Shown: positions 1-64,000 of the stretch, in pieces
Layout of the letters: each line of letters opens with the position of its first letter
Position numbering within the stretch: the first letter of the stretch is position 1
NCBI GenBank assembly: GCA_019914995.1
Contig: CM034142.1
Coordinates: 5,971,031-6,035,030 of the forward strand
Direction of reading: 5' to 3'
Origin: Acanthochlamys bracteata
Lineage: Eukaryota > Streptophyta > Magnoliopsida > Pandanales > Velloziaceae
Length of the DNA stretch: 64,000 nt
The notes under the pieces: model-generated
The model's database searches: none
The model's input: only the letters and a program-made list of their open reading frames with translations
What the model was told of the DNA's origin: nothing
Translations under genes and position numbers: made by a program

Positions 1-229
1 AAATTTTAATAAAATTTTTGAAAAAGAATACGTGCTAAACTTATAAGAGTTTCCAAAAATTCATCCGTAGAAAACCACTAAGTTATACCAACATTAATTA
101 TGTTATTCTCATTCATCCATTCGTAACAAAAACAAAACAGGAATAGCATGAGCTACCTACTCCAATGAAAGAAAAGCTCGAGTTAAAGCCATTAGTGGCC
201 GGCCATTAACAAACTACCGAAACTTATTC
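1..229. other. Intergenic edge, nothing recognised
   Basis: AT-rich plant intergenic sequence up to the left window edge. I see no open frame, RNA gene or repeat with defined ends. Confidence 0.5.
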
Positions 230-1142
230 TAGTACTTGGCAGCTGTAGCTTCGGCGCCAACATCTGTGTTAGCAACAATCTTTGCAGCATCAACAGGTGT
301 TGTACAAGGACGTGACTTTTTATGGAGTGTTAGATCCTAAGACCAGCAACTATAATAATTCCGGCAATAGCCGTAGCTAGGGAGATCTTCAAGCTTCATC
401 TCTACGAAAAAAATGTGAAGAAAAAGATGAAACTTTTGTACCTGTTAGAGACTACACCATTCAAAATGCTCTTCAAGATAATCAACTATGCTAAAAACAT
501 AACAAGTAGCAAACTTTCTTCTTGAAATAATTATTCCGAGCCTTAATTGCTTTAGCAAGCAGGTAAGGCAAGGTCTCCTGATCTCCTTCTACAGCTGCTT
601 CAAGGTTGGGCTGCTACTGTTCAGAATTCTTGTAGCAGAGAAATAAGTGGCGGTCGTAGGCACACACTGTCCCACCAAGGTCTCGCTGCCGTAATCCGAC
701 CGTAAAAATCTGAACTCCTTCTCCGCATCTGCCGCCGGTGTCGCCTCTCCGGTTAACACGGCAGCGTACGATGGCCTGTTCTGCTCGGCTTAGACCTGAG
801 CTGGGTCTTTCGCCACAACTTTCCTTACGATGGATCAAATTCGGGGGCCGAAAGTGCGGCGGCGCCGGAAGCAACGGCGGCGTAGAAAGGTCCCTGCCCC
901 GGCAAAGATAGTTGTGAATCGAATTGAAATTGAAATTTAGGAGAAGTAAAATTTGAAAGGATCGAGAGACTTGAGAGAAGAAGAAGAAGAAGAAGAAAAA
1001 ATGGAATTGAGTGGAAGGATTGAAGTTTGAGAGACGAACGGATGAACGGCAGCAAACGAAGGATGCCGGTGAAAAGAATTGATAGGATCGGCGCCGGAAG
1101 GGAGAACATCGCTTCCGGAGAAGGAGCGAAATCGCAAGACAA
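230..1142 (-). pseudogene. Possible decayed or unresolved small gene
   Basis: Minus-strand frames here look protein-like but do not join. From 1142 downward an open frame begins MSCDFAPSPEAMF and runs into a Phe/Leu/Ser-rich stretch made by a GAA/TTC triplet repeat (about 977-998), then ends near 829. Another frame then gives SIVRKVVAKDPAQV before a stop. Further down (about 500-600) a frame contains EAAVEGDQETLPYLLAKAIKAR. Near 330-400 there is a hydrophobic, membrane-like segment SLKISLATAIAGIIIVAGLRI directly followed by a stop. The order (hydrophobic N-terminus, soluble middle, C-terminal membrane segment) could be a small intron-containing membrane protein, but the frames are separated by stops and I found no convincing set of splice sites. 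I do not recognise the family. It could be a pseudogene or a chance run of frames. Confidence 0.25.
977..998. repeat. GAA/TTC trinucleotide microsatellite
   Basis: An uninterrupted run of about seven AAG/GAA triplets. Read on the minus strand it gives poly-Phe or poly-Ser, depending on frame, and so creates much of the apparent open frame there. Confidence 0.9.
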
Positions 1143-3424
1143 ATGTGCGGGTGAAGCAGCAAAGAAATGTGAAGAAATAGATTCGGTTGGAAATATATAT
1201 CTGTAATAAGGCTAAGTTATATTGAGCAAAACGGACATTTCTTAGACCTAGTGAAAAAAGCCCTGCGCGGCTTTGATTGAAAAGCTTCGATTCGAAGCTT
1301 TTTATTTTCTACTATTCAAAGCTGCTTAGAGCAGTTAAAAGCAGGCGTATCCAAACGCATGCTTCACTGTTTTGTGCTTTTTTGAACTTAAAGCTCAAAA
1401 AACGCACAGCCAAACAAAGCCTAAGAGAAGAAGGGAAGCAGCGGCAAGGAAGATATACGCAACTGTTTTTTTAAGTTTTGGGTCGGTCTCTATCAACCGG
1501 ATTAACAGGTAAATCCGAAACCAAGTTCAAATCAATGGTAGAAACGGTTTAGTTGAAGATTAGTCACTAGAGCCTCTTTTGATTTATCAATCAGAAATCT
1601 GCTCGAATCACGGTGAAATGATTTATTTGGAGATTAGAATCAATTCTGGTTCCAAATCTTATGATTTCAGAGACGATTCAATGGATTCTGTTCTGCCAAC
1701 TATAATTACTACGGGTACGGGTGTACAATCAAATTCTCTTCCTTCAGTTCGTGCTTCATGCAACTGCAGCACCGCCATATCTAACATCCTTCACCGCCTT
1801 TGCCGCTTCATTATGCTTTCTTGCAATAGAGAAGAAGAGTTCTTCCACCGACGAGTTTATCCGGCTTTATTCTGCTTCGCCGGTGACTACGTCTGCTCTC
1901 GGTTTACTACATCTAATTTGCCGTCACTATTGCCTCTCGCCGGTGACTCGGTAAGCAAATGATTCAGTCCGAAATGACAATCAGATCATTAATTTTTTGT
2001 TGGACCCTGCCAGTCTGATCCGCACCTAACTATAGTGGCTTTGTGCTTCACGAGTTTCTTTTTCTGCATCTTGGTTTTCAGATATAATTATGTTGACCTA
2101 CAATGATTTGACTTGTACATATGTCGTCTTCGTAGACGAATTGATCCTAAAGTTGGAGAGAGCTAATGAAGTATTTTTTTTTTCAAAAAAAATCTCATAT
2201 TTTTAATAAATTTTTTATATTTTTTATAATTTATTAAAAATTTTGAAAAATATAAAAATATTATATTATTGTACAATCTTTATATGTTTTTTTATTTTTT
2301 ATTAAAATCAAAAAAATATTTGGGTTCTTAGGATTGGCAGCAATAAAGAAATCAAGTGAAATTAACGGGTCAAGATTACATTTACCAAGAGCTTCAAAGT
2401 GGATGAAAAAACAAATGCTTGGTAGTGAGACGTTCAAGAAAATCCAATTAGTAATATAAAGATCGGAAGCAAATATTAAAAATATAGAAAAGTATATCAA
2501 AATGTTTTCATATGAAATGTTTGAATTTTTATTATTTTAACTATTTTTTCACAACAAGTTTTAATAATAATTTTGATGAGGAAAGAACGTTGCACAAGCG
2601 GTCTTATAAACTCTCTTTGAATTTTTTGATCATTGTACTGTTTGAACGGTCCATTAATCTTGGAAGCCCGGCCCGTTCGGGTCCAGTATTTAAGCATAGT
2701 AATAGGGCCTGGCCCTAATTAAATAATGAATTTACATCCATTATAAATAAGCCTTCTTATGTACTTAGGGATGTTTTAGAGTTATTATAAAATAAAATTT
2801 TTCTCAAATAGAAAATATTTTGAAATATTTCAAAAAATAAATTTTATTTTTTCTTTAAAAAATAATAAAAATAAATAATAACAAAATCTTACGACATACA
2901 ACTTTTTTTTTACTTTTAAATTTTTAAATAAATATTATAAAATATTTATTAAAAAATATAAAATAAAAAATTAGAATGAAACGCTTTTCAAACGAAGATG
3001 TCTTAACTTGTAAATTCTAATAAATTTTCAATAAATTTTTATATTTATTACTATTATTAACTTATTTTTAATACTTTATGTTAAAAAAGTTTTTCTTCAA
3101 AAAGTTACTTCAGATAAATAAACAAGCACAACATGGAGGCCTACCAGAATAACTAGCAGCAGTTATTACTTTCCCACTTTTCTCCAGTTTGTCAAAATAA
3201 GAAGGCTTCACCAAAAATGTTGAGAAGTAATACTCTTGAAAAAAGTTTGCAAAGAATTTAAGCAACTTCCCTTGACTTGACAACTCAAGAGTTGGTTGAC
3301 AAATGGAATTTTGCAAGTAATTCATTCAGGTTGCACCTTTGTACTTTGGGATAGTGATATGTAGCTAATGCTAAATGGACTGGAACCTAAATTCCTTTCT
3401 CTCATCCCACTTATTGTTCAGAAA

Positions 3425-3650
3425 ACAGTGAGCATTTAAAAACGCTTATAAAATAAAATTTTTTTTTAAAAAAATATATTTATTTTTTAAAAAAATAAAA
3501 ATATATAATAAAAAAATTTTATTATATAAAATTTTTTATATTTTTAAATAAATTTTTTTAATATTTAAAATATATATTAAAAAATATATAATTAAAAATT
3601 AAAAAATAATGTTGAGAAAATGCTAAGCCAAACGGACTCAAAAAGTAGGT
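3425..3650. mobile_element. AT-rich foldback (MITE-like) element, family A
   Basis: A block of about 225 bp whose outer parts are 'aaaacgcttataaaat' at the left and 'gaaaatgctaagccaaacgg' at the right. The interior is almost pure A/T and can fold back on itself. The same layout recurs at 2770-2995, 9295-9530 and other places, always next to words such as 'aaacg' or 'ccaaa' at the ends. This looks like a non-autonomous miniature transposon. I could not define terminal repeats or a target-site duplication with certainty because the DNA is so simple in composition. Confidence 0.5.
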
Positions 3651-5430
3651 TAGGGAGTCCATCAATTCTATAGTGCTCACAATAAATTAAAGAGGACTTT
3701 TATATGATCTCTCTATTTTATTTAATTTCTTAGTTCATTTCAATCTCTTGTTCCATAATAAACTTTTTATAGTATTTAATTTTTTTAAATGTTTGAAAAG
3801 TACAGATAAATTATATTTCTTAATATTTTTAATTATAGTACTCACAAACTCGTTTTTTTAAAACGCTGCAAAATAAATTCTTTTTCTAAAAAATTTAAGC
3901 ACTCTCAGATGATAATTATTTTGCTTATACTTACTGATCAACACCATACGTTCTCTATGAACTCTATCTATTCATGATCAAATGTAGTCGTCTCAAGATC
4001 TCAGCTTTTAGGCTTTGTTTGAGATTGCTCAAAAAGTATTATTTTTTTGAAAAATAATTTGAATTTTTTATATTAGAAAATATAAAAAATATATATGTAA
4101 ATATTTTATCATATATAATTCATATGTCTTTCTTAATCTTTAAAATAAATTTTAGAATACTAATTTATTAGAAATATAAAAATTTGAATGTAATGAAAAG
4201 TAATACGAAACGTAGTGCCAAATATTCTCTAAAGCATGTTTAGAAATGCTTTTATATTTCATTTTCAATTTTTCATCTTTAAAAAATTGTTCTATAATAT
4301 TATAAAAATATTTTAATTTATAAAATATATAACATTGTACGCCATCAAATTATTATATATATAAGTTATTATCTTTTAAACCTAAAAACTATAAATTTAT
4401 AAATAGTTAAAAAAACTTTTTCTAATTTCTTTTTTTGTATTTAAGAGCACAAAGCTAGAAAAATGGTCATATTTGGAAGCTTTGCAGCAGAACATGTGTT
4501 CATATGTTTGCATTAAAAAAGAAATTTTTTTATAAAAAAAAAAACCCTATATCTTGAAGGCTGCTGCTTCTTGAGCAAGAATGTTATGATTTGTCAGTCG
4601 TAATAAATCTCTGGTACTCGTGTTATTATTTTCTCTAGGTTAGGTAGGTGTTGATGTAGATCCAAGTCATGCTAGCCCCAGTTGTGTTGTTAAAAATTAA
4701 CATTCTCATGGAAGTTCAATGTATGCACTCAGTGAGTACTTATTATATAAAGTTTTTTACAAAAATTTTTTATTTCAAAAAATAAAAATAAAAATTAATA
4801 AGATTTTATATTGTAAATTTTTATAATTTTTAAAATTTAAATAAAATTTATAAATTATTATAATCTTTCAAATTTTTATTTATTTTTTATTAAAATTGAG
4901 TTAAAAAAAAGTAAATTTTGGGTGTTAATAAATACGCCATTAACGAAATTGGAGTATCTCATAGATAAAAAATTACAAAATTATGTGTCAATGTTTTAAA
5001 AAGCACTTACTTTGCGGTGTGTATTTATATATTAAAGCAATTAACGAAATTTTTCAAAATTTTTTTAGCTCTTCTAAACATGGTCTACTGCAAGTTGTCC
5101 TATACGATTGTATTTATCCTACACGCGAGGACTGTAATGTGGGTTCTCAGGAATCTCAAGAACTACGTGTTTCTCATGAGCTTTTGGAGCTTAATTAATA
5201 AATGCATGCAGAATAATTTTGTACCCTTTTTATAAATCATCTACTATTCATTTTCTATTAAGAATTGTTTGTAAATTAATGAATCATATAAGGCTGATAA
5301 AAATCATTTGCTACTAGAGTTGGAGATTTTTTAAAATACTTTTGAAAAGAATTTTTCTTAAAGAGATATTTAAAAAAAATTTTAAAATGAAATGTAGTAA
5401 CTTTATTATTTGTTTTTATTAAATAATAAT

Positions 5431-5550
5431 TTAGTCTCACATTGTTTATTAATAATTTTAAAATAATATTTATAAAAATTTGGACTCAATTCTATCATTA
5501 CCAATTATTTTTGAAAAAAATCTTAAGTTTGTCACAGATATCAAATAAGA
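5431..5550. repeat. Direct repeat, copy 1 (LTR-end-like)
   Basis: The stretch 'tagtctcacattgtttatta' followed by 'ataatatttataaa', 'accaatt' and 'ttttgaaaaaaatcttaagt' is repeated about 400 bp downstream at 5840-5955 with moderate divergence. Such words are common at the ends of plant LTRs, so the pair may be remnants of a small LTR or TRIM-type element. No open frame lies between them. Confidence 0.55.
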
Positions 5551-5839
5551 TTAGACCGAATCGGTTCAAAATATGAGTTAAAATTAATTTATTATTCATA
5601 TCTATTCAGAACTTTCATGGTCCGGTTTATTTTAGGGCAAAATAATCCGCTCATTTCAGAATAAATAGCTCATTTTATTCAAAGAACAGTTGTCCGTTAC
5701 ATTCTAAAGCAAATACCTCATTTTATTTCTAGCCAGATCATCCGCTTCATCTAATTTATTATAGGGCACGTAGTTCATATCAATTCAATTTAAAAAAAAT
5801 ACTCTGCTTGAGGACAGGTGTTAAAGAATAGTTTAGTTC

Positions 5840-5955
5840 TATATTACTTATTAATGATTCGGAGATAATATTTATAAAGATTTGAATTTACTTTTCTCAT
5901 TGCCAATTGATTTTGAAAAAAATTTTAAGTTCGTCGCAGTCTTAATTCGAAGTTG
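5840..5955. repeat. Direct repeat, copy 2 (LTR-end-like)
   Basis: Second copy of the repeat at 5431-5550, with the shared order 'tattacttattaatgat', 'ataatatttataaagatt', 'gccaattgattttgaaaaaa'. Divergence is higher than expected for a recent duplication. Confidence 0.55.
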
Positions 5956-7732
5956 TATCAATCATATAGTTATCGTGATAATAAAGATGAGACAGATAAT
6001 CGAAAGTGTATCAATCATATAGTTATCATATTTTTTAAAACAAAAACTTTTGCTTGCCCTGGGAACTTGGGAGTGACTTCCGTTCTCACTAAAATGGTGA
6101 AACCAGATCCGTAAATCGCGTCACTCCCGTCTACAAAATTCAATCCTTTGGGTTTCAAGAAGTTATTCTTCAATCTCAAAATTTCAAAAAACTCTTACGA
6201 CTAGAATTCAGAGTCATTTACGTGTTAGTTCAGATGTTAAGATTCAATTGCTCAAACCGAAGTTCAAATCAAAGTTCTTTATCGCACTAGAAAAATCTAT
6301 AAGCTGCGCTCCAAAATCCAAAAGCAGCTGGACCAAAGAACAGCTTATTTTGGACTAAGAACAGTAAAATTTAAAAACAAATACTACCAAAGAAGTCGAC
6401 CCCAAGTGTTTGTTTAATTTGGAAATTATTTGGAATTACTATTGAAAAAATTTATAAGAAATAAAATTATTCTATAATATATGATTTATTTATATTTTTA
6501 AAATTTAATAAGATTTCATAATGTATTACAAAAAAATTTTGAAAATAAAAAAAAAAGGTAAAATAAGAGGCATATGTATGGTAAATAGCTTTTTTGCTTG
6601 GCTATCAACTTTTAGCTTCCAGCATATTTTGGATAGAAATTTAAAGCGCTGTTCTCATAGTGCTTATCATCTCCTCTTTTTAATTTTTTTATATAGTTTT
6701 TATAAATTTTGTATAATATTTTAGATATTTTTTTTAAAATTATAAAAATATAAATAAATTTGACGTGATAAAATTTTATTAATACTTATTTTTATTTTTT
6801 AATATAAAAACAATAATGCTTGTGTTCAAAAAATTTCTAAAAAGATATTTAAAAGTATTTTTTAGAACAAAAACTATTTTTTCTGAAAAACTTAATTAAA
6901 ATTTATTTTTTAAAAATATTAAGCAACTTTGAGCATACGTTGTATGTAATCCATCCAAATCACTTTATGAGCCATACAAACCGTCACGCATCTCAGAAAG
7001 CAGAAAGCTGAAAGCAAATGAGCAGGCACCAGAAAAAAAAAAAAAAATTTAAATAAAAATGTTTTAAAACTTTTTTTAAAAATAAGTTAATTCTTTTGAT
7101 TAAAAATATAATAGAAAATATATATCTAAAATTATATGATGTATAATTTATTTATATATTTTAAAAATTTTTAATGTAAAATATGTTTTAAATATTTTTA
7201 AAATATAAAAAATTTTAAAAAATTATAATGTAATACTACAAGTACTAAGCGCTAACATAACGCAACTACTTCAACCGATCCAAAGATTCCATAACTATTT
7301 AACTTAATCATGGATTGAATTTTTTTTCTTTTGAATTTGTGTTTTTTTTTTTCGTAAATTATATCCTTAAAAAATTGAAAAAGGTTTTGAGCAGCAAAAG
7401 CTGCTGCTGCAAAAAAAAAAAAAAAAAAAGAAAAGAAAAAAAGAAATGAAAACTAATAAAATACCTGGACCATCCAAACCGCCGAACTATCTTTTACAGG
7501 AATTAAAGCAATTCTCAACTACTGCACCACATCACAACCATAAACCTTTTTCTTTTCTTATCTTTTTTTAAAGTCAAGTTGATTATGCTAGGGGTTTTAA
7601 AATAAATGTAAGCCGAAATCATAAATTATTTTCTTAGATAGCCGACGATGAAATAAGAAAACCTAAAGCAGCATTAAAATAATAAAATCATGTTCTAGAA
7701 AGTAATTTCTTGAATTGTAAATAAGCTCTAAT

Positions 7733-7985
7733 GGCGTGTTTTAAACGTCCATAATTTTATTTTTTTTTTTTAAATTTAAAATTTTGAATAGTTCATATAT
7801 TTTATTATACAAAAACTTAAAATTTTATTTTTATATACTAAACTCAATTTTTAATTTTTTTATTTGTATACTTTTTAATACAAATATCGAACTCTATTTT
7901 TATTTTATTTTTTATCAAATTTTATTTTTTATTTTTTATTTTTATGAAATTTAATTATGAGTATTTAAAATATGCCCTAAAAGAT
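7733..7985. mobile_element. AT-rich MITE-like element, family B
   Basis: It begins 'ggcgtgttttaaacg' and ends 'tatttaaaatatgccc', which form an imperfect terminal inverted repeat. Internal words ('atagttcatatattttatta', 'tttttatttgtata', 'tttttattttattttttat') recur in the same order and orientation at 9860-10145, so the two blocks are copies of one element. Confidence 0.6.
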
Positions 7986-9294
7986 GCAACTGATCGAATT
8001 CTTTTATTAAAAAGTAGATGAATAAAAGCAGCTTATAACAAAAACAAAAATACAAAAGCACTTTTGGAGGACCACACAACTACTTATTTAACGGCAAATT
8101 CCGGACTCTTTGAATAACAAATTTATGAGGAATAGGAGTGCCCTTACGTGGACATGACTCAGGTGCACCTAAGAAAGTGAGACTAGTAATATTTAGATTT
8201 TAGGTTAACATGTTTTCGCGAGTTTGACTTCGAGCGTATTTTAATTAATATAAAAATAAATTTAGTAATATATAAAATTTAATAAAAATAACATACAAGT
8301 CGTGTGTATTTTATAATACCATAAAACATCTTTTAAAATATAATTTTGAAAATGATAGTATTCATTTTAATGCACGAGTAATTAGTTACGTTAATGTTAC
8401 TACTCTAATTCATAAACAATGTGATATGGACGTTTCCCTCCTTCCTCTTCTTTCTTGTTTGACCTCAAATACAACATTACCCCAATGAGTGAGTAGACAT
8501 TGATACAATCTTATTTTCATTTATTGTAATAAAAGAGTATTTGATAGTATTTATAAAAGGATTTTTTATTTTAAAAAATAAATTATTTTTATTAAAAAAT
8601 ATAAAAATAAATAATTATTAGATTTTTAGGATATAAAATTTTTATATTTTTTAAAATTTTAAATAAATTTATATAAAAATATTATAAAAAATTTGTTAAA
8701 AAATATGAACTGAATAATTTAAAAACATTTTTTAAAAAACATTAGATATAAATTAATTGTTAATACAATATATTAGTTGTTATTTAAAAGTATTTAGAAT
8801 TTAATTATAGTTCAAAACTTATTTTACAGTTTAAATATTAAATTATATACTAATTTAATATATATTTTTATTATAATTATTGAAGAATATTTTAGTCATT
8901 AATAATAAAAGTTTAGAAAGAGAGTTTTTCAAAAGATAAATTTTAAAAACATAGTTTTAAAAGTGAGTTAATTTTGGTATTTAATTATAAAATAAAATTT
9001 TATATTTGATTATAGTTAAAATAAATTTAAAAATAAATTATAGTTAAAATATAAATTTGGAGAGAATTAATAGTAGAAAGAAACTCATTTGTTTTTCATT
9101 TTGCCCTTGATCACCCGTCAAATGTTACAATCATCTTAATAACTCAACTTTAATTCAATTATCAATGAAAATGACAAAGATCTAAATCATTCCATTTTTT
9201 CATGCAAATTGGATTTCCATCTAAAAGCCTTCAATAACTTCTCCGCTACTTTTTCAGTAGTCAAACCTAACTACTTGCATATTGACTCAGAGTG

Positions 9295-9530
9295 ATTTTG
9301 AATTGCATTTTTCAAACGTTTATTTTTTATTTTTTAATATTTATTTTATAAATATTAAAAAATTTATTTAAAAATTTAAAAAATATAGAAAAATTTTACA
9401 TAGTAAAATATTTTTATTACATAATTTTATTTTTTTTAAAAGTAAAAAATATAACTTATTTTTAGAAAATTTTTTTTTTATTTTAAAAAAATTTTATTTT
9501 ATAAGTACTACCAAATACATCCTCACACGT
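9295..9530. mobile_element. AT-rich foldback (MITE-like) element, family A
   Basis: This copy runs from 'ttgcatttttcaaacgttta' to 'ataagtactaccaaatac'. Left-half words (ttaaaaatttaaaaaatata) reappear as complements in the right half, as expected for a hairpin. Its layout matches the copies at 10610-10835 and 8525-8745. Confidence 0.5.
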
Positions 9531-9859
9531 AAAATTCTTAAGAAAATAATTAAATCTATTTTATTATTTAAAAAAAATGGTACTAAGAATTATTTTTTAT
9601 AATAATTCTTTTAAGATAAAATAGACATTATCTTTCCAATACGTAAATAATTATTTTATTCAAAGCTGAGCTTTGAATTCTCATCTGACAAAATTGTTAT
9701 CTTAAATTGCTAATGACAGTTTTCTTATGAAAGATTATTTACTAAGTTCAAAGATAAAGATAAGCCATGTGTCTGAAGGCTGAAGCACACAATAGAAAAC
9801 TAGTTTTGTTTCCAAATAATTTTTATCTTTTTTATGTTGTTCAATTTATAAAATGGTAA

Positions 9860-10145
9860 GTGCCTGTTTCAACGAGCGTAACTCCACATCAAATTTTAAA
9901 TTTTAAATAATTCATATATTTTAATTACATAAATAATTCAAAATTTTATTTTTATATATGAAATTTTAATTTTAATTTTTTTATTTGTACACTTTTTAAT
10001 ATAATTATATTTTTTAATTTTTAACATATTTTAAAAAACTATTATAATATAAATACTGAACTTTATTTTTATTTTATTTTTTAAAAAATTTTATTTTTTA
10101 CTTTTATTTTTATAAAATTTAGTTACGAAAATTTGAAACACGAAC
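9860..10145. mobile_element. AT-rich MITE-like element, family B, second copy
   Basis: Direct-orientation relative of the block at 7733-7985. It begins 'gtgcctgtttcaacg' and ends 'aatttgaaacacgaac', so the ends are again inverted copies of each other. The interior shares long ordered words with the first copy. Confidence 0.6.
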
Positions 10146-11339
10146 TATAAAACAAGTTGTTCGAAGTTTGGCTACCGTAGATCACTGAAGCATTATGCTT
10201 TTAGATGATTGTTTTATTTTATATTTTAAATTAAAATTTTTTATAATATTATAAATAACTTTACAATATACGAATAAAATGAATGCAAATTTTAATTCTA
10301 TAACTTTTTATTTTATCTAAACTAAAAAATATATTTATTTTAAAAATATCGTACCGAAAGTTACTTACTAAAAAGTTATCTTATCTATAACATTTTCTAA
10401 CAAATCTTAAATAAATAATATTTTTAATTCGTATCTAATGCGCTCTGATTTAATTTTAATACGTCTGATTCAAATTGTAGAATTAACAATGTGATTTAAT
10501 TACTTTAAATTAGTTTACTTCCTATCAATTCTAAATTTATGATTAACTTTTTTGTTTTAATTATTCTAGATTTATTGACTTTTTTTTTAATTAATTGTTA
10601 AAATTTAATTTAGAAAGTATTTGGCTTAGTTTATCAGAAAAATAAGTTTTTAATTTTTAATTATATGTTTTCTAATATATATTTTATAAAAATATAGAAA
10701 ATTTATTTTAAAATTTTAAAATTTAAAAAAAAATTTACGTAGTAACATTTTTTTATTATATATATTTATTATTTTTAGAAATAAAAATATAAAATTTATT
10801 TCAAAAAATTTCATTTCAAAAGAACATAATCCTTAATATTATTTGTAGTTAGTAACCCAGCAGATTACTTATTTTCATTGGCTAATATTTCTGTTTGATG
10901 TTTTGTGTAGTGAGAAGAGATCAATTGTACTTTATACTACTTGTATCACTATCACAGCAGTTGCGGATTTCCACACGAACTAACAACACTGTCCGAGAAA
11001 TCTCATCGAATTAATCATCCGACAAACAAATATTAATAACTACTCACTTATTTGTAAATTAATTACGTGTGTCTACCACTGTTTCTATACCGAATTTCGG
11101 ATGCGGACACTCCTAGGCAGCCGCCGATTTCTGCAACATCTCTCTTCTATCATTTTCCTATTATACCCCTACTCAACATAACAGAACCTTCATTATCTTA
11201 TAGATGTTCCCATTGTACCCTTATTTCTCTTTTTTAAATATAAAATTAAACATTGAAATTATACTATAATTTTTGTTATAAGTATTCTCTCTCTTAGTAC
11301 TCCCACCATGACCCTATATGTTCTGCATTAAGCTCGGCT

Positions 11340-11951
11340 ACCCACCTTCAACTCTTTCTTCTTCGTCTTCAGTTGTTCTTCTGCAACAAACAAAACAAAT
11401 CAAGTTCTGAAATATTTCTCCTTCATGCAGAATTATTCAATTTCCTTCTTTTTCTTCTTGCCATGATTCGTTTCCCTTCTTCTTCGATTTCCGTTTCCCT
11501 TCTCTCTCCGAGCAACACTTTCTTTCTTCTTCTCCTTCTCTTAATCCTCGCCCTCATTTAACCTCAAGTGTCTCCCTTTCGATCCCGTTTTCTTGTTTCT
11601 GGTCCCGTTTCCCATGCTACAACTGCCTCAGTCCGGCATCGGCTAATCTAACTCTTTTTAAAAGTCCCAGATCTCAATATTTTTCAGTTAAAATTCAACT
11701 GTAAATAACTAATTCAGTTGCAGCAATCTCTCTCGAAGAATTTTTTCCTCCGGGAGAGTTCTCAATCTTTCAAAAAGAAAATTTCTCCTTCGAATTTTTT
11801 CCCGGAGGATTGATTGATTTTACTGCTATAGTTCTAAACTTTTATAAATTTTCCTCTTTGTTTTTAATCGGAGAGGTCTAATATTTGTTGCAGTAGTAGA
11901 AGAAAAAGAAACTGTTGTTTTTTGGGTTTTTCATTTTGCAGTTTTCGGTTT
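11340..11951 (+). promoter_or_regulatory. Probable 5' leader region of the FAB1-type kinase gene
   Basis: The roughly 600 bases before the start codon are rich in CT and TTC runs (for example about 11345-11380 and 11430-11545), typical of plant 5' untranslated leaders, and contrast with the A/T-rich DNA further upstream. Short ATG-started frames in the leader (for example 11373-11561) have no protein-like features and could be upstream reading frames. I could not fix the transcription start or decide whether the leader holds an intron. Confidence 0.4.
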
Positions 11952-14900
11952 ATGGGAGTGGAGAAGAACGGCGCGTTCTTCTTCGATCTGATACAACGAG
12001 TCCGGTCGTGGTGGTTCAACGGAGTTCACGGGATGATAACCTCATCATTAACGCTCACCGGAGACTGCCGTTGCCGGAAGATAGCGTCAGCAGCTTCTCC
12101 TCCTTCACGGCAGTGCCCGTCCTGTGGCCAGGCTTTCTGCTCTAATTGCAGGCAGAGAGTGGATTCTTGCAGATTTTGTTCCAAGTCCCAGTTTGCTGTT
12201 CGGCCTTCTTCTTCGCTGCGATCTCCGTGGTAAAAGAATTGATCTCTGTTGCAAAAAAAATTAATAGAAAGGTGTTTCTTGTTTTAGTTCAGTTTTTAGG
12301 TGTGGCATGTGGGTATGAAGTTGTTGATGAGAAGTTAATCATTTTGTATTTTGTTAATCAGTTACGGGCAGTTATACAGTTTTTATTACCAGTAGTTTTT
12401 ATGTTGTAGTTCAGTTCATTGATGCAGTTAGTGGGTTGTTGACAGAATTATATTTGATTCTGCTGTAGGAGTGATGAAGAGGAAGGTTGCGAAGATTTGT
12501 TCTCCCGGAAGCAGTTTTTAAGCCCGATGAGTAGCGAGATTTCTCAAGATAATAATTCAGATATTGAGACAAGTAGTTTAAGCATTGGACAAGAGTTTTA
12601 CAGTTTTGTTTCAATGAATTCGAGTCCGCTGGATAGCCCTTGTAGAATTGGAGACAGCCCTGGGTCGGCAAAGTTTGATAAAGAACAGGTGGCTTTTGAG
12701 CGGAGTGAGAACAAATTGCCGGTTTCTCGAAGTAAGGAATCAGAGACTGCCAATCAGATATTGGATTTTCAGAACAATGATCTTATATGGTACCCTCCTC
12801 CGCCTGAGGATGAAGAAGATGATAGGGAGAATGTGTTCTGCGATGATGATGATGATGGTGAGGATGTTTTCTCAACTAGTAATTTTGGTGATAATGAATT
12901 CCCCGTGAGAGAGAAGCAGATTGATGCCCATAAGGAGCACCTAAGGGGCAAAGTTCAAGGCCATTTTAGAGCTCTAGTTTCCCAGTTACTGAAAGCAGAA
13001 CACATTCAGACAGGTGCTGAGAACACTGCTGGTTGGCTTGATATAGTGTCTTCCCTTGCATGGCAGGCTGCAAATTATGTGAGGCCAGATACAAGCAAAG
13101 GCGGTAGCATGGATCCTGGTTTTTATGTTAAGGTGAAGTGTGTACCCTCTGGCAGTCCAAGTGATAGGTATGGTTTCTTGCATAACAATCACTTATCCTT
13201 TCTCTTACATAATTCTCCAAGGTGACATGCAGCTTTTGATTGATTAGTATCATAATTCTTTGAGTGACCTTTATTTGCAGCACTCTTGTTAAAGGAGTGG
13301 TCTGTACAAAGAATGTGAAGCACAGACGGATGCTCTCACAACATAAAAACCCCCGGTTACTTATTCTTGGAGGTGCTTTGGAGTTTGAGAAAGATTCGAA
13401 TAGGCTGGCATCAATTAATACGGTCATTGAACAGGTTATTTAAATTGTATTGTATTTCATTTATGCTTATCAGGCTACTTCAGGTTGGTTGCTAATATAC
13501 AAGTCCTGCAGGAAAGTGATGAGCTAAAGAAGGCTGTTGCAAAGATCGAAGCTCATCGACCTAATGTTCTCCTTGTTGAGAAAACTGTTGCCTCTTATGC
13601 TCAAAAGTATCTTCTGGAAAAAGAAATTTCTCTAGTGTTGAACGTGAGGAGGCCACTTTTGGAGAGAATATCACGCTGTACTGGTGCTCATATTGTTCCG
13701 TCAATTGAAAATCTTTCATCAGCAAGATTAGGGCAATGTGAAATATTTCGTGTTGAGAAACTGCTTCATGAATTTTCATCTTGCAACAACTCAAACAAGA
13801 AGTCTGTTAAGACCTTAATGTTTTTCGAAGGCTGTCCAAGGCGTCTGGGCTGCACGGTAGTACAATAATTCTATATGCTTTTCGAATTTTTCCTTGTTCT
13901 TTGAGCACTTCCATGATTTCTTTTAATTTGAGTAGCATTACTGATTTGGATCAAGAGCAGTTACTTTGATATAGTCATTTGTCAGCTCATTTGATTATTT
14001 TTGAATCTACCAACATTTCTTGCTTTCAGTATTAGCCTTTTTGTATCTTGACAAAGTTTGAGCATCATTTCAGTGTCCTTTTTGTGAGACAGACCATTAG
14101 ACATAGTATAGAGACGGTGATATTAATCTTTTCTCATTCATGATTATCTAAATAAACCGAACTCAATTTAAATTTACTCACTGAATGTGTTAGGATGAAG
14201 AGCTATACGCTGTTATTGAAGAGAGAATGTCAGTAAGACTCCAACTCTTCAATTTTAAAAGTCATATTAAAAAAAAGGGAACTCCTTAAAAGATCAAACA
14301 TGCTGGTAAAACGGCAAGCACATTCTGATCCTCTTATTTTGATCTTTACAGCACCTAGTGGGTTTGTAAAGTCTGGATAGATAATTCACCTTTGTTTTTC
14401 TTTCTCATTTATTCATCTTACTATCTAGGGTGATGATGTTCTAGTGGGACTATCTATAAATTGAGAATTAATTGTCAAAGAAAATATTCTGCATACATAG
14501 TTAAAGATAGCATAATCTTGATTGTCTTGGTCTTTAAAAGTGGTTGAAAAGTTTTAGGTGTTTTGAGGTCCTAGGTGATGGTTGAATTTCTTCAGAGGTA
14601 GAGTTAAAACAACAAGGCAGTAAATTGTCTTGATTGGTGCCCAAAGTATCTTTCAACCTATTAGTTATTGTAGTATTTTGCTGTTAATATTAGGATGATT
14701 ATTTATAGTGACATTTAACCATTTACTAATGGGTACGTTCATGTGATGATGTAAAATTAGGAGTCCATTGATACATTTGTGCATAGACTTTGCACCATGA
14801 CTCATGATCATTGGTAAATCAGACATCTTAAGAGGAAAATATTTGGAATGGAACTGTTTGTACTGACCTTTGCTCTAAATGTGCATTGTATGGCTTATTA

Positions 14901-16294
14901 TTGCCATCTTGTTGAATGACTTGCTATTTTGTGTAGGTTCTTCTTAGGGGCTCTTGTATTGAAGAATTAAGAAAAGTTAAAGGTGTTGTTCAGTTGGCAA
15001 GCTTTGCGGCCTATCATCTATCACTAGAAACATCATTCCTTGCAGATGAGGGTGCATCATTTCCTAAAACATTGTCAAGTTCGTCATTGAACCTACCTGG
15101 GAGGTTGGAGCATATTGACAATAGCATCTTAGAATCATCAGATATCTCCATTACGAATTTGATCCGCAAAGATGAACATGAAAGCAGCATGCTTGCCGAA
15201 AACCTCCTTTCTCCAGAAATTGACAGTTTACTACAAACTGCAGATGGCTCAGATGTTAATGACCAACTGAAATACACAGATTTTAGTGAATACAGTTCGC
15301 TTGACTCCTACTTGCTGATAGATGCTTCTGGAGTTGATGGGGATCTCATTGAGTCACCTTTAGGGATTTCTCAGCTGCAGTCTGATAGGCCTAAATGCTT
15401 GGAACTTAGTAATTCTTCACATTTTTCGGGTAATTTGACAACAGAAAATGAGGAATACTCAGTTGCATCAAATGAAAAGGATGTTTCGAATGAATACTTC
15501 TCAACATCTGATCCTCAAAGCATCTTGGTTTCATTGTCCAGCAGTAACATCTTGAAAGGCACAGTTTGTGAACGGTCTCGACTTGTACGCATAAAATTTT
15601 ATGGTAGCTTTGACAAGCCTCTTGGACGATTCCTTCTTGATAACCTGTTTGATCAGGTATATTCATCAATCATGAAACAAGTATTATTCTAGTTGGCACA
15701 ATTCTTCTTATTCTGTCACTTTTGTCCCTGTTAACACTTTCTATTTTTGTTCTATCAGACATCTTGCTGTAGAGTCTGCAAAGGGCTTGAAGAAGCCCAT
15801 GTCCATTGTTACACCCATAGGCATGGCAGTCTGACCATTAGTGTTAAAAGGTTCTCTTTGGTAAAACTACCTGGTGAACAGGATGGAAGGATATGGATGT
15901 GGCACAGATGCCTAAAGTGTCAGCCTAAGGATGGAATTCCTCCTGCTGCACGTAGGGTGGTCATGTCTGATGCTGCATGGGGCCTTTCATTTGGAAAATT
16001 TTTGGAGCTTAGTTTCTCAGATAATGCAACTGCTAACCGTGTTGCTAGTTGCGGTCATTCGTTGCAGAAGGACTGTCTACGATTTTATGGGTATAGATCT
16101 GATTGGTTTTGTAATTACTACATTAGACTGTTGAGTGCACTTATCGACTCTTTATTTTCTTGACAGGTTTGGAAGCATGGTTGCCTTTTTCCGTTATTCT
16201 CCTGTGGACATTCTTTCAGTTCATTTACCTCCTCCTGCACTGGTTTTCAGTGACACATTTCAGCAGGAATGGATTAGAAAAGAGGCATCAGAAG

Positions 16295-16332
<38 letters not shown>

Positions 16333-19160
16333 TGCTCGCGCACACTTACACTTGTCTCTTCAAGATTTGACTATTCAGCTTATTTTGTTTGTGTGTGTGT
16401 GTAATGACTCTTCCTTGCCTTTGGCAGATTCTCCAGAAAATGGAAGTCCTTCACGGAGAGATATCGGATTTTCTGGACAGCATCGAACAGAAGATTGCTG
16501 CTTATTCAGATGAGGCTACGGAAGGAAGTATCCATGATCACATTTTGGGACTCAAAGTCGCTCTCAACAGTGAAAGCAATCGTTACTATGTAAGTACTTC
16601 GAGATTTCTAATTTACATGATATGCAATCATGCACGTGAGAACCTTATCCTAAGTAGTTCTTTCACTTCCTCCAACAATCACAGGTATTATGGGATGCTG
16701 CTCATAGCACGCAACCGTCTTTGGATATTTTGGAGATGAATCGTTTTAGGCGTTTCCTCCTTATTGATTCTTACATGTGGGAACACAAGCTCTATCAGCT
16801 ACAGGCAGTGGTCAACAGGAAAGATTTCACTTTTAGCTCCCTTCCACAACTCCCTGAATTGCCAACTGACATGAAGTATGGGGACTGGAGAGGTGAGTCA
16901 CAGCCTAAGCTTGGAGGTTTAGCAGAAGAAACATTTCCAATGTCCCCTGTAACGCCAAGAAAGTCTTTGTTGGCAAAGAAACATGAGGATCTTAGTCTTC
17001 AATTTCAAGAATATCAATCAAGCAGCACAATTGAAAGCGACTTGCCAACACAATCTCTATGGGGCTATGGTGGTCGAGCAAGCTTAGGTTCAGTTAGTGG
17101 CCATTGTTGTGGTGAGATCAATGCAGATGCAAGAGCTTCTGCTAGCAGTTCAGATTTTAGGAGCACACCGTTGCCTGGACCTAATCTGTCTGATAAAATT
17201 GACTCAGCATGGACTGGTACAGGGAATTTGCTGAGTTCTTTTGATCGAGGTGGTTCAAAAACTAGGTTGTGTGATGGTTTTCCTGTTAATCCAGGATTAG
17301 AGAAGTTGGTCTCTAGATCTAGAGCTTTGAGAAATGATTCGTTTGACTCGGCTCTCCATCATTCCAGAGTTTCACTGCTGCCTGCTTCAATTCATTTATC
17401 TTCTGTGAAGTCATTTGATGCCTCCACTGATTTTAAAAGCATGACTAAGAATGCGATTCCTAATATCCGCAGGCTATACTCAGAAAGGTCACCAAAAGCG
17501 ATGCAAAATTTGAATATATTGCTTACTCATAAACCTTTGTTTGTCTCATCGATATCTCAAATGCTAAGTGAAGGGGCTAGATTGCTAATACCGCAAACTG
17601 GCGTTGACAACTCTGTCATTGCAGTATATGAAGCAGAACCAACCACCATAATTTGCCATGCAATAACTTCACAAGAGTATTCAGACTTCATAACCAATGA
17701 CTCAAATAAGTTGGGGAGAAATCATTTGGATGACAATCCATCGGTGAGTTGCAGGTCTGGTGAGCTGGAGACTGTTGGAGGGAGCCATCATGTAGAAATT
17801 AAAGATCCTCATCTTGAAATTTCCTTTGATGATGACCTATCAATTCCACCAGACAAAGTGAGGTTCTCTGTAACTTGCTATTTCGCAAAGCAGTTTGACG
17901 TTCTTCGAAAGAAGTGCTGCCCAAATCAAGTGGATGTTATACGTTCGCTGATCCGCTGCAGGCAATGGAATGCTCAAGGTGGCAAAAGCAATGTATATTT
18001 TGCCAAGTCCTTTGATGAGAGATTTATCATAAAGCAGGTCCAGAAAACAGAATTGGAGTCTTTCGAGGAATTTGCTCCTGAATATTTTAAATATCTAAGT
18101 GATTCAATTAATTCAGGAAGTCCAACATGCTTGGCTAAAGTTCTGGGTATTTATCAGGTTGGTTCATGTTGTTAGATTGACCTTTATAAATCTTGTTTGG
18201 TCTTTCAAAGAATCTAATCACATTATATTATAGGTGACTGTTAAGCACTTGAAGGGTGGAAAAGACACAAAGATGGATTTGATGGTGATGGAAAATCTCT
18301 TCTTCGAAAGGAATATTTCAAGAGTTTATGATCTCAAAGGATCCTCGCGGTCACGTTATAACCCTGATACTACTGGTGACAACAAAGTCCTTCTGGATCT
18401 TAATCTGTTGGAAGATCTTCGGACGAAGCCAATATTTCTTGGAAGCAAGGCTAAGCGTATATTGGAACGAGCTGTTTGGAATGATACATCTTTCCTTGCG
18501 GTATGGATTCTTTTCAACTAAAATATAATCTCTGTTTCTTCATGTTTTTTTTCAGTAGAAAATAATAGTCAAGTTGATCAAATCCTTTTTATAAGTGTGC
18601 GTTTTATTGGAAGTCTCCAGTACATTATGTTTCTGTAAGATGTTAACTTTTTCTCTATTCTTTTATATTTTATTATATTCTTTTTATTGTTCTATTAGTG
18701 CACTGAATAGTCAATCTGAGTATGCATATATTTCTTCAGCAGTATGACTTGATTTTTATGATGATGGTATTGATGAATCATCTTGGTTATTTGTATGTAG
18801 CCCAGAGACGCCTCTTTGATTGATATATAAGCTAGCTTTTTTCTCAATTAGTGAACACTACAAGCATTCATAAATATCGATGTGACTGATGTGTATCTTT
18901 TACAGTCTATTGCTGTCATGGACTACTCATTGCTGGTTGGTATTGATGAAGAGAACAAGGAGCTTGTTATTGGAATTATTGATTTCATGCGGCAATATAC
19001 ATGGGACAAACACTTAGAGACATGGGTGAAGGCATCAGGCATTCTTGGGGGTCCGAAAAATGTCTCCCCGACAGTTATTTCTCCGATGCAGTACAAGAGA
19101 AGGTTCAGGAAAGCTATGTCAAGCTATTTCCCTACCGTGCCAGATCAATGGACTTGTTGA
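11952..19160 (+). CDS. FAB1: 1-phosphatidylinositol-3-phosphate 5-kinase, FAB1C/D type
   Basis: This enzyme phosphorylates PI3P to PI(3,5)P2 on endosomal and vacuolar membranes. The coding exons are 11952-12229, 12469-13167, 13281-13434, 13512-13856, 14937-15656, 15759-16090, 16167-16293, 16428-16589, 16685-18157, 18234-18500 and 18906-19160, giving about 1603 aa with every phase matching. The N-terminus (DLIQRVRSWW, then a CPSCGQAFCSNC cluster) has only a short Cys cluster in place of a full FYVE finger, as in Arabidopsis FAB1C/D. A chaperonin (CCT)-like domain covers about residues 380-600 (HRPNVLLVEKTVASYAQKYL). A conserved Cys/His region follows at about 733-845 (CCRVCKGLEEAHVHCYTHRH). 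The C-terminal PIP-kinase domain starts near 1300: FIIKQ carries the ATP lysine, with DLKGSSRSRYNPD, MDYSLLVGID and GIIDFMRQYTWDKH. A long acidic Ser-rich linker is encoded by exon 2. No break is seen. Whether it is FAB1C or FAB1D is not settled. Confidence 0.93.
16298..16327. repeat. CT/TC microsatellite in intron 7 of the kinase gene
   Basis: About 14 TC units directly after the 5' splice site of intron 7 (donor at 16294). A second dinucleotide run, GT, lies at 16387-16402 in the same short intron, near its 3' end. Confidence 0.9.
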
Positions 19161-19239
19161 TTCGTTCACCCTCTTCCAAATTCCTTATAACCTTTTATAA
19201 GGATATCCAGGGGTGATACACTCGTATGATAGGATAGGT

Positions 19240-21290
19240 AGATAGAAGTAGATATAGAGATGATATCGGATGTCTTCATTCAATTTTTCATAGACTACAT
19301 TGATTCATTGTAGATTATCAGAATGAACAAATGGCATTCAGAAATGGTCGACAATGTTGTCTGCTGAGGGCTTTCATATTTGCTGTTATACGTTCTAATT
19401 TGGAGGCCTAAAAACAAGATAGTAGTGTGCAATTTCTGGCCTTCTCTAGGGATTCTTGGGATATGTTACTAACCCTTGAACAGTTGAACATTATAGGCTT
19501 CTGTTTCTCCAAGTTTCGGTCCACATGTATTCCACATGTATCTCCTCTTGCTGATTTGTGATCTATTTTTTGTGTTGAGCTACTTCCAACTACATTGTTA
19601 ACCGAAATGCATAGTTTTATCACGACTACACCATATGAGACGCATTGGTTCGATGACACTAAGCGCGTGTTCTTTTCACTCTTACCATTTATTTTTTATT
19701 TTACCGAAAAATCACTTCTAATTTACTTTTAGTTACATAAAAGAACGCAAAAGATTATTTTCATATAAAAGTATATAAAAGCTAAGTTCACTTTTAATTG
19801 TACTATTTATAGTAATTTATTGTAACTCATTTTCACATTATAAAATACACCCTATATGCATCTCTAATATAGTAAAACTAAATTCTAATTTTATTTGTAA
19901 CAATATTCTCATGTTACAATTTTACTATTTAGAGACCGCATGTTCTGAAAAATACTTTTCAATTTTTACTGTTTATATTTTTTAATAAATTTTTTATAAT
20001 ATAATACAAAAATTTATTTAAAAAATTAAAAAATTCTAAATTGTAAGATCTTATTAGTGCTTATTTTTATTATTTTTTTAAAATAAAAAAATAAAATTAT
20101 TTTTTGAAACAAAATAAAAAATATCTTTTATTTTAAAAAAATATATTTTAAAAATACTTCTCAAATCCCCTTAATTAGAAATTTGTTCTAACCGAAAATA
20201 GGTGGAGTTCTTCGAATCCTGGTCATGGATTTAACTTCAAAATTTATTGAAAACGCTTACCAATAATGGTATCGAAGCTCAATAGATCTTTGTTAGTTAA
20301 TTTGCTTGATTGTTTGTGTTTGTGTTTGTTCCTTTGTTTATCTTTTAGGACAGATTAGTGTTTCTTATTGGTTGATTTCAGGATGAAGTGTAGTGTTAGT
20401 TTAGTGTTCATTTAGTTAAATGAAGTTTAGTGTTGCATAATCTTAAGGTCTTTTTGAATACGTGAATAATAAATCTGAGTAAGAAAGAGTAAGAATAATG
20501 TAAAAAAAGGTAATATAAAATAAGAGTAATTATTTACTCTCTTTTTTTTTAAATTATATTAGCAAGAGTGACGAAGAATAAATAATTATTTTTATTTGAT
20601 TAGAAGAATAAAATAAAAAAAAATAAAATGATTTTTCGTAAAAAGTCTAAAATGATTTTTTTGATTTGAAAATTTTGAAAACTTTATATTCATATTGAGT
20701 AGAGTATAGTGAAAAGAAAAGATTAATTTTAATACTTTTCTCGATTAAATATGGATAGTCGTTTGGTTAGATTAAAAATTAAACAAAATTATTTAATGTA
20801 GGAATAGGGATTGTGGTATGCTGACAAAAAATTAGGGCGAGGAGGCAGAGGCAAAATGAGGCGCGGCGTAAGCAATGCAGGCACGAAGAGAGGTGAGGCG
20901 CGTGCGATGCAGGTGAGCGGCGGATGAGAGATGGAGAGAAAAACACAAAACAATATGGTACATACTAAAAAAAAACTTGAGGGTAATATGAGAAACCTAA
21001 AAATTTCAACACATACAAAATTACTCTAACTCTTGATTATATTTCACATTAGATTGTAACTAATTATTCTCCATATAAGAGTAATGGAGCATAAAATACT
21101 CTCCGTTAATCTTATAAAATTATTGCCAAATAGGAGTAATAAAAAGTAATTGATTCTATTATTATTATCTATTATTTTTATGTACTATCAACTTAAACAC
21201 ACTGTTAGAGTACACAAAAATAACAAATTAAGTATTTATTTACTTGAATAGGGGCAACCGTATGAATTTGTTCTATTCCGTTCGATTACA
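19240..21290. other. Intergenic region downstream of the kinase gene
   Basis: This starts with the probable 3' untranslated region of the kinase gene (to about 19660). An AT-rich family-A-like block follows (about 19945-20170). Next comes a stretch with repeated 'gagtaa' words (20455-21180) whose outer parts, 'tttttgaatacgtgaataat' and 'attatttttatgtactatca', may belong to another small element. No gene is supported. Confidence 0.5.
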
Positions 21291-21299
21291 TATTAGATT

Positions 21300-22065
21300 C
21301 ACTAATAAATTTAATCTCTCTAAAATTTTTTGCCACCATCCTGGCTAAGTTACTTTTAGTATATCCTTCTTCTCCTAAAATATTTTATTAGAATCGCATC
21401 ACTTTATATACAACAGATATCTTTAGATCTGTACAAAATATATCCAAACCACTTAAGCATATCTTTCCTTAAGTTGTCTTCGATTGACATGACAGTTGCT
21501 TATTGGTACATATTCTCATTTCATATTTTATTTATTTTTTAAATTTCGACGCATCTATTTTAAAATCTTTATTTTTGCTACATTTATCTTATGTATATTT
21601 TGACATTTGATAGCCAGCATTTACTATCATACAATATTATATAAAATTGTTGTTCACCAAATTTGATCTTTTCTTAAAGAAATTTTCTTATATACAAAAA
21701 ACTTTCGAAAATAATTGTCATTTCAACAATTCTGTTTTAATCCTCTCCATAACATCTTTTTCATTTCTGCCGCTTTATAAGTAAATTCAACCTAAATATT
21801 TAAAACTATCACTTTGCGTACAGTGTAATCATCTAAAGCAATAATAGATTTTGTTATCATTTTTATGTTTATAAAATGATAAGTATTTATTATATCTTGG
21901 TTCTACTTAATTTACCACATTTTGAATTAACATACTCTTCCAAGATTTTAATTTAGCATTTAGTCTATTCTTTATCTTGTTACTAAAAATATGTTATTAG
22001 CAATGCACACTATGGTACTTCATTGTAAATATGTCGAATGAGTTCATCCATTAATAGGTAAGAAA
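21300..22065 (-). mobile_element. Decayed L1-type LINE, 3' part of reverse transcriptase
   Basis: Minus-strand translation gives L1 reverse-transcriptase words in the correct order but with stops. DELIRHIYNEVP (about 22045) comes just before the degraded FADD catalytic region. FKYLG and KDVMERIKTELLK follow further on, then LSGLDIF, and NILGEEGYTKSNLARMVAKN near 21310-21370. Order and spacing match the RT C-terminal part of plant L1 retrotransposons. Many stops and shifts mean it is long dead. The 5' part and a poly-A tail are not visible. Confidence 0.6.
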
Positions 22066-22206
22066 TTAAAGCCGAACCTTGAATATAAACTTATTACTCT
22101 CTATTACTACCACCATATTACAATGTACTTGAGTGACTATTTTATTATACATATTCTTCATATATATATATATAGTTGGAAGGAATATAAGCACTTTTTT
22201 TTCTAA

Positions 22207-22560
22207 TGGCACTTTTGTATACTCCATCGCCATTTTTAACCGTAGAGACTTTCAATTCTATCATTGCATTTGGATATGAAGAATTATGAGTCAGTATTAT
22301 GTTGAAAAATTTTTAACTTAATCAGATCACGAATCGACCTCAATCTATCAACTTGATTAGGATGACACAGCTATTAAAACTTGACAAATATATATATGTT
22401 CATTTTGTGTCTTCTTAATCAAGTGACTGGATAAAGATCGATTTTTTGATCCGATTGAGCTAAAATTTTATAAACATACTACCGGCTTATAATTCTTCAT
22501 ATATAACGATAATGATTGAATTTGAAAATCTCCACGACTAAAAATAGCTATAGAGTGCGC
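22207..22560. mobile_element. Foldback element with ~155-bp arms
   Basis: Left arm about 22207-22366 and right arm about 22402-22560 are inverted copies. Each contains, from outside to centre, 'gaagaattat(g/a)ag', a 'taatc(a/g)gatca' word, a 'tcgacct'/'tcgatct' word and 'cttgatta'. The loop is about 35 bp with a short TA run. A third, single-arm copy lies directly downstream at about 22605-22756. The same core is found in intron 3 of the aldolase-fusion gene (52840-53690), so this is a dispersed family. Confidence 0.75.
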
Positions 22561-22604
22561 GGAAGAGCCTTGAGAAAAAGGAGAGATAGAGACATCTATT
22601 CTTA

Positions 22605-22756
22605 TGGCACAATGGAGCACCGTTCTACTTACAATGCTTTAAATTTAATCTTAACAGTTGCATATGAAGAACTATTAATTAGGATCCTTACGCCAAAATT
22701 TAAACTTAATCGGATTAAAAATCGAACTCTATCTGTTCACTTGATCAAGGTGACAA
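22605..22756. repeat. Single-arm copy of the foldback family
   Basis: Shares 'gcatatgaagaactattaat', 'cttaatcggattaaaaatcg' and 'cacttgatcaaggtgac' with the left arm of the adjacent foldback element. Only one arm is present, so it is a fragment or the product of unequal exchange. Confidence 0.6.
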
Positions 22757-22789
22757 AAAAAGAATTTAGAAACATATACTACTACTAAT

Positions 22790-24600
22790 ATAAATAATAT
22801 AAAAATTTATCTTTTATTAAATAATTTTTATTTTAATTTAATTTTTTAAATAATTTTCTAAAAAATCAGTGTTTAGTGAGTTTACCCTCTAGATAAATAC
22901 GGCCTAAACATCAATGAAATTCATGGTCTCAAATAATATCTAAAGAAACAATCTCAAGCGTTGATTTCCATTTCCACTTCGCCACTTCCGGACCCCCGAG
23001 GTGGGAATTCAAAAAATATTTTCCCTCCTTTCCCTGGAATTCAAAAGCTTTCATCAAAACCTAGGAAATAAATATTTGCAAGCACGGTACTGAAAGACTA
23101 TTAGTCACAAAAGCAACCCCTAAAAGTTTTAATCAGCAGTAGGAGTTAATAAAATTCTTGCAAACAAACAAGAATGCGCTGCCCCTATGAATCTAGGTTC
23201 TTGAGAATGGTGGCTGGTTATTGCGAAAAGTAAATTTCATTGGGAGATTGAAGTTGAGATCATTATTATTTTGCCGGGACTTTATTGCAAAAACAAAAAC
23301 TTCGAAGTCTACATTGTATTTTCAAAATTTGAATTATATTATTTCAAGTATTTCATTATTACTTTAACTAAAATTCTGCTGTTATATCAAATTTATTTTT
23401 AAATTTTATTAACTTATTTTAATTATTATTTTTAACTGTAATTTTATCAAATTTTATTAATTAATTCGCTTTTCAAAAATTTGTTTGTATATAATTAAAA
23501 ACACGTCCTCACGTTAAGCAATAAAACTGCTCTTTTATTTAATTATTAGTGAAACGGGAATCGGGAAACAAAGCAGTGAAAAAACAAAAGCCTTCATTCA
23601 ATTCAAACCCATTCAATTTCAATTTTTGAATTTCAAAAACACACAAGACCCCATACAGGAAATGACGGAAACACCCTTAAGGATATTCTCTTATGCCGTT
23701 GGTATTATGCGTGAATGGGAGAATTTATAAGGATGATTACGGAATACGGAAACTGAAAGCAGAAAAAAGACGAAAACAGAGTGCTCTAAATTTTCTCTAC
23801 TAGTAGGTGTTGGAGTTTTGTACAAGTCATCGATCCGTGGGAGATTGCTCAGCGCCCACTCACTAGTTTCCTGAGCTCTGAGGCAATCCTAGCCGTTGGT
23901 TTTACACTCTAACGAAAGTAACAAGTTTCTTCTTCAGATGCTTCAATCCATCACAGTCTACGAACAGAAAACCACTACAAAATGGACGCGTAGCACGCCT
24001 TAGTGGGTCCCTCTATCTCAACAGTTGTTTTTTGCAATTTGGGCCGTTCGATCTGATCAAACCGTGCTGAGTATTTCATGTCAATGTATAGATACTCTTT
24101 CGCATGCAAAACTTCTCTTTATCTTGCTCTTACTCAATTCATTTCCGCAGAACGTAAAACACTAACTTCAACAACTCATATACAACTAAAGTTGGTTTCA
24201 AATTTGGAATCTGTTGTAATTGGTCAAAGTGTGTGTATGGTGTTTGCGAATGAACAGGTGATGTACTTACGATCTCTCCTCAATCTCCGAGTTTATCTTT
24301 TATTTGTTTAAAATTTTCCGATCTCTCAACTTTTTTATTACTTTTTTAATTTTTTTAAAAAAAAAGATATGTTTTATTATAATAGTTTATAATGTATTAG
24401 TAGTTCACTGCTTTGGTTTGCTTCTCTTTCTCTTTGACCACCCTTCCCTTTCTCTTCTGCTTTCTCATCTCATCAGCTCAAAACATTTTTTAAATCTCTT
24501 TGCATTTTCAATTCGATCAAAAACAAAAGCTCCCCTTAAAAAAAAAAAAAGATAAAGAAATTAAAGAAGAAGAAGAAAACCCACCAAACGAAAGTAAACA
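22790..24600. other. Intergenic region and upstream region of the HMGA gene
   Basis: No gene is supported. About 22,800-23,500 is AT-rich. From about 24,410 to 24,690 the DNA becomes rich in CT and TTC runs, typical of a plant 5' leader, leading to the start codon of the HMGA-type gene. ATG-started frames here (for example 24078-24311) carry no recognisable features. Confidence 0.5.
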
Positions 24601-24695
24601 AGCAAAGCTTCTTCACTCACTCTCTCTTTCTCTTTCACTATTATCTCTTTGGGTTTCATTCAATCGCTTTCTGTAAGACAAAGTTGTCTGCGGCC

Positions 24696-25654
24696 ATGGC
24701 CGCAACGGAAGACCCTAACAAGTTCGCTGACCTACCTTCTCTCTCTGAGGTACACGCCCCAAACAAAAATCCAAGTTTGATAACTACCACTTCTTCTCAA
24801 TTATTTTTTCCTTATTTTCACACTTTTTTTTTTCATAATTTTCTGTGGGTTTGAAATTTTGTTATCTTTTCTTGTAGTTGGAACTATTTTGCTGGAATTC
24901 CTTCTTTTTATTTTTTGTTGAAATTGTTCTTGTAGTTCGTCAAAATCAGATTCTTATAACTTCCGCTTTATCAGAATCAATTTTTATGATTTTCCCCAAT
25001 TCTTTTTATAGTTTGGTAGAGGGTGTATTAATTTTGAGCCGGAAAGTTTCGATTTTTCCTAGATCAAGTTATTTAAGAAATGGGTTTGGTGAATTTCTGT
25101 TGAAACTTTTTTTTGGGATGATTGTTTGTTCGTTGTTGTAGCAGATGATTATGGGAGCGATTGCAGCACTGGACGAGAAATCGGGGTCGAACAAGTCGGC
25201 CATAATCAAGCACATTGAATCAACATACGGCGGCAGGCTGCCGGAGGACTACACGATCGAACTCTCTGCAGAGCTCACCAGGATGAAAGATTCCGGTGAG
25301 CTTGTGTTCTCCAAGAATAATTACATGAAGCCCGGCTCTGATATTCCTCCCAAGCGTGGCCGCGGTCGTCCCCCTAAGCCCAAACCTGCTTTGCCTCCTG
25401 GTTATGTCCCGCCGCCGCCAAGGCCGCGTGGCAGGCCGCCGAAGGCGAAAGACCCATTGCTTGCTGCTCATGAAAGGGCTTCCTCTGGCTTGCCTCGTCC
25501 GCGTGGCAGACCACCCAAAAAGAGTGGATCTGCTGGTGAAGAGGGAACCACTGGGCCTACTGCTACTGCTCCGCCACCATCCGGAATGAAGCGTGGACGA
25601 GGACGGCCACCAAAGGTTCGACCACAGCCAGCACCTGAAGTTGGCTTTGCTTAA
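24696..25654 (+). CDS. HMGA: HMGA-type AT-hook protein with linker-histone (H15) domain
   Basis: A chromatin protein of the plant HMG-I/Y (HMGA) class, binding the minor groove of AT-rich DNA in the nucleus. Exon 1 is 24696-24749 (MAATEDPNKFADLPSLSE), the intron is 395 bp, and exon 2 is 25145-25654; the protein is about 187 aa. A CAG acceptor at 25142-25144 is used here, and an alternative three bases upstream would add one Gln. Residues about 15-85 form the globular domain of linker histone H1 (MIMGAIAALDEKSGSNKSAI, then IKHIES). Four AT-hooks follow with the GRP core: KRGRGRPPKPKP, RPRGRPPKAKD, RPRGRPPKKSG and KRGRGRPPKVRP. A Pro-rich linker separates hooks one and two. The start codon lies in a good context (GCCATGGC). 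Size and layout match the family closely, and nothing is broken. Confidence 0.95.
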
Positions 25655-28600
25655 AAACATGATGACTTTCTGCTTATGCTAATGCTGCTTTGTGTTGTTG
25701 GAGTTTAACGAATGTTTTAGCTGAGTCTGAGTCGTGTAGGTTCTTTAGTTTTATTAATTTAGAGGTTTTAATGGAATGTGTGTTCGGAGGTCTTGGGGGA
25801 AGGGGATGTTGTAATTTGCATGTGCATTACTGTAGACTTTAGCAGTCACTGTGGTGCTGGAGGAGGGAAAGAACAATTAATTGTGGCTAGTTCTCTGTGG
25901 AATTAATTTATCGTTCAGGTTTACTGGTGACAATGAAGTGTGGATTTAATTTAACCTACATTTGGTGCTTGAAATTAGTATTCATAGTTGCATGCTGGGG
26001 TTGCTTTGATTTGTAATCTTTGTTGATATTGTTGGTAGGAAGTTCTTATGGTCAATCAGTTGTTTTGAAGCCTGGAGCATGTATCAGAAGTAACAAGTCA
26101 TGAGTATGTGGTAGCTTTATGGAATGTGGTTCCATTTACCTAAAAAGTTTTGGTGGGTAATTGAATTGCAGAATTCTGAAAATAGGTTGGAGTTTTGAGA
26201 TGCTTGCAAACCTTGAAGTTGCAAGGTTGTTGACAGAAGGGCATAGTTTGTATCGATGCTTGTTTGTTTATTTTGTCTTGCGTAATCATTTTGGTTAAAC
26301 TTTTGCAGTTAGCTAGTGCTTCCCTCGTTTCATTCTGAACTAACAGGTCTCACAGCAGCCTTTTTCTTATTGTAGGGCTTAGTTTCATCTTTGCAGCTTG
26401 AAGGTTGAATTTTATTTAGACCGTTCTTGCATAATGTCTGGATTCCATCCATAGGAAGTACTCAGAAAAGCACCATCCATGCTTGTAACTTTTTTGGGCT
26501 AAGCTTTGAGTCTTCAAAGTTGCATGGTTTTGTGACGCAGTAAGTTTTGTTTGTATTTCTTTTGTTTTTCTTCATATATAGTTTGTTGGAGTAACAATTG
26601 GGACTGGTTGAAATGTAAATCTTTTGGTGAACTGCTGTTACTTGTATGCTCTTAAGTTCAAGTCTAATTCTTGAATCTTTGTTGGAGAAGATTTGTTCAA
26701 AATAATGTATTCCATCAAACTTATTAAGTTGGCATTACCGACTTCTTTTCATCCTTGTTTGAGCATTCTTCTTGTTGTTCTTGCCTGTAATTTCCTGCAT
26801 TGTAATGTCCTAATCTGTATTTGATGATTCTTTGCTGCTAATACATTCAGAGTTGTGTGTGAGGTATGCCTTCTGTGTAGTGGATTTGTTATAGCTGTAA
26901 TATTTTTGCATGAAGTGAGACCATCCTGCTGTTCATGAGAACTAGGGCAGAAATTTCCTTATGGGCTTCTTGTTTAGAAAACTTTGGTGAACATGTGTTC
27001 ATGGTAATATGATGAGTGCTTGCATTGAATTTAAACTAGCTGTTACCTGTCTGTGTGATCTGAAAAGCGAATAATCTGTGGTGAAGTTTCCTAAAGTTTG
27101 TTTCCTGATTGTTTTTGGCATTTGGGAACTGCTCAGTTCACTTGTCTTAGCTTCAAATTCCAGTAGTTACTATTTCCTTAAAAAATCATCCAATAAACAA
27201 GGATGTCTAGTTGATGTGGTAGTCGTTTTCCATTGCAGCATGCCGGATGATGCTTCTGTTCTATTGCTTTTCGTTACCTTTTTTGGTTTCAAAATCTCTA
27301 CCAGCATAGTTAATAATTGTTGCCATTGATTCGTGAAGGGTTTTGTCTGAAGCTTATATATCCAAATTAAGAAATTTATGCTTAGCTTTTATTCATGCTT
27401 TTCTCGGGACAGGCATGGTACTTAAACTTTGTGTATCATTTGCTTATATGTGGTAAATTGATGATAGGAGTTTATGCTTGGTATTTGTTAGCTTGACAAA
27501 TTTTATGAATTTTTCTAGGAGCAGATTTCTAGTTTGATGTCACCGTATTATTCTGGTACCAGTGTGAGAAAGTTATAACGGATGAATGTGTTAATGTTTG
27601 ACACTGTTCTAGTAAACATTCCGTTAGCCTTTGCTCATGTTCTTTTGATGGTGTTTCTAGCAACATTAGCTGGAAGTAATTATTTAAGAAACTATGTAAA
27701 AGCGAGTAAATCATTAAGTGTTTGATGTTGGTTTTTTAGTGTCGTATTTTCTCTTGCTTTAATGGGAATATTAATACTTGTACTATGATTCATAACTGTA
27801 TGAGTGACTGGATGATGTTTTGATTTTACATACAAATGTAGTCACTTGATATCATACTTTGCCAAAGGTTGTGTTATTTTGGATTGAAAATGAGTTATTG
27901 AGAAACAAGCTTCTAAAAAATAAATTAATATAAATAATACTACTATAAGTGAATTTAAATTTTATATTTTTTATAGAAGAACTGAAGAAGTAAAATGGAA
28001 GTGACTTCTTATATATTTTTATACAGCTAGAAAACTAGAAATTGTAATGGTGAAATAAGTTGAATATGACTTCTTAGTTGAAAAAAGTAAATTGTAATGG
28101 TGAAAAGAAGAACATGCCCTAATACAAAATACCAGTTGTATGTCTTGATATGGTTTGGATTTCATATAAACCTTTGCAGTCATGAGACATGTAAGTTGCT
28201 TCCAAAGCATTTTATGAGTATCTCGCTTTTACAAGGTTTTTTATTTTTACACTTCAAGTCGTGTTGCTACAAACATATCAAAACCATTAATTCAGTCTAT
28301 AGTCTGAAATAGGTATTTACCAATGAAGAATTTTGTACCAAGTGTAAGCATTCACTGAATTGTAGTCCATTGTTGTCAGACACAGACTGAACCTTCCGAA
28401 TCAATCCGAAAATTATTGACCAGAACGGTAAACCGATCCAAGTTTGTAAAAAACCCTTCTATACAATTGATCCATTTTTAACCTATTTCAACTCGATCGA
28501 TCCGCCGTCCGAGTCAAACCAGATTGAAAAAAATTTAAAAAAAATTAATTAAAAAAATTAAATTAATAATATAGTTAATATAAAAATAATTATTAATAGT

Positions 28601-29015
28601 AATATATTAAAAAATAATATATAATTTAAATTTTGTATTTGAATGTAATAATGTAAAAATATAATTAATTATATCTTATTTATAAATATCAATATTACTC
28701 TATTAGTGATTTTTAAAATTTTATATTGTAAAATATTCAAACTCAAATATGTATATCTAAAAATTAGTGATGAATATAATGTAGTAAAAACTACCACCAG
28801 AATCAAACAGGAAGAAATAGTGTTACTGACATCAATCGTCTTTTGAGTCATAACATAATATCTGCAACCTCATACTTTGGAAAAGAAAAGAGATCAGAAA
28901 AGCTTCTTCCGATATTTATTTCTTGGCGAAGAAAAATATTCACTTTCTTTCTGCTCTCTGTATTAAGAAAACCTTACTATAAGGGCTGAGGGAGAAGAAA
29001 ACCTTATCTAAGGGT
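25655..29015. other. 3' region of HMGA gene and intergenic DNA
   Basis: The first 300 bases are probably the HMGA 3' untranslated region. The following 2.3 kb is T-rich with moderate complexity and looks transcribed or intron-like, but I find no frame or splice pattern that gives a protein. About 28380-28560 contains 'aaccgatccaag'-type words similar to those in the insertion at 36424-36883, and 28560-28760 is AT-rich. No gene is supported. Confidence 0.45.
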
Positions 29016-29019
29016 ATGT

Positions 29020-29025
29020 TTTATT
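29020..29025 (-). terminator. Candidate polyadenylation signal of the aldolase-fusion gene
   Basis: A canonical AATAAA on the minus strand, about 60 bases past the TAG stop codon at 29085-29083. It is the nearest such hexamer downstream. The cleavage site cannot be seen from sequence. Confidence 0.45.
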
Positions 29026-29082
29026 TTAATTATGTGAAGCGAAAGATGGCATTAAATGATGAAGCTCTTTGATATATGCTTG

Positions 29083-32000
29083 CTACCATGCCTTCCCAGA
29101 AGAACCAAAGAGTTGCATTTTCTCCTCGACCACTGCCTTCATAGCATTTGTAGCATTTGCAATCACGTCCACCAAATCTTTGTTCGGCTTTTGCGTAGCT
29201 TGAAGGTACGCATTGCGCAGCTCTGTGTTGACATTGAACTTTCGAACTCCAAGCTCTATGCATTCCTGTCATAGAAATTCGAAGGGAGATGCTTAGGTAT
29301 ATAGGTGATAAAGACTTTGACATTAGAAACTTTGCAGATTGTATTCAATTTGTTCAAGATTTTGCAGAACTGCTGATATCTTATATATTCCAAAATCATC
29401 TTCCTAGGTAAAAGCTTTAATTATTGTTTCTTAGTAGAGATCTCAGAGTTAATCCGTTACTAAATAATCTTCACAAAAAAAAATATTAGCAAAGATCTCA
29501 AAATTTTGAATGTACGGGAATAATAAAGTTATCCATCTCAGGTTTTTGTTCTAACCTTTATAAGTTTCTCAGGAAGACCAGATGCTCCGTGAAGCACTAG
29601 ACTAACTCGTTTGCTCAGAGTTAGTGCACGAAGTTCCTGCACAGAACAGGAAAAGAAGGATCTCTGCTCAAGAACCTATTGTCAAAAAGAGGGCAGTAAA
29701 GCCTAGATTTTAAAGTCCGTAGAAAATCACATACATAGACCCAAATCGACAATAAAATAATTAATAGGATATTGTTGAGAAACACTTGATTAGCTGGTGG
29801 AAACATCAACAAAAGATGGCACTCTAAACATTTTTCGTGGATTTTATAATTGAATCTTCATTACTACATAATGGACCAAATGACTAATATATTTATATTT
29901 TAGGCATAGCTAACCATTCTTTTCAATGGTAGTCTTCAAATTTAGGCCGGCTAAGCTTGTTTAAGTGATTAAAAATTGGTTGTTGGCAGTCGGATTTCAG
30001 AAAATTGTTAAGCTTCTGAAGCTATTTTCAAAAACAGAAAATACTCTACCTACAATTGGAAATGTTAAATCGTGCACTGACCTTAAGCAAGTCAAGTTTT
30101 AAGTTGGGACCATTAGCTGGATATTTGCCATGAACATTGCCAATGCACACTGCTAAAGCATCGATACCAGCTTGGTCGATGAATTCTTGTGCCTGTTAGA
30201 CAGTAATTACAAGCTTAAGAATTATTCCAGAATAGAGAAAAGGTATTTATCAATTCATTGGACAAAAGAAGACGGTTACTTGAGCAACATCTGTTAGTCT
30301 AGCCTCATAATCTTCTACAGTCAGGTTATCTTCGGTGCCTGAAAGCCTGCCAAGTTCAGCTTCTACTTGCAACCCTTTTGAGTGTGCTGATTCTGATATA
30401 TACTTCGTGAATGCAATATTTTCACCAAATGGTAGGTGAGAACCATCAGCCATAACAGAGTCAAATCCCTAAATGAACCAACAGAGAACAACAAAGTGAT
30501 CAGCAATGCCAGCTTGGAATAAAAAATAAACTTTTTTCATTATATATGCCAGTATACAGATCTTTATTCTGAACAAAATAAAGGCAATGCAATCTTCATC
30601 ACGTTGACATACCATTTCAAGAGCTTCTAGAAGCTCTGTCTTCGATGTCCCATGGTCGAAATGAACGGTTATGGGAACCTGCCATTATATATTCCAATTA
30701 AAGCATATGAAGAAGCATATCTATAATTTGAAAAATTGTTACTAATATCAGAAATTTGTAAGGTGTCATATGTGGTGAAGAAATTGTTTATAGACAAAAC
30801 ATTGCCTACAGTTCGGCCAATGTTTGTGTTCGCATTTGCCTAAAAGGAATACATAGAACAGTTTGAAATTGGAAAGAGAACAAGAGAGTCAATTTTATGA
30901 GTCCAAAGCTTCATAAGTTGAGACAGAAATAAACATTGTAGCAAGGTGTCCCAAAATCTCAAAGTCACCAAACCAATCATCAACAGCAATAGAGATTTCA
31001 GGAAACCACAAAGCCATGCTTCTTCAAATAGAACCAGTCTACAGGAAGAATATTCTCATTTGGCCAATCCTTGGAACCACCAGCAAGTTGTGCAGAGAAC
31101 TTTTAGGTAGAAAGAAATTGCCATTCTTAAGGTATCAGATTTTACCTCTCAGTATGATTATATAACCTTAATTTTATGAGCACCTTAAGTATCAAGCAAA
31201 CTGATTATTTAATATATACAACACATACCAGTTAAAGAGTATAATTATGTTTACAATCTACTTACATGGGATAGCTCTGCTGCAGATACACAACACGCAA
31301 CCAAGGACCTACCTCCTTGTTTAAAAGCAGCTGGATGGATCTGATAACAAACAAAAGTTAATGGAACTTCAAAATGTAGCCAGAAAGAGCAATAAAACAA
31401 GTAAAATTGTTCAATTCTAACCAGTAAAATTTATCAAGAAAACCGTCATATGCTTACTATCAAGTCTATGTTAAAATTTTCTAGACACTGATTTGTCTCT
31501 TATGGTTGGTGATCTAAATGACTAGTTCGCAATATGAGGTGGCATCTAGGGCTTAATAGTTGTTCTTCATGCACGTATACTACTTCTAATGTGATAAGGA
31601 GCCAAGAAGTAGTTAATGTGCAGATGGATATTTCAAAACATTTGATGCAACTTGATTGACAGTTGGACATGATCGGCAATTTATGAACTAATCAAAAGAC
31701 CTTATCTGACAAAAAAATACCTGTGCAACTTGCCAATAGGATATTAGACCAATTTTTATTATTTTCTATAATTAAAATTTAAAGATAGTATTTTCTTGAT
31801 TAACAGAGCTGCCATCCACATAAAGAACAACAACATTCATTTGGTATAACTGGCAGTGATCAAAGTAAGATGCGCAGTTGAATTCAGCAAAGCAGTTCCA
31901 GAATTAGCATTAAGGATAAGTTTCATGGAAAAGATTCATACTAGTACAACTGTATTTTCTCTTTGAAATCTAACTTTTTAGTGAAAGTTGGGGCAATATT

Positions 32001-32367
32001 GTACTTTACATGTATCAATGGGCTAATGCAAAATTTTCATGGTTGTTAAGAGTGGAATAGTTACGGTAGCAAGAACAACGACAACAATCAAGCATCATCC
32101 TACTTGCATGGTTGGCTGCGATGTGCACTGTTCTGCATAATATCCTCATCCGGCTAATAAAAATACATAATTTTCTTAAGTCTTTGAGATGTAACCCTAA
32201 TAGTTCCCAGAATGAGATAATTATTTGAAATTATGACAGCAATTTCAGTCTTGTACCTGCAAGATAGCAGGACTATTTTGAGCCTCTGCAGCTGCAGCAA
32301 CTGCTTGAGCACCTTCAATATTGTAAACATTGAATGCACCAACAGCATACCCACCCTTCTCTGCATT
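29083..32367 (-). other. Domain segment 4: class II (zinc) aldolase (exons 36-42)
   Basis: Exons: 32367-32257, 31340-31266, 30678-30613, 30468-30280, 30192-30082, 29636-29556 and 29265-29083. The domain resembles tagatose/fructose-bisphosphate aldolases of the KbaY/GatY/FbaA type. Visible motifs are [28 protein letters not shown] (catalytic Asp and a zinc His), [22 protein letters not shown] (zinc His), LVLHGASGL (zinc His, phosphate loop) and [12 protein letters not shown]. It ends FGSSGKAW then TAG. It should cleave or condense a phosphorylated ketose-type substrate with DHAP. In this fusion it may act on the product of the upstream kinase domain, which is inference. Confidence 0.95.
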
Positions 32368-35300
32368 CTTTAATTCAAAAAGGTCTTTAGCAAAATGTTT
32401 GAACAGAAGTTCCTTTTTGTAGAGCAACATAAAGCTGATAGCATTGATAGGGGCTTACAAGAAGAAGATCTTTTGTGGAGCACCTAGATGGTATAACCCA
32501 ATTTTTCACAACTGTTGAAAGAGCATTGTTATCTCCAACATTACCTAAAAGAAAAAACAATGCGTAAAGCCAAACTCTCAGCTAAATGATCTTGTTCTGA
32601 ATGATAAAACTGTTTCAAGCTTTCATACTACCTGGGAAGACAATATAAGGAACTCCAGGATGTCTGCTTTCTGGACCTAGCTGCCACAAGGGAACACCAG
32701 CTAGTGCTTGACCAACAACTAAGGCACGACGAGCCTCTAATGCTTTTGTAGCCATATCTGAAGATGTAATACCACCCTAAAACAGTCAAACAATTAAGTT
32801 TTCATGTTAGGTCTTCATTTCTACTTGTTACTTTTTTCGCTAGAGAATCTGGCTTTCAAGTATCATGAAATATTATGAAAAGTTGATTAAAAAGGAGTTG
32901 ATAAGATTTTTAGCTTCTAATAAAATAATGCTAGATTTCTAACATATCATGTCATTTGTGCTGCTCTTGTGATTCTGTACAGAATTTCTAAATGCAGATC
33001 ATGTCTTGAAATGGTATTGAAAACTATGGTTATTGTTAAGTACGGTGTCTAAGATGAGCCTACTTTGAAACTATTTTATATAGGAGACTTCTTGAGTTTG
33101 AAAACCAAAGCTAAGCCAAGGAATAAAGTCATCATGTGAAGGGGGCTCTTGTGTCTGGGATGTGGCTCTTGATACGGGGACTTACTATTATGTAATAACT
33201 ATATGTGCTGAATGGGTTTAAATACCAAGATACAACAGTGTCCTTACATTATGAGTACTTTTTATTATTGTATTGGATTCCCATTTCCTCAAATTCAAAT
33301 ATCTGAATGACAAGCACATTACATTATAATTGTTTTTTGTTATCATCATAGGAGAATCATGGATCATGTCCATTTCCTAGGTGAGAATAAAATGCTCAAC
33401 TTCATAACAAACTGACAACAGCCTCATGTAAGAGATAAATAAACAAAACATGTTAGGAGATTTTATTACTCATGAGGTGGATAAACAAAGAAGATATCAC
33501 GTCATATTATTTGATACCTTAGCAAGAATATAACAAGGCCGTACAGTAATTTGTCTAACAATGTCCACCAAGCCAGAACTGACTTTATAATTTATTTCTA
33601 AACTCTCTGATGGTGCTGCAAAAGAAACAAAGTGTAACATGCTTCTGTCAGAAATTGTATCTAGTGATTTATACAGCACTTCCCTTCTCAAATCTATTTA
33701 TGATAATCCAGTTTGCTTTGTTAGATATTAGATTTAAGTAAATATTTATTTTCAAATAATAGAAGTATAGTTCAGCAACTTTCAAGAAGAACAACCTCTA
33801 TTCATAAATCTAATCTCCCAGCACAAAAAGGTATTAGATCCCAAATTTCTAATAGCAGGCAAATCAATTGACTCGGATCAATACAATCAACTTGACAGAA
33901 GATGATACCGTATATCATGAAGACCGCTCCAAGGCTCACTTTCTCATTTTGATGCTTAGCATTTGGCTATCCAAATTACCAATATCCATGCACATTAGTG
34001 CATCAGTTAAATGTATCTCGTAATAAACCATCCATCAAACAGTCAAATCCAACAACATTTATTCATTCATAGTATAGATACGAGGCCCAGACAAACTTTC
34101 AGCAAAGCAGCTCTTAAAATGATTTTCACAGGGAACATGGTAGTACTTGAGCAAGTAGACACGCAAATATTTAGGGCGCGTTTACCTACCACCCAAACTC
34201 CACATTTTTCAAACTCACTTTTAATATAAAATAAACAAATAATTTAAAATAATATTTCTATAAAAAATGTTTTTCAAAATTCAATTTTAAAACTTACTAT
34301 TAATCAAAATAAATATATAAATATATTTTTTATTAAATAGTTTTAATTGTTAATATAATTTTTTAAACTCACTTTCAAAAAAGTGAGTTTACCTCAAGGT
34401 AAACACACCCATACGCACAATACTGGTAGGTGTCTCTTGCAGGCTGTTTTACACAAGTAGATCTTAGAAAGAAAATAAGGGATGGGGAGTACATGTTCCT
34501 CTAAAGAGCTGCCGGCTAGTCATCAAAAGTGTGTCTTTCTGGGATTTTAGGCAAGCATTCACAGCTTCAACTGCACGGTTTATTTCTTCTTCTCGCTCTT
34601 CTATTGATTTCAAGGATAGCCTATCAGCAGCCACCTGCCTCAAAACATATGGGTGGGACATTAAACGTTAATGCTGAGCATAAAACTATATAGCTGCTTG
34701 ATAATAATTGGTAACCTCTGTTACTAGGACAAGTTCTCTAGTCGCAGACATTTTTAGCACTAAAAATAATATGCTAAAAGAGGCAAATATTCCAGGAACG
34801 TTTTTTTCTTTCTTCCATTTTTTCTTGCTATCCTTGTTTTTTTTTAAATTTTATGAGAAAGGATATCCATCGATCTGAAGATTACCAACTTGTTGATTCA
34901 GTTTATCCTGTTATATGAAACTAACTTCACACAGTAATAATTTGAAAAGAAGTAAAAAGAAGATTCCATGTTGAAGCAATTTTAGCATTGTTTTTCTTAT
35001 CATCGCTTGTACATAGGCACTTTATGGCGTGCAATGCAAGAATTTACCTCTATGCATTTCAACCTGTGGCCTAGCTGCAATTTTAGTTCTTCAACCTGGA
35101 AGATGCATAATAACTTCACGTCAACATATGCAGTTTTTGAAGTATACCAGATCAAGATTCTAGAAGAAGCATAGAATAAGACCTGCTTTGTAGTTTTTGG
35201 AACATATGAACCAACAACTATTAGACCTCCACATGCTGCTCTGCATATCCCTAGATCACTTGGAACCATGGGTGTCTTTGGCCTTATTCCAATTCTAGCA

Positions 35301-38300
35301 GATACAAAACTAGCTGCGGTCCGGCATAAAAACTTCTTCCCACTCTTTTCGGCCTGGGATATAGTAAGTGGGTGAGGTAAGAAGCATTGGATTGTAGCTA
35401 AAAAGAAGAAAACAATGCAGATGGGACTGGCTTGCCATAATCATTCCCGCTGCAAAAACAGCAATATCTGTCTCACTTGCTGCATTGATGATGCATATTG
35501 AACCCTACAGAAAAAATACATAAAGACGAAAATGTTAGTGGAGAACTTAATCGATAAACATATCATCTGAACTGCTTGGCTACGCTTTTGAATCACCCAG
35601 CGTAAGAGAGTACATTAGTTATAACTTCAGAAGAGCATACAAAGGGCCATCTAAAGGAAATGATTCTCCAGGAAAATACACATTTCCATTTTAAGATCTT
35701 ATTTTCTGCATGAGTCATGAAATAGTTTTTAAATACCTATACTTGTTAATTATGTAAAATTTTAGAGCTAAAAGGTTTTACAAATTTGAAGATCTTTTCA
35801 AGCAATGTATAGGTATTAATTTATGTGCTAAATTTCTCAAATGCTGTGAATATATTCCCTTCAAGAATGGCTTAAATCCTAAAGTTGAAAACAAGACCTA
35901 GTTTTGTCTTACTTCCAAAGATGGAACTGTTGCATATCAAAGTGGAAGAGTATCTGTATAATTTTGTCAAAGGTAGGAAAAGTCTAATCAGTTAAGTATT
36001 ATATTGGGTCGGTTGTATGTTATAATAAAGAATTCCTGGAGAACTTTGGAGCCTAATTGGTTTAAGAGTTTTGGTAATAATAGATTTTGGATTACTTATA
36101 GGTTAAATTAATTCCTAATACATAGGTCTAGTTGTAGTAGGGAGAAAGTTATGGAGACTATTGAAAGAGTTGTAAGTCTTTTCTTCCGAAATAAATAAAT
36201 GAAGTATTGAGTTCTTTTCTAAGAACTAGAAGATGCAATTCTCTTTAATTAGTCGCCGGTTTGATGTTTTTTGTTAACCTTAATTTATTGGAGGTGTAAG
36301 GTTCTCTCCAATGAGTTAGAGCTGCGATATAGGGTCTAAACTATTAGTTAGTATCAAATGTTAGGAAAAGTTATGAAATATTACATATCAAAGAGGAAGA
36401 GTATCTGTTTAATTTGTGTCAAGCATAGTTATCAGAATGGAACCAGAGATTAAACTGGTGGTCCAGCAATTAGATCACCTGGTCAATGGTTAAATCATTG
36501 GGTTGACGGTTGGACCATATATAGTAAATAATTTCTAGAAAAAGTGGTATAGACGTTAAGTTCTTACCAATTATAAGATCTATAAGAATGTAGTGACAAA
36601 TTAAACCATGCAAATAAGTCTAATTTGTTGGTTACTGGCTTCATAGCATTTTAAAAATGTTCTAGGTTCAAAGCTTATAAATTTAAATCTTTGTTAGATT
36701 AAAAAGTACCTTTCTTAGCCCGACCGATTCAATCATAATTGTTGGTTTGCTGAAAAATCGGACTAGTCAATCTAGGTTCACACCTTTGCAAATCCGATCC
36801 AATTACTGAACCGAACCAGACTTGCTCTTGGTTTTCCCGTTTACTAGTCAAACCGCTAGTGCAGTCCAAGTTAGATAACTATAATGTCAAAGTTTTGGAA
36901 TCTAATTAGTTAAGTATTACATTTAGTAGATTATGTTATAGAAGAGATGTATGGAGCAGTTTGGAGTCTTAATTGGTGTGTGGGTGGTGGTTATAGTAGG
37001 AATTGAATTTCTATCTTTATTAGGATTTTTTTTATAATTAAGTTAGTTCCTGATTACGCAAGTCTGGTTGTAGTAGCACATCTAGAAAGTTATTAAATCT
37101 ATTTAAATAGTAATAAGTCTTATTTCCAGGATCAATTAATGAAGTTTTGAATGTTTTTTTTCAAGAGGTATGGACTCTCTCTAACCAGTCAGAGGTTCAA
37201 TCAAACCTTAATCTATTAGATGTGTAGACACTCTCTGAAGATTGAAGGTGCAATACAGCCTGTAATCCTATCAGGATCCAAGTCCTCAACTAGGTTAACC
37301 TTCCACTTTACTGAAATAGCAATTAATTAACTGAATCCTTAATGGACACAATTAATCTCTAGGAGATATCTCCCTCTCTTTAAAGGATGAAGTAAGACCA
37401 CAACCAAGCTTATGACAAACTTCAAGACCAAGAAATTTGTTATACACAACCTATTTTCAGAGGTTTACCTTTTTTAAGCTACAAAGATATTGACAAACAG
37501 CATTTGGTCCTCTTGTGCGCAATAGATCAATAGAAATTGATGAAACATCATGAGCTGCAACCCTTCCTTTTGTTTTCTCTTCCACCCACTGCCAATAGAA
37601 TTTTGTGGAAAAAGGTTAAGTCTAGACAAATCATGCTCTAAAACATACATATGAAGTCGCACCTCTCGGAGATTAGAAGATTTATAGCCAAATGCATCGT
37701 CTTTTGCAAACTCTGTTTCCCCAGCAGGAACAAGCCTAGAAAAGAACAAAAACTCAAATTAGAAGGTCAGCCAGCAGTATTCTGCTTGATATCCATACAA
37801 GAAAATAAGCACTCACCTATTAGAGTCCGCAACATAATGGATATCATTAATTGTGTAACGTCCACCCTGTAGGAAGAAAGGGCATATAATCCATGCATCC
37901 ATTTCACCTAAAACTGAAACAGCTGCATCTGCTTCCTACAAATGTAAATTTAGTGTCAAGGAGACACACATAGAAGCTGCTAACAGTCACAGGATAAAAG
38001 AAATAAATATGCATTGAGACTTACCTCTGGAAAATGACCACGGAGGGTTGAGTCGCCTCTTAGAACTACTGTGTAACTAATGCCTTCAACTTGCTTAGAT
38101 GCATTTTCTAAGTTTACACATATATCCTTGGTCAATAAAGAAGCCTGCAATTTATTGAATCAATAACTAGGATTTCTCAAATAATGAAGAAATCAGGGTA
38201 TATTTCACTACTACTAATCCCTATGAGTTATGATTCTACCCACACACCTAAATTTGACTTAACTGCATAAGATTATTATCTTCAATTTAAGCCAAGTGCA

Positions 38301-41300
38301 CCTAACCCCAATTTGTTTCTGTATCAATTAAACCCCTTAGGCTTGTATATTACCAAGACCCTCCCATTTGCTTCTCATGGCACTACAAAATCTGAAATTG
38401 ACAACTTGACATATTTAACATTTGCTCGGAGCCAGCTACTGGATAGTTCACAAACATGATTCTGATAAAGATATAACAGAAGGGTCCATCACGATTCGTA
38501 AACCTTTCCACTGAAACTAAAGTACTAACTCAGACAGACAAAGTTGAAGCTCTGTATAGCTTCAAATTTGATGGTCATGTACCTTTTCAGAACTCAGTGA
38601 TCTAGAGTTCGTGAGAATAAAGAAGCAAGTTGGGTGTTTACTAAACTGCTTGACAAGTGTCTCAATATTCCTGTGCATTAAGAAAATACAAGGTTTAAGA
38701 ATTCACAAAAGTAGTGTATAGCACAATTTGATTTTGGCATGTTTATTTTAAGATAATTTCACAGACGGAATTGCAATTTGCAAGGGAATAATTAAAATAC
38801 CTAATTAAAAGTTCAAAATCACACTTGGAAAATATTGAAATTTACCATTCCATCAGCACTTCTATGTCATGTACAGTTTGGGTACCGGTGGGATCATCGT
38901 CTAGAACCACTAAAACTTTGGAACTACTTGCACCCTCCTGTATTTGTAGGGTATCTATCGGATTCTCAGGCCATTCAGGTGCCAAGGATTTTAAAACATC
39001 TTCTTTATTAAGGAAAGATGCTTTTCCTTCGACTTTAACACCAGTAAGTGTCTCATACACCTGCAAAGACATAACTATCACCTACACAGAAGAAGATATA
39101 TACAAACTTGAATCCTATCATGAAATTATAACAATCACTTCGCAAAGCTTGTATATCTAGGAAAATTATGTAATGTGGAATAACTATGAACATAACATCA
39201 AACTTCAGTATCAACCCCCCACCGAGACAAGAAATACCTTAATACACTGTAATTTATAATATCAAGAAATTTGGGGATGAGGTTAGGTTCCTAGAATAGC
39301 GTTAAAACTTGAAAGTGCCTAACAGAGAACACAACTTAATCCAATTTCTTCATTTTATGTGCTTAAAGGTTAGCATATGATGTTCATGTTTTTTAAAGAA
39401 AGTTTCAGTAGAAGCATGATGAGGTATTTACTAGGAAAGGTTTCTAAGGTTTAAATGGCTTGATAAGTGATTAGATATTTAGTAGGGAATTGACATTAAC
39501 ACAGACTGAGAGGTTAATATGATGAAAAAACACAAATTGTTCTGATATTTACTAAATCTAGGTTTAAATGGCTTGATAAGTGATTAGAATATCTTTTTTT
39601 GGAATGCCTAGTGTGAGTAGATGAAGTAATAGCTAAAATTGTATGAGGAACTGAAGAAGTAAAAAAAAAAAAAAAGGAAAAAGAATGCGTGCCTATTTAC
39701 TTAAATTTCCATCATCCTAGAAGAATGTATTCAAGGAAACAGGGACAGAAGATGATGAAGATACGATTGGATTATATTTGGATTTTTAAAGATTTGGTAA
39801 CTGTAATAATTCCCTCAGTTAGCTGCATATTTATAAGAATTGTTTTAGTGGATTATAGTCTTTGCTGAAGACCTAATAGCCAGGTTCAAAGCTTCCGGGG
39901 GCAAGCCTGCATGCTACCCAACGGGTTAAGTATGGTAGAAGAAATGTATACAAGACTTTATTATTGTATTATGAAGTTTTCTACTGTTTGACGAAAAGAG
40001 TAATTGTGCAGGATGGAGGTTGGCGTTAGCAAGATTACAGCACCATAGGTTTCCAGTACAAAATTATCATACGATACAAGAAATGGAGCATTACTCTATT
40101 TATCAGAAATATAAGTTGTATGCTGAACTTGCCGACATTTGACTTGTTCTGACATCGTGTTCATATTCTAGATTATACTTTTTATTGTTTGCTCAAGAGA
40201 TGTTACAGCTATTTATGACAATATCCTTGACAGTATTGGCTGAAGCATTTTCTAGATTTCAATAAAGTATAGCATTCTTTCCAGATTATGAGAGATGGTA
40301 AAGGTGTCAAGATTATGCTGACAAATGCCAGTAATATAGGTAAAGGTCAGAAATTCTAGTACAGCATAGTAATACCTTAACAACAGCCGCATCATCATAC
40401 CTACCCCAACCAGAAGCTGAACCTGCTCAACCAAAGTTGATGGATCACATAAACAACATAGAATTGTCATGTTCATCTCAATGTCTATCCATACCAAAAC
40501 AGATTTGGAATAAGATACAGATATATGGAAAGTGACAGCAAAAAGACTATAATATAATTTCAAAAGCAGTAGCCTAAGAAGTTGAAGCAGAAGACTCGTC
40601 GAACCATGTTAACAATAAAATAAAGACAAAATACCCCTTTTAAATGCAGGTTTCTGAATGTAAGATATGAACATTTACGTACAGCAGAAATATGCATATA
40701 AACTTATTAAGATTTAAACTGAAAGTAGAAAATATGCATTAGTGCTTTATACCACCTGAAATGAACAACTGGTGTGCAGCACTAGCAATATGTAGAGGTA
40801 ACTTGAGATTAAATCCTTCGCTGGATACAATACCCTGCAAGAATGTACAGAAATAGAAGAAGGAAATGACATGAACTGGGTAGTCCATCAGCAACTATCT
40901 TGATGGAGGAAAGAGGTGGGGGTGTAAACATACAAGATCCTTCACAAAGATATCAATAGCAGAATATGGAGTGTAATCGTTGTCTAGCATGTGGGGAACA
41001 CGATTACCAAACATCCTGTTCAGAGTTGATAATGAGATGTTAGAAATTTGGTAAACTTAGAAAAAGTACAATTAACTGAAACCAGGTACTATTGCTAATA
41101 TACACAGCCCTAGCAGCGGCTACTTCAACCATCCAACCAAATTAAACTCCCTCACAAGATGTGTATTCAGTAGTATGACAGCAGAAATTCATAGCTTCAT
41201 AAGGATCCTACAAACTAGTCTCCTACTCAACAATGTCCAGCTCAAACAATTCAGTAGTGTATAACAAGTACAAAAATCTCTAAAGGCAAGATGTACGCCT

Positions 41301-44300
41301 TCATACAGTTGCTAAAAGAACATTCATGCAGTAGTTGTTAGACAAAGGCCACTCTGTTCTCATTTATTTCCAAAACTTTTACACTCTTAACGAAACAACA
41401 AAAGCTTCTTTCCCAAAATCTTTTTTTTTTAATATGAAGCAAGAAATTCACCCTTTCCACACATGAAGACAATATAGGATATGTCTTCTAATTTTTGTTT
41501 ATAGTGAAGCAAATTTTATTCTTGTAGTATAGTCTAGCTAATGCAGATACTTCAAATATATTGCGACATCACAAATCTATACAACCTTCATTAGGAGAAC
41601 ATTGTAAGCTTGAAGTAATATATTTTAAATGACTTGAGAAATATCTATAGTTTAAGTAATTGTGATCTCGAAAGAATTAATCACAGATTTAAGGAATACC
41701 TCATTCTTTTTAAGTTTAAACGGTCTCTCAGGTGTTAAGTGGATAGCCTATCAGGTTTGAGAACAAAAAGCACATCATGTTAGTAGGAGCATGACTGACC
41801 AGGAATATCCAGTTTCATGCTTGATGACTTCAAATAGCATTTTATTGTTTAGACCCAATCGTGCACCAAATGCCATTGCTTCAGCTGCTGCAGCTATATG
41901 AACTCCCGCAAGCAATTGATTGACCATCTTCACAGCACTGAAACCGGAATAAGTGCATATAGCCATGAAGAAGGTCAAGTTATAAAATTTGCATGTTGCT
42001 TGCAGTCCAGTATGCTTAGCAGAAATATGAAAAGCTCTCAGAAAACATCACATTGATACCTTGCTGCTCCACAACCACCTTTAATTATATAGAGCTTCTC
42101 ACTCAAAGCTGAAATTAATCGAGTTTAAGAAGTCATTAGATCTAATCAGAAATCATTTGCTTCATGTCCCATACATGAATGTTCGATATTAGGCAATACC
42201 TACCAGAGAGTACTGATCCAGCACTTGCAAGAGATTCATCTGAGCCAGAAGCCATAATCTACATGAAATAAAATTCCAGTTTAGTATACCATTATTACTA
42301 AAAGCATCTCCTAGGGCAATAAGATGATAGTTGACTTCAATTTATATTCACAGAGTATCGTACTGTCAGTGTTCCATCTGCTGCTCGTTTGACACCACCA
42401 GACACTGGAGCATCCACTAACTTCAAGCCTCTTGTTTCATCTGGCAGAGGAAGCAAATACTCAATATTAAAAAAATTTACTAACTTGTGTTTGGCAATCA
42501 AGAGGTGAAAAATAATGTTTACAATTTCTATTCAATAGTTAATAATAGACTCAAAACATTACAAGTCAAATCTACGCTTTTAAAGTCAAAAGAGCATTAG
42601 CCACAGAACAAAAGAAAGAAAGAAAAATTTGGGAAATGTCACCAAAACAAACTCCTATGTACCAAACAAAATCAAACCAAAAGCTAAGAGAACTTCCAAA
42701 CCTCTAAACCTTTTCTCCAGGCGAGTAATGAACCCAGGGGAAACTGTAGATGAAAGAATAATAGATGCTCCAGCAGGAAGAACTACATAAAGCAGAGATA
42801 TTTTAGCAGAGACAATGGTCATTACTAAAAAGAGAACTTGTTCAAGTATAGAAGTTACCCGGCACACATCCTGAATCTCCATAGAGAGCATTTTCAGCTT
42901 GAGATTCATTTGCAACCATAATTACTAGAACATCAACATCTGTAAGAAAATAGATCATCAGGACAGAGAATTGTACATATGCATGAACCTTGTTCTTGTA
43001 GAATCACTTGTTTAACATTGGATGTTCAATATTTTCTTCTATAGGCTTTTGAATCAGATTACAGAACACCAAATAGCAGAAGAATTCATATAACCACCTA
43101 ACCATAAGGTCATTTTAGAGAAAGGGAAAGCATAAATCCGAATGCCTTAGTCTACTTATCAGAGTCGTGGTAGGTATCAATCTATCTATTCTGCATGCCT
43201 GCTTATTATTGCATATGTCAGAGCCATAAAACAAGAAAACTATAGAAACCATATGCATCCATTACCTCATTACAGCAAGAAATTGGATAGATCAACGAGG
43301 ATTTTAAAGAACATTTGACGTGGTCAGTTTCAGGTTGTTTTGGACCAAAGTCAGAGTCTAGTGGCTCCATTTCAGCTTGAGCTCTGTCCATTATGCATCT
43401 TAAGTGTCTTTCATTAAAAACTCTAAGAGAACAGAAACTATCATATATCATACACACATATCTAAGAAAATGCCAATAACAGGTATATCTTTCAGCTTAC
43501 ATTTCATAATTCTGCCAAAATTAAAGGCATACAGCTAAATTTGGCAATAGGAACCTTAAAAGGAATACAAGAAGCATATGAAACACAGTTTTTGTCAACT
43601 TATGTGAAAGTAAGTTCATATTACCTCTAGATACCTCTTCAGGGGTGGAAGCCACAGCACCTCCTATATGAGCAAACCTAGACAAAGTGGGTTTATACAC
43701 CTGAGCAAGAGCAAGAATTTAGTCAGCCAACATCCTTACTTTTCAAGAAGTTGTAAAAATTCAGTTGCCATACACTGAACTTGCAGTAATTTTCCAGAGA
43801 TAGCTTGGTATATTTCATGATTTTAGCATACAATTTCGATCATACAATTACTGAAGTATATAATAGTTTGGTCTATGCAAGTATGCTTTGGAGTTCTTTA
43901 GCACTATTTTCCATAAACAGTTGTATACTCTCGCGCATTACTTATAAAAATATAATAATAGTCTAGGAAAATGTACAAAAATAGAACATGTTGCCAAGGA
44001 ATTGCAAAAAACAGCAATGAGAAACTACTTAGATTGAAATGGATTGGATGATATAACTTTCTTTATCATGTTCAAACAGATGAAATCAACTTGGCTGACA
44101 TTATTAGTATAGATACTTGGAAGTGCTAATCTGAGATATGAATAGAAGGATCATGGGGCTTTTACATCAAAAGCATTAACGGTAAAGTTTGATTTCAGAA
44201 GATGTGCTGCCATTCCGAAACCCATAGCACCTAGACCAACAAAACCAATCTTCTTTACTGGAACAGATTTTCTAGCAAGTTCATCTGCCAGATCACCAGG

Positions 44301-47300
44301 GTTATAGGACAGCTGATTAGCAGCATCTCTCATGCTGACACCATAGTTCTGATCCCAAACCTGAGAAAAAGTCATCTGTAAGTACTGTCAAACCTCAAAG
44401 CAAGATATAATTTCGACTTAGTTAATTGCATGCTAATTACTGTTCCAACACGTATAGTGCCCAGTCTAGCCAACAAATACAATCAAGGATTTAAACTTAA
44501 CTGTAGGAGCACCAGAATCAGCTCCGCATTTGTATGAAGATCCTGAAACAAGTGCCATATGAGTTAGCTATCCACAGATCGAGAAAATTAGGATCTGACC
44601 TAGAAAGGAATATTGCCTGTTACCATTAATCAATTGCTGATATGCAACAGCAAGAAGTGGAAGAGGGAATGTAACTGATTTTGCGACATCCATGACAAGC
44701 CCCTCATTAAAAAAAACAATTTTAAAAGAAAAACAGGTAAAAAAGGTAAGTAAGATGCAGAAACAAGTTATAAGCTAACAGACATTAGCACTGTTATTGC
44801 TAGATTCACCAGGAATTTTACAGTAACATAAGAAGTACACCAACACAAATAGTAATGAATGCTTACGAGCAACAAAAGAGTTAGCAGTCAACTACCATCA
44901 CAATCGCAATATGTGGCAAAGTGGCAAGCTACTCTGGCTGGGATCCCCTATCTAACAACAAAACTATACCAAGATTTTAATTCTGAAATGTACCACATTT
45001 TTCAAACTGTGTGTTGTGCATGAAAGCTGTAGTCAAACAAGATATATCTACCATGGTGAGTAGCTAAGGATGTCAAGCATCACCTAATAAAGATATTAAA
45101 GGCAGAAATGACCATCCCCTATAACGGAAGGCTGCATTTAGGCATCAGCAAAGATACAAAGCCAAGGTGATAGACATTGTAGCATGAGAGATGGTGAACC
45201 ATGTACTTAATCAACAAGATCCTTTTGGTATTGTTATCTCTGTTTCCAAATGTCAAAAGAAATTTTGTTGACCACCATCATTTCAAGAATAGACTGATAT
45301 CCATATCCTAAATCTTAAGTTTCTCTTTAATATGATTTTCCACCTAACAACTGTCGGCTTCCTCTATGACAATGGAGTCCTCTCTTTTCATTTTGCTTAC
45401 CTTAATGTCACATAGTACAAGCAGAAGTCATATGTGATCTACAGTAAAAGTATACAACACTAGAGAGAGACAAAGAAAGCGTTAAATACATAAATTCAGA
45501 GCCTAAAGAAAATCTCAATAAGTATTGAGAAACCTGGGATTAAAAGTGAAGCAACAATTTTGAGTTCCACTAGCAAGTATGCCAACTATGAATATGATGT
45601 GGTTAGAGCTAAGTGTTATAAATATAATTATGTTCATTATATAACATCTTATATATAAAAGAGACTAGGAATAATATGCACTTTGGATTGTACATATGGT
45701 ATATTAATCGCTGTAATATCAATCTCATTGACTTACCAATTTTTCTACCAGTAAATCTACAATAATTGACAGAGCTTGGTCGCCTCTCAACAATCTGGGG
45801 GCTGCATCAACAAACATCCTGCATGTGTTTAAATTGGTTTAGAACTCAAAGACAGACTGAGTGCAGCCTAAGAATTCTATTCTACGACGTGGGTCTATCA
45901 TTTGGCCTTTATATCCTTTGTATCACTGTTCTACTATTTTTATGTCCTATGTCTAGTTTAGCTGACTTATAAATGTTTCTACTCAACAGGCGAAGGACTC
46001 ACTGCTTCCTAATTGTACCCCTAATTGATCTCATCTAATGCGATAGGAAAGCTGTACAATTACCTGGGACTTTGCTTGTAATAAAGTTATGTAGTTTCGT
46101 TGAACTGAGGAGCTTGACCTTCAGTAGTAATAATTATAATTCCTAATATTGTTTGTGTGGCAAAGTCAATTCTTATTATATATAATGACTAGTCATTTCT
46201 TATTCATGTGTTAATAAAGGGACACTTAGTTTCACAAGGCTACCCAAGTAGTAGTAGAAGAGCCCAAAAGGCATACCAGCCCTATAAGAACTCTTCCAGC
46301 TGAGTTTCAATCATGTGACAGATTCATGAATTCCAACAGTCCAACTGGGAAGGAAATTTCATGTACAACACAAGTTTCCTTAGTTTGATAGTTTTATTTC
46401 TTCTTATGCCAAAGCTTTTCCTTCCTATCCTTTGGTGAAGTTTTTAGCAAGAAAGAAAAGAATAGTAAGTTTCACAGGCAATCACCTTGAGCTTCCAGCT
46501 GCATTTGAAATGATGTCATAGAGGATTAATGGATGAATGTCAGCACGAACGCCCAGATACATTGCCTCAATAGCAGCAACTACATGAATGCCCTCAAGTA
46601 GTCCATTAACCATTCTAACTTTGCTGCATAAGGAAGATAGAGAGTAATATGATAATATCTCTCTACAGACAAAGCAAAAATTTACAAATACTGATTGTAG
46701 TTGCAGCCAAAACAAGATTCTTCGCCCAAGGTTCAATCCTAGTTTTGATGATATCAAACATAGAGTGATTAAGTGTAGTAGGGAGTTTGGGAGAAAAGAT
46801 AAACCACACACACTTCCGCTCATCCACTTGTGCTTGCAAATGCCCATGCAAACTCAGATACCATGAGTGCTTATGTATTAAACTGCTGATGTACTGGTTA
46901 AGAAAAAAGAATAAGGTACCTTCCAGCACCAATATCCCCTTCAAAAATGTAAACCTTCTCACAGATTCCTGTTGGCATGCGTAACATCAAATAAGAAACC
47001 TGAATAGACAAAGAGAAGGATAAAGATGTAATTATCCATGCAAGCCTACAGATATGGATCTAACCATGCAGGACAGCTTCTGCCTTCTGTAGTGCCTCCT
47101 GCCTCCCAGACGTTATAGCCTGCGCATCCATAATTGATCACAATTTAAGAAAAAGTGTCACCAAAACATATAGGCCAACTAGCTCTTTTTTGTTAATTAT
47201 CATTTGAAGAGCTATGAACTACTAATGTAAATGCCGTAGGCTTACAATAAGTTTCCCCTGCAGTTCCTCCGCTAGTCCTCTGCAAAAGTGGGCATCGATT

Positions 47301-50300
47301 ACAGTTACATCCTTGGACCACTCTGCAATTACATGATTGGATCTACCTTGAGCATAATCTAGGGAGAGCAAAAGTTACACTACCATAGACTAAAATAATC
47401 ACAAAAAACACCTAGAATATGGAAGGTTGAGATAAGATTAACAATAACTTGATAGCGATCTACTCTTTAAGGACAACAACATAATATCTTTCCAAGGACA
47501 TGACCACTGAAAGAAGTCTATCTTGGTTAATTAACTTTATCATGAATACATAAATTTCTTTCAAGTTGGTATGTCTCTGCATCAATCGTTATTAAAGTAA
47601 AGCCGCCAAGACAGATGATGTTGCCAATGCTGTTCTTAATTAATACTTTTAGAAGAACCAGTAGTAGGCCATCAAACTAAAATTTGCAGTACTGGTCTTT
47701 ACATCTACTAAACTTTGCCAGGCTACTTCCGAATGGGTTACAAAGGATATCTCTAAGTCAATGTCACTATATAATGACACGCTACTTTTTTCAAAAAAAA
47801 AAAAAGAAAAAAAAAAAAAGAGAAACATGGATGACCATTAAAGAGGTCCAAAAGTATGCATTGTTTAGAGGCATCATCAGGTAACACATGCTGTTTCCAA
47901 GATACTCAAGCGTACTTTAGGTTCAAAGCATCAAGAACCAAGCAGAGTATTGCAGAACTAATTGTTATGGAGCAGCTTTGTACATGTTGTTTTCGTAAAT
48001 TTTTAATTCTTGTAAGTCTTCTAAACAACTTTTATAGCAATACTTCTAAGACTTAGACTGCAACACACCGAGGTTGAGCTGAAGTTATCTGAATCCGTCA
48101 TCCATGAAGACATACACTTTAGATCCATGATGTATTTGCCAAAACAACGTGAGTTTACCATAATGGTCAATAGGTCAATACATATCAAGTTCTATTGTCC
48201 AATGAGGATGAACATTACCAGTTTAATCATTAGTTATAGAATAACAGCATATATTTGCCATTGTTGAACCTATCTTCAAGCCTAGAATCATCATGTTGAA
48301 TCCACACGGACCTTCAATTAAGGAGTTCTAAAGTAAATTAATATAATCATTTGTTTCCATATATGGAAACAACTTAAAAAATGTACAAACCCGATTAAGT
48401 TTGAGACAATTTGGTAATTTTGGCTGTTTCCAACCAACTGTTGACATTCTCCAAATTGGACACCAAAACTTCATCAACTTGCCTTAGTTAAGATAATAAA
48501 GTTTTTAACATTATTTGAGAAATATTAATTTGGTCACCCAGTTTCTGATTGGAATTACTCAAATAGACATTACTTCCGGGAACGTTTTTTCGCAGAGCAA
48601 ACTTTCCTCAAGTGGGCTATAGAATGCACTTCCTGTGCATGACGTCTATCTAAATATTCAAAACTTAAAACATTGGAAGTGTAGGCGTTATTGTTTTTTC
48701 AACTGACTGCATGCATGCATGCAAGTAAGCTTCAGGCATTGTTTTGCCTCGAAAAGAGTACGTACGATGGTGCTAACGTCCACCGCATTTAAGCCTTCAT
48801 TTGAATTAGAATTTGAAATTTGCCGTCAAGATTTCGCACATAGCAAGGCAGACGCCGCGAATCCTGTATTATAAAAGAGAAAGAAGAGAATTAGGGAAGG
48901 ATGTACCCACTTTGACTCTCTCCTCTCAGATAGGGTGACAACAATATTTGGTTCAAGCCTTAAACAATGCAAGCGGAGACTATCAAGGGATCTCCAGCGA
49001 GCTCAAGCTTTAGACATTCAAGGTAAGGCCTAACTGACTTGTCAAGTTTCTTCTTGTATTAGGATATAAGAGGAAGTTGACATACAGGGTTTCAAATATG
49101 AAGCTTAATAAGAATCCATAGAACCATAATCTTCTAGTTCTTCGAAGAATTATGATGGATTGTTTCCTGGCCATAAATGGTGTTACAAAGGAGAAATCAA
49201 GGTAGTGAAGGAAGCAATTCTTAATGCCGGATAAATTTGAGTTGACTCTCCTGAAAAGAAGAATAGGATAGACACCTTTTTTACCCTAGGTTGTGCTCCC
49301 CTTAGGTGTGAACAATTTAGGCTGAAGCTGCCTGTTCACCCTTTTCTATCCCGTCTATTCACCTAAATTGCTATCAAGGTTTTTGGAAGGTAAGCTGTAT
49401 CAAAGTTGGCATCCCACTAAAGTTACACATCTTTTGCTCTCTGCAGGCCTAAATTGCTATCAAGGCAAAACACCAACCTAGCTATATATAACTTATTACA
49501 GATCTTACCTTGATTACAACGGCATAGCAAATGTAAACCCTCATTCTGTTACTCTAATAAAGATTTGTTTTTTATTAGGCACAATAATTGGTTTTAATGC
49601 ACCATACGAGGAGCAAAGAATTTGTAAGCACAATATCTTCAAACTTGGTTGTGAGCAGAGTAGCATCATTTAGAACAGTAAATCCTTATACAAAAAACCT
49701 ATTGAATCTCTCCTAAAAATGATTTTGGAAGCAACATCTGCTGTCTTGCTATGTGGTTATACTTTTATAGGGCCTAATCACTGAGGATACTAAATCTATA
49801 TTGACCCTTCTGCATTCTCTTTGTTCGGTAGCTATGAAAGGTCCTTCCTTACTGGACGGTTTACCGATCAAGTTGGAGAAAGACTCCAACCTTCATGGTG
49901 TAAAAAAAATAATTATCAAAGAAGAGATGGATGTCCTCCAATCCAATGGGGGCTGCTCGTAAGACGTTGGCATAAAAAAATAAAAATAAAAAATAAAAAA
50001 ACACACACTCCTACTCTCTCTTGCATTTTGCCATCCTCCGGCGTCTCTACCAAGGGTGTCATGGAGAAAGCCGCTTCTCTTTCTAAATTATCCAAGGGGT
50101 GACAAAGAAGGAACAACCCTAGGCAACCTAAATACGACAAGAAAATTAGCACTTAGATCCAGTTTATTAGTTGACTAGAAGGCTTTATAACTTATTACTC
50201 CAATGGAAACCTAAACAAGGCTTTCAACATGCTATGTAGGCTTTCCCTCTCCTGATGCTCTCCAATTTGCACCAATACCAAAATTCTTTTGTTTTTTGTT

Positions 50301-53300
50301 AGGCCTTATTTAGTGCAACACATCTTGCTAGGTGTTTCGAGGATCTTCTACTCATATGCATTAAAACTCGCAATGAAATGATGGAAAGCTACTCAAAGCA
50401 GATGTAGATGTCTAGCATTTGATGCAAGAGAATATGATTTTAGCTATGGGGAACTGAACAAGTAACTACAATGGAAGCAAAAGGTTGAGACATACAACTA
50501 TGTCCATAAGAAGCCCTTAAAGTGATTGAGATGACAACGAAAGAAGAGGAGATGTGCTTCGCTAAGTTAGCCATACACTGACACAACTTTTCATTCCTAA
50601 GGTGATAAATGTGAGGGTTATTGTTGTCGAGTGACTCAAGAAGGCAAAGAGGGCAAGTAGGCTGAAGAAAAAGCTAAAGAAGAGGCAATGCTGAAAGCAG
50701 CAACCAGAAGAGTGTGTAGGACGCTAGAAATTGCAATAGCAAGCCTAGCAAAGTAGGATGGAGACATGGAGAGAGATGGTAAATCCACTGTGCAACTTCA
50801 TGTTTATAATATTATCAATCTTAGATGCTAGATGGTAAGTCCATTTAGCAAAACGTACTTTTATTCCTTTTGATATTTGTTTTCCTTTTTGCATATGTAC
50901 TATTCCAAGTGTATCAATAATCTCTCTTCATTCATACACCAGCATCAATAGATGATAAATGTTGTATCAAGGAAAAAATGCCTTTGTTTTAACTTATATA
51001 CATTATGTAGTGAAAAAGAATGCATGGTGGAGCCTTCTTGGCTATATGCATATTGCTATTACAACTCCAAGGCTATGTGGAGCCAATAATAGCTTGAGGA
51101 GACTAATGGGGTGAAAAAACTTTAACCATAAAGGAAGATGGATATCCATTGTCTCCTCATCAACTTTAACTAGCAATCACATCAATTGCCAAGGATCAAG
51201 GCCACATTGCTATGCTTTTTACATTGATAAATAATTTTGATAGTGTAGTTGAAACATTATACAATAATAGCAAGCACAAATATGCACTCAGAACTTCTAG
51301 CGGACATGGTTTGCTTCAAGAAAGTAGCAGCCGGATACCAGGAGATGAGAAATGAAGCTCTCACTATGTCTTATTACTGAGTATAGTCATATTGTTTTCT
51401 TCATCGCTAAATTTAATAAGCATTCTCTCCGTTGTACAAAGAATCAAACAACAATCGCTTACAATAATTGCTTGCTTGCCTATATCGAGAAAGATGTACT
51501 TGATAGCATTAGCAAAAAATAGCTACAAGTAATAAATTTCTCATCATACTATCAACAAGCCTAGAGCCTTTACTGAAAAAATGTAAGAAGATACAACAGT
51601 TATTACTTACTAAGCATATTAGCATCTAGCCGTAAAAAAGGAATTGAGCAGATCAGTCGACGAAAAAGAATTTCACTGATGAGCATAGCATACCTAATTC
51701 ATGTGACCTGCATGGTCTTTATTTCAAAGCATTACGGTTTCTAGCTTCCAATAAATGCAGGCTGCTATTATTAATTAAGAAAATTTATATGGTTTTAAGG
51801 TAAATATAACCAAGTACTTTCAAAATCAACGTCTCTTTTAAAGTAAAGCTCGATATAAAAAAGCTTCATGTTCACAATATATATCAAGTATTGGAACTTT
51901 CATACTTCTTATCCACTTTCTGATAGACAATATTTATTTGAACCCATCCTATATTTGTCTCTCACATAGTTCTCAAAAACCCGATTTAAATCTTAAAATT
52001 ACGAATTTACGTCAACCAAATTATCATATTTCATAATAAAATCACATTTTTGGTAAATCGTTGTAACAATCGTGATTTATATAGTAAATCGGTAAAATCG
52101 TGATTTTATAGAGATTTTATATGATTTCAGAAATTTGTGAAACTTGGAGGGATTTCTAATAAATTTTGAAGGGGTTTTTCGTAAAACTTTTATCTAAAAT
52201 TTTAAAGATATTAAAAAAAATTAAAGTTATTGAGAAAACTTTAACAAATATTATCTACATTTTAAAGGTATTAAAAGAACGTTTACAAAAAAATTTACCG
52301 GTAGATAAAATCTTACGATCCTATTTAAAATTCTAATTTTACAATCTTACTTAAATAAAACGATCCTACTTAAAATCCCTATTTTGACAACCTTGGTCTC
52401 TCATATTTTCATGAAGAGAGAATTTCGTAAAGCGCAATCAATAAAGCAGGCTTCTCTACAAAGAATATGGATGCATACTTGATATAGATGCTAGGTTCTC
52501 AAAGTTGTGTTGCCAAATTTGGAATTTATCATGAGTTTGACTTTCTCAAAACTGGCTTAAACCATCAAGAAAAAATAACATGAAGCTTTGTATACCTTTG
52601 AGGTGCTTCACTAGAACAGAGAGTTGAGTTGGTGTTAACAAGGACCGCAAAATAATTACCGCATCTTCAACCAAACCTGCTACGAAATGATAAAGTGTGC
52701 TACTTCGAACAAATAAATAAATAAATATGTACGCAAAATAAAAATAAATGTGTATACATATACATACATATATATAGGAAGAAAATATGTGCACATTTCT
52801 ACCTTATGTGTGCATTGGCCCACATTGGCACATATAAGTTGCGTAAAAAACTCAAAATTCATTTCCACCGTTAGATATTAAGAACTATGAGTTTTGAACA
52901 CAGCCGATAAAATTACATCACAATCGGATCAAGGATTGATCTCCATCCCGCCTCTTAATCAAAATGACAGTAAAAGAAAAAATCTTATGTTCTGTAAATA
53001 TTTGTCAAATTTTTTTTTTTCTATCATCTTTATCAAAATGACAGATGGTGGACGACCATGACACGATTAAGCTGAAATTTTATCAAACGTGTTCACGACT
53101 CATAACTCTTCATATCCAACGGTGTAGAATGAATTTTGATCTACTTATATGGGTCAACGTGCGCCAATATACACCTAAGATACACACACACACACACCAA
53201 CACACACACACACATACATACATATAAACATACAAAATGTATGCACTCCTACACTCCCAATGCACTCCCTAGCTATTTTTGGAGGGGGATACATCCAAAT

Positions 53301-56300
53301 CTAATTATCACCGTTAGATATGAAGAACTATGAGTTGAAAACAAGCTAACAAATTTTAATTCAATCGGACCTCAATTCGACCTTCATCTAGTCTTTTGAT
53401 CAAGTTGATATATATAGTAGAAAATGACAGAAATGATAATATATATATATATATTTTGAAATTTTCTTACTTTTAGTTATATATATATAACTGAAAGTAA
53501 GAAAACTTCAAAAAATATATATTTTATTATTTCTGTCATTTTGATCAAGTAACTAGATGGAGGTCGATTTGTAATCCGATTGAGATGAAATTTTGTGAGT
53601 AAGTTTCTAACTCGTAGTTCTTAATATCCAACGGTGGAGATTGGATTTGAAGCTTACCCTAGCCATAAACTAGAGAGAGAGCGCCCCTATCCCTATATAT
53701 ATATATTACAAAAGAAGAAGGCACGGTAAAGAAAAAGTGCAAACATGGACCTTTGGCAAGACTGTTTTCTCCAAAAAATATGTCATGTATTTTTCCTGTA
53801 GAAATCAGCACAAATAGAGTCGATGCACCTGTTTAAAAAAAAATTTAAGCTAAGAATAGTTATTGACCACAATCATTTGGAAATACTTCAATTATAAAAA
53901 ATTTGATAAAGTTGTCGAACAAGATCACAAAACTAAATTCTTACAAGAATGTTCTATCATTTTAAATTTCTTATAAGATTGTTATATTATATTAAAAATA
54001 AAGCATTTCAATGTGACATAAATGTAACTGATCAAAGAAGAATATTGCGTTTAGTTGAGATACAAAATTTCATAGGAGAATATATCTCAAGCATTCAAGC
54101 TTCATATACTTCTTTTGACTAATAACAAAGAACTATTTTAGATTGACCAAGGTACTTCTCTCAATAGCGGAGCTCTTCGTACAAAACTTAGATTGAAGAT
54201 AAAAATATTGTTCGAGCATACATCTCAAGCATTCGAGCCCGATATTTCTTTTAATTAACAAAAAGGGCATTTATACATCAAATGGATTTGAAGTTTTAGA
54301 GATACTCTTTCTCAACACCAATAAAGTTCTTTTTACGGATTACAAAGTTCTTCTTGGGCTCTAAATCAATGATACACCTTCTCAAAAAAAAAAAATGAAA
54401 AGTAACAAAATAACTAGTAAACTATAATTCGAAAATAGCTAATGCATAAATCTCCCCCTCCAATGAGACTTACAATGCTTATTTATAGCTAAACAAGGAG
54501 TTCTTCTACAAAAGAACTCCTATGCCTAATAAAGTTCCACTTGCAAGGAACTTCTAAACTTAAAGGACTCTTAGCTTTAACTGTGCTATCCACAGTTAGA
54601 CTCCTTCAGAAACTCTAACTCAGCAACACTTCTAAACATCTAATACTAGTTGCTAAATGATTCTTAGCAACACTAATGCATCTAAATCAGAGGTGGTCGA
54701 TGCTTCTCCAAATTGTTAGGATTGGCAAACCGACAAGTCCCGCAATTGGGATTTCGTTGTCTCTTCCTAAGTAAATGCCCTTCTGCTCGCCCCATAATTT
54801 CTCGCCCAAAGGCATCACTCCCTTTCCTTGAGATTCACCTCGCCCCTGGTCAGATTCGGCAGAGCTTCAATGATGGCTCTTCCAATCAAATTTTGTGATA
54901 AGAGCTTAGCATCCTTAAGCTGGGATACATGAAAAATTGGATGAATTTTGGATGTTGAAGGTAGTGCCCGGTGGGTATGCATCGTCCAATGACCGAGCAC
55001 GAGTACGGCCCATGGTAGCGATACCTTAGCTTATGGTTCCTTCGTTCAGCTATTGAGGATTGACGATAAGGCTGTAATCTGAGCAGTAATTGGTCCCCTG
55101 GTTGAAAATATTTCTCCCTTCTGTGACTATCCGCCAGCTGTTTCATCCTATTTTGAGCTCGCACAAGATGGAAGCGCAGCTCCTTAAGGATGTCATCCCG
55201 TTTGCAAGAATCGCCGTCTAATTCATCCAGGGGCGAGATCCTACAGTGCCAAGCAACTAATGCGGTGGTGGTCTCATCAGAATCGCTTCAAAGGGCGTTG
55301 TCCCATCGGGCCGAGTGAGGCCGGTGTTGTACGAATACTCGCCGGTCTGGGGATTGATCCACTTGCGGGGGATGGTCTCCACGGCAACAGAAATACGATT
55401 CCAACCCTCTATTCACTACTTCGCTTTTTCCGTCCGTCTGAGGATGATAAGCCGTGCTCAGATGGAGTGAGGTGCCTTGAAAGCGATGCAATTCCTTCCA
55501 AAAGGTGCTGAGAAACACGGGATCTCTGTCGGACACAATAGAGGTGGGACAACCATGCAGGCGAACCACTTCCTTGGCAAAAATGTTAGCTATGTCTACT
55601 GCAGTGTAAGGATGTTTAAGGGCAATAAAATGAGCGTACTTGGATAGGCGATCCACCACTACGAAGATCATATCCTTCCCTCCCGATGGTGGTAAACCCT
55701 CTATGAAATCCATTGAAATATCCGACCATATTTGATCGGGTATTGGTAAAGGTTGCAAGAGCCCTGCTGGTCGAAGGGACTCGGTCTTGGCAAGAGCACA
55801 AGCAACACAAGCTGCAATATAGTGTTGAATGTCTTTAGACATACCAGGCCAGTAAAAATTTTGTGCTAACCTTTTGAAGGTGCGAAACTGTCCCCGTGTC
55901 CCCCTTGAAAGCGTAATTATGTGCCTCAAACAAAGAGTTGTGTGCGCAAGGAACGCTATTAGGTACCCATAGCTTCGCTTGCATGCTGCCCCATCCACCA
56001 CCTTTCACGGATGTGAGCCATTGTCCGCCGCCTTACATAGCTCTGTTAGAGAATGATCTTCCCGCGAGCCTTCAGAAAATCATCCCGCAATAAGTACTCG
56101 GAGTGTTGAAACAATGCAAGGAAGCCTCTGGGTTCGCGTGAAAGTGCATCCGCCACTACGTTTTGAGCTCCCGAGCGGTAAACAATTTGATAATCAAATC
56201 AAGGAGTTTAACCAACCATCTGTGGCTTTGGTCGGGGTTGATGGCGTTGTTCCAAGAGGTACTTCAAACTCAAATGATCCGTCTTGATAATGAATCGCCA

Positions 56301-59300
56301 AGCAAGTATGGTTTCCATTTTTGAATCGCTACAACGAGCCATAAGTTCCTTCTTATAAGTCGATTTAGCGAGGGCGGTGGAAGATAATGCCATCTTGAAA
56401 AATGCTATAGGCTTATTACATTGTGTGAGGACAAAGACCAAGTCCCTTGTTTGAAGCATCTGTTTTACGGTAAATATTGCATTGAAATCGGGAGAAGCTA
56501 AAAAAAAAGCTTCATCATCGCTTTCTTCAAAGTTTCAAAAGCTCTGTTGAATCAATTCCATTGAAATGACTCCTTTTTGAAGAATGCGCCAAAGGAGCGA
56601 CTATCATTCCATAATTCTTTGAATCTCCGATAATAACCGGTGAGGCCCAAGAATCCCCTAAGTTCGATGGCCGATTGGGCCTTAATCGCCAACTGTCACG
56701 GCCTTAATCTTCATAGGATCCGCCGCAATGCCATCTTTGGAAACAATATGACCAAGGTACTTTAGTTCTTGCACCCAAAAACGACACTTTGCCAAGTTAG
56801 CATATAGTTGCTCCTTCTTTAAGACCGAAAATACCGTGGCTAGGTGATTCAAATGGTCTTGCCAAGTCTCCTCAGATGAGAATATCGCCAAAGAAAACTA
56901 ATACAAATTTACGTAAGATAGGGTCGAAAAACCTCGCTCATGAGGGATTGAAAGGTCACGAGCATTGGTTAAGCCAAGGGCATGACCAAAAATTCATAGT
57001 GCCCATCATGCTTTCTAAAAAGTCGTCTTGTGGACATCTTCCTTCTTCACGCGAACTGGTGATAACAGGACTTGAGGTCCAAATTTTTAGAAAAGAAACA
57101 AGCACCATGTAACTCATCTAATAGTTCATCAATTATGGGTATCTAAACTTATCTCGACGGTGATCTCGTTGAGTGCTTTATAATCAACACAAAACGCCAA
57201 GATCCATCCTTCTTTTAACCAAAGAAAACCGAGAGGAAAATGTTAAGTCGCTTGGTTGGATGATCCTTGTGATAGCATATCCGATCTGACCTTTCTATCT
57301 CAAATTTTTTGGATATGGGGATAACGGTAGGGTCTTACATTACCGGTGCGGCTCGGGCAAGAATGGAATGACATGATCGTGGGGAACGTTGAGGAGGCAT
57401 CCCCAAAACGGTTTCAAGATTGATGTGTATTGTTCTATAAGATTTTGTAGCTCACTTGGCAAACAAGATCCTCTTCCTTTTGGGCAGTCTCGTCGGGTGC
57501 CTCAGATGCCATAAGTCTTATAGAACAGAGGGAAGATTTAGAGCTAAGAACATGAAACTTCGATACTCCTGCTTCTCGGAAACCTTGTAGGGTGCACTCT
57601 TGGCCATTCAATGTGAACCTCATTTGCGACTGGCGCCAATTGCTCACCACTTCCCCTAAGCCCTCTAACCATTGTATTCCTAGGACTAAGTCCATCCCCC
57701 CTAGAGGAAAAGGGTAGACATCCACCATTAATTCCACTCTTCCAATGTTTAGTGGAACTTGCTTGCATATGACATCAACAGAGTGAGGTCTCCCATCCGC
57801 AAGCTCTACCTTAAGGGCCCTTACGGGTGAAGAGCTTAACCTCAAGTGCTTCACAAGGCGATCTGATATAAAGTTATGGGTGCTTCCTGAATCGATTAAA
57901 ATAAAGACCTCTTGTTTCTTAATTTTTCCTAAGAACACGTAATGTCCGTGGGTCCGGTCAAGCCACACATCGATCGAGAGATAACGTGGCATCCTCCACG
58001 CTTGCATCTTGTTCTTCCTCGCTATCTTCTCCTTCCAATTCGTTAGCTTCGCCACCGCAATTGCATATAGACGAAGTTGTGCACTTTATGGCCGTGCACA
58101 TACCTATCATCACAAAGAGAAACATAGGCCCTTTGATCTCCTTGAGTTGATCTCGCCATCGACAAATTTGAAGGTTTGGATCGAGTATTTAGTCTTTGGA
58201 CTAATTGTTACTTGTGTGTTGGATGCATGATGCCCCAAGGTCTACGTGTAACTTGAAGATGGCCGAATTGCTGAGTTGTGTGTGTCTTCCCGCACGTGGA
58301 TGGATGACTCTTTGAATTCTTGTGTTCAAACATCTTGGCAACATATATGCCATTTGTAACTCTTTAGGTCTGGCTGCCATCACTTCCATCGCGAGCTTCT
58401 TTGAAAGTCCTCCACAAAACCTCCCCACCAAGTCTTGCTCCGAAGTAGAGGGTAGCTGCGTCCGAAGGTCTTCGAAAGCAACCAAATACTCTCCTAGTGA
58501 TCCAGTTTGACGCAACTGTTGCAAAGAGAAACTAGGATTTTCAAAGCAAAGAGGGCCGAACCTCATCGATGAAGGCTTCACGAAATTCTTCCCAAGAGTG
58601 TTAGGGTTTGTCTCTTTCAAGCTTTGGTACCATCTATTAGCCGTTGAAAATACATTACAGCAATTCTCACTCGATCCCAAAGTGGTGTGTTGTAAAATTT
58701 GAAATATTTTTCCGCCGAGTATAACCACTCGTTTGGCCCATTACCATCAAAATAAAGAAACTTGTCTCTCCTTAAAAGGTTGAGTATAGGTGTCATGTGA
58801 TTGTAGTGCTGGATGTGTTGGGTTTTGAGATACTTGAACTCTATGGTATGAATTCGAGTGGTGGTATTTTTCTGTTCCTGACAAGGGTTGGTTTGTATGG
58901 CTTAATGGAGTTTGCTGCCAATAGGATTCGCATTGGTCATTTATGCGAAAGGCATTATTTGATCTGGATGATGTAGGTGCAAATTGTATTTGTTGCTGGT
59001 TTGTTTGGAGCCATTGCTGGTCAGTATTGTTTTGTATAGGTGGTACTTGGTGTGGAATTGTGGGTATATTGGTGGACTGTAGTGTAGAAACAGTGGGGTA
59101 ATTTGGTTGGATGTCTGAGGAAGTCCTCTCTTGAAGCATGTTCTGCTCAAGGGGATTCACTTGGGTTGTTGGTTTCCCATGTGGTACTTGTTCCTTGCTG
59201 GTTTGGTTAGCAAGAACAGCCAGAGTGAGCCTCTCTATGTTGGATGACATGCGTCTTATTTCTTCCAACACAAGGTTCTCTCTTAGCGTTATTGCTGTTT

Positions 59301-62300
59301 GATTGGATGGTGCACTGGAATATGCTTGCAAGGCATCTCCAATGGTGATGGTAGGCTCAGGAGTCTTAGGTGAGTCGGGGGTGTTGGAGCGGCGCTTCCC
59401 CATGGACCTTGTTCTGGTACTAAGTTGATACACCTTCTCAAAAAAAAAATGAAAAGTAACAAAATAACTAGTAAACTGTAATTTGAAAATAGCTAATGCA
59501 TAAATCTCCCCCTCCAATGAGACTTACAATGCTTATTTATAGCTAAACAAGGAGTTCTTCTACAAAAGAACTCCTATGCCTAATAAAGTTCCACTTGCAA
59601 GGAACTTCTAAACTTAAAGAACTCTTAGCTTTAACTGTGCTATCCACAGTTAGACTCCTTCAGAAACTCTAACTCAGCAACACTTCTAAACATCTAATAC
59701 TAGTTGCTAAATGATTCTTAGCAACACTAATGCATCTAAATCTGTAACCGGTGGCTGATGCTTCTCCAGCTGTTAGGATTGGCAACCGGGACAAGTCCTG
59801 CAACTGGGATTTCGTTGTCTCTTCCTAAGTAAATGCCTTTCTCTGTTCTGCCCCATAATTTCCTGGCCCAGTGCATCAATCAAGACCGTACTCAGACCAG
59901 AAACTGAACCTCCAACATTTACTTTTATGTTGTTGTTATGCTTATACAGGACCAGTATGTTTGTCATGAAATGCTAAAGACCTATTATAAAAGTGTATTA
60001 ATAGTCTCGATAGGCTTTATAGTTAAGAACACTCGCTTTCCCTCCTTTCCAGTTTTAAAGACTTGCCAAATTGGTAGGTCCTAAATATTAGGGGTTAGGA
60101 GGGGCAATTTACAGTGTCCAGAGTCATGTCACAGTAAAAAAAGAAACTCGGGATCAGAAATTAGAATAAATGCAGTCTTAATTGATAGAGACAAAAAAAG
60201 GGAAAAGACTTAGCATCTAGAGGCATCCTTTAAAAGAAAACAAAGAAAAAGGAAAAAAAATCATCATCGAAATATTTGGTCAAAGTGGACAATTGCTAAA
60301 AGTTTCAAAAGAAGTCTGAAAACTTAGCTTCACATAAACAAATCAAAAGAAGAAAGAGCAATGGTTTTAAAGAGTAACCTCTCGCTGCCTGTCTAGTGCT
60401 ATTGCACCTAACTCCACCGAGCTCAATAAATGCCTTCATCAGTGGTGACTCCTGTTAACCCCAAAATCATCACTAAGTTGAAGAGCTGTTCATTGTCTTG
60501 CCAAAATGGCTCTTATAAAATAGTTGCCAGTACTTGTAGTTTATATTTCTACATGAGTGACATTGTTTTTAAAGTACAAACAAGTAGTTGCTAACTATAG
60601 GTATTACGACTACAAGTTAGTTGTCAAAACTGATACATTGCCACTTTTAAAGTGCAGTTACTGAAATGTTTAATTGCAGCATAATGATGATACACAGATA
60701 ATTACTACAGAAAATAACAACTAAACTTTTAATAAGCTGAATTATGATGGTTACATGTTGATACAACTACCTGATTACCTTGGGTTTCTTAATCCAAACT
60801 TTAACCCACTAAGTGGAATTAGCTATAAAGATCCTTCCATAGAAAATCCATATCATAAAAAGTTTGACAAGATTTCACATTGGCTGACAATTTGTAAGAC
60901 AAAATTTGGATGTTCATCATGTTTGGCATGCATCCCCCAGTTAGTGAATTTTCTGCTACTTGCTTTGACGTGTGTTTTCCAAACAGTGTTTTCTATTATT
61001 TCCATGTTTTGCTGCGTGTTTCTGACTACTCTTTTATCTTGCTTTCCGTGTTTTGGTGTGTGCTCCACAGAATGTGTTTGTCTTTCATAATATTGCGTGT
61101 TTCTGTGATTCACGTGTATCCCTTGACTATTATTTTCATGTCCCCCCAGATAGTGTTAATCTCCCCACATGCAGCCTATGTTTCCTAGCTAGTCTTTCTA
61201 TGTAACATAACAACATCAGCGAAATGCAAAACTAGAATTTTAGACAAGGGAACAAGAAGATGAGGATAGCTAACTAAACTTCTTTACTACATTAGACCAT
61301 GATGGCAACAACTAGTTGCATGCCCCAAGTATACATATCAGGGAGGGCCTAGCTTTTCTTTCTATGTATCATAACAACATCAGAGAAATGCAAACTAGAA
61401 TTTTAGACAAGGGAACAAGCAGATGAGGGATAACTAACTAAACTTCTTTACTTCTTTAGACCATGATGGCAACAACTAAGCTTATGTAACTAGGTGGGTC
61501 AGCTAAACGTCTTTAGACAAGGGTTTGAAAATTGTTTGGAGCACACAAGGGTATAAAGTTGCATGCCCCAAGTTTAAATATCAGAGAGGGCCTAGCTGTT
61601 GGTCTAAGGTAGTATTTGGTAGTGTTTTGGAACTAAGGACATCTATTTTTTCTGAAAGTCTTTTTGTACACACTAAGGTACTGTGAGTAATAAAGTTTTA
61701 CCAAGTCTAGTCTACCTAAAACTGGATGCAACTTAGTTGTTTGGAATAAGTTCTAATCCAGTTTCGCAAATATCCAGAGCTTCCTAAAACCCAAAATTAG
61801 GATTCATTGGAAAAGCTTTTAACCCTGTTTTAAGGACATACATACACGATCTACCTAGTGGACTAAGGCTTATTGTTGTTGGTATTGAACCCTGTTTCAA
61901 GGAAGCACATACTTTAGTTTTACTAAGACAAGTTTTATGAGTATGAGTTTCTAATGGAATGACTTCATTAGTTTTGCTTAAAACATATTTTTTTTGTTTT
62001 ACTAAAACTAATAATTCCAATTTTATGGAAAAAACATGTTAAGAAAACCTACTTTAAAACATCCAAACAACCATAGTTGTAAAACTCATATAAGAAAAGC
62101 AGATTCTATATAGATTTACATCTGAAACAGAAGGCATAAGATTTTGTGGATTGGATAGCTAAGCTTTCTACAGTCTAGTGTATATGTTGATCAGCTGCTT
62201 GTGACACTTGTCTCAGTTTGTACTCCATGTATTCTTCTTCCTTACCTAATTCCGTATATATTAGATTCCAACAATCACAATGTTGACAAAATTAGATAGT

Positions 62301-63194
62301 ATGCCCTCAATACAGTAACTGTATTTTCAATTAAACAAACATTAATTTTGCACCTGATTCTTTTGTTTCGAGCATAAGAAATTCAGATTAGGAATCCATT
62401 TGTCTTGAATGAAATATGGATCCTCTAGCTGGATCCTGGTGAAGAATATTACTTGTTGATATGATGTGTTTGTAGAGATAAGATCTCTAGGCTCTAATGT
62501 ATAGGTTGATCTCTCAATCATAACCCTTGTCACATTTTGGAGTCCTTGAATTGCTCCACTCACAATCATAATTCTGTAGATATGTGATTCCAGCAAGCTA
62601 CAATATTTAAAAAAACACCCCAATATTTCACAACTACAAGTGCGTTTACATTCAAAAACACTGTTTGTCATTATCTTAACTACGATGATGCACTACTAAG
62701 GTCGATGTGCCATCATCTGATTGATTGTTTTGAATGTGAAATTAAAACAACTAAAAATGATCATCAACAAACACCAACCATTTTCTTGAACATAGAGGTT
62801 AGCCCCATAACTAGAATTGCTGCTTCACATTCAAACAAACAGCACCTACGTTCAATTATATCCAATCCTTCTTATTTCAAATGTAAATATTTCATTTTCA
62901 ACTTAACAACTTTGCTCATAATACGTTCTCATCAAACTAGTATACATAAACACCCAAGAAATATTAACTTCAATTGCTTGATTGAATGATTGATTCCAGT
63001 AAACATAATCACATCAAGCAACTGTTAGCATACAAATGACAACAACAAGAACAGAGAATGAGGATTCTAGGAAAAAAAAAATTGTTACAGACCTCAATGA
63101 CGAATCCCTGAACTCGAAACCCCGATTGAAGGAGTGATCTAGCGAGCTCCAAGCTTAGATCGTCTAACCCTACGAACCCAATCACGCTCGCCAT
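29083..63194 (-). CDS. Dehydrogenase-dehydrogenase-DUF1537 kinase-class II aldolase fusion protein
   Basis: A plant 'ketose-bisphosphate aldolase class-II family protein' (family of Arabidopsis At1g18270). It has 42 coding exons spread over 34 kb, and all exon phases join. The total is about 1372 aa, the usual size for the family. Order: dehydrogenase-like repeat 1 (residues 1-285), dehydrogenase repeat 2 (about 300-603), DUF1537/OtnK-type kinase (about 620-1095), class II aldolase (about 1100-1372). Exon coordinates are in the four domain entries. The start is set at [12 protein letters not shown] (63194); an in-frame ATG two codons upstream (63200) is equally possible. In bacteria these families cooperate in catabolism of four-carbon sugar acids, so a role in threonate or related acid breakdown is inferred. 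No transit peptide is obvious, which suggests the cytosol. One intron appears to use a GC donor. No coding break is seen. Confidence 0.95.
34174..34411. mobile_element. Small inverted-repeat element in intron 32
   Basis: Begins GGGCGCGTTTACCT and ends AGGTAAACACACCC, an inverted pair matching at 12 of 14 positions, with an AT-rich interior of about 210 bp. 'aactcacttttaata' near the left end also has an inverted partner 'actcactttcaaaaaagtga' near the right end. This is a typical MITE layout. A target-site duplication is not clear. Confidence 0.7.
35929..37260. repeat. Tandem duplication in intron 28, second copy interrupted
   Basis: Copy A is about 35929-36360 and copy B about 36361-37260. 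Shared ordered words include 'catatcaaag(t/a)ggaagagtatctgt', 'taatcagttaagtatta'/'taattagttaagtatta', 'ctggttgtagtag'-type words, and a 'caattaatgaagttttga'-like end. Copy B is longer because a 460-bp inverted-repeat element (36424-36883) sits inside it. The unit resembles LTR sequence, so an old LTR pair or nested repeat is possible. Confidence 0.6.
36424..36883. mobile_element. Inverted-repeat insertion inside the intron 28 duplication
   Basis: Bounded by 'catagttatc' at the left and 'gataactataatg' at the right, giving a 9-bp perfect terminal inverted repeat (atagttatc/gataactat). The interior has 'ccagcaattagatcacctgg'-type words near the left and their complement-like partners ('gatccaattactgaaccg') near the right. 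No coding capacity. It interrupts a sequence that is continuous in the neighbouring duplicate. Confidence 0.6.
40376..44360 (-). other. Domain segment 2: intact HIBADH/LtnD-like dehydrogenase repeat (exons 12-22)
   Basis: Exons: 44360-44166, 43700-43625, 42939-42859, 42782-42702, 42440-42364, 42258-42204, 42108-42060, 41937-41800, 41015-40934, 40834-40756 and 40416-40376. Motifs of the beta-hydroxyacid dehydrogenase family are complete: the Rossmann loop [17 protein letters not shown] (about residues 311-327), the substrate loop [23 protein letters not shown], and the catalytic lysine in [12 protein letters not shown] (about residue 493). It would oxidise a hydroxyacid with NAD(P). The bacterial LtnD comparison suggests L-threonate or a similar four-carbon acid. 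The helical domain ends with [12 protein letters not shown]. Confidence 0.93.
47324..52594 (-). other. Intron 4 of the fusion gene (5.3 kb), no gene found inside
   Basis: Between exon 5 and exon 4. It contains A-runs (about 47792-47820), an ATGCATGCATGC stretch near 48710, and moderately complex DNA from 48.7 to 51 kb that may be a decayed transposon without recognisable protein motifs. ATG-started frames such as 49821-50102 have no family resemblance. About 51960-52390 is AT-rich with repeated 'gtaaatcg' and 'cgtgatttta' words. Confidence 0.5.
52835..53150. mobile_element. Foldback element in intron 3, first copy
   Basis: Left arm about 52840-52970 contains 'ccaccgttagatattaagaa', 'caatcggatca' and 'ttaatcaaaatgacag'. 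Right arm about 53030-53150 contains the complements ('atcaaaatgacag', 'cacgattaagctgaaatttt', 'cataactcttcatatccaac'). The loop is about 60 bp. It belongs to the same family as 22207-22560 and 53268-53690. Confidence 0.7.
53182..53216. repeat. CA/AC microsatellite
   Basis: A run of CA dinucleotides with one ACCA interruption, followed by 'catacata' words. It lies between two foldback elements in intron 3. Confidence 0.9.
53268..53690. mobile_element. Large hairpin-forming foldback element in intron 3
   Basis: Two arms of roughly 210 bp meet at a palindromic centre near 53481 ('tagttatatatatataacta'). The left arm reads 'caccgttagatatgaagaac', 'ttcaatcggacctcaattcg', 'tcttttgatcaag', 'atgacagaaatgataata', 'tttcttacttttagtt'. 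The right arm gives the complements of these in reverse order. By eye the arms agree at roughly four in five positions with almost no loop. An RNA from either strand would fold into a long double-stranded hairpin. The outer right end carries 'agagagagagcgcccctatc'. Confidence 0.85.
54370..54817 (-). repeat. 3' LTR of the retrotransposon
   Basis: About 448 bp, partner of 59426-59878. The divergent part (about 54690-54817) abuts the internal region, which is itself rich in frameshifts. Confidence 0.93.
54818..54832 (-). other. Polypurine tract of the retrotransposon
   Basis: Directly before the 3' LTR the minus strand reads CTCAAGGAAAGGGAG, an almost pure purine run in the expected place for plus-strand priming. 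Confidence 0.8.
54886..56001 (-). pseudogene. Retrotransposon integrase, broken
   Basis: The frame at 55288-56001 carries the integrase zinc-finger end (CVACALAKT) and the catalytic core: [20 protein letters not shown] (first Asp), [14 protein letters not shown] (second Asp), and [20 protein letters not shown] (Glu). The frame then shifts. C-terminal pieces at 54886-55164 ([19 protein letters not shown]) and 54815-55000 ([10 protein letters not shown]) lie in other frames. Confidence 0.85.
56205..57200 (-). pseudogene. Retrotransposon reverse transcriptase and RNase H, broken
   Basis: Fragments occur in the correct order but in different frames. [14 protein letters not shown] (RT, about 57165-57200) comes first. 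[20 protein letters not shown] with [18 protein letters not shown] (RT end, 56682-56891) follows. [20 protein letters not shown] (RNase H, 56208-56459) comes last. The RT catalytic YxDD region is not readable because of shifts. Confidence 0.8.
57435..58055 (-). pseudogene. Retrotransposon aspartic protease region
   Basis: A 206-codon open stretch with the retropepsin active-site motif [12 protein letters not shown], followed by [13 protein letters not shown] and [12 protein letters not shown], typical of plant Ty3/gypsy proteases. The active-site Asp is intact, but the polyprotein is broken on both sides. Confidence 0.85.
58085..59403 (-). pseudogene. Retrotransposon gag, frameshifted
   Basis: Open from ATG at 59403 ([17 protein letters not shown]) through a Gln/Asn-rich region to about 58749. 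A frame change then occurs, and the conserved gag core continues in another frame ([17 protein letters not shown] at about 58730). Later parts ([19 protein letters not shown], about 58500) lie in yet another frame. A zinc-knuckle remnant near 58085-58130 reads [14 protein letters not shown], with a cysteine replaced. At least two frameshifts make it non-functional. Confidence 0.8.
59407..59424 (-). other. Primer-binding site, initiator-Met tRNA type
   Basis: Just inside the 5' LTR the minus strand reads AGTACCAGAACAAGGT, matching the usual plant site GGTATCAGAGCCAGGT at 12 of 16 positions. Position and similarity support a methionine initiator tRNA primer. Confidence 0.65.
59426..59878 (-). 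repeat. 5' LTR of the retrotransposon
   Basis: About 453 bp. Over the part 59426-59743 it differs from the other LTR by only three substitutions and a poly-A length change. The remainder (59744-59878) differs at many sites, mostly small indels. The plus-strand ends are tgatacac and gtgcatca. Confidence 0.93.
60755..61190. other. Intron 1 segment, no gene supported
   Basis: Part of intron 1 of the fusion gene (63092 to 60452). An ATG-started frame of 111 codons on the plus strand is Cys/Phe-rich and low in complexity, built from repeated 'gtgtttt' and 'ctttcc' words. It has no family resemblance, so I do not call it a gene. Confidence 0.5.
61187..61600. repeat. Tandem duplication in intron 1
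   Basis: About 61187-61350 and 61352-61480 are close direct copies. Both contain 'tctttctatgta(a/t)cataaca', 'ctagaattttagacaaggga' and 'gaccatgatggcaacaacta'. The joining motif 'gttgcatgccccaagt' plus 'atcag(g/a)gagggcctag' occurs after copy 1 and again at 61559-61600, so a third, partial copy follows. Confidence 0.8.
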
Positions 63195-63221
63195 TTCCAT
63201 ACCTCTCTCTTTCTCTCTCAA

Positions 63222-64000
63222 AATTTACTAGAATTTTATCACAGTAGTTAGAGACGAAGACAAGTGGTTCTTCTTTTTTGGTCTTGTTTTTGTTATTGCT
63301 TTGCTGTGAACAGTAGTGGTACTACTAGAGCGTGGACGAATGGATACCGGCTTTATCTTACTCAAAAAGAAAAAATAAAAAATGAGTTCATTAGAAAACA
63401 GAAAGAAAAAGTTTTACGAGTTTGTTTTATTTTGTCCAAGTGCATGCCTCGGCGTTCCTGGTGGGCCAACACAAAAAAGATGGGATGCACGTGGCTGACG
63501 ATAGGGAAGTTCTTTTGTGTGTAATTTTATCTTTATAATTTATTTCTTTCATAAAATTATATTTTTTTAATATATAATTATAAAAATAATAAAAGTCATT
63601 TTTAATTAATAAAATTAAATTCATGTTTAATAATATTATTTATAAAAAAATTTAGTAATTTATTATTATTAACTTATTTTCTTTTTAAAAAATATTTAAA
63701 TTGACTTATGCATTTTTTATTTTGATTTTTCGCGTGTGAGACCTCTATATCTTCAAATATCAACTAGAAACCAAATATACGTTTTCTTTTGTAAGATAGT
63801 CAGATTATTTTAACTTCTCAATCGTCGTGCTTCAGATTTAGGAATCGTTTGGTTATATATTTTATCTTCATTTTCATCTTCCTTTTAACTTTAATTTATT
63901 AATCTTTACGTAGAAAGATTAATTTAAAAAAAAATTGAAAGACATAAACACATTGTCAAATTATTATATATAAACAATTTTAAACGATCTCTTAATGGTG
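63222..64000. other. Upstream region of the fusion gene
   Basis: Directly upstream of the start codon the minus strand is GA-rich (AGAGAGAAAGAGAGAGG complement near 63201-63220), typical of a plant leader. Beyond about 63500 the DNA is AT-rich with element-like words ('atcgtttggttatatatttt'). No other gene starts are seen before the window edge. Confidence 0.45.

Follow-up and report, generated by a model that had tools for sequence, protein, structure and literature searches.

An LTD gene of Acanthochlamys bracteata very probably owes its present form to the duplication of an intron-bearing dehydrogenase unit inside the gene; a division of roles between the two resulting repeats is likely to have followed. 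The gene lies on the minus strand of the window, the whole 64,000-nucleotide stretch of DNA that was analysed, and was assembled from splice sites and one open frame as 42 exons that run from 63200 to 29083 and encode 1376 amino acids. Its main parts are as follows.

29083..63200, minus strand: LTD-type gene, from exon assembly and Pfam domains, with its ATG at 63200 and a stop codon ending at 29083
44166..63200, minus strand: repeat 1 (LtnD1), exons 1-11 and the first part of exon 12
44166..44360, minus strand: exon 12, which runs without an intron from the tail of repeat 1 into the Rossmann start of repeat 2
38846..44360, minus strand: repeat 2 (LtnD2), from the second part of exon 12 to the first part of exon 23
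29083..39060, minus strand: exons 23-42, the end of repeat 2, an OtnK-like kinase and an OtnC-like class II aldolase

The interval 40376..47322 takes in exons 5-22 only, repeat 1 starting at 63200. Exons 23-42 were modelled with the help of a draft that came from reading those very exons, which makes the model no independent check of their edges. In the predicted protein, PF03446 and PF14833 each occur in two stretches and are followed by PF07005, PF17042 and PF01116; this is the domain order of plant LTD, with NAD_binding_2 and NAD_binding_11 twice, then SBD_N (positions 657-894) and NBD_C (919-1085) of the kinase, and the F_bP_aldolase domain (class II aldolase, 1099-1374). Judged from its sequence, the gene is this plant's LTD gene, serving L-threonate catabolism after ascorbate breakdown.

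LTD (L-threonate metabolizing domains) is a newly described ascorbate-degradation protein, encoded in Arabidopsis by AT1G18270 (Yamamoto et al. 2025, PMC12540250). The Arabidopsis protein has the same order as the gene in the window, namely two LtnD-like units, an SBD_N/NBD_C kinase and F_bP_aldolase. According to the same article, knockouts of LTD abolish detectable L-threonate dehydrogenase activity, and the land plants that were surveyed, early ones included, are reported to carry both LtnD halves (PMC12540250). Bacterial LtnD (NF043037, L-threonate dehydrogenase) is the best NCBIfam match of both repeats and is a single unit, in contrast to the two found here; a single LtnD unit was present in every one of 76 bacterial frames. 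In a protein search of the A. bracteata genome, two single-frame relatives on C13 and a decayed piece on C9 were found besides the exons in the window, and no second intact copy occurred among the best candidates scored.

The first trace of a common origin of the repeats is seen in the lengths of their exons, listed here for both.

52596..60451, minus strand: exons 2-4 of repeat 1, at 60379-60451 (73 nt), 53751-53828 (78) and 52596-52676 (81)
44624..47322, minus strand: exons 5-10 of repeat 1, at 47246-47322 (77), 47065-47119 (55), 46920-46968 (49), 46486-46623 (138), 45737-45818 (82) and 44624-44702 (79)
44502-44542 (41 nt) or 44481-44542 (62 nt), minus strand: exon 11 of repeat 1, 3' end unsure
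42702..43700, minus strand: exons 13-15 of repeat 2, at 43625-43700 (76), 42859-42939 (81) and 42702-42782 (81)
40756..42440, minus strand: exons 16-21 of repeat 2, at 42364-42440 (77), 42204-42258 (55), 42060-42108 (49), 41800-41937 (138), 40934-41015 (82) and 40756-40834 (79)
40376-40422 (47 nt) or 40376-40416 (41 nt), minus strand: exon 22 of repeat 2, acceptor unsure

A preliminary description of this DNA had claimed seven consecutive equal lengths. Six of them (77, 55, 49, 138, 82 and 79) hold, exons 5-10 equalling exons 16-21 in both length and phase, with GT..AG edges and an open frame; the seventh, 41 against 41, is not established, the edges of both exons being ambiguous. Its further claim that exons 2-4 (73, 78, 81) nearly equal exons 13-15 (76, 81, 81) is borne out.

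It is conceivable that such a match arose simply because repeat 1 had been read so as to fit repeat 2. The edges were checked independently by spliced alignment with a profile of the 76 bacterial LtnD proteins, which includes neither repeat, under six parameter sets. Of exons 1-22, this profile finds 18 or 19, and in 6/6 sets it reproduces the edges of exons 2-4, 6-10 and 13-22, exon 22 being 47 nt long. An artefact of reading is therefore highly improbable for the match as a whole. Such an effect may nevertheless hold for the seventh pair, since exons 11 and 22 have two possible edges each, and the profile alone does not fix exon 5: it places this exon at 47246-47322 in 2/6 sets and at 50051-50127, also 77 nt, in 4/6. 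Scored against exon 16 of repeat 2, a yardstick that itself uses the other repeat, the two placements reach 21 and -27, respectively.

For exon 11, the donors after ends 44502 and 44481 are both weak and score similarly; the profile picks the 62-nt form together with an exon 12 start at 44348 in 6/6 sets. The acceptor of exon 12 scores 3.55 at 44360 and -0.1 at 44348, and the start at 44360 is preferred. The two acceptors of exon 22 lie six bases apart and score 2.4 (40422) and -0.8 (40416). The 47-nt form is the one chosen in all six profile sets, its spacing is that of the bacterial consensus, and it is preferred over the 41-nt reading.

At the protein level, the strong divergence noted earlier is confirmed, the two repeats being 30% identical. 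Mean identity to the 76 bacterial proteins is 47.0% for repeat 2 and 32.4% for repeat 1. Against NF043037, repeat 2 scores 345 bits when exon 22 is taken at 47 nt and the tail is included, and repeat 1 scores 189.3; when the ends are shorter and exon 22 is taken at 41 nt, the values are 331.8 and 189 bits. Neither repeat reaches the model's cut-off of 350 bits, repeat 2 falling short by 5.

A phylogeny of the repeats, proposed in the preliminary description, places both inside the LtnD clade with support of 100/99 (in a tree with 23 of the 76 bacterial proteins and 3g0o) and goes no further. In the free tree the repeats are not sisters: repeat 1 groups with bacterial proteins, and the support for this is weak (80/60). 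Under the AU test neither a sister pair (p 0.40) nor a grouping of repeat 1 with the bacteria (p 0.64) is rejected. The tree fails to resolve the relation of the repeats because the branch of repeat 1 is too long (4.6, against 1.24 for repeat 2), and it was dropped as proof of duplication. The tails of the repeats, in exons 12 and 23, were also compared; their similarity is not significant (p 0.24, and p 0.47 beyond the bacterial end), and the use of shared tails to order the kinase fusion relative to the duplication was likewise abandoned.

The intron positions are more telling. All 11 introns paired between the repeats agree in phase within two residues, and 8 of the 11 share both alignment column and phase; the other three pairs stand two alignment columns apart and adjoin gaps. 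The ordered, same-phase introns that mark internal exon-block duplication are present in both copies, the eleventh pair depending on how exons 11 and 12, whose edges are unsure, are modelled. Since the introns of the two repeats correspond, a unit already carrying introns was probably copied within the gene, long ago, and the earlier claim that the introns predate an internal duplication is most likely right, their positions having persisted as protein identity sank to 30%.

Could two separately acquired LtnD genes have been fused and then have gained matching introns in parallel? Placing the repeats separately is compatible with the protein tree, whose free form weakly prefers it. Against this, 200,000 random placements of the introns yielded a maximum of 3 exact matches out of 11 (and 6 near ones), and even if introns could enter at no more than about 56 sites, the probability of at least 8 matches would be about 1.6e-5. 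Fusion with parallel gain thus has very little chance of being correct. The intron record points to one intron-bearing source unit for both LTD dehydrogenases, which the protein tree could not do.

The positions would say nothing about duplication if they were ancient across the beta-hydroxyacid dehydrogenase family. As family controls, ten loci were compared with three PDB relatives, and three of them, a HIBADH-like gene and two GLYR-like genes from this genome (L104, L105 and L107), were modelled. Two others are single open-frame matches (L001, L006), two are partial matches left out of the intron comparison (L106, L109), and three gave no match to the PDB relatives at the threshold used (L102, L103, L108). 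Two introns of the HIBADH-like gene and one intron of one GLYR-like gene do fall within two columns of, and in phase with, those of the repeats, as ancient positions would predict; yet exact matches between either repeat and the three modelled genes number zero, and an ancient, uninformative pattern is hardly credible. Tandem duplication of the intron-bearing unit inside the gene, with the join in exon 12, is very likely.

According to the Exonize survey, at least 4% of vertebrate genes show full-exon duplications (PMC12343006), and the two lobes of transferrin are thought to derive from a duplicated single-lobe form (PMC3125230). As far as these accounts describe them, both systems resemble LTD in having homologous units within one gene; LTD differs from them in the retention of about eleven introns in a row in a plant metabolic enzyme whose repeats share 30% protein identity. 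The record had been called unusually clean, and clean it is, though not unusual in kind: the exon-block duplication in LTD is a clean example of a well-known type of event. No paper on the exon match in LTD was found in the open-licence literature, and the main text of PMC12540250 does not discuss it under the words "intron", "exon" or "duplicat".

In the proposed history, a bacterial LtnD-type dehydrogenase would have acquired some eleven spliceosomal introns along the plant lineage, after which the whole unit, introns included, would have been tandemly duplicated inside the gene, leaving a join that now lies within exon 12. Intron places would then have been held as intron lengths and protein sequence drifted. 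Repeat 2 may be the working L-threonate dehydrogenase and would hand its product on to the kinase and aldolase domains that follow in the protein; repeat 1 may have lost catalysis and remain in that chain as a permanent partner subunit for repeat 2. This division into a working repeat and a non-catalytic partner is likely, at a lower level of confidence than the duplication itself.

The division is suggested by the uneven fate of the 103 columns fixed in the 76 bacterial LtnD proteins, of which repeat 2 keeps 90 and repeat 1 keeps 48; by its fixed residues repeat 2 qualifies as a bacterial-type LtnD and repeat 1 does not. The roles given to the residues lost in repeat 1 come from general knowledge of the family. 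The longer tree branch of repeat 1 (4.6, against 1.24) also favours a dead first repeat. Conceivably both repeats are working enzymes, with repeat 1 acting on another substrate or using another cofactor, and repeat 1 does retain an open frame, both Pfam domains, and the GAG and asparagine of its GAGSKVRMVN segment. Two GxGxxG glycines, the lysine of GAGSKVK (K to R) and residues of DAPVSGG and KDLG are gone, however, and a catalytic repeat 1 is rather unlikely. On the residues it has lost, repeat 1 is probably a non-catalytic partner. For LTD at large, there is about an even chance that the first dehydrogenase unit is a pseudoenzyme that has been retained, from early land plants onward, as an in-built partner subunit for the second unit. 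The main text of PMC12540250 does not treat decay of the first unit under the words "motif", "pseudo" or "active site".

Recombinant LtnD1 from Arabidopsis was inactive in an assay that its authors consider confounded by the tag (PMC12540250). This result is in keeping with a non-catalytic repeat 1, which would explain the inactivity of isolated LtnD1. If the pseudoenzyme reading is true, the published negative assay probed the dead half of the protein, and the activity resides in LtnD2. The uneven loss of fixed residues would offer a simple, testable reason for the inactivity of LtnD1, and it directs biochemists to the second unit.

The following genes and frames lie in the window, which belongs to a genome of 195.5 Mb with plant-like introns and gene content:

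63200 to 29083, minus strand: LTD-type gene (LTD, L-threonate metabolizing domains), from its ATG to the end of its stop codon, with 42 exons, 1376 aa and no internal stop.
11868 to 12233, plus strand: cysteine-rich frame, within 11868–18175.
16658 to 18172, plus strand: frame with a PIP5K match, within 11868–18175.
25142 to 25654, plus strand: frame with linker-histone and AT-hook matches.

The frames at 11868–18175 are presumably a FAB1-type lipid kinase, and a frame at 12458–13222 (plus strand) matched no Pfam family. Exons 23–42 of the LTD-type gene were positioned with a draft read by eye off these same exons, and their edges are thus not independent of that draft; in the gene model, the donor of the intron following exon 29 (35435) is GC, not GT. 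The architecture is that reported for Arabidopsis LTD, AT1G18270 (PMC12540250). The stretch marked out in the preliminary description falls within this gene but spans exons 5–22 only.

Intron positions in the two dehydrogenase repeats were compared in an alignment of the repeats with bacterial and PDB sequences. Each repeat has 11 introns, of which eight pairs share the same column and phase, while three agree in phase and stand two columns apart, adjoining gaps; the eleventh pair depends on a 41-nt exon 11 and an acceptor at 44360. By the same method, three control genes of the same genome, one HIBADH-like (L105) and two GLYR-like (L104 and L107), showed no exact intron match with either repeat, and control introns no more than two columns away numbered two in the HIBADH-like gene and one in one GLYR-like gene. 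Random intron placement (200,000 draws) gave a maximum of three exact and six near matches. The introns most likely predate the internal duplication, as claimed, and the simplest history is that a unit already carrying its introns was duplicated. No intron separates the end of repeat 1 from the beginning of repeat 2, both of which lie in exon 12, so the join falls inside an exon. Although the preliminary description called the event unusually clean, and this gene, itself described only recently, does carry a clean and old duplication of an exon block, events of this kind are well known.

Paired introns differ in length between the repeats (e.g., 2641 versus 465 nt and 6550 versus 685 nt). Intron 2, the 6550-nt intron, contains an LTR retrotransposon (54370–59881) with LTRs at 54370–54820 and 59426–59881 that are 92.8% alike and an integrase zinc-binding domain match on the minus strand (55291–56004). 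A decayed relative of LTD exons 1–3, with stops, occurs on another contig, C9 (L110:8400–8504, L101:4659–4760, and L101:5832–5973), where stretches of DNA matching the window, introns included, are about 64–78% alike. The retrotransposon is absent at the corresponding place there, and tblastn across 29.7 kb revealed no convincing further LTD exons beside this relative. A partial HIBADH-like match on a 17.8-kb contig (C315; L109:3063–3657), with an internal stop in one stretch, may stem from a pseudogene or from foreign DNA that entered the assembly.

In the gene model, which was derived from splice signals and the reading frame, exons 5–10 measure 77, 55, 49, 138, 82, and 79 nt, and exons 16–21 are identical in length and phase. 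Since the first exon listing had been filtered by the lengths originally described, an independent test was made by spliced alignment to a profile of 76 bacterial L-threonate dehydrogenase (LtnD) proteins that included neither repeat, with each repeat taken alone and then both in tandem under six parameter sets. In tandem, 18 of the 22 model exons were exact in four sets and 19 in two, and the edges of exons 2–4, 6–10, and 13–22 equaled those of the model in all six. Exon 1 has the same donor in both, the sole difference being where the profile begins. For exon 5, the profile chose 50051–50127 in four sets and 47246–47322 in two, each 77 nt long and 0.4 bits apart; scored on exon 16, a yardstick taken from the other repeat, they gave −27 and 21, respectively. 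The gap holds 48 open, phase-compatible candidates of 60–99 nt, including four of 77 nt, so a length of 77 nt says little by itself. All six tandem sets gave a 62-nt exon 11 and put the start of exon 12 at 44348, and the 41-nt form of exon 11 was never obtained from bacterial-profile alignment. Among 32 possible donor–acceptor pairs leading to repeat 2's frame, the one with the highest splice score (1.5) gave 62 nt and the next (0.9) gave 41 nt, each using the strong acceptor 44360. The exon 22 acceptor scored 2.4 for a 47-nt form and −0.8 for the 41-nt form; the 47-nt spacing is that of the bacterial consensus, and repeat 2 rose from 331.8 to 345 bits against the LtnD model once this form and the tail were used. 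Of seven exon pairs described as exactly equal, six therefore stand (exons 5–10 with 16–21), while the seventh is not established, given the edges of exons 11 and 22.

The best model for both repeats was L-threonate dehydrogenase (repeat 2, 345 bits; repeat 1, 189 bits; both below the cut-off of 350), and a protein tree with 23 of the 76 bacterial proteins placed both inside the LtnD clade (support 100/99). The bacterial set comprised 80 loci, the best 80 of at least 532 relatives among the pattern matches listed; the motif used was present in reading frames of 76, the other four being Xenorhabdus, and BLAST with both repeats found one LtnD unit per frame in 76 of 76. The free tree, with the same sampling (23 of 76), grouped repeat 1 with bacteria (80/60), and the AU test rejected neither this arrangement (p 0.64) nor the repeats as a sister pair (p 0.40). 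LTD is reported, with identical domain structure, from all land plant genomes examined, including Marchantia, Physcomitrium, Selaginella, and rice, and from none of five green algae, streptophyte algae not being among the five (PMC12540250). Given this distribution across the land plants examined, the duplication should be older than their spread.

The strong protein divergence noted at the outset was confirmed, the repeats being 30.2% identical (89/295). Mean identity to the 76 bacterial proteins was 32.4% for repeat 1 and 47.0% for repeat 2. Among 103 columns each at least 95% fixed in bacterial LtnD, repeat 1 kept 48 and repeat 2 kept 90; 47 were lost in repeat 1 alone, five in repeat 2 alone, and eight in both. 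Repeat 1 has GLDDLS for GLGAMG, DAHFCRG for DAPVSGG, KVRMVN for KVKIIN, and VEKLG for VKDLG, segments that serve NAD binding and contain the catalytic lysine in the family. Judged from these replacements, repeat 1 is likely a pseudoenzyme. Recombinant LtnD1 with a trigger-factor tag was inactive, possibly through misfolding, inactivation, or the tag itself according to the authors, whose main text has no match for "motif", "pseudo", "active site", or "lysine" (Yamamoto et al., PMC12540250). The identity range reported there, 26.2–38.7%, would be compatible for Arabidopsis LtnD1 with the losses in repeat 1, which were read in the window's plant alone. We infer, as a suggestion, that LtnD1 may be one partner of a built-in pair, the one that does not catalyse. 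What is new and useful as a lead is how unevenly the two dehydrogenase units have decayed.
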